This document shows, in pieces, positions 1-64,000 of a stretch of 64,000 nucleotides of DNA (position 1 is the stretch's first letter; each line of letters begins with the position of its first letter). The notes beneath the pieces are model-generated. The model saw only the letters and a program-made list of their open reading frames with translations. It was not told the DNA's origin and ran no database searches. This DNA is from Primula veris (taxonomy: Eukaryota; Streptophyta; Magnoliopsida; Ericales; Primulaceae): NCBI GenBank assembly GCA_963682055.1, contig OY821750.1, positions 28,900,402 to 28,964,401 of the forward strand, in the 5' to 3' direction. The translations under genes were made by a program, and so were the position numbers.

Positions 1-519
1 TTCACATCGAAAACTTTCGATGATTATTGCATGACGTTGGGAATTGATCTTGAACATCCAGTTGCTTATGTTCACACCCAAAATGGTCTTGCAGAAGCTT
101 TCATTAAGCGTTTGCAAATGATTGCGTGAACTTTGCTAATGCGCACTAAACTTCCAATTTCTGCATGGGGCTATGCAATTTTGCATGCTGCTGCGTTGGT
201 CCGTCTGAGGCCCATGGCCACCCAACCACTATCTGCGTACCAGTTGGTAACTGGATATGAGCCCGATGTCTCACATTTACGCGTGTTTGGGTACTTAGTC
301 AATGTTCCAATTGAGCCGCCAAAGCGTTCAAAATTTGGACCTCAGAAACGATGGGGAATATATGTCGGTTATGAATCCCCGTCCATAATACGCTATTTAG
401 AGCCCTTGACATGCGATCTCTTTACCGCTAGACATGCGGATTGTGACTTTGATGAGACACTCTTCCCGTCGTTAGGGGAGAAATGCACGTTAACGTTGAT
501 AAGGAACGACGTGAATTAA
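1..519 (+). pseudogene. copia integrase, C-terminal half, broken
   Basis: Frame 1 reads through the last part of the integrase catalytic core, including the catalytic-glutamate region around NGLAEAF (about 91-111), and then the copia segment with the VFGY and GIYVGYES motifs (about 289-387). The frame has a TGA at 127-129, where copia proteins usually have arginine; CGA to TGA fits deamination of a methylated cytosine. The same frame stays open from 133 to 519, but homology moves to frame 3 near 480-485, so a one-base indel lies there. It is a defective relic. Confidence 0.85.
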
Positions 520-2714
520 CGTGGCATGTACCCACTATGTCTCATCTAGATCCCCCAACTGCACATAGTGATAAGGAAGTGCAGAGAATCCTAGGTCTGC
601 AAAATGTTGCAAATCAAATGCCAGACGCATTTAATGACCTAGCGAATGTCACGAGATCACATATACCTGCTGCAAATGTGCCTGCAAGGATAGACGTTCC
701 TGTGAGACGCCATGTTCATGTTGAACATGTTGCTCCGGTTATACCCACCGAGCAAAGGACGCTGCCGTCGGCCATCCAGTCCGCCGCTCTTCCCAAGAAA
801 AGAGGAAGACCGGTTGGTTCCAAGGATGTTCTGCCTCGGAGGAGGAGAAATCCTGTTGCATCCGTTTTGCCACATGAGATCATTAAGGATCATGGTGATG
901 TATTAGAGGAGCGTGTTCCTGATGTAACACCAGTTCCTAATCATCCCGATAACCTCGAAATATCCGTCGAGTATACTAGTTTAGACGATATTTTGAAGCG
1001 AAACAAAACTGTCATCGATGATGTGTTTATATACGCAGTGGCCACTGACATTATGAGCAATGATGACATGGAACCACGTACTGTTGCTGATTGTCAGCGA
1101 AGAACGGACTGGCCTCAATGGAAACAAGCAATCCAGGCTGAATTAGATTCCTTCACGAAACGAAGAGTGTTTGGACCTGTCATTCCAACACCACCCAATG
1201 TTAAACCAGTTGGTTATAAATGGGTTTTCGTAAGGAAGCGTAATGAAAGTAATGAGATTGTTAGATACAAAGCTCGCCTAGTGGCGCAAGGCTTCTCTCA
1301 ACGCCCTGGAATTGATTATGAGGAGACGTATTCTCTCGTAATGGACGTTATAACGTTCCGCTACTTAATCAGTTTATTAGTTTCCGAAAAACTGAATATG
1401 CAGCTCATGGATGTGGTCACAGCTTATCTCTACAGGGATCTGGACACAGAGATATACATGAAAGTCCCTGAAGGACTTAAGTTGCCTGAATCAAGTAGTT
1501 CCCGGCCACGGAACACATTCTCTATTAGGCTGAGACGTTCACTATATGGATTGAAACAATCCGGACGGATGTGGTATAACCGTCTAAGTGAATACTTGAT
1601 CGGCTTGGGATATGTTAATGATGAATTATGCCCATGCGTGTTCATAAAGAAATCCACTTCAGGATACGCTATTATCGCAGTCTATGTAGATGATATGAAT
1701 CTCATAGGAACCTCGAAAGAGTTGTTCGAAACTGCCGAACTCCTGAAAAAGGAATTCGAGATGAAAGATCTTGGGAAGACACGGTATTGCCTCGGCCTGC
1801 AGATCGAGCACCGTAAAGATGGAATTTTAGTCCATCAAGAAAATTACACCCAGAAGGTGTTGAGACGGTTTAGTCATCACGACGTAAAATCGTCATCCAC
1901 TCCCATGGTCGTCCGCTCTCTAGACATTAATAAAGACCCCTTCCGTCCAAAGGAGGACGATGAAGAGATATTGAGTCCTGAGTGCTCATATCTGGGTGCA
2001 ATAGGCGCACTATTGTACTTGGCTCAATGTACTAGACCGGACATCTCGTTTGCTGTGAATTGTCTAGCTCGACACAGCACCGCGCCAACACGCCGCCACT
2101 GGACTGGCATAAAAGACATTTTCTGTTACCTTAGAGGTACTACGGACATGGGCTTATTCTATCCCTTTGCGTTGAGTGGATCTAGCTCCATTGATCCTCG
2201 AAATAACGCAACCCTTGTCGGCTATGCCGATGCTGGTTACTTATCAGACCCACACAAGGGACGTTCCCAATCTGGTTATGTCTTTACCATTGGGAACACA
2301 GCGATATCGTGGAGGTCTCGTAAACAGACCTTGGTGGCTACTTCGACGAACCACTCTGAGCTACTCGCGCTCTATGAGGCGACTAGAGAGTGTGTATGGC
2401 TTCGAGCAGTTATTGGCCATATTCGAAGTACGTGTGACCTAGCTTATGATCCTGATGAACCAGTTGTTATTTATGAGGACAACACCGCTGTTATTGATCA
2501 AGCAAAACATGGTTACATCAAAGGTGATGCCACCAAACATATCTCGCCAAAGTTGTTCTTTACACATGAGCAACAAGCGCTTCAAAAGATTGAAGTTAAG
2601 CATATTGGATCAGAGAATAATCACGCAGACTTGTTGACTAAGTCACTGCCAAAGTATTCATTTCAGAAACATGTCAAAGCAATTGGTCTTAGAAAGCTTT
2701 CTGAGCTATCCTAA
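483..2714 (+). pseudogene. copia reverse transcriptase-RNase H region of pol
   Basis: This 743-codon open frame carries the pre-RT linker, then the RT with YKWVFVRKRN (about 1215-1245), KARLVAQGFSQ (about 1270-1302), and the catalytic YVDD box at 1683-1694. RNase H follows with SELLALYEA (about 2356-2382), YEDN (about 2472-2483) and the C-terminal HADLLTKSLP segment near 2622-2651. The frame is intact and of normal length for RT-RNase H, but it lacks a start of its own and depends on the broken integrase frame upstream, so it is probably dead. In a live element it would be released from a polyprotein and copy the RNA genome in virus-like particles. Confidence 0.9.
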
Positions 2715-2882
2715 AGTGACATGTCCTTGCACCCTATCGTGTGCAAGTGAGGGGGAGCATCCTGATGTATGCTCAATTTCTCAGACACTAAATCGAGAAA
2801 ATCCTCACTAATGATGGACTAAATCAGGGGGAGTATCCAGTCGAATACTTCTAATCACAGTGTACTTTTTTTTCCTCGATCA

Positions 2883-3039
2883 GAGGTTTTTCCCATTGGG
2901 TTTACTCTGACAAGGTTTTGATGAGGCACTTTATGTATGTGATTACCCCTATTGTTCTAACCAAATCGTACTCTTTTTGTCCTTCGCCTAGAGGTTTTTT
3001 CCCAATGGGTTTTCTCTTGCAAGGTTTTAACAAGGCGTT
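2883..3039 (+). repeat. duplicated copia 3'-untranslated block
   Basis: Two copies (2883-2930 and 2991-3039) share the pattern GAGGTTTTTTCCCA-TGGGTTT, then CTCTG/CTTGC, then AAGGTTTT-A--AGGC. This block is common in the 3' UTR of plant copia elements. Further G-rich stretches at 2748-2757 and 2827-2832 resemble polypurine tracts; the one used for the LTR is AAGGGGGAG ending at 3124. Confidence 0.6.
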
Positions 3040-3124
3040 TGTTAGTGGTTAGTTCGTACCAACAAGCTACAAGACAGAGGAGCTCAAATGTGATTAAATA
3101 TATTTTTGGACATCCAAGGGGGAG

Positions 3125-3379
3125 TGTTGTAAATATTGGATAGTCCATTACTTTAAGAGTTACATATCATTTAGTATGAGCATTTGCTCCTTTGTATGTT
3201 ACAACCTTTGAGTTTCTTATCATTAACATTTAGCTTGTAACCTCCAAACCTCTAGCCTATATAAAGAGCTTATGGGTATGGAGTTTGGTACACCAACAAC
3301 ACACTTGAATACATATGTTTTGGCCCTCATTATCTCTCTTTCTCTTACATATATTATTGAGCTAATTTGGCGTAAAACA
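3125..3379 (+). repeat. 3' LTR of the inner copia element (255 bp)
   Basis: It starts TGTTGTAAATATT directly after a polypurine tract and ends GTAAAACA, giving TGTT...AACA inverted ends. A TATATAAAG box lies at about 3259-3267. The right border is fixed because the interrupted outer copia frame begins within a few bases of it. Confidence 0.8.
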
Positions 3380-4167
3380 TTCATGATATTTTGAATGATT
3401 ATGGGTTAGAAAATGTAAAATCTACATCATTTCCGATGGAACAACATGAAAAACTCCTCCCATCGGATGGAGAACCACTTCATGATCCTACAATTTATCG
3501 CCGCCTCATTGGGAGACTTATATATCTAACTGTCACTCATCCAGATATTTCTTACTCAGTTAATTATTTGAGTCAGTTTATGCAACATCCTCGTTCCACA
3601 CATTTTGATGTTGCCTTACGAATTCTGCGCTATATAAAAGGAACCATCAATCATGGAATTCTTCTATCATCTTCTAGCTCCCTTTCGCTTCAGGGATTTA
3701 CCGACTCGGACTGGGCTGGATGCCCAATTACCCAACGATCAACTACAGGTTATTTCACTATGCTCGGTGCAAGTCCAATCTCGTGAAAATCAAAGAAACA
3801 ACCTACAGTGTCTTGTTCCTCCGCAGAGGCTGAATATAGAGCTATGGCCAACCTTACCGCTAAATTACAATGGCTCAATTATCTTTTTATTGATTTCGGC
3901 ATCACTCATAAACAACCAATTCCTGTTTATTGTGATAATCAAGCTGCAATTCATATCTCATAAAATCATGTTTTTCATGAGTGAACAAAACATATTGAAT
4001 TAGATTGTTATTTTGTTCGAGAAAAACTACTTTCAGGTCTTATAATACCAAAACACATCCAATCATCAAACCAACTAGCTGACATTTTCACCAAGCCATT
4101 GGGAGCAGAACAATTTCGTCGACTAACCAGCAAGTTGGGCGTGCAACCTTCGCCCTCTCCAACTTGA
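3380..4167 (+). pseudogene. outer copia pol fragment (RT end and RNase H), with stops
   Basis: The frame opens at the LTR junction with the codons for HDILNDYGL and then shows the copia hallmarks YRRLIGRLIYLT, HPDISYSV, LRYIKGT, SDWAGCP, SAEAEYRAMA, DNQAAIHI and HIELD. Three stops break it in the same frame: TGA at 3784-3786 (a conserved Trp position), TAA at 3961-3963 and TGA at 3982-3984 (a conserved Arg position). The natural stop is at 4165-4167, just before the G-rich tract. Everything upstream was separated from it by insertion of the inner copia element. Confidence 0.85.
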
Positions 4168-4173
4168 GGGGGG

Positions 4174-4468
4174 TATTAGGACTCAAATCGACATCGGTCA
4201 GTAAAAGATAAATGTTAGTACTTTATCAACATGAAAAAATCAAGTTGTTGCTACATCAAATGAGTTCAAAAGATGAGAAGATAAAAATTAGCATACCTTA
4301 GTTAGTTTAGTCAGATTAGTCTACATTAGTTAGTTTAATCAGATTAGTTCAATTTCAAATACTGATGTAGTTAGTTAGAGTAATTAGATTATTTAGGAAT
4401 TTTTGTGTATATATACTACATCATACTACTATGAAATATATAGCAACTTTTACAGATTTTAACCAACA
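4174..4468 (+). repeat. probable 3' LTR of the outer copia element
   Basis: A GAGGGGGG polypurine tract (4166-4173) follows the pol stop. The next sequence starts TATTAGGAC (probably a decayed TGTTAGG) and runs to AACCAACA at 4468. Inside are imperfect direct repeats of AGTTAGTTTA-TCAGATTAG (about 4299-4350) and a TATATATAC box near 4411. The other LTR is not in the window, so the borders are inferred. Confidence 0.5.
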
Positions 4469-5688
4469 ATCAACCACGTCCGGCTCGTGGAAACAACTGC
4501 CAAATTAATGTGTCAAATGAATCACGAGTTTTTTTCTCTATTCTTTTCGCAAATGTATGTAGACTTTCATTGATACGAGATGATTAAATTGAAGTGGCCT
4601 ATCACACTAAATATTATATATGGTCCCCAATCCCCATAAAAGAAACGATCCAAACGTGACATCAATTTAGATTTTAGAGTTTTGAAAAGTAAATTCACGA
4701 ATAATATTGTAGTTACTTTAGGGTATATTTAAAACATGTTTAAGAAATATACCAATTTTATCAAATATATTTAAGATTGCAGATTTTGATATAGCTTTTT
4801 TCATTGCGTGGAAACAAAAGACAAGAAGAGCTATGCGATTAAATAAATTTAATACCTTAAACTATTTCAATGTTGTGAGTATAATTCTTTAAAAAAAAAA
4901 CGACAATGGTAGAAAACTAATAAAAAAATTTGATTCTTACTTTGAACAGCTTTTTAATGGTTTGATCAACTTTATGGATTCAATGTTTGATTTTCTTGAA
5001 GAAACACTTGATACATTCCTTGATATGCTTTATGCGGATCAATTTTTGTTTTTTGAGGGTTTATGCGGATCAAATGTTGAGTTTTTTAAATTTGTAATAA
5101 ACTCATTGGGGATCAACCGTTATTTTTTTTTTGAGTTTATTTACGAACTTGATTGATGTTCTTTGACTTAGTTGAAATACATCAAAGATTTGATCTTCAG
5201 AAATGTCTAACTTGCGGCTTTACATGCTTCTAGCGGATCGAACGATGTAACTCATTGAGTTTCCGTATGAACTTGGTTAATGTTTCCCAAATTTGTTGAA
5301 GACGTTGAAGATTTGATTTTGAGAAACGTTTCATCATTTATGACGTTTAGTTATTCTTGTAGATCGAACAAGAGTTTTTTTTGTTTTAATTTGTTGATAA
5401 ACTTTGATTGACGTTTTTCGTGTTAATGACTCTAAAGATTTGATCTTAAAATATGGCTGATTTGAGTGCTTATTGCGGATCAAATATCGAATCTTCTTCG
5501 ATTTTGTTAATAAACTTGAAATATTTTTTGTGTTCTTTGAGGATTCCAAATTTGATGTTGCCTTGAGTTCTACATAGCTCTCTAGAGGTTTTTGGTCTTG
5601 AATTTGTGTCTCAACAATTGAGTTATCCGACGTTATTAAAAGTACTTGTGGTTTTTGCATCTCTAAGTTTATAGTTTGTATTAACAAT
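4469..5688. other. AT-rich intergenic sequence
   Basis: I see no gene here. Between about 5000 and 5500 there are several diverged copies of a motif like GCGGATCAAA--TTGAGTTTTT, which suggests an old local duplication. The 117-codon minus-strand frame at 5334-5687 has biased low-complexity composition and no recognisable family. Confidence 0.5.
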
Positions 5689-5879
5689 CAGTGCAATAAA
5701 AAGTTCATTTACCATCAGTTTATTTTTTGAAAACTGTTGTTAAAGTGAGTGTCACTAAATCTTAGCAACAGGATAGCAACTAATTATGTTGCTAAACTGT
5801 TATTAAAATTTAGCGACACTCACTTTACCAGCAATTTTTAAAAAGTAAAATGTTGGTAAATGAACTTTTTCTTGTAGTG
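5689..5879 (+). mobile_element. CACTA-type MITE (191 bp) with AAT target duplication
   Basis: The right end, read inward on the minus strand, starts CACTACAAGAAAAAGTTC. The left end starts CAGTGCAATAAAAAGTTC, one or two changes from it. The element is nearly palindromic throughout. It is flanked on both sides by AAT (5686-5688 and 5880-5882), matching the 3-bp target duplication of CACTA (EnSpm) transposons. It has no coding capacity, so it would depend on a transposase elsewhere. Confidence 0.8.
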
Positions 5880-6189
5880 AATAATCACGACGAAAGAAAC
5901 CGTATAAAAGACCCAATTAACTTTAAAAAGTATTACAAACAAGCAGGCCGGTCTTAAGGGTGTCAATGACTCAATAGTCCAAGTCGACCGAGCATCACAA
6001 CTTAAGATCAAATATTTTCTGTATATGAAAGGTAAAAACTATCACAAACGGTTCATCAAAAATATACTTTTTTTTATGCCATTTTAAAGAATAGTAATGG
6101 ATTCAATTGCAATATCTTAATAGTTTATACGGGTTATTTGAAAATAATTCATAGTTCATGGGGCTATCTGCATATACCAAAATGAAATA

Positions 6190-6298
6190 TTAGTAACTTT
6201 CTTCTATATATAAATATATATGCTTTATTTTCATTTATCTCTCTCTCTAAAAATCAATTTTCGATTAGCATTTTCTGCTAATTTTGGATTTATTTTAA
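6190..6298 (+). promoter_or_regulatory. core promoter and 5' UTR of DER1
   Basis: A TATATATAAATATATATG stretch at about 6205-6222 precedes a CT-rich leader (TCTCTCTCT near 6240) and the start codon at 6299. A TATA element followed by a pyrimidine-rich leader is common in plant genes. The transcription start itself is inferred. Confidence 0.5.
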
Positions 6299-6506
6299 AT
6301 GTCGTCTCCTTCAGAGTAAGTAATTACTATCCTTTTTTATTTTTATCTTATTGATATATATTTACATGCTTACATATGTATATATTTCCCTGTTGTATAT
6401 TGAATTAGGTTACTTTTTTTTTCAATATTAGTAAATGGGAGATTATTTGGGGTTATTGTTCTTTAATTACTAATCAGGGCTAATTTTTGTATAATGGAAC
6501 TATCAT

Positions 6507-6541
<35 letters not shown>

Positions 6542-9500
6542 ACTGTGTATCAATTTAGGTTACTTTTTTTCTGCTTTATTTGTACAGTTATTCATTAAAT
6601 TCAGCTCTTAGTTTTTAGCAAATAAATAAATATCGATTTAGGTTACATATCGATTTAGGTTACTTTGTTTCTGATTATGTGTACTGTTATTTATTTAATT
6701 CAGCTATTATTTTTTGTAAGAAATGGGAAATATATCAGAATACCAGTAAATAGAACACTATTCGGGGATGTTATTGGTGTTTAGAGCTTTACTCGTTAAA
6801 AACGTAGTTTGTAATTACGGTGATTTCTTTTATATATGTATAATGTAGTGTTTCAATTGTATGTGATTGTAAATTGATTTTGGTATTTTCGGTTACTGTT
6901 ATTTATTAAATTCAGCTCTCAGTTTTGTATTTTTTATGTGGAAGTATTGGATTTTTAGTAAATGGAACACTAACAGAGGCAATTGTATGTGATATTATAT
7001 CGATTTATGTTACTTTGTTTCTGCTTAGTTAAACTTTTATTTTTCCGATTCGACTCTGAATTTCTTACTATTAGTATTTTCAACACTATTTCCGCTATTG
7101 TTTATATTAGAGCTTCAGTTCAGTAGAATCTGTAATTAATATTTAGTAATTACAGTGATTTCTTTTGTACTAGAAAACAGACTAGTTCAAGATCTCATAT
7201 TGGTCCATATTTAGTATATAGTATGTTTTTTAGTATGATTTTTTACTAAAAGTTGGTCCATATTTAGTATGTTTTTTTTTCACGTTAATGATTAGGAAGA
7301 ACCCGTGATTATAAGAAAAAATGTACTTTAGGTATACCTCAAAAAGTTAAAGGAAAGTAAAACCATTTATAGGATAGAAATGAAAAAAAGAGAGTAGAGA
7401 CGGACATAGTTGCACGAAGCGGGAGCGGGAAGCGAGGAAGCGGATGGTGTAGAATTGAGGAAGCGTGGTCGGAGGCGTCTAGGAGAAATTTTATTTTTAT
7501 TTTTATAATTTTATGTAATAAAATACTATTAAACGATAATAATTCTCCCAATACTTGAAAAAGATAAAAGAAAAATGTAGTAAGCATAGAAATATGAGCC
7601 GATGTGTTAGGGTTGGGTTATATATGGATGTGGAAGTTTCCGCGAGCTTCCGATGTGCGGAAGTGAGCTTCCGAGGCGGAAGCGTCGGCAGTTCGGAAGC
7701 TTCCTGCAACTAAGGAGACGGACAACTAATTTGTATACCCATACAGATTGTGTGTATTTGTGTATTGATTTGGGTTTTTTTTTTTATCTCCTTATTTATA
7801 CTGTATTTTATTTAATTTTAGCTACCAATATTTCATCATAAATGGGGGAAGTATCAGGACTATCAGTAAATGAAACACTAGTTTAGGGATATTGTTGTTG
7901 TAAAGAGCTTTACCAATTAGAACTTAAATACTAATTAGGGTTGAGAAATATTTATGGCAAGGAAAGTAGTATTAGGTTATAGTTGATTAACTATAGTAGA
8001 AAGAGGAACCCATTGTAAGAAGAAAATTGCACTCAAGGAAAACCTAAAACTAAAAGGATAGTAACTTAAGGCCATGTTTGTTTGCAGGATAGTATAAGAG
8101 GGTATAGTTTATAGCTAGGTACTATTAATGGGATAGATAATACCACCATATAGGTGGTATTAGTTATACCCCCTTATTAGCATAAATTATAGTATAATTA
8201 GTACTAGCCCTTATATAATACCAATTGCAATTTGTGTAAACAAACAAGTTATAACATGGCTCCCATGGTACTAATAATCCTATATCACTTGTACCGTAAA
8301 CAAACGTACAAACAACTATTTTAATAACCGTCAATCTTAACTACATTTACTCTAGCAGCCATTGTAAAAAGATTTACTTTCTTAATCCTCTTTTCGGTGC
8401 TGTATGGCTAGAGATAAGAAATTTTGATCATTCACAATTAATGAAAAGCTAAGTCTCTGTTATGATTTACCTTCGTGGAACATGTATAATCAAAATATCT
8501 ATTGTTAGGACCTGGTTATTTCATCTATGATTTCAGAAAAGATCTCACGCTAATTATGTCAGTTTTGAATCGAGATTGAGGCTGGATTGGATGTTCGAGG
8601 AACATAACGAGAAAAAAGAGGTCACTATAGTAAATCTTTAGCTGAAATACCAAAAACAAGCAGACGATTTTTGAGAAGAGGATTAGTGTAGTGGAGCTTC
8701 TGTAGTCGTCGGTTTATACATGGAATTAAAGTTAAAAGGGATGGAGATTGGGTTTTTTTGTGTGTGTTTTCTGTGTTGACATATTGTCTACTTGTCGTTA
8801 AACTCTATTGCGTTATTTTCTTTATATATTTGGGAACTTGGACATTAACTATTTCAGTACACAATCCAATGCATTAATGCATATGGAACAACTAAACTAT
8901 TATGTTAAATCTAATGAAGCCGGAAAAAAATATTTATCACATCAATAACATTGACTGTCATACGGAATTGTTTTAGAAACTGAAACATCAAACACTAGGT
9001 TTTACCTAGTTCTTGTCCATATTAGTTACCAAAGACATTGAATAGAGTCATGTGGACTCTGAAAAGAATGTTTTAGGAATATACTGTTGCTTGCCTAGAT
9101 CTGAACCTTGGAGATGCTAAATATCATATGAAGTAATTTTATGGATATGAGGCTGCGTATTATTATGGGTAGGTTTCCGCTTGATTTTTGGCAATTCGGT
9201 TCCGTTGTGATGACTATGAAGCACGTGCTTTTGTGTAGCTTAGCCAGTATCTTTCTTTATATCCATGTTGCAAAGTAGACTGTAGAGTGACTTGAGTGCA
9301 AAATATATTTGAAGGAGTAGTTAAGTGCATGTCATATTGTCATGAGTAAAAGAAACATGGAGAAGGGAGAGAGTGCCGATAACCGTACATTCTTGAGTTT
9401 ATATTTATCTTTCATGAAGCCGTTATCAGTTCTATTGATATCTTCCGCTACACTCTATCACATTTTTTTTTCTCCCTGTTTTCAGATTTTACAATTCACT

Positions 9501-12500
9501 TCCACCTATAAGTAAGGCATATGGAACACTGTGCTTTGCCTTCACAGCAGCATTTCAGTTGGGGCTCTTACATCCTCAGTATATCTATTTGATACATCAA
9601 AGGGTCTTTTATAATTTTGAGGTATATATTTTATGATTATTGGCATTTTAGTAGTGACATTAGAAGCAGATCCATTTTGTTAGGTGCAACTTGTAGTAAA
9701 GAATTTTTGTTGTTGTTATAGTTACGTCGTATAGAGCCTTTACTTTCACCATTGTTCTTTTCTCGTATGCTGATTTTTTCTAGTTAAAGATGGAATGGGA
9801 TTAAACCAAGTTATGTAGATTGGCTTAGTTGATGCCCTGTATGACACTGGTTTCAATAACACTGGCTTTGGCAGGAAGAGACTGGTCCATGCCAGACTTG
9901 ATCTCTGTTCACCAGACTTTGTAATTATGATTTATTTATTTTGTTAGGCCTTAGATATGCAATTGTTATTAGCCTGGTATCAGATGGCATATTTCTTTTG
10001 CTACACTGTACAAGTATAAAGTGCAGTTACGAAACCAGGGTTTTAATAAGGGAGAGGCTAAGTTAGATGTGTGGAATTTATTTTTATGCAGGGGCTAAAT
10101 CGACGTAATAGGAATATTTAATCAAACTATATGGTAAAATATGAAAATTTTCCTTGTTTCTTCTCAAAATGCAGGACGATGTAGCCTACTTTAGTCTCCA
10201 CATAGTTCCTCCCCTGTAAATATGTAGTTTCATATTTGACATTATTTCCTTATGGTATGTTATTTGCGTTGCTACCACTAAAGGATCAAATTTGTTTCAA
10301 TATGGCTAGGCAGTGGAGATACTTGCACCTTTCTTTCGTTTATTTTGAAGGGTTTTTGTTGTTTTGTAAGATAACTTTCAAATGTGTTGTCCTGCATCAC
10401 TTATGCTATCTAAATAATATTTCGAATTACTTTCATTTACTTCCATTTGTAGGTATGGAGGCTGGTTACCAACTTCTTCTTTCTTGGAAAATTCTCTATC
10501 AACTTTGCAATCCGCCTTTTAATGATGTAAGTTTTACCTAAAATTTAGTTCTTAAGAGTTTTATATGAAGTGAACTGTGGCTCTGCATGCATTAATTGTA
10601 AGTTAAATAGTATTCAAGGGCTTGTTTTATCGCACAATTTAAGGAAATAAGCTGTATGGTTTAGAGAAAAGCTAGGTTATAACCAGCTTAAAGCTTCTAG
10701 CTTTTGTAAGCAAAAACCAGAAAACCTCAATTTAAGATGTTCAACCAAAGCAGACCATTTTTTTGTTGAGAAAAGTCCTACAAAATTGAGCTTAAGCACT
10801 GTAGCCAAACAATATAGTTGGTAAATAAAGTGTTGACCATTTTATTGTTGTTGTTACTGTGTATGTTGTAGAGCACGTTATGGTGTCCAACTTGAGAATG
10901 GACCATTTGAAAGGCGTACTGCAGATTTCTTGTGGATGGTTATATTTGGAGCCGCAACATTATTGGTGCGTGTGATTATCATTGTTTTCTCGTTCTTCTC
11001 CTTTATTTAACTGCGAAGTAATTTTTATGTTGGACAATTTATTCTAATTCCATCATGAGTCACTTCAAAAAACTGCCGGACCTAATTGTTGTATCAATAA
11101 TTGGCATAACCGGGCATCCGTTACCCACTTTAATCGAAAAGGAAACCCTGCATGCGCAAATGTATAATAGGATAAATTGTTGTTTGTTACCAGAAAGCCG
11201 AAACTTCTTGACCTTGATTATTAGGTAAATGAAGGCAGGACAGGAAACAAGATGGAACAAACAATCAAGTGAAAAATGTACGGGCAAACAGAAATATTTC
11301 CAAATCTTGAGAAATTATGCATATCTTTTATTTTCTTCTTTCTTGTTACTGCTATTTAATCTTCTACCAATTCCCTGAAATATTAACTAACATACTGGTA
11401 TATGTTATTTATTCAGATGTTATCTGCCATCCCAATTTTCTGGTCCCCTTTCTTAGGAGTGTCACTGGTCTATATGCTTCTCTATGTATGGAGCCGAGAA
11501 TTTCCAAATGCCAATATCAGCATCTATGGTCTTCTAACTCTCAAGGTATGCCCATCCCTAAAACTTGTGAAACCATAATGTAGTACTTCTATCTCTTAAG
11601 CTGTGAAGAAACTTCACCAAAAAAGTAGAGCTAGGAATTACCGAGACAATGGAGCGGGGTATCTATTTTGGAGCAATTTTCTGTGTGGTTTTTATATAAT
11701 TGAATCAAGCCTCTCTGTTTAAAATTACAGAGATAAGAAGTACAACTGCTAAATGTTGCGCTTAAGATAAAAAATAATTAGAGCTTTCTTTCTATATTTC
11801 TGATCGTGCTTAATTACCGCTTATAGTGCTGCTCTCAGGAAGTTTTCCTCTTGAAATTGTGAAAAGATCCCCCAAATATCTAAAGTTTGAAATAAGCCCT
11901 TATGGGTTGTCACTTATCATTTGGTTCCATTATGCACCCTTAAACTGGAATATAAAAAAAAAAAACTCCTTAACCCGCTTCTGCAACTTCTTTTTCCCTT
12001 TCCTTTTGTATTTTATTTCATGTTGAATTGAATGCATGTATGAGTAGTGGGTTTGTTACAATGTGTAGGCATTTTATTTACCGTGGGCTATGCTTGCTAT
12101 GGATGTTATTTTTGGTTCCGAACTCATGCCCGATCTCTTGGGAATCATTGCTGGGCATCTTTATTACTTTTTAACTGTGCTGCACCCTCTTGCTGGTGGG
12201 AGAAACATGTTGAAAACTCCCTTGTGGGTGTATCCTTTTCCCCCTCTCTCTCTCTCACACCCCCACACAACATATGAGCACACACAGAGGCTTATCACAA
12301 ACTGCTGTATAAGTAGAAGGCGTTCGGTCTTCAGAGGCCTAAACAAGTTCACAAAACTTCTGCATATTTATCTATTTAGTTTGACTATTTCTAACATAAA
12401 GTTGATTAGTTTCCTAGTCTAGACCCCTTTATTAAAATTGGGTTTCCTCCTAAAATTTAATTGACCATTGTTTTATTTATTTTTCACCATACCATGAAAA

Positions 12501-12742
12501 TTTTAAACTTTGAGGCTTCCAGAATTTAATACCTTTTTTTCTATAGCTCAGCCACCACTGATAAATCGTTTACTTTCAAATGCTTTACATATATGGTGCA
12601 AGATTTTCTTTTAACTTGTAATGACAGAAATAAGCTGGTGATAAGATGGGGTATTGGAGCTCAAATGAATGCTCGTGTCGAGCCAAATTCTACCACTGGT
12701 GGTGCTTTCAGAGGAAGATCCTATCAGGTTGGGGGACAATAG
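6299..12742 (+). CDS. DER1: Derlin-1, ER-associated degradation membrane protein (7 exons)
   Basis: Exons read 6299-6315, 9486-9621, 10453-10526, 10872-10965, 11417-11545, 12069-12229 and 12628-12742. Every intron is GT-AG and the joined frame is 726 bases (241 aa) without a stop. The protein is a Derlin (Der1-like, rhomboid-type pseudoprotease): four to six hydrophobic segments, the WR motif near residues 53-54 (start of exon 3), the conserved RYGVQLENGPFERRTADFLW region and GIIAGHLYYF. Derlins sit in the ER membrane and help retrotranslocate misfolded proteins to the proteasome with p97/CDC48. The C-terminal FRGRSYQV resembles an SHP box (CDC48-binding motif). The 17-base first exon (MSSPSE) is chosen because the join restores EFYNSLPP at the second exon. 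Arabidopsis relatives are slightly longer at the C-terminus. Intron 1 is 3.2 kb and carries insertions. Confidence 0.93.
6400..7925 (+). repeat. decayed direct repeats in DER1 intron 1
   Basis: A block reading roughly GATTTAGGTTACTTTGTTTCTG, then CTGTTATTTATT-AATTCAGCT, then CAGTAAATGGAACACTA, then GAGCTTTACT, then GTAATTACAGTGATTTCTTT recurs in whole or in part. Copies start near 6405, 6552, 6655, 6885, 7000 and 7740. They are diverged and of unequal length, as expected from old tandem duplication inside the intron followed by decay and insertion. Confidence 0.6.
7406..7714 (+). mobile_element. GC-rich MITE in DER1 intron 1, 9-bp target duplication
   Basis: The ends are inverted: TAGTTGCACGAAGC at 7407-7420 against TAGTTGCAGGAAGC read inward from 7712. 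The segment is flanked by the 9-bp direct repeat GAGACGGAC (7397-7405 and 7715-7723), typical of Mutator-like elements. Its GAAGC/GCTTCC-rich ends stand out from the AT-rich intron. It contains no gene, and short frames crossing it are not credible. Confidence 0.65.
8070..8310 (+). mobile_element. candidate MITE in DER1 intron 1
   Basis: The left end GGCCATGTTTGTTTGC (8070-8085) matches the inverted right end around 8290-8310, which reads inward GTACGTTTGTTTACGG. The interior is rich in self-complementary stretches such as ATACCACC...GGTGGTAT. The termini resemble PIF/Harbinger (Tourist-like) MITEs, but I could not find a convincing TTA/TAA target duplication. Confidence 0.4.
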
Positions 12743-14289
12743 ATACCGAGGACAATAGATACTGATTAATCGAGGCTTACGAAACATTTTGTATAGAATG
12801 TGTGGCTAATTGGAGGGTGATAGTTTTTCTGTGGCATAGAAAAAAACGACTTGTAGGGTACTGAGAATCAGGAGGTTATACTTGGACTTGTAGATTCTCT
12901 CCTTTCTTTAAACATTTGGTTTATTTTACAAGTTTTTGGTATCACTTGCAGTGTATAAGGTGATTTTGCCTGAATACTTTCTTTTTACCTTGCTGATTTA
13001 AATTCATTACTGGGTCATTGAGATTTTTCTAAATCATTATGTTAATAGAGATTATCAGAGTATAACGAATTTATAGTTTCCTGGTTAACGTTGAAATGAA
13101 CCACAATATGTAGATTTACCAAATTTCAGTGGATACATGTTATCGACATTAACATTACCAGATTTTCTCAAGGAAGAAATCCATCTTAAACTAAACCAGT
13201 ATAACTTCAATCTGTTAATTCTTCGTAATCACATTTTTGAGTATTATTTTTTAAGAGCAGTTAGGGCGACATATTTAATTTTAATCCAATCCAAAGGGTG
13301 AATTGACGGTTCAAATCAATTTGTCAAATTTTTTTTTTTGCACTAGTTGCTTTAAATATAAACAAATCCCGTTTTTTTTTAAATATAAACACATCCAGTT
13401 TGTTCATTTGAATCACCAAGTAGTCCCAACATTTTAAGAAGGTTGGGTTTGGTACCCAAATTGTACAATTTTAAATATAGTTGGTTTTTGTTTCCTTATC
13501 ACTTTAGTAACCGATTTTATTGGAGCTTCTCATGCATCCACTTTTTCAAAAACAAACATAAAAGTAGTATCTCGCAATTAATAGAGCTTAAAATTACAGA
13601 ATGTCCTCTCCACCTCATCAATTTTAACGACAATTATGCATGTTAATAATTTCTCAAGGTCAATAAATATTGATTCAAAAGTTGCAGTTTTTTATAACGA
13701 TAATTATGTACTCCATGTTACTCAATTCACAAGGTCAGTAAAGTTTCATTCAAAAGTTACAGTTTCCACTTGAAAATACATTTAGATTTGCATCTAAAAA
13801 CAAAAACAAAAACGAGACATTCATATAAAGTATCCACTGATATGGCAACAAATTTTCTGGTCTAAAATAATTTTAAATAATCTGTTTTAAAATTCCATAA
13901 TAAATTCGGAATTTTGATTTGAAACTTTTTTAGCCAAAAATTCAAATTTTTAAATGCCAAACAATTTTCCTGTCCAAAACACCAATATAATTTTTTAATC
14001 AAAAGTCATCCAATTGAAATACTTTTGGAACTACGAGACATGTTATGTAATAATCTCAAATACAACACCGTATTAAATTAATAACGAGACAAAATTACAG
14101 GGAAACATAATAAAATAAAATAAAAAAAAGAGCTTGAAAAATGGCGGAGGTCCATTCAAAAATAGTAACAAAAAGTAACGGACATTAGAGTTTAGTGATG
14201 ATGAATAATGAACGCCTTAAATTTCGCTCTTTCATTATCTCTCTCTTTATTTATCTTCCCACGTCCATTTTTTAACCATGCATAAAAAA
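12743..14289. other. DER1 3' end and intergenic sequence
   Basis: The first 300 bases or so are probably the DER1 3' UTR. The rest is AT-rich with two related stretches (about 13575-13655 and 13670-13765) that share CAAAAGTTGCAGTTT and ACGA-AATTATG-A. I see no gene. Confidence 0.5.
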
Positions 14290-14373
14290 AAAAGGAATAG
14301 AGAGACATTACAGACACAAAAATACATAAATATATAATATATATATATAGAGAGAGAGATACAAAGAGAGAAG
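14290..14373 (+). promoter_or_regulatory. profilin core promoter and 5' leader
   Basis: An AT-repeat (ATATATAATATATATATATAG, about 14330-14350) is followed by a (GA)n leader directly before the start codon. GA-rich leaders are common in strongly expressed plant genes. The exact TATA position is uncertain because the AT run offers several. Confidence 0.4.
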
Positions 14374-17192
14374 ATGTCGTGGCAAACATATGTAGACGAG
14401 CACTTGATGTGTGATATCGATGGAACCGGACACCACCTTTCCGCTGCTGCTATCGTTGGTCATGACGGTAGCGTCTGGGCTCAGAGCTCCACTTTCCCTC
14501 AGGTATATCCTCTTCTTGTGTGTGTGTGAGTGTGTGTGTTTATAAAGCAGTTTTAAAAAGTTGGCATCGTAGTAGAAAAGCTCGATAAAAACTGGATTCA
14601 AAGCTTAAAAGAGCTTTAAAAGCAAGCTCGTTTTTTTGCTTTTGAAGCTGCTAAAAGCTTAGTTAAGCTTTTGCTTTTTAAAACACTGATATAAAGTGAT
14701 GACACCCAACCTTCTATTGTTTGGTAACAATTTCAAGAAGTATATAAATATTAATTATCATTGTTTTAAAATGCGCGCTTTGTTGGGAAAAAACACCAAT
14801 TCAAAGCTCGATAAAAAGCTCGCTTTTCTGTTTTTAAGTGCTAAAACCTTACATTCTTGTAAAAACATTTTAGCTAAGATTTTGCTTTTATGAGGTGCTC
14901 AAAGCCTGATTTTTACGTTTTTTTTTCAAAATACATGAGAAAAGTTTATTATTTTCTTATCATAGGGTATTGCTCTATTGCACCTCCATAAGCCGACCAC
15001 TAGTTGTGTAGTCATATATACATATCTTACTTTATATTGAATATATACATTCCGATTGATCAGACTTGAGGAACGCTTTTCGATTTTTAATATAGGATAC
15101 GTTTTGCGATGATGATTAATTTATTTATTTATGGTGTTTATATCGTTTGATAGTTTTGGTATAAATTATTTGATTAATATCTATAATAATTATTAGTTTA
15201 TGTTTTAAGGGAAATCAAAATTTGGTGGAATGTTGTTTTTCAGTTATATTTGAGCTCTCATCTCGGATTTTATATATATGCATTTACATGAACATGGTGT
15301 TACTATTTTTATTGATCGATGATCGGTGAAACATTTTTTTTGATTGACAATGTAGTGGTTATGTTATGCGATGGTTATATATTTTTTTATGTCATGTGAT
15401 AGTTTTGATTTAACTTATATGAACAATGGACATGATATTCATCTGTGTTTGAGGGATATCTTATTTTGGTAAAATGCCATTAAGTAGTCATATCAAGCTT
15501 TGTGTTTATCAATCGTCTATTGGTTGTCTGGTTATCGTAACTTTTGGAAAGGGATTCAGTTCTGCAAATTATGCGCATCAACACTTCAAATTTTTAGTGC
15601 ATTGATTCTACTTATCTTTGTTTCTTAGCCAGTTAACAGGTTCTAGTTTTTTTAAGTGAATTCTCATGACTTTTTTTTACCAGTGGTAGTTCATCACAAG
15701 TGACTGACCATAAGGTCTGTTTTAAGTTTCTTTGTTTAGAAATTAGTTAGCTGTTATTTTGAATTTATTCTATAAAATGAAATGATGTTGCAATATTCGT
15801 CTACGAATAGTTTTCTAGTTTTATTTTCGTGTATTTGTTTGTCTATACTCTATATATCTTGGGTTTTTATTTTCTAGTTTTCTACGAATAGTTCCCTCTC
15901 CTCATTAAGTGACAATGGGATTTAAGGATGGATTTTATGAAAGCTGCGCTTGAGTTGCCAGCAGATTTTGTAACACATTTTCTGAAGGGGGGAATAAAAA
16001 TCCTCTTGTATCTTGATGTCATTGCAAGGTCGATAAAATGTGCAGAACAAAACTAAAATGTTTCTTATGTAGGCATAGATTTTACCTAATTTTACTGATT
16101 CATTTTTCTTGGTGTTGTGGATATGCAGTTTAAGGCCGCGGAAGTGACTGGGATCATGAGTGATTTTGCAGAACCAGGACACCTTGCGCCTACAGGGTTA
16201 TACCTTGGTGGCCTTAAGTACATGGTCATCCAAGGAGAGCCTGGTGCTGTCATTCGCGGAAAGAAGGTAATGTGTGTGTGTGTGTGTGTGTGTTACATTG
16301 CTTGTATCTTGATGTTGCATTTTTAGTTCTTGATCACATGTCCAGTACTTGTAAAGAGTTCCAAAAGCTGAAGCACTGAAAATGCATTTTTCTATATTTG
16401 GGGTGTTTTATGTTATGTAGAGATGAATAATTAAAATTGATATCATCCTTCGATTTTTTTAGACCAAATTGTTTTGGGAAAATTCTTGTAAGGCGCTCTT
16501 TGTTTTTAATTCGTTCTCTATCTGAACAACATAAAAAAAAACCTTAGTTTATTATCTTTATTACTGCAATAGGCACCATCTCATGCTAAGAATTGAAATT
16601 ACCCACTTTAGGTACTGTCTCGATGTTGTGTAGATAATTTAAATTTCAAATTACGTCGGATCATAATAGTTTGAAGAAGGTAATTCTTCTTGAAGGAAAT
16701 AGAAGTGATATACCTATCAGTATTGATGTCGTATGCATACAGTGGAAACAAACTCCAGAAGTTTGCTGTATCTCGTGATATTTCGGATTTGAAGTTTGAT
16801 GACAAGAGAGATGATAGTCATGTGGATTAACATAATATCATTTTGTGGTTTCGTATTAGGAAACAAGAAGCCGCACAAATTTTCTGAAATATTCTGAATA
16901 ACTAAGTAGCAAATGTTTTAAAAAAGTACTCGTTTCTGCCAAAATGTTGTTAAAAAGTTTGAAGCCACTCCTGGTGAACATAATCTTTGTTGCATATTTT
17001 GTTTGCTTTCAGTTTTGTGTCAGAATGAATGATATATTATTTTTTTTGGTTTTGTAGGGATCTGGAGGTGTCACCATTAAGAAGACCGGACAAGCTCTAG
17101 TGTTTGGTATATACGAGGAACCTGTTACGCCTGGACAGTGCAACATGGTGGTTGAGAGGCTCGGAGACTACCTCCTCGATCAAGGCCTCTAG
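14374..17192 (+). CDS. PRF: profilin, actin-monomer-binding protein (3 exons)
   Basis: Exons are 14374-14502, 16129-16266 and 17058-17192, joined in phase 0 by GT-AG introns to 133 aa. The N-terminus [13 protein letters not shown] is the plant profilin signature, with Trp3 and Tyr6 in the poly-L-proline site. [13 protein letters not shown] and [19 protein letters not shown] follow in exon 2, and [15 protein letters not shown] plus the C-terminal helix [12 protein letters not shown] in exon 3. Profilin binds G-actin, poly-proline proteins such as formins, and phosphoinositides in the cytosol. The three-exon layout with a long first intron (1.6 kb) is the usual plant arrangement; 133 aa is two longer than the commonest plant size. 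Plant profilins are also known pan-allergens. Confidence 0.96.
14575..14930 (+). repeat. AAGCTC-rich repeats in profilin intron 1
   Basis: Two related stretches (about 14575-14690 and 14795-14915) share AAGCTCGATAAAAA, TTCAAAGCT and GCTAAAA-CTTA...TTAAGCTTTTGCTTTT. A third relative lies downstream of the gene at about 17590-17660, interrupted by the insertion starting near 17677. They look like fragments of one dispersed repeat family. Confidence 0.5.
16271..16292 (+). repeat. (TG)n microsatellite
   Basis: About eleven TG units lie just inside the 5' end of profilin intron 2, four bases after the splice donor. Confidence 0.9.
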
Positions 17193-17590
17193 ACCTTAAA
17201 TTGTCAAGTTTTCATAACATATATTATGTCACTTATTTTCTACTTCTTTATTTTCCTTTGCCTTCGTGTGGAAGGGAAATTGAGAAATGTTTCCGAGAAT
17301 AATTGCTAGGGAGTGTGTTTTTCTGTTTTTCTATTTTTTCTTTCACTGTCACTTTCTTCGATTATCTGGTGTATGCTATATAAACCTCTGGTGAGTTACA
17401 AAATGGATGGTTATATAATCGTTTGAGAACTGCACTTTAAGTGCAGTTTCTTCAGGATTTAATTGAAATTATGTTCTCGTAATTTTCTGTTTATTTTTCT
17501 CCATTATTGAATTATCTGCACCGAAGTTATGCAACTTCGTTTTTCTTGATATTATTCAAAAACACTATAACTGGGAGTAAGTATCTTTGT
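17193..17590 (+). other. profilin 3' UTR and downstream sequence
   Basis: T-rich sequence follows the stop codon. I see no canonical AATAAA; a small inverted repeat TGCACTTTAAGTGCA at 17432-17446 is present. No other gene is visible. Confidence 0.4.
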
Positions 17591-17676
17591 TTTAAAAATC
17601 TCGATTCAAAGCTTACAAAGGTTTAAAAAGCTCGCTTTTCCTCTTTTCAGGCCACTTAAAGTTTAAACTCTTTTAC

Positions 17677-19325
17677 AATTCACGTCTTCGCTTGTGCTTG
17701 TCTGCGTATGAAATCGATAAGACTATAACCACACATTACATGTACCAAAAGTAACCACTAGCTAACAGTCTTACGTACTTATACCATTTGATCAGTTCTT
17801 CAACAACCTGGTCCGCACTGTGTACATGTATTATCATTTATTTGTTCGCGAATTTGTTTACTAGTAGATCATTTTTGTTAAGAAGAATTTTAGAGTCCTG
17901 CAATTACTTACCATTACCAATGTGGTTTATATAGCAATATCTTATACATTCACACAATATCCAATCTAGTATATAATAATTATTTCATTCATTTGTAATA
18001 TTTTTCTCTTATCCAAGAGCAGCCGGAAAGTCTGTTTCATTTATCAAATAATTCAGTTAGTAAACTTTGTAGATCATGATGTACCTAGCTTACACTCTTT
18101 TACTCTTTTAATGTAGCTCCTGCATAAACATTTTAGATAAGTTTTGGCTTTTTAAAAACATTGGTAATTAAGTAATTGAATGTACACGTTATTAGATTGT
18201 GAGAAGATAATTTCATGATGCCAGGAATTAACTAAAGAGGAAGTAAGAAGCCTTGGAGTGGTTGATAGGTAAATTTGAGTTATGGTTTAAAAAAATGAAA
18301 AAATTGTATGCTCATTAAAATTATAAAGTAGTATCAAAATGAATAAACTCGATTGTTCTTGGAGCCAACCTTGTATATGCATACGCAATGAAAGAATCAA
18401 TAAATGGATATATGTCTTGATTTTCTGGACATATATAGTACGAAATAACTAAATAAGAAACAAACTTTGATACTTATTAAAAAAATATGTATGTACAAAG
18501 TTTACTTATTAAAATACTAGCAATCGTGGCTCATACCTTACGTGTGACGCGCAGTGCAATTAAAATATAGAAAATAAGTGTATTTATGATACAAATATAT
18601 GGATAATACAAAAAAAAAATTGTATAATATGATAAGACTTAAAAGAATGTTTGGTTGTTAAAGAGGGCTAAATAGTGTTATTAGTTATTATTTTTTATAT
18701 TTTTTTTATATGAGTGATATTATTGTAATTAATAAAAAATATATGGGTATTTTGGAAAAAAAATTGCTAAATTGGACAGATTCATTTGACTTGGATTGAT
18801 TTATTATAATAGAATTACTCGACAAATGAAGCAAAATTTTCAGCTGCTTCTTTTCTTGGATATAAGAGAAAAAACATTACTGCTACAAATGAATGAAAGA
18901 ATAATTATATACTAGACCGAATATTATTGTGTGAACGTAAGATATTGATATATATATAAACCACATTGGTAAGTAATTGCAGGACTCCAAATTGCTTATT
19001 AACAAAAAACGATATCCTAGTCCATGTAAATAAAGTCGCGAACGGATATATATTGATACTACAATATTTACAGATTTGCTAACAGGGATCCCCGTCTATA
19101 TATTAAACGAAATCCAGGCAAACTTTTTTCTTGTATGTAGAATGCGGATCGGGTTGTTGAAGAACTGATCGAATGGTACGTAAGAGGTAAGAGTTAAGAC
19201 CGTAGAACGTTAGTTACAACATTATGTGGTTAATTACTTTTGTACATGCAATGTGTGGTTATATATAGTCTTATAGATAATTAGCGTTATACGTAGACGC
19301 TTGCGAAGAGGTGAATTATAAATGA
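17677..19325. repeat. inverted pair of related segments around a spacer
   Basis: The left segment (about 17677-18040) matches the reverse complement of about 18835-19322. Shared marks in order are AATTCAC-TCTTCGC, AAGACTATA-CCACACATT-CATGTAC-AAAAGTAA, GATCAGTTCTTCAACAACC, GTCCTGCAATTACTTACCA and CATTCATTTGTA. The right copy is longer by about 100 bp between the last two groups of marks. The left copy is bracketed by ACTCTTTTAC at 17667-17676 and 18094-18103, which may be its target duplication. The spacer holds another mobile fragment (18522-18830). I recognise no coding capacity. Confidence 0.6.
18522..18830 (-). mobile_element. fragment of a non-autonomous element related to the one at 63193-63809
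   Basis: The segment begins TACTAGCAATCGTGG...TTACGTGTGACGCG. In inverted orientation this matches the right end of the insertion at 63193-63809, which reads inward ACTAGTAAACAATACCCACG...TTACGTGTGAAACG. Both share an interior with AAATATATG-GTATTTT, GCTAAATT-GACAG-TCATTTGACTTG and TTATTATAATAGAAT. This copy is about half the length and lacks the other end. Confidence 0.55.
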
Positions 19326-19592
19326 GACTTCGATTCAAAAAATAATATTGGAAATTGATACAATATTATTGAATCAGCTGTCAATTTACTATTTTTAAAA
19401 CTGACTATTTTTAAAATATTACATGATTTTTTTTAAAAAGTCACGATTATAAAGGAGGCCGTCACCACATCACCCCTTAAACAAGTCATTATTCTTATCT
19501 TTTTTTCTACTACATTTATGTCCCTTGATTCCTTTTACCGACAAATTTTGTAATTTATTAGGAGAAAAAGGACCGGTAACCTAATTTTGTAA

Positions 19593-20097
19593 TTTTATAG
19601 GTTTATTATATCAAACTATGCGCTTTTAACGATTTGGATACACCACCTTTTAAAATTTTCAATTTGGGTACCACACTATAATAACTTTCCAATTTATGTA
19701 CCACCGTCTAAATTAATCACGGAATCATGTTATGTGACATTTGACAAACATTAATTTGAGAGGGTAATTTAACAATTTTGCACAAAAATATGTCATCATA
19801 GAAAAACTTTTTTCCCAATTTCACACATAAAAAAAATTAGCACATAATCCAAATTTTTGTTATGTATGAAATTGAAAGAAATGTTTTTATAGTATGACAT
19901 ATTTTTGTGCAAAATTGTCAAACTACCCTATCAAATTAACGTTTGTCAATTGTCACATAACATGATTCCGTGATTAATTTAGACGGTGATACATAAATTG
20001 GAAAGTTATTATAGTGTGCTACCCAAATTGAAAATTTTAAAAGGTGGTGTATCCAAATCGTTAAAAGCGCATAGTTTGATGTAATAAACCTATAAAA
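19593..20097. mobile_element. 505-bp near-perfect hairpin (foldback MITE)
   Basis: The left half, starting TTTTATAGGTTTATTATATC, is the reverse complement of the right half, which ends TTTGATGTAATAAACCTATAAAA. The arms are about 245 bases each with only scattered mismatches and almost no loop (centre near 19845). The arms carry no coding sequence. Such structures are typical of foldback or long-TIR MITEs. I could not assign a clear target duplication. Confidence 0.7.
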
Positions 20098-20389
20098 CCC
20101 ATTATAATTATGACAATTTTTTCAATTTAAAACAGGTTTATCAATATACTATCAACATTGTTTTGTAGTGCAACATTCCTAATACTTGGTGTTAATTATG
20201 TAAACTAACTAAAATTAATAGTAACTAAAACATGATACCCCGTTTGTATTTTTAATGAAACTGTACAGTGCGCTTTAGTAATTACTCATCCTAAATTAAA
20301 GTAGTCTGTCATTCATTTGAAACATTCCATGGACATCATTTTATCATTTAACTAAAAAAAGAACAAAAATATTTCTTGTCATAAACTTT

Positions 20390-20925
20390 TGGGGGCAAAA
20401 ATACAAAAAACTGTGCCATCAGTTTCCCCCAAAGAGTAAGGTGATGAGTCAGATATGGATGTCTCTAAAATTAGACCTTATCTTTTTTCTTGTAGAATGG
20501 GAAAAAGAAATGGATCTCAAACCATGAGACTTTAGGATAATGACACTAAATGGATAAAGTTCCATAGGAATAAATTTAATTCGGGTGAACTATATAACAC
20601 AATGACCTTGTTGTCTAGTCATCACCATGGATTTCAACACTTATGACCACACATTTGTGGATATATGCATTAATTTAGCAACAAGAGCCCATCCTTAAAA
20701 TTATTATAAATTTTAGGTTATTTTAATCCTGAAAGAGACTTCTACCAACGTAAGTACATATGTATATATAGAGATGCACCCAAGAAGTATTGTATGCAAG
20801 AATTCACATAGTTGACAAAACTTCTTCACATAAACTACTATAAGATATAAGATTTGCCCTCATCTTTACTTTATTTATCATCTATTTTTCCATTGAAGTT
20901 ATTTCCTTGTCATTTTGTGATCAAA
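20390..20925 (+). promoter_or_regulatory. upstream region of OXS3-like gene 1, duplicated before gene 2
   Basis: Blocks shared with 24505-25031 include GGTGATGAGT--GATATGGATGTCT, ACCTTATC, AATGGATCTCAAACCAT-AGAC, GGATAATG-CAC and CATTTGTGGATATATGCATTA. A TATATATAGAGAT TATA element lies at 20763-20775, about 155 bases before the chosen start. Confidence 0.6.
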
Positions 20926-21907
20926 ATGGATGTGAAAGAGCACATATATCATGAGAAATATATCAAGGATGATTATGAATCTTCTTTCGAAGGTTCATTT
21001 GATTCTTCTTTATCATCTTGTTCATCGGATTTAACGGAAGATGTAACTTCTTCGTTTTCTGCATCGTCGTCTTTGAATGGGCCTCTCTATGAATTATCGG
21101 ATCTTATGGATCAACTCCCTATCAAGTGAGTTGTCGATCGAACTTGAAATATTTTTCTTTATTGAACCTGGTTATGTATGTTACTTTTTTATCATAAACA
21201 TTTTTCTTATTAAGAAACGATAATTAGTATGTATGTCCAATAAGAGATTTTTATCATAAACATTTTTCTTATTAAGAAACGATAATTAGTATGTATGTCC
21301 AATAAGAGATCAAAATATGAACGGGTCAGACTAGATTTAGTACCACTTTTTGCAATATTTCAGCTTTAGGGTTTCTCCCCTCTGTTTATTAATGATATCA
21401 ATTGGTTTGACATGATAAGAAAGTAGATTTTGTTGTCCTGAGTTTAAGCTGGATTAAAAGTATCTAATGTTATAATCAAATAAGCCACTTTATTTGCTAC
21501 CTTTCTACATTTTTGGATTACGATTCAAATTTTTTGGAATTTTATTATAGGGAGATGTGTGTAGAAATAATTTTAACTTTTTTTTTGCCCAACATTTGCG
21601 CTTCCTTTCGATCTAGGGATAATGTAATCTAACACTCGTTTGCACGTTTTGTGTATTTTATAGGAGAGGGCTCTCGAAATACTACCACGGAAAGTCTCAG
21701 AAATTCACATCTCTAGCAAGTGTTAATAGCCTTGAAGATCTTATCAAAAGACCAAATAAAAGAACAATAAAATCATGTAAGAGCTATGGAGGTGGATTGG
21801 AGCATCACTTACATGGTCCTAAAGCAACCATCTCGAAGAAAAAGAATCCGAGGATATCTCTTTTATCGTGTTCAAAAGTTAGTAGGAATGGAACATTTTT
21901 CACATAA
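20926..21907 (+). CDS. OXS3-family (OXIDATIVE STRESS 3-like) protein, copy 1
   Basis: Exons 20926-21125 and 21664-21907 join (GT-AG) to 147 aa. The start [11 protein letters not shown] is preferred over an upstream in-frame ATG at 20854 because the tandem copy aligns from this methionine. After an acidic, Ser-rich N-terminal half comes [17 protein letters not shown]. Exon 2 gives [29 protein letters not shown] and [10 protein letters not shown], the conserved motifs of the plant OXS3 family. Those proteins are nuclear-speckle, chromatin-associated factors linked to tolerance of heavy-metal and oxidative stress. The C-terminus is basic (KKKNPR). The protein ends FFT and is a few residues shorter than copy 2. 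The intron contains a 62-bp tandem duplication. Confidence 0.78.
21189..21312 (+). repeat. 62-bp exact tandem duplication in the intron
   Basis: The unit beginning TTATCATAAACATTTTTCTT occurs twice in a row, first from about 21189 and again from 21251, with no visible difference between the copies. It lies about 65 bases downstream of the splice donor of OXS3-like gene 1 and is absent from the intron of gene 2. Confidence 0.9.
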
Positions 21908-24469
21908 AATTATCGTCCGTGCTCGTGTTTGTGTCTCCGGAGGCTCAGCAGTTGTATTTTTATTCTCTTCTGGGTAGAACTAATTTGATAAGATTAGGTG
22001 AAAGTTGTTATAGTTACTTGTTTCGAAGACAAAGCTAAGGTTAGTCTTGTTGTTCTCATGAGAACAATAGCAATGATAGAACAATGTAAATTGCGTATGG
22101 TAATGAAGGATATTAGTAGTATTCTTGGATGATTTGGACTTTTAAAATGTTTGAAATCTGAATTTCCCAAGAAAAAAGATGTATCTGATATCTAGAATTT
22201 GTTTAGCAAATGTAACGAATTACAAAATGTAGAGTACTATGGCGAAATATTGATTAAGTGAATGGATTAACATTTGTTATATTTGAGCGCAAACATGATC
22301 AATGGAGAGTTTTTACATTGTTTATGTAGTTCCTACAAAAGCAACACACAGTAAATGTATTGTTTTGCTAAGTTATTCCCCTAAGCTATAAAAAAAAAAA
22401 ATTAATAGTATAAATTTCCTATACGAAACCATGTATAAATTTGATCGATTTTGAACATGTAACTAAATTGTCAAAATAATTTTTAAAAAAATTCTATCAT
22501 ACAGTTTAATATTTAAACTATGTAAAAAAAAAAACTTAATTTTTTTTTTTTGTTTTGACATTCAAATCCGGTGAAAGTTACACGTGATTTCGTCTATGAC
22601 ATATAAATTAATAGAAATGGAGTATCTTAATTCATGTTAAGTCGTACCCTGGAATCTGATCTTGAATTTTCCAAACGCTAAAAGTTTCTTTATATTGTTA
22701 TTTATTAGCACACTATCATTTAAAATTATTCAATATTATTGAATCTATGTTAAATTTTACACGTACTCTTCGATGCACCTTATAAATTGTAGTGCATTCA
22801 TCATTATACTGGAGCGTATATATATTTTTTGTAATTGAATATTGGATATTATGAATTTGGTTATATTTTCTCTATAAAATCAGCAAGATTTCGTTAATAG
22901 ATTAGTGCATTTCTTTTTATTTTGATAAAGTGAATGAATTTGGGAACCGGGATGCCGCGACAACTTCCCATTTGCAAAAAAAAAAAAAATTCTATTTTTC
23001 TTTATGAAAATTTTAAATAACACATCCTATTTTTGCAACTCCAAAAATTAACATTTTGAGTTCTAACAACCCATTTAATTAAGCGGTTGTAGACCATAAT
23101 TTTTGTCTCAAAGATATGTCGGATTCGGAGCTTTGCTTGAGGACCGAAACTAAAAGAAAAAGAAAAAGAAAAAAAAAAGCGAGCTAATGTTTTAAGCCAA
23201 TTAGCTATAAATATACAAAATTCCTACTATGTTTTTGCATTATGATCATATCCTATATTCAAAGTTTTAATCCCATCGATTTCCTTCATGGACCGAAACA
23301 AATTTGAAATAAAATAACGTACTTAAAACTAATAATTTCTTTAGAACTCAATGAAATACTTAAAGGTAACCAAATCCGAATGCTTTTACTATAACATGAA
23401 TTGCCACATCGCCGGGTGATGCTTTTAGCTTGAAATTTTCGGTGATAAGATTATTTTTCTATATTTTCTCAATTTTTGACAAATTTGATATACCATTTCA
23501 TCGTTCTAATGTACAGATATATTCGGAAATAAAGATTCCTCTCACGATAATAGTGGCAGTTTATAATTAGGTTAGTTCTTATATAAAAAAATCTATTAAT
23601 ATTTTCGTACGATAAAATCATAAAAGAGTGGTGATACCCACTTATTTCACTTTAAAGTTCCATTCACATTGAAAGTATAGTAATTACGTAAATGTTTTAT
23701 AGTAAAACACTGGGGTGGGGACCACTAGAACGGTGGAATAATAAAAACATTTCAAAAGTATGATCCTTATTAAAATTATAGTCCAAATGTTTCATTTATA
23801 TCAGATTTAATCACTGCAGGTTTAATTAAGTAAATTAGTTAGTCATTTGTACCATTTCTCTTTTCAATGGTATGTTATGTTGTACCAAATACAAAAGCTT
23901 ATACAGTATGTCAGTATATATTACTCAAATCTTATATCAGGTACAAATCTAAAATAAATAAATATTTGAAGTAATGCAGCTTTACAACTCCATGGTTCAA
24001 AATTATCATAGATGTTTTGATTCGAATTTTCACTATTTATTTTGAGCAGGGTGTGATCTCTGTAATGACTAAAGACTAAAGCCATGCATAAATGCTATGA
24101 TAATTTTGTGGAGTGCTAGTTTTCTATACTTGCAAATACATTTCAATCTAGGTACTTTTCATAAAAAACTTCAATTCAAGAAATTACTAGCCACGATACT
24201 TGTATAGGAAAATAATTTCTTACCACTAGAAAATGTTAAAATTGCTCTCGTTAAAGTGGATGTGACATAAATAGCAAAAGAAAATGTTGTTATTTTGTTG
24301 TATATTTTGGAATATCAACTGTGCTGGCGGATTGGCAACTAAACTTCTATCATGACATGTTTTTAATAGTATACTTTTATGTCACGGAGAAGAAGAAACG
24401 TGATGTTTTATCCATGAGACCATATCACTAACCATATCATAACCAAAATATTCTAACGGACAACATTTA
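21908..24469. other. intergenic sequence between the two OXS3-like genes
   Basis: AT-rich sequence with poly-A/T runs and an (AGAAAA)n stretch near 23153-23178. I see no gene or mobile-element termini that I can support. Confidence 0.4.
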
Positions 24470-25031
24470 ATGGAAAAGCATAAAGGATATACATTTCATT
24501 GAATTGTAGGGGGGCAAAAACACCAAAAACAGAGACCACGGTTTCCTCAAAAGCCAAAGGGAAAGGTGATGAGTGGGATATGGATGTCTTCAATATTATT
24601 ACCTTATCCCATTTCTTGTAAATAAATTGAGGAAAAGGAATGGATCTCAAACCATTAGACGAAAGGATAATGCCACCAAAAGGATAAAATTTATTTGTAT
24701 GAATATTACACATCACCATAGTCATTACTACACCCATAAGTCATGACCATACATTTGTGGATATATGCATTATTTTAGCAACACGTTCCATTAGTTAAAT
24801 AACGTTCCATTAGTTAAATATATCCCTTACTTTTAGGATTTTAAATTTGAAAGAGACATTTACCTACATACATGTACAAGTGTGTATATATATAGAGATC
24901 CAACCACTAAGTATGGTCTGAACTTGTTCACCGAAAACCAAAAGTAAAGCTAGTGCTTTATCCTTATCTCTACTTATTCATTATCTACATCTTATTTTAG
25001 TTATTTGCTTCCTTTTTATTTTATGATCAAA
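24470..25031 (+). promoter_or_regulatory. upstream region of OXS3-like gene 2
   Basis: It shares blocks with 20390-20925, in the same order. A TATATATATAGAGATC TATA element sits at 24885-24900, about 140 bases before the start codon, the same geometry as in copy 1. Nearby is a direct repeat of ACGTTCCATTAGTTAAATA (24783-24819). Confidence 0.6.
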
Positions 25032-25778
25032 ATGGATCAAAAAGAGCACATTTATCATGAGAAAAATATCAAGGATGATGATGATTCTTTCTTGGAAGGT
25101 TCAACTGGTTCTTCTTTATCATCTTGTTCATCGGATTCAATGGAAGATGTAACTTCTTCATCTTCTAATGGGCCTCTTTATGAGTTATCGGACCTCTTGG
25201 CTCAACTCCCTATCAAGTGAGTCCCTAAATCTAGCTAATACCCTTAAGAAATGATCAATGATGTATGCAAATACTAACCTGCATAGTTACCGAAAACTCG
25301 TTTTTCATTTCTAAACTCATGTTTTTCGCTTCCTAATATTTCACGGGTAAATTTTAAATTTTAAATTTTTTCCAAGTTTTCTCGTTTCTTTTCCTGCTTC
25401 CGTTTTTCTATCATGTCAAGTATGGTATACTATATTTTGCTTATAATTTTAGCTTCATTAGTTATAGAAATATGTGTTTATGCTCATTTCCATGTTACTT
25501 GTATGTGTAGGAAAGGGCTCTCAAAGTACTACCAAGGGAAGTCTCAAACATTCACATCTCTATCGAGTGTAAAGAGCCTTGAAGATCTTGTCAAGAGAAA
25601 AAGACCAAGTAAAAAAAGAACAATAGTTTCATGCAAAAGCTATGGAGGTGGATTAGATCATCACATATTTAGCCCTAAAGCTGTGATATCAAAGAAAAAG
25701 GATTCAAGGATATCGTTTTTCTCAACTTCGAAAATTAATCGGAGCGGAAAAGTTTTCACGGATTCTGGGATCTCGTAG
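25032..25778 (+). CDS. OXS3-family (OXIDATIVE STRESS 3-like) protein, copy 2
   Basis: Exons 25032-25216 and 25511-25778 join (GT-AG) to 150 aa. It has the same plan as copy 1: [17 protein letters not shown], a Ser-rich acidic stretch, [17 protein letters not shown], then [41 protein letters not shown] and a basic tail with [10 protein letters not shown]. The intron is 294 bases against 538 in copy 1. The pair is a tandem duplication about 4.1 kb apart. The role in oxidative or metal stress is inferred from the family only. Confidence 0.8.
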
Positions 25779-26029
25779 AACACAGAACTTGTATTCCAAT
25801 TAGGTCTCCATATACCAAGTTATTTATTAAGTTTTTTTCTTTGTTTGGAAAGAACTAAACGTAACGTTAGGGTTTATTTTCTAAAATTAACAAAGTTTTT
25901 GTTTTGAAACTTAACTAATGTTAGTTTAAAGTTTGTAATTATTTTTGATGCATAGTTCTGATTTGTAGCTTGAACGTGTTTTCTTGCTATTCGTTTTGGT
26001 AAGAAATGTTTTCTTGCTAATCTTAGCAG

Positions 26030-26465
26030 GGAGGTGTTTGGAAACGTAGCGTTATATTAGTATCATTTGTATACCCAATAGTAATTATTTGACATACGCT
26101 TTTGACAATACAATTACATGAGTATTAAACTATCATTTTTCCTACTTATGAATCGTCCTGTTAATGTTGTGCCATTTATCGACCTAGTGCTAGTCAGGGT
26201 AATTTTCGCGTAATAGAGAGCGATAGAGCCGGTGTACGGAAACAAAATGATTTGGAAACGAATCGTTAATATTAGCTAGCAAGTATTATTTATATACCCA
26301 ACAGTAATTACTTCACATACGCTTTTGACAATACATACAATTACATGATTATTAAACTATCGTTTTTCCTAATTATGGCATTGTCGCACGAATCGTCCTG
26401 TTAATGTTGCGCCATTTATCGACTTTAGGATAATTTTCACCTAATAGAGGAGGCGTTCGGAAACA
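26030..26465 (+). repeat. imperfect tandem duplication, about 220-bp unit
   Basis: Two copies share TATACCCAA-AGTAATTA, ACATACGCTTTTGACAATAC, ATTACATGA-TATTAAACTAT, GAATCGTCCTGTTAATGTTG and GCCATTTATCGAC. Copies run about 26034-26235 and 26240-26465; a third partial start (GGCGTTCGGAAACAAA) follows at 26452. It lies 250 bp downstream of OXS3-like gene 2 and has no reading frame of note. Confidence 0.75.
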
Positions 26466-27271
26466 AAGTGAGTTTGAAAAAAATGATATTTGTAAGAGTG
26501 CCGTTTGAAAAGTGGCCTTTTGAAATCCATTTATAAAATTTTAAAACATCCTTATGTATCATTAATTCGAATACTAGTTTAGTTAATTATATATGGAATT
26601 GAAATTTGACGTTTAAAAATGTTTCAAACCAATAATACTCGGTCCAAATCTTCTGTCCCCTATTCTCTACCCCTTCCGTGTCTCATTGCTTATTTTCACT
26701 CAAATTTTAAATTTTCACAACTTATACCGCAACTTTATAAACTTTTATATTATACTGTATTCAAATTTTAAAACATTTGAACATAATATTATTTTAGACA
26801 ATTTTTTTAATATTCAATGTTTAATTTACACTAATTTATACATTTATTCCAAAATAAATTTTGTGTCGATTTTCTTTTAAAAATAATTATTGGAATGCAT
26901 TGATACGTGTATTATAGTAATTGTACAATTTTTTTCAAGTTTTTTAGAATTTTTTTTTAGATAAAATAAACAAAGAGACACAGAAGGGATAGAGAAATAC
27001 GATAGAAGATTCGGAGTCATAATACTCCAAAAAAAAAAAAAAACATAGCATCTAGAAAGAGTCATGGTAATGCAAATAATGGAAAGAATATTTGATAATA
27101 GATGTTGATCTTATCTACACTGTCGTTCTGAGTCATTGTCTACGCTATCACATACGAGTGAATTAAATTTATTTAAGCCTCGTTTACTTTGGGAAATTAA
27201 CAATTGGGTTCACATCACAATTGGTTTTCAAATAAACCCATCTATTTTACATGGAGTAGTTTAATAATGCA
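26466..27271. other. AT-rich intergenic sequence
   Basis: I see no gene. The short open frames here come from low-complexity AT sequence. It ends at the TTATG target site of element A. Confidence 0.5.
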
Positions 27272-27276
27272 TTATG

Positions 27277-27968
27277 TGGCGAGGGAATGTCAATATCCAC
27301 TCGTCCGGACCGATATCACCACGGAAACGAACAAACCGGGGCCCTATATAGTGGATGTCTCACCACCCCGGCTCATTACCAAACGGGGTGAAGCTAGGCC
27401 GGCCCAAAGAAGCGTATCGAGTACGCTTCACCAATTAATGCTGCTGCTCCCCTGGGGGACCCTCCTGGCGTTTCATCGACGTGGCCCAATCACAGGTCAC
27501 CTCCCTGTGGGCCCCGGAAGAGGACAGTACCCTTGTCAGAGCCATGAATGACCTAACGCCGTTGGATCAACATCTTACAGTACAGTGATCCAATGGCTAA
27601 TACACCTCTGATCACACTATAAATACCCCCTCTAATACCACTAAGAGGGGGACACAAATACTGAGAGGAGAGATAAAGCTTAAACAACCCGGACCCCCAG
27701 AACACTGCCTGTACCATCCGATACTACGACCCGTAACCGGCCCGGTCCCTCACTCTTAATTATATTCCTACTTTCAGTTAACACCGATACTGACTTGATC
27801 GTTGGAGAGGGAAAACCTGGTACCAACCCCGGACCCCTGTTTGTTTCTTGCGTAGGCACGAAGGCCACATCGTCACCATAGCCGACGTAAATCACCCCGG
27901 ATACCTCGGAAGATCGGAGCCGACGCGAATTGAGTAAGCCGAGCTTGGGAAGAAAATCAGGCTCGCCA
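27277..27968 (+). repeat. 5' LTR of element A
   Basis: It is 692 bp with perfect 7-bp inverted ends TGGCGAG/CTCGCCA. It differs from the 3' LTR at about five positions (for example 27294-27298, 27833, 27856 and 27874). It is GC-rich relative to the flanks. Confidence 0.95.
27616..27626 (+). promoter_or_regulatory. LTR TATA box
   Basis: ACTATAAATACCCC begins at 27616 in the 5' LTR and recurs in the 3' LTR near 37988. It should direct the genomic RNA start about 30 bases downstream. The element's antisense promoter at 37249-37260 shares TATAAATACCC. Confidence 0.65.
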
Positions 27969-27970
27969 AT

Positions 27971-27988
27971 TGGCGCCGTCTGTGGGAA
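27971..27988 (+). promoter_or_regulatory. primer binding site
   Basis: TGGCGCCGTCTGTGGGAA starts two bases after the 5' LTR. The first nine bases are complementary to the 3' end of plant tRNA-Asp (…ACGGCGCCA); the remainder does not match that tRNA well, so the primer tRNA is uncertain. Confidence 0.7.
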
Positions 27989-28029
27989 ACTGAACGCGTT
28001 AGCTTCGACTCCCCGTCCTTAAAGGAAAC

Positions 28030-28717
28030 ATGTCCGACAATAACCGATTTGACACCCCATCGTCTCGACCTCCCCACGTTCTTGGGATTGCCGAGAACGC
28101 TTTCTTTTGATGAGACCCCTAGGACCGCATCTACCAGGGAGCCTTCTCCCTTGATCGCAACAGCTCCCGCACCCCGATCGCGGGCCGAGCTAACAGAGAT
28201 GATGATCGATATCCACCAAAAAGAGCTCGTCGCTCTTGCGGCCCAGAAAGCTTTAATAGCCTCGCTGATGGAGCCGGAACTCGAGCCCGCTCAAGGCGCG
28301 AGCCAAGACAAATCGGTTCCAGTCCCCGTTAAAAGCGTGATGTCCAGGTTGGGACCCCTCCGACGACCTCACCTAGAGACTCCCAGGGAGCCGGCTAGGG
28401 GTGCGGAGTCGGAGCATTCCCAAGAAGGAAATTCTCGCCGCGATAACGAGCGGAGTATACATTCTCGGCTCCGTTGGCAGGATGATAGTCGGGACTCACG
28501 GCCGGAATCTAGTCATGCCCGAACCGATAAGCCAACTCGGACACGGAGACGTGGCCGCCGTGGACGGCACGATGCAGCTGGTGAGGCAGCGTTGAAAATT
28601 GTGGCCTCGACCCGCAGCACCCCGTTCTCGGACGAAATTGAATACAGTACCCCCCCCCCCCCCCCCCCCCCGGAACTTTATCGCCCCTATCCTCCAAACC
28701 TTCAACGCGGACTCTGA
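28030..28717 (+). pseudogene. gag N-terminal part, frameshifted
   Basis: A likely start MSDNNRFDTPSS lies at 28030 in frame 1, but that frame stops near 28108. The Gag-like sequence continues in frame 2 (28049-28717) with acidic and basic stretches such as RAELTEMMIDIHQKELVALA and an Arg-rich segment. It then hits a 22-base C run (28650-28671), after which Gag homology continues in the third frame. So two indels split gag, the second in the homopolymer. Confidence 0.7.
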
Positions 28718-31700
28718 TCCAGAGGCTCATCTCCGACACTACCGATACCAGATGAACCATTGGTCACACCTTGACCAATTAATGTGCAGGTGCTTTCCCG
28801 CCAGCCTGGGAAGGCTCGCTAGTAAGTGGTTCCAGTCCCTGCCCGTCAATTCTATCCACTGTTGGGACGACCTAGCTTATGACTTCGCACACCGGTTCAT
28901 AAACTTGAAAGAGAGAGCTGCCCAACCGGAGCAACTCTATCAAGTGAGGGTCCAATCTAAAGAGACCCTCGAGAATTATGATAGTCGGTTTTGGTTGAAG
29001 CATGCCGAATGCGCGGACTGCCCCGACTCCACCGCCATAGCTGCCTTCAGGCAAAACATGGTAGTTGGGAGCAGGATCCGAAACGAGATGATCGCGACCC
29101 CCCCTAACTCTGTCCCTCAACTCAGGTCCCTCATAAAACAGCATATCGACATAGAGAAGGACATGAGGTCTGCTGGGGCAGCACGTTCTGTGGCCCTTAT
29201 CGACCAGCCAAGGGAACGGTTCGTCACGACGAGCCCTCGAAGAAACCGGCCCATAGCGGAAAGGATGGAGCGGCCACGAACGGGAAGAAATCCGCAACCG
29301 GACCCTAAAAGAAGAAAAGAGGATCCCCGATCGGGGCGTCAAACACCTGTCGCCTCGGGGTCAGGCGCTGCCTATTCCACTACCTTTCGCCTACCTCTCG
29401 TCGACCTTCTTAGCAAGATTGAGAATGAGCCTTTCTTCTCTTGGCCTCTCCCTCTACGGAATGAGCCGGCCCAAGGGCCTAACGACAAAATCTGTGAATA
29501 CCACAGGGGTCGCGGCCATCATACCAACGAGTGCCATGGTCTGAAGGCCAGGCTCGAGGGATGGGTCCGGGATGGCCTGATGGATAAATATGTCAAATCA
29601 CGGAGGGAGTCCGATCGAGATAGGGAAGGGGTTGATGAGAGGCAGCGGGACCTCCCCCCACCGGTGATGATCTGTCATGTCATTCACTCTGGGCCGAAAA
29701 GGTCTAGCCAGAATGGGGCAGAAAGAACCTCAGCACGGGAAGCAGCGATGAAGCAGCGCGTCTGCCTCGTAGAAAGCTCCAGCCCCCGGAAAAAGTATAA
29801 GCGCGATGCCAAACCGGATGTAAGCTTCACTGACTTCGACCTGGTGGGGGTGGACGTGCCCCACACTGATGCCCTTGTTATCTCGGCCCAGATAGGCCTC
29901 TGCGCAGTAGGACGGATCCTCGTTGATCAAGGAGCGTCGGTCAACATACTCTTTGAAGACCTCTTTCGAAAGATGGGACTCAAAGAGGAACAGTTGGAAA
30001 CCGACGTCCCTCCCCTGTACGGATTCAACTCGGAGGCGGTACAGCCCAGAGGAAACATAACCTTGCTTGTGAAAACGGGTACAAAAGTTATGGGTGTAGA
30101 GTTCACGGTGGTGAATGTCCCCTCTGTTTACAACGTGATATTGGGGCGCCCGTGGCTCCATGGAATAGATGGAGTCTCCTCCACCTTGCACCAAAAGGTT
30201 AAGTACCCAACTGATTCTGGTGTGGAAACCATCTCAGGAAATCAGAAAGTCTCACGCAGCTGTGCCATGGCCGTGTATTCCGGCAAAAAGATGGTGCCGG
30301 CCCAAAGTGCCATGAACATCGAGGCAGAGGACCTTAAGCTGCTGAGGGAACTAAACAAAAAGATGGGGCCTAAGGCCGAAGACAAGGTGGAGGAGGGACT
30401 GCTGAAAATCCAAATCCCGGGGTATGACGAGGACCACTTTTTTATGGTGGGGGCAAAGCTTACCAAACCTGAGGTCACCGACCTCATCGAACTCCTTCTC
30501 CAATACCTCGACAATTTTGCATGGGGTCCAAACGAGATGCCAGGCATCAGTTCCGACCTCGCATGCCACCAATTAAACGTCAACCCGGATGCCAAGCCAG
30601 TGATGCAAAAGGGGCGCCGTGTCAGTCCAGAGCATGCCGATGCCATAAACGAGGAAGTAAAGAAGCTTCTTCTGGCCGGGGCCATCAGGGAGATTTATTA
30701 CCCCAGATGGCTCGCCAATCCCGTAGTGGTCCCCAAAAAGAACGGGAAGCTGAGGGTGTGCATCGACTACACGAGCCTCAACCGAGCCTGTCCCAAAGAT
30801 CCTTTCCCCTTGCCCAAAATCGATCAAATAGTGGACTCTACGGCCGGGGCCGCCAGAATGAGCTTCCTGGATGCCTGCTCCGGCTATCATCAAATACCCA
30901 TGTCGGAGGCCGACCAAGAAAAAACTGCCTTCATCACCCCAAGGGGAAATTACTGCTACAAAGTGATGCCCTTTGGGCTCAAGAACGCCGGGGCTACCTA
31001 TCAGAGGATGGTCACCAAGATATTCGCTAAGAACATAGGCCGAACCATGGAAGTCTATATTGACGACATGGTGGTAAAAAGCACCCACGAGGAGCACCAC
31101 CTATCCGACCTGAGAGAGGCCTTCGAAACGATACGAAGGCATGACCTGAAGCTGAACGCCTCTAAATGTGCCTTCGGGGTAGGTGCCGGCAAATTCCTAG
31201 GGTTCATGGTGACCCACCGCGGCATAGAGGTGAACCCGTCCCAGATCTCTGCCTTGAAGAATTTGAAAACACCAGAGAAGAGAAAGGACATACAAAAGCT
31301 AGCCGGGATGGCCGCCGCCCTAAACCGATTTATTGCCCGGTTCGGGGACCGATGCAAACCGTTCTTTACGGCCTTAAAAGCTCAGAAGAGATTCGAATGG
31401 ACCGATGAATGCCGGCGTGCGTTCACCGAGCTGGCGGACTACCTCGGAAGTCCGCCCCTTCTAGCCAAGCCGGACCCAGGCGATGTCCTTACCCTATACC
31501 TGGCCGTGTCCGAGATAGCCGTCAGCGCCGTCCTCATCAAGGAACTCGACAGGGAGCAAATGCCTATCTATTACGTGAGCAAAACTCTCCTCGATGCTGA
31601 GGCAAGGTATATGCCTTTGGAAAAACTCGTCCTAGCCCTCGTCGTGGCCTCACGAAAACTTGCTCACTATTTCTCTGCGCACAGCATTGTGGTCTATACT

Positions 31701-32735
31701 GACCAGCCTGTGCGAGAAATACTCCAAAAGGGGGATCTCTCTCGACGAATGATGAAGTGGGCCTGCCACTTGAACGCCTACGACATCAGCTATGCGCCGC
31801 GAACGTCCGTCAAGGGACAGGCTCTGGCCGACTTCGTGGCAGAATTCACTGGGACGACTCAATGCCCCGACATCACAGGTTGTGCCCCCGAGACCTGGAC
31901 CTTGCACGCGGATGGAGCCGCCAATAAGAAAGGGTCCGGCCTCGGCGTCGTACTCCGATCTCCACAAGGGGATGTGATCGAGAAGTCAATCCAACTTGGC
32001 TTCAGAGCCACCAATAACGAGGCCGAATATGAGGCCGTTATCGCCGGCTTAAAAATGGCCCGAAGCCTCGGAATCAAAAAAATACTGGTGCATACGGACT
32101 CTCAATTAGTCAGCAGCCAGATCAGTGGTGAATTTCAGACGAAGGACGACAGAATGGCCAGCTACGTGGCTATCGCTTCCGGAATACTCCAAAGCTTCGA
32201 ATGTCAAGAAATCGTCAACATCAACAGAAACGAGAACACCCACGCCGATGCACTAGCGACCCTAGCCTCGGTCATGAGTGATAAAAAAGAGAGAGTCATC
32301 ACCATAGAATATGTCCCTTCGCCTAGCATCGAGGCTAAGGCAACAATTAACATGGTGACTGACCTCCCGCCGGAGCCAAGCTGGATGGACCCCATAATCG
32401 AATACCATCGCTCCGGTGATCTTCCCAATGACAAGAAAGAGGCCGAGAAAATAAGAAGAACGGCACTGGGATTCTGGATAGCTCCCAACGAAAAGCTCTA
32501 TAAAAGATCGTTCTCTGGCCCCTACTTACTCTGCGTCCACCCCGACATGGTAATAAGGGTCATGGAGGAAATTCACGAAGGAACGTGTGGGAGCCATACC
32601 GGGGGCAGATCGCTGGCCAACCGAGCCTTGACCCACGGATATTGGTGGCCCCTCATGCAGAAGGACGCCAAAGCTTTCGTACTCAGGTGCGAGAAGTGTC
32701 AGAAGTACGCACCCATACCCCATGCCCCGGCGTAA
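28599..32735 (+). pseudogene. gag-pol of element A (Gag core, PR, RT, RNase H, second RNase H, start of IN)
   Basis: The 1378-codon frame holds the Gag core from FNADSDPEAHLRHY (28701) through WFQSLPVNSI, then a zinc-knuckle-like CEYHRGRGHHTNEC (about 29490-29535). The protease box is VDQGASVNIL at about 29924-29953, where DTGSS or similar is usual. RT follows with KKNGKLRVCIDYTSLN, CSGYHQIPM, MPFGLKNAGATYQ and catalytic YIDD at about 31054-31065. Next come the RNase H with VYTDQPVREIL and a second RNase H with LHADGAANKKGSGLG, NNEAEYEAVIAGL and HTDSQLV (about 31900-32110). The zinc-binding start of integrase ends in a TAA at 32733-32735. The products would be a capsid protein and the replication enzymes of a retrotransposon. 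Confidence 0.92.
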
Positions 32736-32738
32736 AAA

Positions 32739-33623
32739 ATGAGCAGCGTGACCTCGCCCTGGCCCTTTGCGCAGTGGGGCATGGATATCGTCGGACCATT
32801 CCCCGTGGCCCCGGGGGGGAAGAAGTTCCTCCTCATGGTCACCGATTACTTCTCAAAGTGGGTGGAGGCCGTGGCCTTAGCGAAAATCACAGAGGCCGAA
32901 GTGATACGTTTCCTCTGGAGAGACGTGATCACCAGATTCGGAATCCCCTACTCAATCGTCGCGGACAGTGGGGGACAGTTCACCGGGGTCAAATTAAAAG
33001 CGATGTATGCAAAGTATCACATCAAGAACTACTATTCGACCCCCTCGTACACCCAATGCAACGGACAAGCCGAGGTGTCAAATAAGACCGTGCTCGACGG
33101 AATCAAGAAGAGGCTAGACGAGTCCAAAGGACAATGGGCCGCAGAACTGTATCACGTCCTATGGGCCTACCGAACGACGAGAAGACGGGGCACTCAACAG
33201 ACACCCTATAGCCTCACTTACGGAATGGAGGCCATCATCCCGTTAGAAATCGGGCTTCCCTCTCTGAGGACGGACATCGTGGAAAACGGGCTTAACGAAA
33301 AGATGATGGGGCTCGAGCTGGACTACGCCGAAGAAAGAAGGGAGGTTGCGGCCATCCGTAACGCCGAATATAAAAACGAGCTGGGGCGTTCTTATAACAA
33401 AAGAGTGAACGCCAGACGTTTCCAAGACGAAGACCTCGTGTTACGAAAAGTAAACAACAACACCAGGATACAGTCCGACGGCAAGATAGGCCCCAATTGG
33501 GAAGGCCCCTATCGAATCCTCGGTGCAGTAGGGAACGGGGCCTACCTGTTGGGCCGTCTCCCCAACGATGTCCCGGTGGACCGACCTTGGAACGTCAACA
33601 ACCTAAGGAAGTACTACCAGTAG
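32739..33623 (+). pseudogene. integrase catalytic core and C-terminus of element A
   Basis: It is in the same frame as the upstream gag-pol and separated only by the TAA at 32733-32735, so one point change split pol. It has SPWPFAQWGMDIVGPFP (first catalytic Asp), VADSGGQFTG (second) and NGQAEVSNKTVLDGI (catalytic Glu). It ends with the typical Tat tail PWNVNNLRKYYQ. In place of the usual YPQGNGQAE it has YTQCNGQAE, so a further decay or lineage change is present. A real internal start is unlikely. Confidence 0.9.
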
Positions 33624-33704
33624 GGCTCGGCCTTTATGACTTTGTGTAAATAAGAATGTGGTGTAAATTTATGCATGTGGGCTTTATAAATAAAAACTGC
33701 TGTT

Positions 33705-34195
33705 ATTTCAGTTCATTTAAATTTTTCTTTAAGTGTTTCAGAACACGAGCCTATACGGCACCTCGGATCATGTTTACTTGAATTTTTCAGTTCATTTAAA
33801 TTTTTCTCTAAGTGTTTCAGAACACGAGCCTATACGGCACCCCGGTTCATATTTACTTGAATTTTTCAGTTCATTTAAATTTTTCTCTAAGTGTTTCAGA
33901 ACACGAGCCTATACGGCACCCCGGTTCATATTTACTTGAATTTTTCAGTTCATTTAAATTTTTCTCTAAGTGTTTCAGAACACGAGCCTATACGGCACCC
34001 CGGTTCATATTTACTTGAATTTTTCAGTTCATTTAAATTTTTCTCTAAGTGTTTCAGAACACGAGCCTATACGGCACCTCAGATCATGTTTACTTGAATT
34101 TTTCAGTTCATTTAAATTCTCTCTTACACGAGCCTATACGGCGCCCCGGTTCTATTTACTTGGATTTTTCAGTTCATTTAAGTTTCAAGTGTTTC
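33705..34195 (+). repeat. 79-bp tandem repeat after pol of element A (about five full units plus partials)
   Basis: Units begin CAGTTCATTTAAATTTTTCT and contain AAGTGTTTCAGAACACGAGC and CTATACGGCACC. Full units start near 33708, 33787, 33866, 33945 and 34024. Shorter degraded units follow to about 34195. The overlapping 68-codon frames at 33733-34233 are artefacts of this array. Such hypervariable arrays just after pol are known in Tat/Ogre elements and can seed satellite DNA. Confidence 0.95.
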
Positions 34196-34464
34196 TACAC
34201 GTGCCAACTCGAATTGTGATGTATATAAAATGATTGCCCCAACGCCGAAGCATAAGGGCCCCCTCATTTGGGAGCATGTACACAACGAATGATGAATAAA
34301 CACACAACAGAGATAAAAACAGGAGAATAAATAAAGACAAGTCTGAAGAAGCGCCAAAATTGTTTTTCATTTCATTCAATGGAAAGCTAGCTATTACATA
34401 CTAAGTACAAAAAAAAAAAAAAAAAAAAAAAAAAAGGGGATTACATCAAAAAAGACAAACTGCC
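34196..34464. other. spacer with poly-A/T tract
   Basis: It contains a run of about 26 A at 34410-34435 and no gene. On the minus strand it is the 3' flank of the antisense gene; the run reads as T on that strand, so it is not that gene's poly-A tail. Confidence 0.4.
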
Positions 34465-37145
34465 CTAGATATCCCCGTCGCCATCTCCCTCATCCTCTTC
34501 GTCGGAGAGAGCTCGAGGAGTGAGGGGAACCACCTCTGGGATAGGAGCCGAGGGGACCGGAACGACGATGTTGTCCATGCTCCATACCGGATGGTCCGGT
34601 CCCGCCCTCAGAAAGGCAGCCGCCTCGGTCCACCCTTCGACATAGAAGGAATTGAATTCCTTCTGTGTCTTTTCAACCCAGGCTGCGTTTAGTTCGGCTT
34701 GAGCAGCTTGAACCGCAGCCTTCAGCTTATCAGCCGCCTTTACTTCGGCTTCTTTCAGAGCCGCCTCCGCTGCTTGAGCTCGCTCCTCAGCCCCCATCTT
34801 GGCCTTCACATCTTCGACCCTTTTCGCCTCGACCGTGGCATTGAGGCCTTCGGCTTTCTCCGCCCTGCTCTCGGCCTCCTCCGCCCTTTTTTGGGCCTCC
34901 TCCGACCTTTTCTGGGCCTCCTCCATGAGCTTCGCGTTAGCCTCGGCCTTACCGGCCCATGATCTCACCAGCTGGCCTTGGTGATAAACATATTGATTCA
35001 TCATTAAGTAGGCCTACGAGGGAAAAGGCAAAACACTTAGCAAAATATTTGGAAGAAACAATACGAAAGCATACAGCATAAAACAAAAATAGAGGGTTAC
35101 GTACCTGGGGAATCATGGCCATGGCCGATGTCATGGAGGATGCGAGGTCACGACCCCGATGGTCAGCCTCGACGCTTTGCTGCTGGAGTGCAGCCAAAGC
35201 TAGTAGCCCGGCGGACGGGTGAGCCTCCATTATGCTCTTTACCCCCGTCGCTGCCTTCACCTCCTCGGGTGTTTGCACTGGCATCCTATGGGTCGGTGAG
35301 ATGGCAGAGGCGGCAGAGGAGCTCGCGCTTTGAGTTGGGCCCAACGTCACTCTCGACCTCTCCGTCACCACAACCTCAGGCGAGCTGCCCCCCCCCCCCC
35401 CCCAGCCTTGGCTTTCTTCCCATCACGGAGGGGCTTCGTCCCCTCCACCTTTCTTTTCCCAAGCCGGGCCTTGCGGGCCTCCCGGTCAAGCCTGGTCTGA
35501 GCAGCCAAGTCAGCAGCAATATCGGCGCCAGACTGAGGCATGACAACCACTTCATCGTCCCTTGCGTCGACGACCTCCTTTTCTGTGGTCTCGGGCTCTA
35601 TGACCACCTCCTCTCCGACTACCTTCTCTGTCTCGACGGCCTCAAGCTCTATGATACCCTCCTCAGCCACAACCACTTCCCTCTCTCCCTCTCCATTACC
35701 CCCATCCGCGGCAGCATCTTCTTCATCTGCTTCCTCCTCCTCGTCAGAACGAACCACCTGTACAGGCCAAAAAAAAAAAAAAAAAAAAAAAAGTTAGAAA
35801 AATCAACAAAATCTAGCTAAGTGTCAAATGATGTAAAGAACATGGAATGACTTAGACTTACTCTGGTCCGCGAGGTACCCAAGCTCGGCCCTGTAAGCTC
35901 TTCGCCCACGAGGCTATCTTCGAGGTGAGAGGGACTCCTCACAACGGGCTCTCTGGAGCTAAGAGGAACGATCTCCTTCAAAGGGTTCCCATGTTGGTCT
36001 ATATAGCACCGGGTGCCGTCCGGCCCCTCCCTATAATTGAGGATGGTCCCATCCGGACGTACCTCCCATTTTACCCCGGCAGAGGCAGGAGCAAAAGACG
36101 TCACAGTCATAACCTTCCTCGACCTGCTGCTGCTCGACTTTGCCTTGGGCTTCGCCGCCACCTTCTTCGCCACGGGCCCTGTCACGGCCTCGGTTTCAGC
36201 CGCTTTAGGAGGGAGGGTGGACTCCAACCCATTCTCTTTCTCCCATCTCTCTCGGGAGTACCCCACAGGACAGAAGGTCCTGTGGGGCCAAATGAATTCG
36301 TTCCCCTTGCAGGTTGTTGGGGAACCACAAGTTAGGAGACGCTCCGCATCGCGCGCCCCAGCGTCGGTCCCGTTGGGACCCCACCAGTTCAGAGCCACCT
36401 CCAAGGACTCAGTATTGGGCTCACCCAGGCCCCGAAGCTTAGAGGCCACTGTGGCCTTGTTCTCTTTGGTGCTTAGCACCCTCCCCGGCCTGGAAGGGAG
36501 TATCAGGTCGGTCCGGTGGAGCCAATGGCCTTCCACCACGATCACATCTTGGGTATAGCCCCGATTAGAATCGGAGTTACCCGTGATCAACTGATTGTAA
36601 GCACGGCACCTTAAGTAAGGCTGCCTGCTCTTGGATTGGGAGCTTGGCTCGGTCTGCAGGAATTCGTAGCAGGCCAAGAGCTCCCTAAGCCCTAATGGTT
36701 CTGGCAGGGCCGGGCCCAACAACACATTCAGGGCCTCCATCCCGGCGCAGATACGGTGCGCCTGGAGGGGCCACTGGCATGGAAGAGTCTGCATCCAAGC
36801 GCACAACTCTGCCAGCAGCTCCGGGATGGGGAGGTGGGTACCCCCATAGAGGAGAGTAGAGAGAGAGAGGGTTACCATGTCGTTGGGACGGGCCACTATG
36901 CCGTTCACTTCATCGACACTCTCACATCTCCGGAGTTTGAACTCCTCTCCGATCCCGCAGAGTTCTCAGAATTCGTTGAGGTCAGGCCCGTGTAGCCTCA
37001 CCATTATGCTGCTGTCGTTCCCCTCCACGGACAGGGTCGGATCGAGAACCATCGGACGGAACGGCAGAGCGTTCGCTGCTACGGCCAGGCGCCGTGGTTG
37101 CGGAGCGACCATCGGGCCCTTTCCGGCTCCATGAATTATAACCAT
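34465..37145 (-). pseudogene. spliced antisense accessory gene of element A (gypsy-type 'putative transposon' N-domain, coiled-coil C-part)
   Basis: Minus-strand reading gives exon 1 37145-35862 (428 codons), exon 2 35757-35105 and exon 3 35013-34465. The donors GTAAGT and GTACGT and their AG acceptors are all in phase 0. Exon 1 has TLLYGGTHLPIPELLAELC and a following segment resembling the plant 'putative gypsy type transposon' domain (PF04195). Exon 2 is acidic. Exon 3 is a long Ala/Glu/Lys coiled coil (EEAQKRAEEAESRAEKAE) ending in an acidic tail DGDGDI. Breaks: TGA at 36966-36968 in exon 1, and a one-base shift at a 16-base C run (35388-35403) in exon 2. Antisense frames between pol and LTR are known in Tat elements such as Grande; their function is unknown. 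Confidence 0.7.
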
Positions 37146-37248
37146 TGTGGTGGGAAATTTGTAAAAAAATTCGTTAAGTGAAGAGGAGATGGTTTGCTAT
37201 AGAAATCTAGAAAGAGAAGTAGAAAGTGAAAAATGAATTTCACTGAGG

Positions 37249-37260
37249 GTATTTATAGGC
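37249..37260 (-). promoter_or_regulatory. TATA box of the antisense gene in element A
   Basis: The minus strand reads CCTATAAATACCC here, about 105 bases before the antisense ATG at 37145. The core TATAAATACCC is the same as in the element's own LTR TATA box. Confidence 0.6.
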
Positions 37261-37648
37261 CCCTAATGGAAGGTGAAAAGACATTTACCAGAAGGTGAAA
37301 AGGCAGAACGGCTCATTACACAAACTCCCACAAATGACAGCCGCCACTCAACCCACGCCTTCCACGTGTACAGCAAGGAGAGGTCGTCTGCCAAGTGTCA
37401 CCCTTCAGCCGTTTTGGCATTAATGACATTGAAGAAACCGAAAAGACAGAGGCGGCGCCTCATAATTGCAAAACTGGCATGCTCCACGTGTAAGAGATCC
37501 ATGAATGGTTGAACACGTATCAAGAGACGAGTCACGCCGAGGTGCCTCTAGACAGCCAAATATGAAGACAGAATGACCGGAGCCCCCGTAAAGTGAGGAA
37601 GGTACTCACCGACATTGTCACTAACGACGACTCCGGACAGGGAGCTAT

Positions 37649-38340
37649 TGGCGAGGGAATGTCAATGTCCCCTCGTCCGGACCGATATCACCACGGAAAC
37701 GAACAAACCGGGGCCCTATATAGTGGATGTCTCACCACCCCGGCTCATTACCAAACGGGGTGAAGCTAGGCCGGCCCAAAGAAGCGTATCGAGTACGCTT
37801 CACCAATTAATGCTGCTGCTCCCCTGGGGGACCCTCCTGGCGTTTCATCGACGTGGCCCAATCACAGGTCACCTCCCTGTGGGCCCCGGAAGAGGACAGT
37901 ACCCTTGTCAGAGCCATGAATGACCTAACGCCGTTGGATCAACATCTTACAGTACAGTGATCCAATGGCTAATACACCTCTGATCACACTATAAATACCC
38001 CCTCTAATACCACTAAGAGGGGGACACAAATACTGAGAGGAGAGATAAAGCTTAAACAACCCGGACCCCCAGAACACTGCCTGTACCATCCGATACTACG
38101 ACCCGTAACCGGCCCGGTCCCTCACTCTTAATTATATTCCTACTTTCAGTTAACACCGATACTGACTTGATCGTTGGAGAGGGAAAACCTGGTACCAACC
38201 CCGGGCCCCTGTTTGTTTCTTGCGCAGGCACGAAGGCCACCTCGTCACCATAGCCGACGTAAATCACCCCGGATACCTCGGAAGATCGGAGCCGACGCGA
38301 ATTGAGTAAGCCGAGCTTGGGAAGAAAATCAGGCTCGCCA
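37649..38340 (+). repeat. 3' LTR of element A
   Basis: It has the same length and ends as the 5' LTR and is followed by the TTATG target duplication (38341-38345). The polypurine tract in front is weak (GGACAGGGAGC). Confidence 0.95.
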
Positions 38341-38345
38341 TTATG

Positions 38346-39430
38346 CACCGACATAATATTACAAGATTCCAAGGAATTTTAACTATCATTTTTCACAACT
38401 CAAATATCGTTTTAACTGTTCCTATAAGAGCTAGCATTGCAGGGGTCTCGAACCATACTTTTTCCTTAAATTTTGATAAACTTTACTAAAATGTGATTAA
38501 TTTTCTTTCTCTAACACCTTCATTATTTCTTATAAGCAGTAATATTATTAATATCGTGTATATTTTACATTACATGTAAACGCACCTTTATATATACTTT
38601 ATATGGTCAACATTTGGGTAAGCAACAAGTAAACAATATTTTATATATGGTGAGGGCCCGGGTTTAAAATATATTTTTTAATTATCTTATTTGGAAAAAT
38701 ACAGTGATTATTTACGAAATTTGATAATTTTAAAGTGAAAAACAGAAAATTTTAGAAAAAAACAGATAATATGATTTGAACGCCTAACATTTCACTATTT
38801 TAAAACCAATTTTACCACTACACCAACAATTTTTTTGTTTAATTAGGAGGCTATCAATATATATATTTAAAAAAAAATTAAATTACAAATAAAATAAAAT
38901 AAAAAAATGAAAATCACAGTCGGGTGACCATGGCCACCCCCAGTCAACCCCTGAATCCGCCCCAGCATATGATAATATTTCAATCAAATCAAATCAGAAT
39001 ATCTTATGCAATATATTTTTCTTCTAATAATTTATTTTCTCAAATTTTAAAAAACCCAAATTGTTTTCTTACATTTCTCTCATCTACTTTTTCAATTTTC
39101 TCTCGCATGTATATATATTAAATAACAAAATAAAAATAAAAAAGAATATAAAATGAAAAAAAAGAAAGGAAAAAAAAAGGTGAAAATTTATATAAATGTA
39201 AAATAGTCATGTAAAACGAAAAAAGTCATGTTTTTATTCAAAATAGTATAGGGAATTTATAAGGGAAGGCCAGTAGAGTGCTTGCTCTAATAAGACCTCG
39301 TAATCCAATTTCTCCTCCTAAAATGTTGATTTCGGGATTAACAATTCGCTTTGAATCATGAGCTGGTTTTTCCGTTTTTGAAGAAAGAGAAAATAAACAA
39401 TACAAATTAGATTGAACCAATTTAATATCA
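38346..39430. other. host sequence between elements A and B, with an exon-like open stretch
   Basis: Most of it is AT-rich without genes. On the minus strand 39435-39238 is open for 66 codons (…LVQSNLYCLFSLSSK… and GGEIGLRGLIRASTLLAFP). Across element B the same frame continues in the host sequence on the other side (51396-51375), where a TTAG acceptor-like site precedes it. It looks like a fragment of an exon split by element B. I do not recognise the protein. Confidence 0.35.
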
Positions 39431-39435
39431 GAATC

Positions 39436-39529
39436 TGATAGAACATAAAAATTAGACCCGAATATTCTATTCGGGTAATAATCAACCCACTTTATAAATG
39501 GGTATCCAACGCTTAAATGGGTCGTCTCA
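39436..39529 (+). repeat. 5' LTR stub of element B (94 bp)
   Basis: It is identical over 94 bases to 50800-50893, the first part of the 3' LTR, and is preceded by the GAATC target duplication. It ends at the deletion junction after GGGTCGTCTCA. Confidence 0.85.
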
Positions 39530-40624
39530 TAGATTGAGCTACAACTGCCGGTCTTGGAGGAAATCCACGAAAGATCCTGCGGAGCACACATCAAAGGGTG
39601 ATCCCTTGCAAACAAGGCAGTGACCCAAGGATATTGGTGGCCCTATATCAAGCGAGACGCCGATGCGTACGTCCAACGTTGCGACAAGTGCCAACGATTC
39701 GCCAAGATACCACGGCTCCCTTCATCTATGATGACCCCGGTGTCGGCACCATGGCCGTTCGCTCAATGGGCAATTGATTTGGTCGGTAAACTCCCAAGAG
39801 CACCTGGGAGTGTGGAATATCTGATCGTCGCGACGGATTATTTCACCAAATGGGTCGAAGCTAAACCCCTCCGAGAAATCAAAGCCAGCAACGTCAAACA
39901 ATTCATTTGGGAATACATCATAACTAGGTTCGGTATACCATACGCTATCGTCGCCGACAACGGAACCCAGTTCAAAGATGCCAATTTACAGCTGTGGTAC
40001 GAGGAACTCGGTATCCGAAAATTCTATTCGACGCCGACATACCCACAAGGAAATGGGCAAGCCGAAGTGTCAAACCGAACAATATTAGACGGCATCAAGA
40101 CCACCCTTGAACAAGCAAAGGGGAGGTGGCCCGAGCGGCTACTCAACGTTTTATGGTCGTGCCGAACTACACCCAAAACGGGCACCAAGGAAACCCCGTT
40201 TAGCTTAGCATACGGTGTTGAGGCCATCATACCGACAGAGATCGGGCTACCCACGCTCCGAACAACGTTGGTCGAGCAGGGAAACAATGAACAAAGAATG
40301 AGAGAAGAGCTCGACATGATAGACGAGAAACGAGAGATAGCGGCCCTTACCCTAGCTAAGTACCAACAAAGCGTGAAGCAAGCCTATGACAAGAGAGTAA
40401 AAGGGTCCAAAGAATTCATGGTAGGAGACCTGGTGCTGCGACGAGTGACGGTCTATACCCGCAACGAAATACATGGCAAACTAAGCCCTACCTGGGAAGG
40501 CCCATACGAAATCGTCAAGCAAACAAGTCCAGTCTCTTACAAAATCAAAAGCGTCCTGTTCGCCAACAGCCGAGGGGAAAAGAATTCTTGGAATGTGGCT
40601 AACCTAAAGAAGTACTACGTATAG
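39530..40624 (+). pseudogene. integrase of element B (Tat type)
   Basis: The frame begins at the deletion junction with LEEIHERSCGAHIKG, then a TGA at 39599-39601 where SLA is normally preceded by Arg. It stays open to 40624. Zinc-finger remnants (CDKCQRF), the SAPWPFAQWAIDLVGKLP, VADNGTQFKD and YPQGNGQAEVSNRTILDGI motifs (the three catalytic acidic residues) and the tail SWNVANLKKYYV are all present. Apart from the stop the core looks intact. It has diverged strongly from the integrase of element A. Confidence 0.88.
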
Positions 40625-40724
40625 GCAATCCTCCGAATACAAGTACAGGTGCTACCTTACCCTTCTTGCTTAATGGCATTATCTTTCGTCTCTTGAATGA
40701 ATAAAATATATTATCATGCTGTCT

Positions 40725-41492
40725 ACTAATACTATGAAATTCCCAACATGGCCGAAGTGCCTAGGAATACTATGAAATTCCGTAAATGGCGTGTTACCGA
40801 AGGAACGCCTAGGAATACTATGAAATTCCCAACATGGCCGAAGTGCCTAGGAATACTATGAAATTCCCAACATGGCCGAAGTGCCTAGGAATACTATGAA
40901 ATTCCGTAAATGGCGTGTTACCGAAGGAACGCCTAGGAATACTATGAAATTCCCAACATGGCCGAAGTGCCTAGGAATACTATGAAATTCCCAACATGGC
41001 CGAAGTGCCTAGGAATACTATGAAATTCCGTAAATGGCGTGTTACCGAAGGAACGCCTAGGAATACTATGAAATTCCCAACATGGCCTAAGTGCCTAGGA
41101 ATACTATGAAATTCCCAACATGGCCGAAGTGCCTAGGAATACTATGAAATTCCGTAAATGGCGTGTTACCGAAGGAACGCCTAGGAATACTATGAAATTC
41201 CCAACATGGCCGAAGTGCCTAGGAATACTATGAAATTCCGTAAATGGCGTGTTACCGAAGGAACGCCTAGGAATACTATGAAATTCCCAACATGGCCGAA
41301 GTGCCTAGGAATACTATGAAATTCCCAACATGGCCGAAGTGCCTAGGAATACTATGAAATTCCGTAAATGGCGTGTTACCGAAGGAACGCCTAGGAATAC
41401 TATGAAATTCCCAACATGGCCGAAGTGCCTAGGAATACTATGAAATTCCCTAAATGGCGTGTTTTCAAAGGAACGCCTAGGAATACTATGAA
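40725..41492 (+). repeat. composite 38/48-bp tandem array after integrase of element B
   Basis: Two unit types share GAATACTATGAAATTCC at the start and CCTAG at the end. Type a (38 bp) carries CAACATGGCCGAAGTG and type b (48 bp) carries GTAAATGGCGTGTTACCGAA. They alternate as a-b or a-a-b over about 18 units and end with a degenerate b unit near 41480. The position, directly after pol, matches the 79-bp array of element A, but the sequence is unrelated. Confidence 0.95.
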
Positions 41493-41703
41493 ATTCATAT
41501 GCAGGTACAATGCAAGGAATTATTCAGCTCCACATTACGGCGGCGATACAATACAAATTGGCTAAAACAATGAAGGAGAATCAATCTAAACAACGAAATA
41601 TCAACAAGAAGCATCTCCAAAACAGGAATAAAGAAATAACATAAATAGTCCTCGCCCGCATTACGGAGGCAACGAGAAGATCATCGACACTAAAGAGACT
41701 CAT

Positions 41704-42342
41704 TTAAGAAGAGCTACTGCTGGAGGAGCACGACGGTAATTGACCGAGCTCAATCTCTTCGTCATCCGTCGTTGTGTACCCATCAGACTCATCACCATCA
41801 GAACGCTCCTCAGAAATGAGGGCATCAAAATTGGTCGTATGAGCTCCAACACAAGTCAGCGTCTGAAGCCGCGCGTTGAACTCGGCTTCTTTCGCGAACT
41901 CGTGAGCATCCGAGGCCGCTTTACGGCGATCATCGTCAAAGGAGAGATTACGGCGAGCTTCGATCATAGCCGCGGAAGCATCGTATCTGGCACGGGACAA
42001 ACGGAAATACTTCACCAACACGTTGGCCTTGGTCACAAGCAACTTTAATTTGCCAAAGTACTTGTCCTTTGCATGCCAATATCGATCCAAACGATGCTCC
42101 TGAACCTCAACAGTATGCTCGGCACGACGAACGTATTCTCGAAAAGAGGCCGCCTGGGTTTTCAGCTTGGTCCGCAGTCGAGCACATTGGTCGGTCAATT
42201 TGACATTTTTGCCCATCAAAACAATGTAGGGCCACTTGTCAGGCACCTCACTAGCCGCACCAGATGAGACCTCGTCCCGGGCAGCACCAGTAGGTCATAA
42301 CCCTGGGTTAACTAGGCATGGAGAACCAGCCTGGTGTGACAT
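41704..42342 (-). pseudogene. antisense coiled-coil gene of element B, one internal stop
   Basis: Reading from an ATG at 42342 (MSHQAGSPCLVNPGL), a TGA at codon 16 interrupts the frame. It then runs without break to 41704 (about 212 codons). The middle is helical and basic with repeated Arg/Glu/Lys heptads (KLKTQAASFREYVRRAEHT). The end is strongly acidic and closes in a run of seven Ser. Upstream on the minus strand is a TATAGGCAC acceptor-like sequence, so it may instead be a downstream exon. No known catalytic motif is visible. Confidence 0.45.
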
Positions 42343-42467
42343 AGTAGCATGTGCCTATAAAAAAAAAGGGGGGAGAAGAATGAGAAGAGATGAATATACA
42401 AAAAAAAAAAAAAAAAAATAAATTTATACAAGCTACAAATAAAACGACAAAACAAGCTACTCTATCA

Positions 42468-43040
42468 TTAATCCGACAACCCCTCAACAGACGCCGAGGT
42501 CTCTACTACATCGGCAAAATGAATATCTCGCAATGAATTAATTTGCGTCCCCAAACGCTTACGAATGACCGCCTCGATTCGGTTCAAGGCAACAGTGGTT
42601 TCAGTTACCCCGGCCTTCGCATCAACCATGCGCTCTGCCCGGGACACACCACTCATTCCTTTTACATGCTCCATCACCTCTAAAGCGCGAGCTCGGGCCC
42701 AATACGCTTTGGCAAAGGATAGCAGCAGGTCCGCGTCCTCGAAAACGGCCCCAAGGACCAAGTTCAAGCTCGTCACACGACCTCGGGCTTCATCACGAGA
42801 ACGTCGTAGGGCACCGAGAAGTTCCTTCGCTTTACCCTTATTTGCCGTATAATGGGCGGTCTTTTTACTAAATTTCTCTCCCAAATCACGTAACCGAATC
42901 GCCAAGTTGGAAATATGAATATTCAGACCCTCGATTTCCTGACAAGCACAAGTCAATTTCGCGGTAAGGGACGCCTTAGATATTTCCAAATCTTCTATTA
43001 CGTCACCTACACTACGACTAGGCGAGGTCCAGACCACCAT
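42468..43040 (-). CDS. antisense helical protein of element B (190 aa), function unknown
   Basis: The frame runs from ATG 43040 to the stop at 42468. The sequence is Ala/Glu/Arg/Leu-rich and predicted by eye to be largely coiled coil (DVIEDLEISKASLTAKLTCA, ALRRSRDEARGRVTS). TTGTCAG directly upstream on the minus strand resembles a splice acceptor, so an upstream exon is possible. I do not recognise a family. It lies between the spliced antisense gene and the 41704-42342 gene, all in the same orientation. Confidence 0.45.
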   Translation of the reverse strand: MVVWTSPSRSVGDVIEDLEISKASLTAKLTCACQEIEGLNIHISNLAIRLRDLGEKFSKKTAHYTANKGKAKELLGALRRSRDEARGRVTSLNLVLGAVFEDADLLLSFAKAYWARARALEVMEHVKGMSGVSRAERMVDAKAGVTETTVALNRIEAVIRKRLGTQINSLRDIHFADVVETSASVEGLSD

Positions 43041-43267
43041 GGCAAGGGGTTATTTGGTACCTGACAATATTTTGTTTTCACATCCTTCAAAATATGACGA
43101 CCATCAAAAGAAATTAACCCAAGAAAGACCAACAGAAAGAAAACACAGCACCTATATTATCACTTTCCCAAAAGAATCTGTTTCTAGATACACAAGAGAC
43201 TAAACCACACAAAAAAAAACACAACAAAAACAACAAAAATATACTATACATACTGCTAGAAAGATAG

Positions 43268-45550
43268 TCAAGGTTCCACCTGAGGAGATACTGGTGGGGG
43301 AACAACAGTAGCATCCGGTCGAGGAGTGGACGGGGCCGACATAGAGTGATGACGCAGCGCTGTCGAAATTGTCTGTCCCGGCAGCCGAGGAAGCTCCTCT
43401 TGACGAAGATTCGCCCAGTCTAAGGGTTTCGGCGGTGCACCATGCGGACACGGATACACCAACTCCGACCACGCCCTATCCGACAAAGGAACATTCGCGA
43501 AATTGAGCGCCCACACATGAGCACAGTATACAGAGAAGTTGGCCATCATTGCTAACTTTGTCCGCTCCTCCGCGTGTGCCGTTTTCAGGGCAGTCACCTT
43601 AGCCCTTTCGGCTTCCACGTCCTCTGCCAGGAGCAAGTTCTCCTCCTCTAGTTCGCCGTACCTAACGACCATGCTCTCTTTTTCCGCCTTCAATTTATCG
43701 ACATCCTCGGTCAGGTGCAGAAAGTCCATCGACAGCTTGTCATAATTCTCGCCCAGGGTTTTATTCTCGGCGACCAATTTCTCTTTCTCGACCTCGAAAG
43801 CCGCAAGCAGATCCTTTATCTTCTGCTCGTTCTCCTCGACTATGGCGTTCTTCTCGGCCACCAGCTTCTTTTTCTCAGCCCCTAGAGCTCCCAGCTGATC
43901 CCGTAGCGCCACGGTACTCAAGGCAATCTGCACTTCAACACATTAGATTTCAAATAGAATACAAGTACCAGACCTATATAACGAAATACGAGCATCATGG
44001 TATATATTACGAAATAAGCGTCCCACATACCCTCAGCGCATCCGCGTGGGCCTGCTCTATAACTGACATTGTAGGTTGAGCAGCTAGTCTTTCTGCATCC
44101 TTGAACGCAAGGGGTTTCAGAGCCGTATACCCCATCTTCAAGGTTCGCGGTTGCTCCAGCAGCTCACCCCCACATCGGTCAATGTAACGGGTCATTGCAA
44201 CACCGTCAACCAACACCTTCTCGGATCCGTCGAGAGCCTCATCCTCGACACCCGTCACAACATCCCCGGCAATCTCTTCGCCGCCTTCCATATCCACTTC
44301 CTCGACCGCCTCCTTCTCTGGAGCATTAGTCTCAGGGGTCCTGCGCTCGATTACATCCTCTGTACGGATGGGCGAGATACCAGACAGGTCCAACACGGCC
44401 TCGGAAAGGACAGGCGAGACCGCAGGCAGGGTCATCGTCTCCTTCCCCATAGCCACCAGCATGTTGATATGTCCGAACAGGCTATCGATCGACCCCTGAA
44501 ACACAATAATACCCATCGACCGGGCAGGAGCGAGGGTAACCAATGGAGAAGTCAGTAGCTGAAACAAGATAACTAATAAAGCAAAGCACTAGCGAACAAA
44601 CCGATAACCAAAAGACAAGAAAATCATAATACATATACACATACCTCGCCCGACGCAGAGGCATCCTCGGCGGTATCCCCTTCGGCGGCAGCAACCGCCC
44701 CCTCGCTCGAGCCAACGATATCAGCCTCCTCGGTAACCGATGTATCGGTTCCCCTGGCCCTCTTCGTTACTCCACCAACAGGGTCAGACGCATGACGCTT
44801 AGACCGAACGAGCTTCTTCCCGAGCCGAGCAGCACTTCGTGCCCGGACCACTTTCAAGAACTCCTCCTCGGGCTCTTTGGGGATCTCGGGCACAGGATTC
44901 CCCTTAGTCACCGACCCCATAGGGTACCCGAGCAGCATCGGAGCAGTACGACTCGCCGGATCCAGCGTCGGTCCCGGCCCCCACCATTTCCAAAGAGCTA
45001 ACAGAGCCTCTACATTGGGAGCGCCGAGGTCGGGCATAGTGGGAGCGTTGGTGGCCGGTCCAGGAATCTGGTGTCCCGGACAGCCCCATTCACCAGAAGC
45101 TATCACGATACCAAGATTGCGCTCTTTGTTGGTATCCGGCAAACCGATAACAAGCCGGCAATAGGACCGCTGGGTTTTCAGATACGAGCTGCGACGCTCA
45201 AAGCTCAGACTGTAGACTCCAAAGACGTCCTTCAATTCAATCGGTATTCCGGCCAACTCCGATAACCTTTGAATACCGTTCAGAGTCCGGTAACCATTTA
45301 AGGCCAGTTGGGCTGGAGCAATCTGGACGGCCTCAAAGAACGACGCCACCCAGTTTGTAAAAGGAAGTCGAAGACCCCCAGTAAAAAATGCCGACGAGCG
45401 CACAACCACCTCGCCGGCAGGAACAAATCCCAGCACCTCCTCGTCAGAAATAGGAAGCCGAATATGTATGTTGTCAGGTATTCCGGCAAGCTCTTTAAAA
45501 TCCTTTTCCACGAATGTGCCAACTTGGGCCACACTTTGGGTCAGAATTTC
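43268..45550 (-). CDS. main spliced antisense gene of element B (PF04195-like N-domain, coiled-coil C-part)
   Basis: Minus-strand exons 45550-44645 (302 codons), 44558-44031 (176) and 43927-43268 (219 plus stop) join in phase 0 with GTATGT donors and AG acceptors, with no internal stop. The first part (SSAFFTGGLRLPFTNWVASF, then IAPAQLALNGYRTLNGI) fits the plant 'putative gypsy type transposon' domain PF04195. A basic segment (KRHASDP) follows, then an acidic middle. The last exon is a long coiled coil (EKKKLVAEKNAIVEENEQK). The true first exon lies upstream of 45550 and was not resolved. The domain order and three-exon layout match the antisense gene of element A. Its role in the retrotransposon is unknown. 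Confidence 0.65.
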
Positions 45551-46518
45551 CTATCCAAACATCATTCACAATTCCATCAATATACTAACCAAATACACAA
45601 ACAAGAACCACATCAATATAACGCACCCCCCCCCCCCCCCCCCCGCACTCACATTAACCAGATACATAAGAATCATCATACACATATAGACAACCTAAAC
45701 CATATACCAGTGACACATCTATGCCCACAACGGCAAAATTACCTACAACCCCTACCAACAGAGAAAGAACACTTACGGTTATCATTATGAACAAGCACGG
45801 AAGAACAGCAACAAGTCTTCCAACAAAACCATGAAACCCTAGATCAAGCGGCCGAACTCTTTTCCTTTTTGGCGGGAAGAATATGCTTTAGAGAGAGAGA
45901 GATATTTTCTTCAGCAAATTCTGTGATAAAAATAAAAAAGGATTACTTGGCACAGTAGAAAGGAGTGGAGTCACAAAAAGAATAAAATAATAACCATCCT
46001 TTCGTGTAACAGAGGTTTACCTTTTTTCCAACCATACAAAAGTCAACAACCGCTGCTATTTTTAACATATAAACGCTCCAGATTTCGCCACGTCAGCGCG
46101 TATCCCACTACCCAAGGCAGTTCACATCATTACACCTAAATAAACGGCCAGTGGACCCTACCACGAAAAGCTTCCCACATACGCTACCACTATTATCACA
46201 CCGAGAATGTCCCCGATTAAAGTTCCTCGACTCCCAACCAATTCTTACCCAAAGGGCACACCGAACAAGGTGGACGAAGACCGTTTCTAGCTTGACGGCA
46301 TGGAGCATCAAGTCTAACAACGCTCTCCGGGGGGATAACCGGGCATATTGTTCGGTGTATGCTGAGAGACATCAAATGATATCAACATAAAAGAGTGAAG
46401 CAAACAAGAAATAAAATAGGACAGAATCAAGTGCAAGACAAGTTTTATTCATCCACAAAGGGGGAAACACAAACAATACAACAGAAAAAGAAAAATGTTA
46501 CAAGAAAATACACCCATC
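45551..46518 (-). other. upstream region of the main antisense gene
   Basis: It holds a 19-base C run (45626-45644) in what would be an intron or leader, a GA repeat at about 45892-45903 and a possible leader with a minus-strand ATG near 45831. The candidate first exon from that ATG is short and unproved. Confidence 0.3.
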
Positions 46519-46881
46519 CTACTTTTTCGAACTATCCCCCATAGCAACATCCCTCTTCGCCAAAAGTTCCTCCAGACGCTCCTTCTCCCTAATCAAACGA
46601 GAAATCGCCATCTCAGCCTGTTTCAAGGCGTAAGACTGAGACTCACATTTTTGCTCGGCCTTGAAACGAGCAGTGCCCTCCTCGTCCCAATATTGTTTAA
46701 ACCTCCTCACTTCAGTCCGAGCACACATGAGATCATGTTTCAGCCATGACATCTAAATTTCTTTTAGTTGAAGAGGAGTCAAATCCTCCTCCCCAAAACC
46801 AGGGGGACGAGGTAGCAAAAAAGTAGGCTCCTCTTCCATAAGGGCTTTCTTTTTGGAGGCACACCTAGTGATGGGAGCCAT
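46519..46881 (-). pseudogene. small antisense coiled-coil gene 1 of element B, with an in-frame TAG
   Basis: ATG at 46881 (MAPITRCASKKKALMEEEP) opens a frame of 42 codons, then a TAG at 46753-46755, then 77 more codons in the same frame from MSWLKHDLMC to GDSSKK at 46519. The second part is a clear coiled coil (AEMAISRLIREKERLEELLA). A TATA-like CTCTATAAATGCTCCC lies at about 46962-46976 on the minus strand, 85-95 bases upstream. The single stop may be a mutation or a readthrough site. Confidence 0.5.
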
Positions 46882-46963
46882 CTCACGCAAAAGCAAGTTA
46901 GAAGAAGCAAATTATAAAACAAGAGAGAGGTAGAAATTGGTAATGAGATACAGGCAATAGGGA

Positions 46964-46976
46964 GCATTTATAGAGA
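46964..46976 (-). promoter_or_regulatory. TATA-like box of small antisense gene 1
   Basis: The minus strand reads TTCTCTATAAATGCTCC. Confidence 0.5.
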
Positions 46977-47115
46977 ATCAAAAGGCACAAAGTACGAAAC
47001 GTTACAATGGTTCACAAGACAGGCACGAGATACGAGAAGATACAACTGATTCATTAAATACAGAAAACAAAACACAAATTGAAAAAGGGGAAATACATAA
47101 GAAAACCAGCCCAAT

Positions 47116-47595
47116 CTAAGGATCAATGGGTGGAAAAATCGAACTGCCAGACCGAGAGAAGGCAGAACGAGTTGAACAACTCAACCGAGCTTGGTAGGAG
47201 TCATTCATGGCGACCAAATTGTCATTCTCCGAGGAGAGCTCGCTGTTCTCCGTGGTAAGAGCCCTGATGCGTTCCTCAAGCCGAGCATTCTTTACCATTA
47301 TGCTAGCAAGGCCTTGAGGAGAGTTATCAAAATCATCTTGAGCATGGTCCCAAATCTCCTCGGCATCATACCAGGAGTTGGCCATATGATTTCTCTGTGA
47401 CAACAAGTGATCGAGCTTACGACTTAGTGCCGAAATCTCGGTCCATTTCACCGTCTCTTCGGGATGAGAGCCGAACAAGCTCAAGGCCAAAACGCCATAC
47501 TCTTTCTCAAGCCTTGCCATCCGACTGCGGACCCGAGATACCTCAGAATCTAAGCCCTTCATCTGAGCATGATATCTCGCCACAGGTCCAGACAT
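47116..47595 (-). CDS. small antisense coiled-coil gene 2 of element B (159 aa)
   Basis: The frame is intact from MSGPVARYHAQMKG at 47595 to the stop at 47116. It has heptad-rich segments (VSRVRSRMARLEKEYGVLAL; LEERIRALTTENSELSSENDN) and a Ser/Pro tail. ACTATAAC and a clearer CTCTATAAGTACTTC (47695-47708) lie upstream on the minus strand. The MSGP start is shared with small gene 3. No known family. Confidence 0.5.
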   Translation of the reverse strand: MSGPVARYHAQMKGLDSEVSRVRSRMARLEKEYGVLALSLFGSHPEETVKWTEISALSRKLDHLLSQRNHMANSWYDAEEIWDHAQDDFDNSPQGLASIMVKNARLEERIRALTTENSELSSENDNLVAMNDSYQARLSCSTRSAFSRSGSSIFPPIDP

Positions 47596-47696
47596 TCTGG
47601 GAAATTGTTATAGTACGGAAGAAAATGAGGGGCTGAGGGAGAAATAAGCAATAGAAGAAAAATGAGAGATGATAAACTACTAAAGAAAAGAGAAGT

Positions 47697-47707
47697 ACTT
47701 ATAGAGC
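47697..47707 (-). promoter_or_regulatory. TATA-like box of small antisense gene 2
   Basis: The minus strand reads GCTCTATAAGTACTTC, about 100 bases before the ATG. Confidence 0.5.
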
Positions 47708-47960
47708 GAAGACAGCACGATCTTTCCTGACATGCTTGGGAGCATGCATATTCCTGACCTACTAGGGAGCATGCACCTATATTCGACAGTGATGGGGACA
47801 TCTACTGACATCTGATACTACAGTACAGAAGGAAATAAAGATGAGATATTCAAAGATCTAGCTTCCCGACAAACAACAAACCACAGGTGCAATATAAAAA
47901 GAAGTGCAAAAATAAAGGGGCAAAAATACTTTACATTAATAAAGATGGGATATATCAAAG

Positions 47961-48110
47961 TCTATTACATCCGAAAAGGAAATCTATTACATCCGAAAAG
48001 GAAATCTATTACATCCGAAAAGAAAATCTGTTACATCCGAAAAGAAAATCTGTTACATCCGAAAAGAAAATCTGTTGCATCCGAGATAAAGATCTATTAC
48101 ATCCGAGAAG
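47961..48110 (+). repeat. 22-bp tandem repeat (about seven units)
   Basis: Units read TCTATTACATCCGAAAAGGAAA with G/A and A/G variants, spaced 22 bases apart (47961, 47983, 48005 and so on). It lies between small antisense genes 2 and 3. The open frames across it on the plus strand follow from the repeat. Confidence 0.9.
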
Positions 48111-48169
48111 AGCTAGTACAGAAGATCAGGCAAAGGATCAACTATATCAACTGACCAAGTGAGCAGGAG

Positions 48170-48660
48170 ACGCCAAAAAGAAAAAGTAAGAAGAAAGAGA
48201 AAGGAAAAGCAAGAAGAGGAAAAGAAGAAGAGTGCAAGAAAAGAAGAAGTGATAAGAAAGAAGAGTCGAAAAGAAAAATGACAAAAACCCTAGATGTAAC
48301 ACAAAACCCTTAGGATCACATGGCTGATTGTTACATCATAGTGGTGCAAAAAAGAAGAAAAAGAAAAAGAGTGATGGGAGAGAAGATGAAGAAAAAGAAA
48401 GAGGAGGCACAGAAGAAAAACAGATAAGAAGAAAATAAAGAAATGAAGGAAACAGACAAATAAAAAGGAAGTCAATGAAACAAAAAATAAAGGGAAAAAG
48501 AAAAGAATGAAAAGTAGAGAGAACAGAGTATTAAAAAAAAAAAACACAAAAGAGGAAGAGGAAGAAATGAGGGAAACTGAGAAATAAAAAGAAGAAAAAG
48601 AAAGAGATGGGAAAATATGGGGAAAAGCAGAGAAAAAAAAAAAAAAAAAAGAAGGGGGAA
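48170..48660 (+). repeat. long purine-rich (GA) tract, about 490 bp
   Basis: The plus strand is almost wholly A and G (for example GAAGAGGAAAAGAAGAAGAG) with short interruptions. It lies in the 3' flank of small antisense gene 3 and holds no credible gene; the 139-codon minus frame over it is low complexity (Phe/Ser). Confidence 0.8.
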
Positions 48661-48662
48661 GG

Positions 48663-48956
48663 TTAGGGGGAAGTCGATCGGTATCGGTGAGAGGGCCCGG
48701 CAGAGACATCCCTGTCCCTCAGTGTCGGGTTCCCCCTTAGCATCTCATTCTCTTCGACTAGAGCCTGACGAGCACGTCGGCTATAAGCCAGTTCGGATCT
48801 TAGCCAAGTTAATTCCCGAACCATCTCGGTATGGTGATAACGCATCACCTTCAGTTCCTCCTCGGCATCCCTCAACAGCCTTTGTACATGGCTATAAGAG
48901 GCTTCAAAAGCCTCGACTTGCAAAGCTAATGTTGATGGGGTGAAAGGACCAGACAT
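48663..48956 (-). CDS. small antisense coiled-coil gene 3 of element B (97 aa)
   Basis: The start MSGPFTPSTLALQVEAFEAS at 48956 is preferred over an upstream in-frame ATG at 49028, because MSGP also starts small gene 2. The protein is mainly one coiled coil (LLRDAEEELKVMRYHHTEMV) with a basic Ser-rich tail. A TCTATAAATACCTGC box lies at 49041-49052 on the minus strand. Confidence 0.5.
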   Translation of the reverse strand: MSGPFTPSTLALQVEAFEASYSHVQRLLRDAEEELKVMRYHHTEMVRELTWLRSELAYSRRARQALVEENEMLRGNPTLRDRDVSAGPSHRYRSTSP

Positions 48957-49040
48957 CTTAGGGAAATTATAAGATGAGGGTCTATATATGGGGGAAAATA
49001 GTATGATGAGAATTGTGGACGTAACCATGCTGTAAGCAGG

Positions 49041-49052
49041 TATTTATAGATC
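49041..49052 (-). promoter_or_regulatory. TATA-like box of small antisense gene 3
   Basis: The minus strand reads CTATAAATACCTGC, close to the CTATAAATACC boxes of element A. Confidence 0.55.
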
Positions 49053-49594
49053 AATTAGATGAGGGCTGGTATTGAGAGTCGCAACCGTTCGCCAATGGGT
49101 ACTAAGAAGCGATGGCAATTAAAAGATGTGTCTGTTCAAGAAAGAACGTTTGGATTCCCCAAAGGTTCTAAAAAAAAGCGTGAGTAATTAAAAGCCACTT
49201 GTTCACAAAACGCTTGGATTCTTACCAATATTTAAAGAGGGCAAGTGATAATGGCACTGAAACACGCGTCATTTCTGGGGAAAGGCATTAGGTTCAAATA
49301 AATATCTAAGATCTTTTGCACAGAGATCAAGAAAACTCTGGTGAATAAGATCTTTATGCACAAAGCTCAAGAAATCCTATTGGTCCCCAGATATAAAGAG
49401 TAAGAAGGTTCAATGGATAAGATCAAACGCAAGGCCCAAGAAAAGCATTAATGAGGCCACAAGCGTGCGCAGTCAAAATAAATTGCATTGGGAAAGTAAT
49501 TCAGATATAAACAAGAGAAAGAAGTCTTTATTGATTAATTGATACTTCGTTACAGAAGAAGCAATAAAAGGAAATACAATAAAAAACGATAAAA

Positions 49595-49933
49595 TCATTT
49601 CGTGGAAGGGCCCGCTTCGTCATTTGGCTTCCTTTTCGACCGAGCATACACTTCCTTAAGGGCCAGTTTGTAAGCCCTCTTGGAAGCAAGTTGCCTATCT
49701 CTGGAGGCCTCGAGCTCTTTGATCCGAGCACGAGCGCGAATACTGTCGAACAAAAACCTCTGGTGCTCCTTCTCCAGGGCATCCAATCGCTCGTCTAGTT
49801 CGGCGGCCCGACGAGCTTCCACCGATAGCCGGGCAACCCTCTTCTCGAGATAACGCACCTTCTGAACTTCCTCTTCCAGACGAGCAACATATTCAGGAAG
49901 GTTGTCACCATAGTTTTCAAGAGGAGAAGCCAT
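49595..49933 (-). CDS. small antisense coiled-coil gene 4 of element B (112 aa)
   Basis: The start MASPLENYGDNLPEYVARLE at 49933 is chosen by comparison with small gene 5, which also begins MAS and shares the C-terminal block. The centre is coiled coil (LEKRVARLSVEARRAAELDE). The end reads KRAYKLALKEVYARSKRKPN, matching KRAYKLAFKELHARSKP of gene 5. TTATAAAAGGGG lies at 49981-49993 on the minus strand, about 50 bases upstream. Confidence 0.55.
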   Translation of the reverse strand: MASPLENYGDNLPEYVARLEEEVQKVRYLEKRVARLSVEARRAAELDERLDALEKEHQRFLFDSIRARARIKELEASRDRQLASKRAYKLALKEVYARSKRKPNDEAGPSTK

Positions 49934-49980
49934 TTGTTCGTTAATAAAGAATGAATTGCATAAAGAATACAGGGACAGTC

Positions 49981-49993
49981 CCCTTTTATAAGA
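49981..49993 (-). promoter_or_regulatory. TATA-like box of small antisense gene 4
   Basis: The minus strand reads TCTTATAAAAGGGGAC, a strong plant TATA match. Confidence 0.6.
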
Positions 49994-50235
49994 AGAAACA
50001 AGGAGTAGATCAAAGGTCATCTCAAAGAAATACAACCTCTTGAGCTTCCCAAGAGCATTTACGGCGAATTAACTACAGTTCCAAACCCAATTAAAGTCAT
50101 CCAAAAAGATATCAAGAAGATGAACAGACAAGAACAAGGATAGGGAAATATTTTGTTAATTTCAAAAATTCGATTACAACTGAGGAGAAGACTCCCCATT
50201 CAAAAGAAATTACAACAGAAATCGCAAAAGACTAA

Positions 50236-50556
50236 TTATTTCGAGGAAGAGCCTTCTTCATCGTCATCCGAACTCGGTTTAGACCGAGCATGCAACTCCT
50301 TGAAGGCAAGCTTATAGGCCCTTTTTGCTGCCTTCTGCTTAGCCAGATTAGCCTCGAGCTTCTTTATATGCTCGTAAGCCCAATCCCGATCGGCCATCGT
50401 CACATGATGATCAGAATCCATGTCAGACAACCTTTTCTTGTAGTCTGAAACCTTGGCCACAAGTTTCTTATTCGCGGTACGATATTTCTTGATCTCTATT
50501 TCTAAATAAGAAACATAATTAAAGGAGCTCTCACCAGTAGAACCAGAGGAAGCCAT
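50236..50556 (-). CDS. small antisense coiled-coil gene 5 of element B (106 aa)
   Basis: The intact frame runs from MASSGSTGESSFNYVSYLE at 50556 to the stop at 50236. It has a coiled-coil centre (IKKYRTANKKLVAKVSDYKK), the block shared with gene 4, and an acidic/Ser tail. TATAAAGGGG lies at 50609-50618 on the minus strand, about 55 bases upstream. It is the antisense gene nearest the 3' LTR. Confidence 0.55.
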   Translation of the reverse strand: MASSGSTGESSFNYVSYLEIEIKKYRTANKKLVAKVSDYKKRLSDMDSDHHVTMADRDWAYEHIKKLEANLAKQKAAKRAYKLAFKELHARSKPSSDDDEEGSSSK

Positions 50557-50608
50557 TATGTCACGAGCAAATTAGTAGTAAAATGCCTAATTATGGAGGG
50601 AGCACACC

Positions 50609-50618
50609 CCTTTATAGG
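50609..50618 (-). promoter_or_regulatory. TATA-like box of small antisense gene 5
   Basis: The minus strand reads CTCCTATAAAGGGGTG, very like the box of gene 4. Confidence 0.6.
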
Positions 50619-50799
50619 AGTTTTCCTCGAAGAAAGATATTAGGATAGGAAACATTAAATGTGCCCCCCAGGGAACCGTCATGAGTCTATTGCGTTTCTC
50701 GATGAAGCATTGGGAAAGACAAGACCGAAGTAACGTTCTCGACAAACCGAACATGACTCCCCCGACATGGAAACCACGCCGAGGAAGTCAGGGAGCACT

Positions 50800-51369
50800 T
50801 GATAGAACATAAAAATTAGACCCGAATATTCTATTCGGGTAATAATCAACCCACTTTATAAATGGGTATCCAACGCTTAAATGGGTCGTCTCAAACTTTT
50901 TATAGGAAATAAGGTGTTACTATCAAAAGCCCAAGCCCAATCAAATGGGGACCCAGGTCTGAAAAACCCCTGGGATGAAGACATTTGTCAACATCCTAGA
51001 AGGCATAGTTGCCTGTAAATAGCCAACTACCCCTCCTAGAAATGGACCAGAAAAACTATCCAAAAAATATAGAGAGAAATTGAGAAAAGAGAGAAACTAA
51101 TCAACGCACACCACTTCAAGAAATAAACCGAGAAAAGACAAAGCCGAGCACCGAATAAAAGGGGAGAAAGATCAAGACGAGAGATTAAATAGTCATATCG
51201 AGCACAATTGTAAAACCGAAATACTAATTCGAGCAAGTGTAATAGTCCGAATAAGGATAATAATCCGAGCAATAATAAAGATCAGGAAGTGTCCATTATT
51301 CACAGTTGATTTACTATTATATCATTGTTGAAAAGCCTAACGCGACCGACCAAAGTTATGGATTTATCA
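50800..51369 (+). repeat. 3' LTR of element B (570 bp)
   Basis: It starts TGATAGAACATAAAAATT after a purine-rich GAGGAAGTCAGGGAGC tract and ends GGATTTATCA, followed by the GAATC target duplication. A palindromic CCCGAATATTCTATTCGGG lies near its start and a TGTAAATAG box near 51016. Confidence 0.85.
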
Positions 51370-51398
51370 GAATCTTCATGATATTGTATAAACTAAGA

Positions 51399-52276
51399 CA
51401 GGGACAAAATCCTAAAATTCCAACCCGATCCATGTTTCGATCCGCATCCGATCCGAAATTTTCAACCCGAAAATAGTCATAGACCGACAAAGTTCGGGAT
51501 CGAGATCGGGTGACAATTTTGATTTCGTCGGATGTCCCAACCCGACCCGATTTTTTAATTAATTTATATTTTATATAAAAATATAAATTAATTTATATCA
51601 AATGTAAGTGATGAGAATCAATCTTTGTACATCTAGCCTACAATGTAAACACTCTACCATATGAGCTACAATGTTTTTTGTTTTATATATTAGTTATACT
51701 TATGTAAGTATAATATATATTTGTATTTTTTAATATATAAAACTATTAAAATAAAAAAATATACTTAAATTAAAAAATTATATTGTTATTTTCAAGAAAT
51801 ATAAATGATTATAATTTTCCGATTATAGAAATTATAATGATAGTGTATCTCATTTAGTATGATAATTGTTGCTTGTGTGAATAAAATTAAATATTAAAAG
51901 AATTTGATAAAAAAACGTATCAATTTTTTTATCTACTCCATTATTTGTAGTTTCACACTATTTTTTATACTACATGTTAATTTCTTTTTTTATTTATTAG
52001 AAATGTTATTTTTAAACTAGGATTATGTTTCGCATTAATAACATGTTTAGACTTCTCAAATAAAAAATTGTTAATAAAAAATAACGTCGTCGTAAAATAA
52101 AAAAAATATGTCGGGAGATTCGGGATAAACCTATCCTGACCATACACGATCTCGAAAATTCGAGTCCCGACTTTTGTCGGGTAGGGATCGGGATTTTTTT
52201 TTCACTTTCAAAAGTAATCGGATCGGAATATAGATCGAGTGTTTACGGATCGGGTTCCGATCCTAACCCACCCCTG
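51399..52276 (+). mobile_element. non-autonomous hAT-like element 1 (about 878 bp)
   Basis: The left end CAGGGACAAAATCC...AACCCGATCC matches the inverted right end, which reads inward CAGGGGTGGGTTAGGATCGG and AACCCGATCC. The sub-terminal regions are rich in CCCGA/TCGGG. CAGGGGTGG-type ends are common in plant hAT elements. I could not confirm an exact 8-bp target duplication. The interior is AT-rich without a transposase. Confidence 0.6.
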
Positions 52277-52340
52277 ACATAAACAATAGTACTCTACAAA
52301 AACATGTTTAGTAGTTTTGTTCAAATTAATTGTGTACACG

Positions 52341-53390
52341 TAGGGTGTCAATTTTACCCGACCCGATCTAACGGTTTTTAAGTATTCGGGTAACGGTTTT
52401 AACGGTTCTTTCATTATCTACGGGTCGGGTCAGGTCTATATAACTTTTTGTACTTATTTTACCCGACTCATACCCGTATTTGTAATGCACATAACGGTTC
52501 TCGGTGTGGGTATTTACCCAAAATTCGTAAAAATTATTCTAATTTTCTATATATTTTTTTCTAAATGGTATTTTTCATACCGATAATGAATATATTTTTT
52601 CAAGTTATTTCTCAACCTACTTGTTAAAAATAAACAAAGTAATGAGATACTATAAAAAAAAATTCTTCATATTGGTCGATAATGTATTTGATTGATACTG
52701 AATCACGTAAACGTTACATAGTCGCTTAAACATTACAATCTAATGGTTCCATTTTTCATTTTCTTAACTACCCATTTTATTGTTAATGATTTCCCTAAAT
52801 TATTAAGAAATATAGACTGAATTAAAAACAAGTCGTAAAACTTGGAATCGTAACAAAGTTTGACAGCTATTTTATTATTAAATGTTTGGAAAAACCCATA
52901 TTTTTATATTAGTAATGATAAAAATATAAAAAAAAAAAAAATATTCCCACAAGACATAAAAGAAAAAAGTAAAAAAGCATCAGCTAATGAAAAATAAAAT
53001 AAGTATAAAAACATTATAAAAACTAATTTTTCAATATTAAATTTTCAACCGTATCTTCGCACATATTCAAAAATATTTCATCTTCCTTCACTCTCGTCGT
53101 TGTATGAGTTCTTCTTCTGTTCTTTAGCGTGTAGTTATCCAATTTTCGTTGCATATATATAATATGTATATATATTTTTTAAATATGGGTATATATTGCG
53201 GCTCTACAATTCGGGTATGCCGGTCGGTTCCGCGGGTCGGGTTCACGATATAGAGTTGAGAAACATACCCGCCCCAATAATCAGCGGGGTCGGGTTGGAT
53301 AGATCCAAAAATGGTTACATGACGGATCGGTTTTTACGGTTTGGATATTTATGGAGCGGTTTTCGGATGTGGGGTGTTTTGACACCACTA
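52341..53390 (+). mobile_element. non-autonomous hAT-like element 2 (about 1,050 bp)
   Basis: The left end TAGGGTGTCAATTTTACCCG pairs with the right end, which reads inward TAGTGGTGTCAAAACACCCC. Both sub-terminal regions carry many ACCCGACCC/GGGTCGGG motifs (about 52350-52500 and 53205-53300). TAGGGGTGTCAA ends are characteristic of a plant hAT-type MITE group. No transposase frame is seen; the 88-codon frame at 53196 is not convincing. Confidence 0.6.
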
Positions 53391-53632
53391 ATTACACACA
53401 ATCAAATAAGTAGATTATCCAGATTAATTCATTGGGGAACATTACATAGTTTACACCCGTAACTTTTATAAGAACCTCTATAAGGAAGAAAAAAATGAAA
53501 ATGTAATCACTTTTCTAAAAGGTTTTAGTCTAGAAATGGAACCCTCTCTCTAAATTGTTGTAAGTTTTTTTATTGTTTTAATTTTATTTGATTTTTGCTG
53601 TAATAATAAGTTCGTTTCGGATTAGCCTGAGT
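53391..53632. other. start of the first defensin-like duplication unit
   Basis: From about 53525 (TAGTCTAGAAATGGAACC) the sequence resembles 58140-58260, the left part of the second unit. No gene is seen. Confidence 0.4.
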
Positions 53633-54204
53633 TAGGGACGGATTTTGGGCTATCCCCAAGAGACACGGGGGATAGAGCCTCCAAAAAACGTATTATTTCA
53701 AAGCCACCGTTTGGCAAAATATTAAATATATATATACAATTCATTTTTTTTTTTCTAATCAATAGTTCTTTGTGGGCGATTGGTTGGTTTCGTTACTAAA
53801 TAGTTTAGCCAGCCCGTGTTCAAGTTTTTGCGGAGACAGGATTTTGTTTTTTATTTCATTATATAATTTATTACACTAATGAACCATTTAATTTTATGTA
53901 AAATTTTATATAGTCTTCTATATTTAAAAAAAATAGAAAATGAGCTGATTTGTTAAATTGACAACATATTTGGTCCATAATTTCTATTAGCTCCAATGCG
54001 AATTTTGTAAAAAATTTGCTTTGTATCATTGATTTTTTTTTGTTAAATGTGCTCAACTTATTGTATTTAATATTTTTTAGCATAATATTTTACCATTTAT
54101 TAATCGTATCTTATAAATTTTGTTTAAATACTTCTTTTTACGAAGAAAATAAAGGCACGTTTTTAAGACGCTCTAAGACCTCCAAAAGTCTAAAAACGGC
54201 TCTG
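53633..54204 (+). mobile_element. hAT-type MITE, copy 1 (572 bp)
   Basis: The ends TAGGGACGGATTTTGGG and (inward from the right) CAGAGCCGTTTTTAGAC are inverted. The site is bracketed by GCCTGAGT (53625-53632) and GTCTCAGT (54205-54212), an 8-bp duplication with two changes. The second and third duplication units read straight through this site, so it is an insertion. It belongs with the MITEs at 56092-56765 and 61660-61991. Confidence 0.7.
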
Positions 54205-54543
54205 GTCTCAGTAGTTAGCTCACATTGTTAATATATTGAACCCAAATTAACAAGTGTTTCAAAAGTAATATCTTTTTATAACTTCATAAATTATTTCATA
54301 AAAAAATAACTAGACTTGGTACTTGGTAGAATATAACATTTTAATTAGTAACTTATAATTTAGGAATGCAACTAATTAATGGTAAATTGATATAAAAGAA
54401 ATTAAAGAAATAGCTCAAGTAGTAAAGCCCAAAACCACAAATATTATATTGAAGCCAAACGTATCTCTAAAACCGGAGCCCTTATTGTATCTTTCACATA
54501 TTCAGTGGTTAAACAAATAACCATACTAATTTACCAACTAAGT

Positions 54544-55359
54544 TTAGCAATAGAAATCGCATTGGCATATGTCGCCAAACTCGAACTTGGTGACAAGTCC
54601 TCTGCCATTCGTATAACCCGCGCATAAATTCTCACAGTCCTCGTCAACATTCGGGCCGTCTTTTATTAGTGCTCCAGTTTGAACCCTACACTTTTCGGAG
54701 ATAGTTCCACCACATTTGTAAGAGCAAAAACACAATGGAGGACTGGTGCCCATATTTGTAGTAATTCCCTGAGCTTCCTCTGCTGGATTAGAATGCAAAC
54801 CTTTACACTCGGCATCGCAATTATAACCAGGATCTGCAATTCCGATTAACGACATGCAACCTCGTAGCGGGCCTTTTTGTTGAAACCTTCCCATTACTGC
54901 ATTAAATCATGTGTCAGTTCGAGATTTTATCAGAATAGAAATATTAATAAATTCTGAGTATCCATGTTACATTTTATAGAATGAGTAATTATCAGTCATG
55001 GTAAATTTATTTTGCTATAGTTTCTGTTAATTTAAATTTACCATGTGCATGTTAGACTTTCTGGTTGAAAAGTTGGCATTAACCTTTAGAAATTGAAAAG
55101 GACTAATGCACTTTGTTACAACTGCAAAATTAGAATGGCATAAAATAAGCCTAAACATTTAGGTCCAAGTGTGCGAACCTACTTTTGTATGCCTTAAGAG
55201 TTACATACTTCAATTGTGTTTAAAAAACGTATACTATATTCAATTTGATCATATGTTAGAAAACATGAGAACAAATTAAAAGGAAAAAAAAAAAAAACAT
55301 ATACCTGAACTAGCAAGAAGAATTATAACAAGAACGGACAATACCAAAGACTTGGACAT
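54544..55359 (-). CDS. secreted two-domain defensin-like (CSαβ) protein, copy 1
   Basis: Minus-strand exons 55359-55305 and 54896-54544 join (GT-AG) to 135 aa. Exon 1 is a hydrophobic signal peptide (MSKSLVLSVLV…LLASS), split from the mature part by an intron as is usual for plant defensin-like genes. The mature part has two units, each with C-x3-C and then C-x-C-x3-C (CDAECKG…LCFCSYKC; CENLCAG…CQCDFYC). This is the cysteine-stabilised alpha-beta pattern repeated in tandem, twelve cysteines in all. Such proteins are secreted and act in defence or reproductive signalling; which applies here cannot be told from sequence. A minus-strand TATAAATTA box lies at 55421-55432. It is a tandem duplicate of 58625-59386. 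Confidence 0.82.
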
Positions 55360-55420
55360 CTTTATTTTTATTTTAATTTAGTGAATGTAGTACTCTATAC
55401 TCTGAAGATAGGTCAGGGGT

Positions 55421-55432
55421 TAATTTATAGTC
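55421..55432 (-). promoter_or_regulatory. TATA box of defensin-like gene copy 1
   Basis: The minus strand reads GACTATAAATTAACCCC, about 65 bases before the ATG. Copy 2 has a changed base at this box. Confidence 0.65.
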
Positions 55433-56091
55433 ACATGTGAGAAAGGGAGATGTACCATTTTGAGTTTACTTGTAAATACCCTTTAATGTTTCCTCCCTTT
55501 TATTGTTCTACTATTAATTGTAATTATAACCATTCCACTTTACACATAATATGGTCTTGATACAATCTTCACAAGGGAAAGTGCATTGGTAAAATTAATA
55601 TTTGGTAAAAGTAGCTAGAATTCAGAAGCATGCATATCATTTAATTGGCCTTCTCAATACATTACAAATAATTTATTGACATACTATTATTTTGAAACTT
55701 TTCCTATACTAGCATGTTTCCTTTCGTAGCAATGGTCCGAATTATGGCATCGATACATGCAAATTTCATTCAATTCATACCATTCTTAAATTGACTTATA
55801 AATTTTTTATATGTTTTAATGTATGATAAATTTTGGTTTAACGGGATGGAAACACTCTTCAAATTTTAGAAAATAGAAATCAATTTAACCATCCGTTTAT
55901 GATATTTTAGAGTAAACCAGCATCTTGTAATGTTTAATGTTGGTATTCATCTCCTATAATTATCACAGTAAAGTACATGAAATAAGATAAATTTATATAC
56001 GATTAACTTTAAAGGTGGTGACTAATTAAAGACCTCTAAGTTGCGATCTTTCTTTGTCTCATAGGTCATCATCAACAATGACACAAATAGT
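55433..56091. other. upstream sequence of defensin-like gene copy 1
   Basis: It matches 59459-61659 of the second unit apart from the insertions there at 59552-59755 and 59947-61281. No other gene is seen. Confidence 0.5.
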
Positions 56092-56765
56092 TAGGGCCAG
56101 TTTTTGGGTTAAACCCAAAAGTTACGGCCCTAAAGCCCCAAACACCGATTAATTTTAGGCCTCAATTTTATAACAAAAGTTATAATATACTCCATCCGTT
56201 ACCAATTAATTTTTTATTATGAAACTACGTGCAATTTTGACCGGCCAATAACTTGTATCAAAATTATCGTAATGAAATTTTTCAAAATTTAATCAAATAG
56301 TTCAAACATTAAATTATATGATTTAGTTTTAAAAAAATTCATTTCGACAATTTTGATACATGTTATAAGCCGGTCAAAATTGCACGTAATTTCATAGAGG
56401 ACAATTAATTAGGAACGGATGGAGTATATAAATAAATATACAATTCAAAAAATATAATGAAATTTTAAGTAGCTGAGTGGTTAGTATAGGGAACAAAAGT
56501 TTCTCTTCTCCCCAATGATACATGTTCGAATCATGCTACTTACTTTTTTTATTTAACAATAACAGTATTATATTATTACATTAAGCATTCACATAGTTTA
56601 TAGTAAAGCAATTTCTGTTATAATATATTAAATCTTTCAGAAAAAAATACTTTTTTCATAAAATATAACAGATTTGATCCTAATTTCTATGGAAAAAAAT
56701 TGCGAAGAAAAAAAGGCTCTTATTTTTCGTGGCCTAGAGCCTCCTAAAGTCTAAAACTGGCCCTG
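56092..56765 (+). mobile_element. hAT-type MITE, copy 2, carrying a nested Stowaway
   Basis: The ends TAGGGCCAGTTTTTGGG and (inward) CAGGGCCAGTTTTAGAC are inverted, with an exact 8-bp duplication CAAATAGT at 56084-56091 and 56766-56773. The element at 61660-61991 occupies the same position in the second duplication unit, so insertion preceded the duplication. Confidence 0.8.
56190..56424 (+). mobile_element. Stowaway-type MITE (235 bp)
   Basis: The ends CTCCATCCGTTACCAATTAATT and (inward) CTCCATCCGTTCCTAATTAATT are inverted and flanked by TA on both sides, the Tc1/mariner target. Long inner self-complementarity includes GCAATTTTGACCGGC. It is nested in the hAT-type MITE and absent from the equivalent place in the second unit (near 61755), so it arrived after the duplication. 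Confidence 0.85.
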
Positions 56766-56989
56766 CAAATAGTTAGAACAGGGGTTTGTTGGCTTAGACC
56801 GTATGTGTTAGTACTTTAGAGGATATTTGCTTCGTCCCGATTAACAAGTCAGGGAAGGAGGACAACTTAAGTGTGACATTATACAAGGGATGGAGTATAT
56901 TCAGTTAATTCTGGTTACCATCTAGTGATTTCCGATGACTACATAAACTCCAAGATTAGCATATCGTTCTCGATTGGTCAGGATGCCTG

Positions 56990-57860
56990 GAAATGCATTT
57001 GAAAAGCGAAAACGGCTCCCCAACTGCAACACTTTTTTTGGAGAGTTATCTTTAATACTTTGACCACAGAGGAGAAGCTTTTTAGAAGAAATTGTGGTCA
57101 TGATCGAAGTTGCCCACTATGCAATAGACATCAGGAAACTGTTGAACACCTACTGCCACAATGTACTTGAACGAAAAACGTATGGTTTGGATGGCCTTTG
57201 AGTATTGTATTAATCCGGATTCAATTATTACATTGGTTACTTGGTTTGTCTTGTTTTGTGATACTTATCGAGCTCGTAATTGTATAGGACTAGCTCTAAT
57301 ATTTGTTCGCAAATATGGAAAGAAATGAATGATTTTATTTTTAATAATGCAAAAGTGAATCCAAAAAAAGTGACCAGGCTAGTGATGGAAATTTATAATG
57401 ATTTTTTTAAGGCTAACTATGACTCAAATGAAACTTATGCACTTACTACCAAGGAATGTATGGAAACAAGGTCTAAACCACCCCATGGTTATCTTAAAAT
57501 TAATACTGACGCAGCCATAAAGTTATCTAGGAAGATGGCAAGATTGTACACGATGACAGTGGGACCTTAATCGATATGTGGTCGGGTAGCTTGAGTGTCT
57601 CGTCTCCGTTGATGGCTGGAGCGTTAATACTACGTATTTCTTGTGAGCATGCGATTACTATGAGATGGAGAAATGTTATTTACCAATCCGATAACCGGGA
57701 ATTGATTAGCATATGCACTATAAACTAGAAGTCAATCCCATTGGAAAACTATACAATAATTGAGGATATCAAAACCTTGAAGGAGGGAAAGAATTGGTGT
57801 TTCATGGGACCAAGATGCACTGACGCTTATGCTGCAGCCAATTTCTTGCTATTTTTGTGA
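56990..57860 (+). pseudogene. LINE-derived relic (zf-RVT and RNase H-like), copy 1
   Basis: Across frame changes the plus strand shows the plant LINE segment HDAWKCIW…KTAPQL near 56980-57040 and the zinc-finger-like CPLCNRHQETVEHLL at about 57110-57155. These are followed by IWKEMNDFIFNNAKVNPKK (57313-57369) and the RNase H-like start KPPHGYLKINTDAA (57475-57516). Later codons read LISICT near 57700. Several stops and shifts are present, so it is dead. A diverged copy lies at 62195-63096. Confidence 0.65.
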
Positions 57861-58280
57861 GAGATAGCACTGCGAATTCGCTTTCGAATGTAATTGACGT
57901 GTATTGACAAAGACTTAACTAAATATTATGAGATTTAAAAAAAAAACCTAAACTAGTACTAGTAATAATTCAAATTGTATAATTTTTCTGAGTTAATTAA
58001 TTAGGGATTATATGGTTTATACTCGTGCGTAATTTAATTTATCTCCATGTAAGAGGAACCAATAAAAGAAAGCAACCAAAGACAAATAGCAATAAGCAGG
58101 CAGCTCAATATAAGTAGAAAAAGATAAAATGTTATTATTTATAGTCGAATTGGAACCGTCTCTCTAAATTTTACCCATCTTTCATTTTCTTCTATTAGCA
58201 CTAGGTTGAATAATACAACCTTTTAACTTGTAAGTTTAGGAATTCATTAACGGATTAGCCCGAGTAGTTAGCTCACATTG

Positions 58281-58282
<2 letters not shown>
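57861..58282. other. end of unit 1 and start of unit 2
   Basis: No gene is seen. Unit 2 sequence is recognisable from about 58140 (TAGTCGAATTGGAACC). GCACTA-like microhomology around 58197-58202 matters for the later duplication. Confidence 0.4.
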
Positions 58283-58318
<36 letters not shown>

Positions 58319-58325
58319 TATATAT
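58283..58325 (+). repeat. (AT)n microsatellite
   Basis: About 20 AT units with one GA interruption. The same site is a short AT run in unit 1 and is split by an insertion in unit 3. Confidence 0.9.
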
Positions 58326-58624
58326 TGAACCCAAATTAATAAGTCTTCAAAAACAATATCTATTTATAACTTTGTAAATTCGTTTAAATAACTAGACTTG
58401 GTACTTGGTAGAAGATAACATTTTAATTAGTAACTTATAATTTAGGAATGCATCTAATTAATGGTAAATTGATATAATGAAATTAAAGAAATAGCTCAAG
58501 TAGTAAACCCCAAAACCACAAATATTATATTGAAGCCAAACGTATCTCTAAAACCGGAGCCCTTTTAGTATCTTTCACATATTCAGTCGTTAAACAAATA
58601 ACCATACTACTTTACCAACTAAGT

Positions 58625-59386
58625 TTAGCAATCGAAATCGCATTGGCATATGTCGCCAAAGTCGAATTTGGTGAGAAGTCCTTGGCCATTCGTATAACCG
58701 CTGCATACATTATTACAGTTGTCGTAAATATTCGGGCCGTCTTTTATTAGTGCTCCAGTTTGAACCCTACACCTTTTGGAAATAGTATCACCACATTTGT
58801 AAGAGCAAAAACACAACGGAGGACTGGTGCCTATATTTGTAGTAATTCCCTGAGCTTCATCTGCTGGATTAGAACGCAAACCTTTACACTCGGCATCACA
58901 ATTATCAACAAGATCTGCACTTCCAATTAAGGACATGCAATCTCGTAGCGGGCCTTTTTGTTGAAACCTTGCCATTACTGCATTAAATCATGTGTCGTTC
59001 CAGATTTTATCAGAACAGCAATATTAATAAATTCCGAGTATCCATGTTACATTTTATAGAATGAGTAATTATCAGTCATGGTAAATTTATTTTGCTATAG
59101 TTTCTGTTAATTTAAATTTACCATGTGCATGTTAGACTTTCTGGTTGAAAAGTTGGCATTAGCCTTTAGAAATTGAAAAGGACTAATGCATTTTGTTATA
59201 ACTGCAAAATTAGAATGGCATAAAATAAGCCTAAACATAGGTCCAAGTGTGTTTAAAAAACATATACTATATTCAATTTGATCATATGTTAGTAAACATG
59301 AGAACAAATTAAAAGGAAAAAAAATCAGATATACCTGAACTAGCAAGAAGAATAACAAGAACGGACAATACCAAAGACTTGGACAT
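58625..59386 (-). CDS. secreted two-domain defensin-like (CSαβ) protein, copy 2
   Basis: Minus-strand exons 59386-59335 and 58977-58625 join (GT-AG) to 134 aa, with one codon fewer in the signal peptide than copy 1. All twelve mature cysteines are kept (CDAECKG…LCFCSYKC; CNNVCSG…CQCDFDC). I count about 23 amino-acid differences from copy 1 over the 116 residues from the second Met, grouped in the loops between cysteines. The frame is intact, but the TATA box has become TACAAATTA (59447-59458), so expression may differ. Its function cannot be told from sequence. Confidence 0.8.
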
Positions 59387-59446
59387 CTTTGCTTTATTTT
59401 AAGTTCGTGTATGTAGTACTCTATACTCTGAAGATAGGTCAGGGGT

Positions 59447-59458
59447 TAATTTGTAGTT
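59447..59458 (-). promoter_or_regulatory. altered TATA box of defensin-like gene copy 2
   Basis: The minus strand reads AACTACAAATTAACCCC where copy 1 has GACTATAAATTAACCCC. Confidence 0.55.
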
Positions 59459-59551
59459 ACATGTGAGAAAAGGGAGATGTACCATTTTGATTTTACTTGT
59501 AAATACCTTTTAATGTTTTCCCCCTTTTATGGTTCTACTATTAATTGTAAG

Positions 59552-59755
59552 AGTATTACCATAACTGTTTAAAAAATTTGTCCAAAAATCTTATTCGTTG
59601 AGGTGAGATGACGGATTAGATAGACCAATTATGCATTAATTAAAAATATGATTTCATAAATATCAAAATAAAAATGATTGGTACGCGTGACTCGTCACAT
59701 CAGCGGATAAGGTTTTTAAATGAGTATTTTGGATGAGTATATAATTTATCAAATC
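59552..59755 (+). mobile_element. 204-bp insertion unique to unit 2
   Basis: Unit 1 reads ATTAATTGTAATTATA at this place. Here GTAA is repeated on both sides (59548-59551 and 59756-59759) of 204 extra bases. The ends are only weakly inverted, so the family is unknown. Confidence 0.5.
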
Positions 59756-59946
59756 GTAATTATAGCCATTCCACTTTACACATAATATGGTCTTGATACA
59801 ATCTTCACAGGAAAGTGCATTGGTAAAAGTAATATTAGCTTTAACTTCTATGAGATTATTACAGTAGCTAGAATTCAGAAACATGCACATCATTTAATTG
59901 GGCTTCTTAATACTTCACAAATAATTTATTGACATGCTATTATTTT

Positions 59947-61281
59947 GGGGGAGTTCTTTTTCCATTAGCTCATTATAAATTTAGTTGAGTGAAAATGTTA
60001 CTTTTTATATTTAAAGAGTCATTTATACTTTGCATGATTTTCTAGTCTCATCAAAATATACTATCTATAAATATTTAATTATTGTTAATATTATTTTTTA
60101 ATAATAAATTCTTTTTTATAGTTAGAATAAACATAAGTGGTAAGATGTGGTCCAAACAATATTAATTTTTAATATTTGACGAGACCAATTTCATCTCTAG
60201 TTATGAAGAGAGATAGTGGCGCTCTTCAAAAATAAAGAGTCAATTATGAGGCTGATATGATAAGTTTTTTCAATCTAATCTTATCAAATATAGAGAAAGT
60301 GAATTTTGATGAGACAAATGTGAATTCTCTTACTCAGCACAATAAGAGACTCATGATTGAAAATTCCGGATCCACGTGCAGAATCCGGACTTTCCAACTC
60401 TACGTCGTACTTGGCTATTAGCTCACATTAAATTGAATTATTTATGGTATTCTCAACCCTATGTATTATTAGTTCCCATTAAATTGAATTATTTGTGGTT
60501 TTTATATTATGAAAATGTATTTTAATTTAACAATTTAACTTATTAATAAACAAACAACTTTTTCTCAATATTATAAAAGATTGAATAAAAATCCAACAAT
60601 ATTGTAACTTATTAGCAAATATAAATTGGATTCATAGTTATATTTATTAACATAAAATTTAAGCTCAACAATTGTATAATGAAATTGATTTGAGAAAAAA
60701 ATTAGTAATTTTATAATTATATATAGAGATGGTGGCCGGAACTTTTAGGATTTATTTAGGAGAAATTGTAAAGACAGTTGTAGAATGAAATTGATTTGAG
60801 AAAAAAAATTAGTAATTTTATAATTATATATAGAGATGGTGGCCGTAAACTTTAGGGTTTATTTAGGAGAAATTGTGAAGAAAACTAATATAACGATGAC
60901 TCCAATTTATATTTGCTAATAAATTATAATATTGTTGGATTTTTATTCAATCTTTTATAATATTGAGAAATATTTGTTTGTTTATTAATAAGTTAAATTG
61001 ATAAATTAAAATACATTTTCATAGTATAAAAAACTACAAATAATTCAATTTAATGAGACCAAATAATGCGTAGGATTGAGAAACTCACGAATAATTCAAT
61101 TTAATGTGAGCTAATAGCCACGTAGAGCGTGGGGTTGGAAAGTCCAGGTTCTGTGTGGATTTTTTTCATCAACTTATTTATTTGTGAATTAAAAAAATAA
61201 TGGTGCCACGTGGACCCGGAATTCTCAATCCCGAGTTTCTTATTGTTATGAGTAAACAGCACAATGAAAAAATAACTCCCC
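59947..61281 (+). mobile_element. 1,335-bp composite insertion unique to unit 2, with long internal inverted repeats
   Basis: The ends GGGGGAGTTCTTTTT and (inward) GGGGAGTTATTTTTT are inverted, and an exact 8-bp duplication ATTATTTT (59939-59946, 61282-61289) flanks it. Unit 1 lacks it. Inside, about 60330-60640 pairs with about 60900-61255 as inverted arms (shared marks AATTCCGG-TCCACG, TTAAATTGAATTATT, CCAACAATATT). In the loop a stretch with ATATATAGAGATGGTGGCCG occurs twice (about 60675-60765 and 60788-60880). No transposase is seen. Confidence 0.75.
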
Positions 61282-61659
61282 ATTATTTTTATACCTTTCC
61301 TATACCAGCATGTTTCCCTTCGTAGTAATGATCCGAATTATAACATCAATACATGCAAATTTCATACAATTCATACAATTCTTAAATTGACTTATAAATT
61401 TTGGTTTAACCGGATGGAAACACTCGTCAAACTTTTGAAAATAGAAATCAATTTAACCATTCGTTTATGATATTTTAGGGTAAACCAGCCTCTTGTAATG
61501 TTTAGTGTTGGTATTCATCTCTTATAATTATCACAGCAAAAACTACATGAAATAAGATAAATTTATATACGATTAATTTTAAAGTTGGTGACTAATTAAA
61601 GACCTCCAAGTTGCGATCTTTCTTTTATCTCATAGGTCATCAACAATAATACAAACAGT

Positions 61660-61991
61660 CAGGACCGGTTTTTGGGTAGATCCAAGGGTTATGGGTCTAG
61701 AGGCTCTAAAAACCGATTAATTTTATGTCTCAATCTTATGACAAAAGTTATATGTATATATAAATATACAGTTCAATCAGTGTCATGAAATTTTTAATAT
61801 CTTAATGGTTAGTATAGGAAACAAAAGTTTCTGTTCTTTCCAATGATGCAGGTTCAAATCCTGAAGTAAATTAATTTCTATTATAATATATTAAAACTTT
61901 CAGAAAAAACTTGTTTTTATAAAATATGCGAATAAAAAAATCCCTTTATTTCTGGTGGCTTATAGCCTCCTAAAGTCTAAAATCGGCCTTA
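61660..61991 (+). mobile_element. hAT-type MITE, copy 3 (332 bp)
   Basis: The ends CAGGACCGGTTTTTGGG and (inward) TAAGGCCGATTTTAGAC are inverted, with flanks CAAACAGT (61652-61659) and CAAATAGT (61992-61999). It occupies the same site as 56092-56765 in unit 1, without the nested Stowaway. Confidence 0.75.
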
Positions 61992-62194
61992 CAAATAGTT
62001 AGAACATGAGTTTGTTGGCTGAGACCGTATATGTTAGTACTATAGAGGATATTTGCTCCGTCCCGATTAACAAGTCGGGGAAAAAGGACCACTTAAGTGT
62101 GACACTATACGAGGAATGGAGTATATTCGGTTAATTCTTGTTACCATCTAGTGATTTCCGATGACGACATAAACTCCAAAATTAGCAAATCGTT

Positions 62195-63096
62195 CTCGAT
62201 TGGTCATGATGCCTGGAAATGCATTTGGAATGCGAAAACGGCTCCCCATCTGTAACACTTTTTCTGGAGAGCTATCTCGACTACTCTGGCCACAAAAAAG
62301 AAACCTGTTAGAAGAAATTGTGGTCATGATCGAACTTGCCCACTATGCAATAGACATCAGGAAACTGTTGAACACCTACTATCGCAATGTACTTGAACGA
62401 AAAACGTATGGTTTGGATGTACTTTGAGTATTGTATTAAACCGGATTCAATTATTACATTGGCTACTTGATTTGTCCAGGATTGTGATACTTATCGAGCT
62501 CGTAATTGTATTGGACTAGCTCTAATATTTGTCGGCAAATATGGAAAGAAATGAATGATTTTATCAATGTTGGCAAATATGGAAAGAAATGAATGATTTT
62601 ATTTTTAATAATGCAAAAGTGAATTCAAAAAAAGTGACCAGGCTACTTATGGAGATTTATAATGATTTTTTGAAGGGTAACTATGACTCAAATGAAACTT
62701 ATGCACTTGCTATCAAGGAATGTTTGGAAAAAATGTCTAAACCACCTCATGGTTATCTTAAAATTAATACTGGCGCAGCCATAAAGTTACCAAGTAAGAT
62801 GGTAAGTTGTTGACTGATTGTACGTGATGACAATGGAATCTTAGTCGATATGTGGTCGGGTAGTTTGAGTGCCTCGTCTCCCTTGCTGGCCAGAGCATTA
62901 ATACTATCTATTACTTGTGAGTATGCGATTACTATGAGATGGAGAAGTGTTGTTTACTAATACGATAACTGGGAATTTATTAGCATATGCACTATAAACT
63001 AGAAGTCGATCCCATTGAAAAACTATACAATAATTGAGGATATCAAAACGTTGAAGGAGGGCAAGAATTGGTGTTTCATGGGACCCAGATGCACTA
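62195..63096 (+). pseudogene. LINE-derived relic (zf-RVT and RNase H-like), copy 2
   Basis: It has the same segments as 56990-57860: GHDAWKCIWNAKTAPHL near 62201, CPLCNRHQETVEHLLSQCT near 62337, MNDFIFNNAKVNSKKVTRLL at 62589 and KPPHGYLKINTGAA near 62742. The catalytic-region Asp (NTDAA in copy 1) is Gly here. A short internal duplication (62538-62562 against 62574-62598, GGCAAATATGGAAAGAAATG) is present. It is broken by several stops and ends abruptly at the junction with unit 3 (GATGCACTA, 63088-63096). Confidence 0.65.
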
Positions 63097-63192
63097 AGTT
63101 GAATAATACAACCTTTTAACTTGTAAGTTTTGGAATTAATTAACGGATTAGCCTGAGTAGTTAGCTCACATTGTTAATATATATATATATAT

Positions 63193-63809
63193 AATTTGCC
63201 GACGTGTTGCGTATGTGACACGTAGTTGCATAAATATGATCCGACACAAATAAATTTAACATTTTCAAAATGTTTATAAAAATAATTTGATGAATATCCT
63301 AAAAATATAATGTTTTATTGTTATAGTAATATAAAAATATATGTATGATAATTTGTTTGATAGTTGGAAAAAATATATATTTATTTATTTATTTAAATTG
63401 TATTAAGTTATTTTAATAATTACTAAATTAGAATATGGTATTTTTAGAAAAAATGGATAAAATTGGGCAGCCTCAAGATTTAGTATGATATTATTCTATT
63501 ATAATAAGTCAATACAAGTCAAATGAGACTGTCAAATTTAGCCATTTTTTTTTCTTAAAATACTCATATATTTTCTTATTAATTAACATAATAACTACTT
63601 TCATAAAAAATAAAAACTAATTAAACTATTTCTTTCTCTTTAACCACATAAAATTTCTTATATCTTATTTTTTTTTTCTCTAAATATTTGTTTCATCATC
63701 ACAATTTATATCATATTTTTTTCTTATATCCCTTTTTTTACTCTACATTTGTATTATCATCATAATTTATAGCGTTTCACACGTAACACGTGGGTATTGT
63801 TTACTAGTG
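63193..63809 (+). mobile_element. 617-bp insertion in the AT repeat of unit 3
   Basis: Unit 2 has an uninterrupted AT run at this place (58283-58325). The ends are inverted: GCCGACGTGTTGCGTATGTGAC on the left against the right end read inward, ACCCACGTGTTACGTGTGAAAC. The interior shares blocks with 18522-18830 in opposite orientation. No coding capacity is seen. Such elements inserted in TA repeats are common, but I cannot name the family. Confidence 0.65.
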
Positions 63810-63819
63810 TATATATATA

Positions 63820-64000
63820 TATATTGAACCCAAATTAATAAGTCTTCAAAAACAATATATTTTTATAACTTTACAAATTCTTTCATAAAAAAATAACTAG
63901 ACTTGGTACTTGGTAGAAGATAACACTTTAATTAGTAACTTATAATTTAGGAATGCATCTAATTAATGGTAAATTGATATAATGAAATTAAAGAAATAGC
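63820..64000 (+). repeat. start of the third defensin-like duplication unit
   Basis: From TTGAACCCAAATTAATAAGT onward the sequence follows 58326-58500 (and 54237-54415) closely. It breaks off at the window end about 125 bases before the place where the next minus-strand defensin-like stop codon is expected. Confidence 0.85.

Follow-up and report, generated by a model that had tools for sequence, protein, structure and literature searches.

Element B, a retrotransposon in the 64,000-nucleotide stretch of Primula veris DNA analysed here (the window), carries two kinds of gene antisense to pol, both located between pol and the 3' LTR: one spliced and TRP28-like, and five small ones, S1–S5, of 97–159 codons. 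Kept starts, stops and TATA boxes, together with codon-level selection read from the sequences, strongly support separate antisense small genes. We put the probability at about 0.72 that they are separately transcribed genes for small helical proteins and that these proteins regulate or protect the element. It is also fairly probable that the family possesses a whole antisense accessory region, with one spliced gene and five or more genes for small helical proteins, each under its own promoter and its own selection, partly built by duplication and reshuffled between subfamilies.

Architecture of element B

Element B belongs to the Tat-type Ty3/gypsy retrotransposons; it is truncated on the pol side and has a 3' LTR of 570 bp and a 5-bp target duplication. 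The duplication, GAATC, lies at 39431–39435 and matches 51370–51374 on the 3' side. Of the 5' LTR, only the initial 94 bp are present (39436–39529, plus strand), 100% identical to 50800–50893. An internal deletion follows, and then the end of pol, with the integrase part on the sense (plus) strand at 39602–40624 (PF17921, PF00665, PF24626). Tandem repeats of 38/48 bp (repeat family D1, approximate limits 40720–41500) extend between pol and the antisense genes, and the 3' LTR (TGATA...TATCA) occupies 50800–51369 on the plus strand. The region from pol to the 3' LTR, 40625–50799, measures 10,175 bp. As the preliminary description had claimed, the frames are on the minus strand within this region. 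The flank at 39238–39435, which may resemble plastid DNA, is single copy in the assembly.

In Ogre and Retand elements, a second RNase H (aRH) sits between RH and integrase. This Tat mark was read from one full copy, the pol of the window being truncated: reverse transcriptase is followed by RNase H (PF17919/PF17917) in L029, and PF13456 precedes PF17921/PF00665 in L046. Full copies of the family span 16.9–17.5 kb (eight examined). The LTR pairs of eight copies are 0.5–2.1% diverged, and their 5-bp flanks are identical in 7/8 and one base off in the eighth, from which we infer that the family was recently mobile.

Small genes, TATA boxes and selection

The five small genes all lie on the minus strand, each headed by a TATA box. 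S1 (46519–46881, 120 codons, homologue P0006) has its box at 46967–46972, 91 bp before the ATG; S2 (47116–47595, 159 codons) at 47698–47703, 108 bp before; and S3 (48663–48956, 97 codons) at 49043–49048, 92 bp before. The boxes of the paralogues S4 (49595–49933, 112 codons) and S5 (50236–50556, 106 codons) are located at 49985–49990 and 50611–50616, 57 and 60 bp before the ATG, the latter 184 bp from the 3' LTR. The TATA-like boxes previously placed 50–110 bases upstream are indeed present, at 57–108 bp.

On the gene strand of 41519–51400, TATAA[AG] occurs ten times; within 45600–50799, only two occurrences exist besides the five boxes, both inside the S5 frame. When five anchors were placed at random, 20,000 draws yielded five boxes in no case and four boxes in 11, and none of 500 dinucleotide shuffles put boxes at more than two of the five genes. 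Chance TATA boxes are ruled out by these draws and shuffles.

The window was set against 23 further copies, picked by S2 from the 436-Mb genome to which it belongs. A TATAA[AG] motif lies 40–130 bp upstream of S1 in 23/24 copies, S2 in 24/24, S3 in 23/24, S4 in 21/21 and S5 in 21/22. The distance from box to ATG is near-fixed for S3 (91–92 bp), S4 (55–58 bp) and S5 (58–61 bp), and ranges over 86–109 bp for S2 and 73–106 bp for S1. Four boxes share 9–10 of 10 bases with copy L026, against 65–88% identity in the rest of the 220 bp upstream; the S5 box is altered in L026. Poly(A) signals around the small genes, inspected by eye, show no consistent conservation: L026 retains the AATAAA that follows S1 but not the one that follows S4.

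The five genes hold their order and strand in copies just 63–91% alike in protein. They recur in a second clade, with the same order and strand in 3/3 fetched copies. Defining intact as an ATG present and an ORF length within 10%, we found S1 intact in 20/24 copies (window counted), S2, by which the copies were picked, in 24/24, S3 in 18/24, S4 in 20/21 and S5 in 19/22; all five are intact in 12/24 copies. The five small frames proposed in the preliminary description prove to be conserved and constrained, but S1 holds one in-frame stop in the window (about 46753–46755, roughly one-third in), which is absent in 20/20 long copies.

Between the window and L026, dN/dS is 0.17, 0.20, 0.28, 0.22 and 0.27 for S1–S5, with upper 95% limits of 0.32–0.62, and 0/400 neutral simulations were as low for each frame. 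Medians over pairs of near and far copies are 0.14, 0.16, 0.28, 0.26 and 0.29, and comparison of the window (or its nearest intact copy) with diverged copies gives mostly 0.1–0.3. A frame-blind six-frame scan recovered the small frames and the antisense exons, along with complementary-frame echoes and, in other places, a small number of isolated windows of weak signal. Indel lengths in S4 and S5 of L026 are multiples of three. Constraint weakens or loses significance when the closest copies are compared: pooled dN/dS of S3 is 0.58, and simulations as low number 40/400 for S1 and 179/400 for S3 between L028 and L022. S5 of the window versus L048 gives 0.63 with few changes, and single near-far pairs peak at 0.76 (S4) and 0.80 (S5). 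L026 is itself a partly decayed copy, because it carries an 11-nt insertion near the end of S1 and frameshifts or stops in the TRP28-like exons.

Chance ORFs are ruled out by dN/dS, the six-frame scan and the neutral simulations. Free interruption of the small frames in other copies with dN/dS near 1, the outcome that would have spoken against the preliminary description, did not occur. Judged by sequence, the copy comparison indicates that all five small genes are maintained as working protein genes.

The spliced gene, the small proteins and their possible role

The TRP28-like gene, also on the minus strand, would begin with a candidate exon 1 of three codons including the ATG (45777–45785), read by eye from an alignment; its donor GTAAGT keeps the GT in 19/19 covered copies. 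Exon 2 (44645–45550, dN/dS 0.16) matches PF04195 (TRP28) with an E value of 0.0019 and 18.8 bits, under the curated cut-off of 26.2. Its product is a homologue, 29% identical, of the antisense protein of element A, a neighbouring Tat-type element, and the latter has no Pfam match. Exon 3 (44031–44558) has splice sites and is weakly constrained (dN/dS 0.52), and exon 4 (43268–43927) is Glu/Lys-rich, with an alternative donor at 43279. The splice dinucleotides are retained in nearly all covered copies, in agreement with the spliced antisense gene described earlier.

Of the two further coiled-coil genes described there, one stands as a constrained frame and the other is likelier a 3' exon. The former, G (41704–42216, minus strand), has a dN/dS of 0.22 versus L026 and an ATG in 19/19 covered sequences including the window; its coding signal may extend upstream toward 42338, and it may be a separate gene or the last exon. 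The latter, F (42468–43060, minus strand, dN/dS 0.21), is a probable exon 5, with the acceptor AG in 18/18 covered copies. The ATG at the start of 42468–43040 is missing in 11/18 covered copies, and just after the acceptor, before this frame, the window has a private 1-nt frameshift, where 18/18 covered copies differ. The frame 42468–43040 is, from its sequence, most likely a 3' exon of the TRP28-like gene rather than a separate gene.

The small frames had been called Glu/Lys/Arg/Ala-rich, which applies to S1, S3, S4 and S5 (share 0.34–0.50) but not to S2 (0.28, as in integrase, 0.29). AlphaFold, given 2–3 input sequences, predicts one long helix for S4 (4–99, core pLDDT about 98) and three helices for S2 (mean pLDDT 71.5). 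By their HHalign probability of 98.9, S4 and S5 are an old duplication. A common origin of all five small genes is not supported: among ten coding segments, S4/S5 alone match, and the 44 other pairs have probabilities below 2. The small proteins gave no confident domain match, nor a fold match in a search covering S2, which had no match to PDB sequences up to E 0.1 and no Foldseek match below E 0.36. Viral contigs held no relatives of S2 or the TRP28-like exon, and prokaryote genome contigs none of the integrase.

We propose that RNA polymerase II most likely transcribes every small gene as a separate unit, composed of a TATA box, a 5' leader some tens of bases long, a single ORF and a short spacer. 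The products would be small, largely alpha-helical proteins, very probably acting as proteins, and the S4/S5 duplication would have been a tandem one. These proteins may associate with each other or with the TRP28-like product, the nucleus being the most likely place. Rather than catalysing a step, they would regulate or protect the element at the level of its transcription, its nuclear RNA or its silencing state. As the small proteins match no domain or fold with confidence, a nuclear-regulatory role is proposed by analogy with TRP28 and with Grande GENE23 as summarised in a review (PMC7264820). The earlier reading of interacting helical proteins expressed from antisense promoters is partly supported.

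Alternatively, the proteins might act in the virus-like particle, as scaffold-like helices that partner its structure or assembly, and not as regulators. The long predicted helices and the recent amplification of the family agree with such a role, which we nevertheless consider doubtful: element A has no such array between pol and its 3' LTR, and the small proteins cannot be translated from sense genomic RNA because their genes are antisense and outside pol. The five frames might also be real coding segments that share a long antisense transcript, either spliced or polycistronic, with its promoter near the 3' LTR. They do share one strand and a fixed order, and the adjoining TRP28-like gene is spliced, but an ATG, a stop and a TATA box are retained for every frame, which makes a single transcript unlikely.

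That the array acts as antisense RNA (dsRNA, siRNA control), with incidental frames, is already disfavoured and highly improbable. Such roles are among those discussed for these regions (PMC7264820), but the constraint is frame-specific, with dN/dS of 0.17–0.28 in frame versus 0.65–2.0 in the two shifted frames. Equally remote is a private nested insertion or a recent capture of host genes, which would account for a pol–3' LTR region of 10.2 kb, when the longest in a Retand survey is about 6.6 kb (PMC11963269). The block 41618–51369 aligns in one piece in 10/20 further copies, and ordered or partially in the other 10. Nested insertion is rejected because the block recurs in these copies and the five genes in the second clade. 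Moreover, protein searches for relatives sharing short words and of similar length returned six matches, all versions of these frames.

Comparison with known systems

In element B, the set of small proteins encoded in the antisense region is under selection over a protein divergence of up to about one-third, in a family with recent insertions. What antisense ORFs do in plant Tat elements thereby becomes a testable question, because the proteins are small, the candidate promoters are clear and a neighbouring Tat-type element lacks them. S1–S5 may be regulators of plant retrotransposons or factors that counter silencing.

Antisense ORFs are already known from Tat elements, normally as one gene; an array of five small genes is a feature that we did not find in the open-licence literature of PubMed Central. 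As outlined in the survey of the Retand lineage (Vicient 2025, PMC11963269), Retand elements resemble element B in post-pol tandem repeats and in frames that run antisense in the region from pol to the 3' LTR, and the TRP28-like gene of element B may correspond to their TRP28-type gene. The pol–3' LTR region is given there as 2.9–6.6 kb in recently active elements, with internal regions of up to 12.9 kb. Element B differs in its 10.2 kb, outside this range (not a strict criterion), an internal region of about 16 kb in its family and its five extra genes of 97–159 codons. That survey, which treats antisense ORFs with a Transposase_28 domain, counted ORFs from 600 bp, and shorter ones only if TRP28. 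Extra reverse ORFs on the 3' side of Tat elements, likewise comparable, were recorded as eORF-3'R from 250 codons (Neumann 2019, PMC6317226), a cut-off at which genes of the size of S1–S5 could not appear. By the cut-offs as given, S1–S5 are excluded from both surveys, and by implication accessory genes are being hidden by the length limits used in transposon annotation. If our reading is true, the retroelement would have, sense genes included, some eight genes across its two strands and an accessory set as rich as that of complex retroviruses, overlooked because surveys drop short ORFs.

Grande gene23, described as one gene in the review PMC7264820, is an accessory gene in antisense orientation; a promoter of its own lies upstream, and its product is reported to be nuclear. 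The TRP28-like region is similar in having an antisense accessory gene, and element B differs by five further TATA-headed small genes. HTLV-1 HBZ may be compared with element B in its way of working, as an antisense retroelement gene with, in its case, a nuclear product. HBZ is a single gene. The Retand survey names it as an antisense retroviral gene (PMC11963269). Element B looks far richer in genes than its known relatives.

Codon-level selection on the small antisense genes

Element B, a Tat-type Ty3/gypsy LTR retrotransposon truncated on its pol side, carries five small frames on the minus strand: S1 (46519–46881), S2 (47116–47595), S3 (48663–48956), S4 (49595–49933) and S5 (50236–50556). 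Selection acts on their protein function, beyond antisense RNA. All copies compared come from the genome carrying the window (G000, 436.5 Mb). Against a diverged copy, L026, dN/dS is 0.17, 0.20, 0.28, 0.22 and 0.27 for S1–S5 (bootstrap intervals 0.08–0.32, 0.10–0.38, 0.13–0.62, 0.12–0.37 and 0.14–0.51), and 0/400 neutral simulations are as low for each of the five. The preliminary description held that values near 1 would speak against these frames, which is not what we find. Read in shifted frames, the same letters give 0.65–2.0 in this comparison, while one complementary frame repeats the signal (0.22–0.39), as expected for overlapping codons. A six-frame scan in 40-codon windows, with the frames themselves unused as input, recovered S1–S5 as well as the antisense exons; it also showed echoes in complementary frames and a few weak isolated windows. 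L026 is partly decayed, with an 11-nt insertion near the end of S1 and frameshifts or stops in the TRP28-like exons. Among the nearest copies, pooled dN/dS indicates weaker constraint (0.30, 0.34, 0.58, 0.27 and 0.20), as expected if dead copies contribute neutral changes; in one near pair, L028 and L022, constraint on S1 and S3 is not significant.

A protein match 78% identical to S2 (P0003) led to 150 scored places in G000, possibly overlapping the S2 list, with 86–94% identity to P0003 and a stop in 23/150. Three of them (L047–L049) served as our sample of a second clade. S1–S5 keep the window's order and strand in 3/3, at 63–91% protein identity; S4 of L047 and S1 of L048 are broken. Median dN/dS over near-by-far pairs is 0.14, 0.16, 0.28, 0.26 and 0.29 (51, 80, 56, 51 and 60 pairs, not independent and of intact frames only), the highest single pairs reaching 0.76 (S4) and 0.80 (S5). 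In L048, S2 is of the second-clade type, closest to L047 (92%) and L049 (91%), and S3 to S5 are nearer the window clade, S5 being 95% identical to the window and 76–77% to L047 and L049. Judged by these identities, L048 is a mosaic copy, which suggests that recombination reshuffles the small genes between subfamilies.

Intactness and TATA boxes across copies

We compared 24 copies (the window, 20 others and the three of the second clade), counting a frame as intact when it has an ATG and an ORF length within 10%. S1 is intact in 20/24, S3 in 18/24, S4 in 20/21 and S5 in 19/22, as is S2 in 24/24, the copies having been selected through S2; all five are intact together in 12/24. L010 and L016 are without S4 and S5, and L017, where the search matched S5, was left out for S4. 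The proposal that the five frames are genes agrees with their mostly intact state in these copies, and is qualified for the window copy, whose S1 has a private nonsense codon (46753–46755) and is intact elsewhere in the genome.

The TATAAA-like box described upstream of each gene recurs in nearly all copies: TATAA[AG] lies 40–130 bp upstream of S1 in 23/24, S2 in 24/24, S3 in 23/24, S4 in 21/21 and S5 in 21/22, at distances of 73–106, 86–109, 91–92, 55–58 and 58–61 bp. L026 keeps four boxes amid diverged surroundings, and its S5 box is altered. The S4 frame stays open upstream past its box to about 50068 in 17/17 covered copies; this stretch (49934–50068) has few changes with a synonymous bias, and is possibly chance or a longer start form of S4.

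Element boundaries and the spliced antisense gene

The region 39.4–51.4 kb is one LTR retrotransposon, B, adjoining a second element, A. Because 39436–39529 (94 bp) is identical to 50800–50893, TGATAG opens both stretches and GAATC flanks B on both outer sides, 50800–51369 (570 bp, ending TTATCA) is identified as the 3' LTR, and the 5' side is, on the sequence, an LTR stump brought by a deletion next to the end of pol that encodes integrase (PF17921, PF00665). The 3' boundary is confirmed by the alignments of 20 further copies: 19/20 stop no more than 5 bases from 51369, and that of L018 stops at 51385. Within 39436–39602, the 5' LTR is cut to its first 94 bp, with the pol end almost directly after, and the internal deletion is ~5 kb relative to full copies of ~17 kb.

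The S2 search of G000 gave 1684 candidates and the S5 search 2638; among the best 150 scored, 12/150 and 1/150 have a stop, tallies biased toward intact copies since the best candidates were scored. The best 40 of 2327 LTR candidates form at least 12 same-strand pairs <18 kb apart. We examined as full copies the eight spanning 16.9–17.5 kb (the other four span 10.3–15.5 kb). Their LTRs differ at 3–12 positions of 562–568, and their 5-bp flanks are identical in 7/8, the eighth being off by one base.

The antisense TRP28-like gene of B would comprise five minus-strand exons (45777–45785, 44645–45550, 44031–44558, 43268–43927 and 42468–43060). Exon 2 has a weak PF04195 (Transposase_28) match (E 0.0019, under the cut-off), and its product shares 29% identity with the antisense protein of A across 224 residues. 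Inspected by eye, the alignments are consistent with a candidate exon 1 of three codons, followed by the donor GTAAGT, and with four joins in phase 0. From exon 1 donor to exon 5 acceptor, splice dinucleotides are kept in 19/19, 18/18, 18/18, 18/18, 16/16, 15/16, 18/18 and 18/18 covered copies (20 in total). The frame 42468–43040, previously taken as a further separate gene, lacks its proposed ATG in 11/18 covered copies, and in the window copy a 1-nt frameshift, private to it, directly precedes the frame (about 43046–43050); we read this frame as exon 5 instead. Exon 3 is weakly constrained (dN/dS 0.52; 14/400 neutral simulations as low), and 41704–42216 is a constrained frame (0.22) with a provisional 5' limit. 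Upstream of the gene, 45881–46518 has K 0.145 to L026 (other non-coding stretches, 0.131–0.296); among the least diverged, it is a candidate regulatory region.

Element A (27277–38340) is also Tat-type; its LTRs (27277–27968 and 37649–38340) are 99.3% identical, and 79-bp tandem repeats lie inside it at about 33706–34205. Its antisense gene (within 34465–36965) is homologous to the TRP28-like exon of B, and no small-gene array precedes its 3' LTR. A is thus a natural control for the array of B. Elsewhere in the window, the AT-rich flank 54231–64000 contains large direct duplications of 82–97% identity (for example, 54231–55533 with 58320–59562; 56602–57821 with 61865–63095) plus smaller inverted repeats, and 19593–20097 is a 505-bp palindrome matching its own reverse complement at 91%.

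Gene products, proposed working and known Tat elements

The Glu/Lys/Arg/Ala-rich composition reported earlier holds for S4 (0.50), S1 (0.42), S5 (0.39) and S3 (0.34), and not for S2 (0.28), which is at the level of integrase (0.29). S4 is predicted as a single helix of ~95 residues and S2, with moderate confidence, as three helices. S4 and S5 are homologous along their full length; beyond this pair, the small proteins have no confident match to known families. Three protein searches, with S1, S3 and S5 queried as 58–60-residue pieces within one chimeric query, returned six matches, one or two per gene (P0006 for S1, P0002 and P0003 for S2, P0005 for S3, P0001 for S4, P0004 for S5); these proteins may stem from this very plant or from a near relative.

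In our best reading, S1–S5 would be five monocistronic RNA polymerase II genes alongside one spliced gene. Their helical proteins may partner each other or the TRP28-like protein in a nuclear role, regulatory or protective, that we infer from analogous cases: TRP28 and Grande GENE23 (PMC7264820), and retroviral antisense genes (cited in PMC11963269).

What is already known for Tat elements includes antisense ORFs, tandem repeats and an antisense promoter of the gene23 type. A comparable antisense small-gene array was not found in searches of the open-access literature, which excludes most subscription papers. A Retand survey used ORFs of at least 600 bp, shorter ones solely if TRP28 (PMC11963269), and a plant-wide survey used at least 250 codons (PMC6317226). 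One full copy of the B family encodes reverse transcriptase followed by RNase H, with a second RNase H (PF13456) ahead of integrase; Neumann et al. (PMC6317226) give this order for Ogre and Retand. The family likely belongs to Retand. The pol-to-3' LTR region of B (40625–50799) extends over 10,175 bp, whereas that of the Retand survey elements measures at most about 6.6 kb (PMC11963269).
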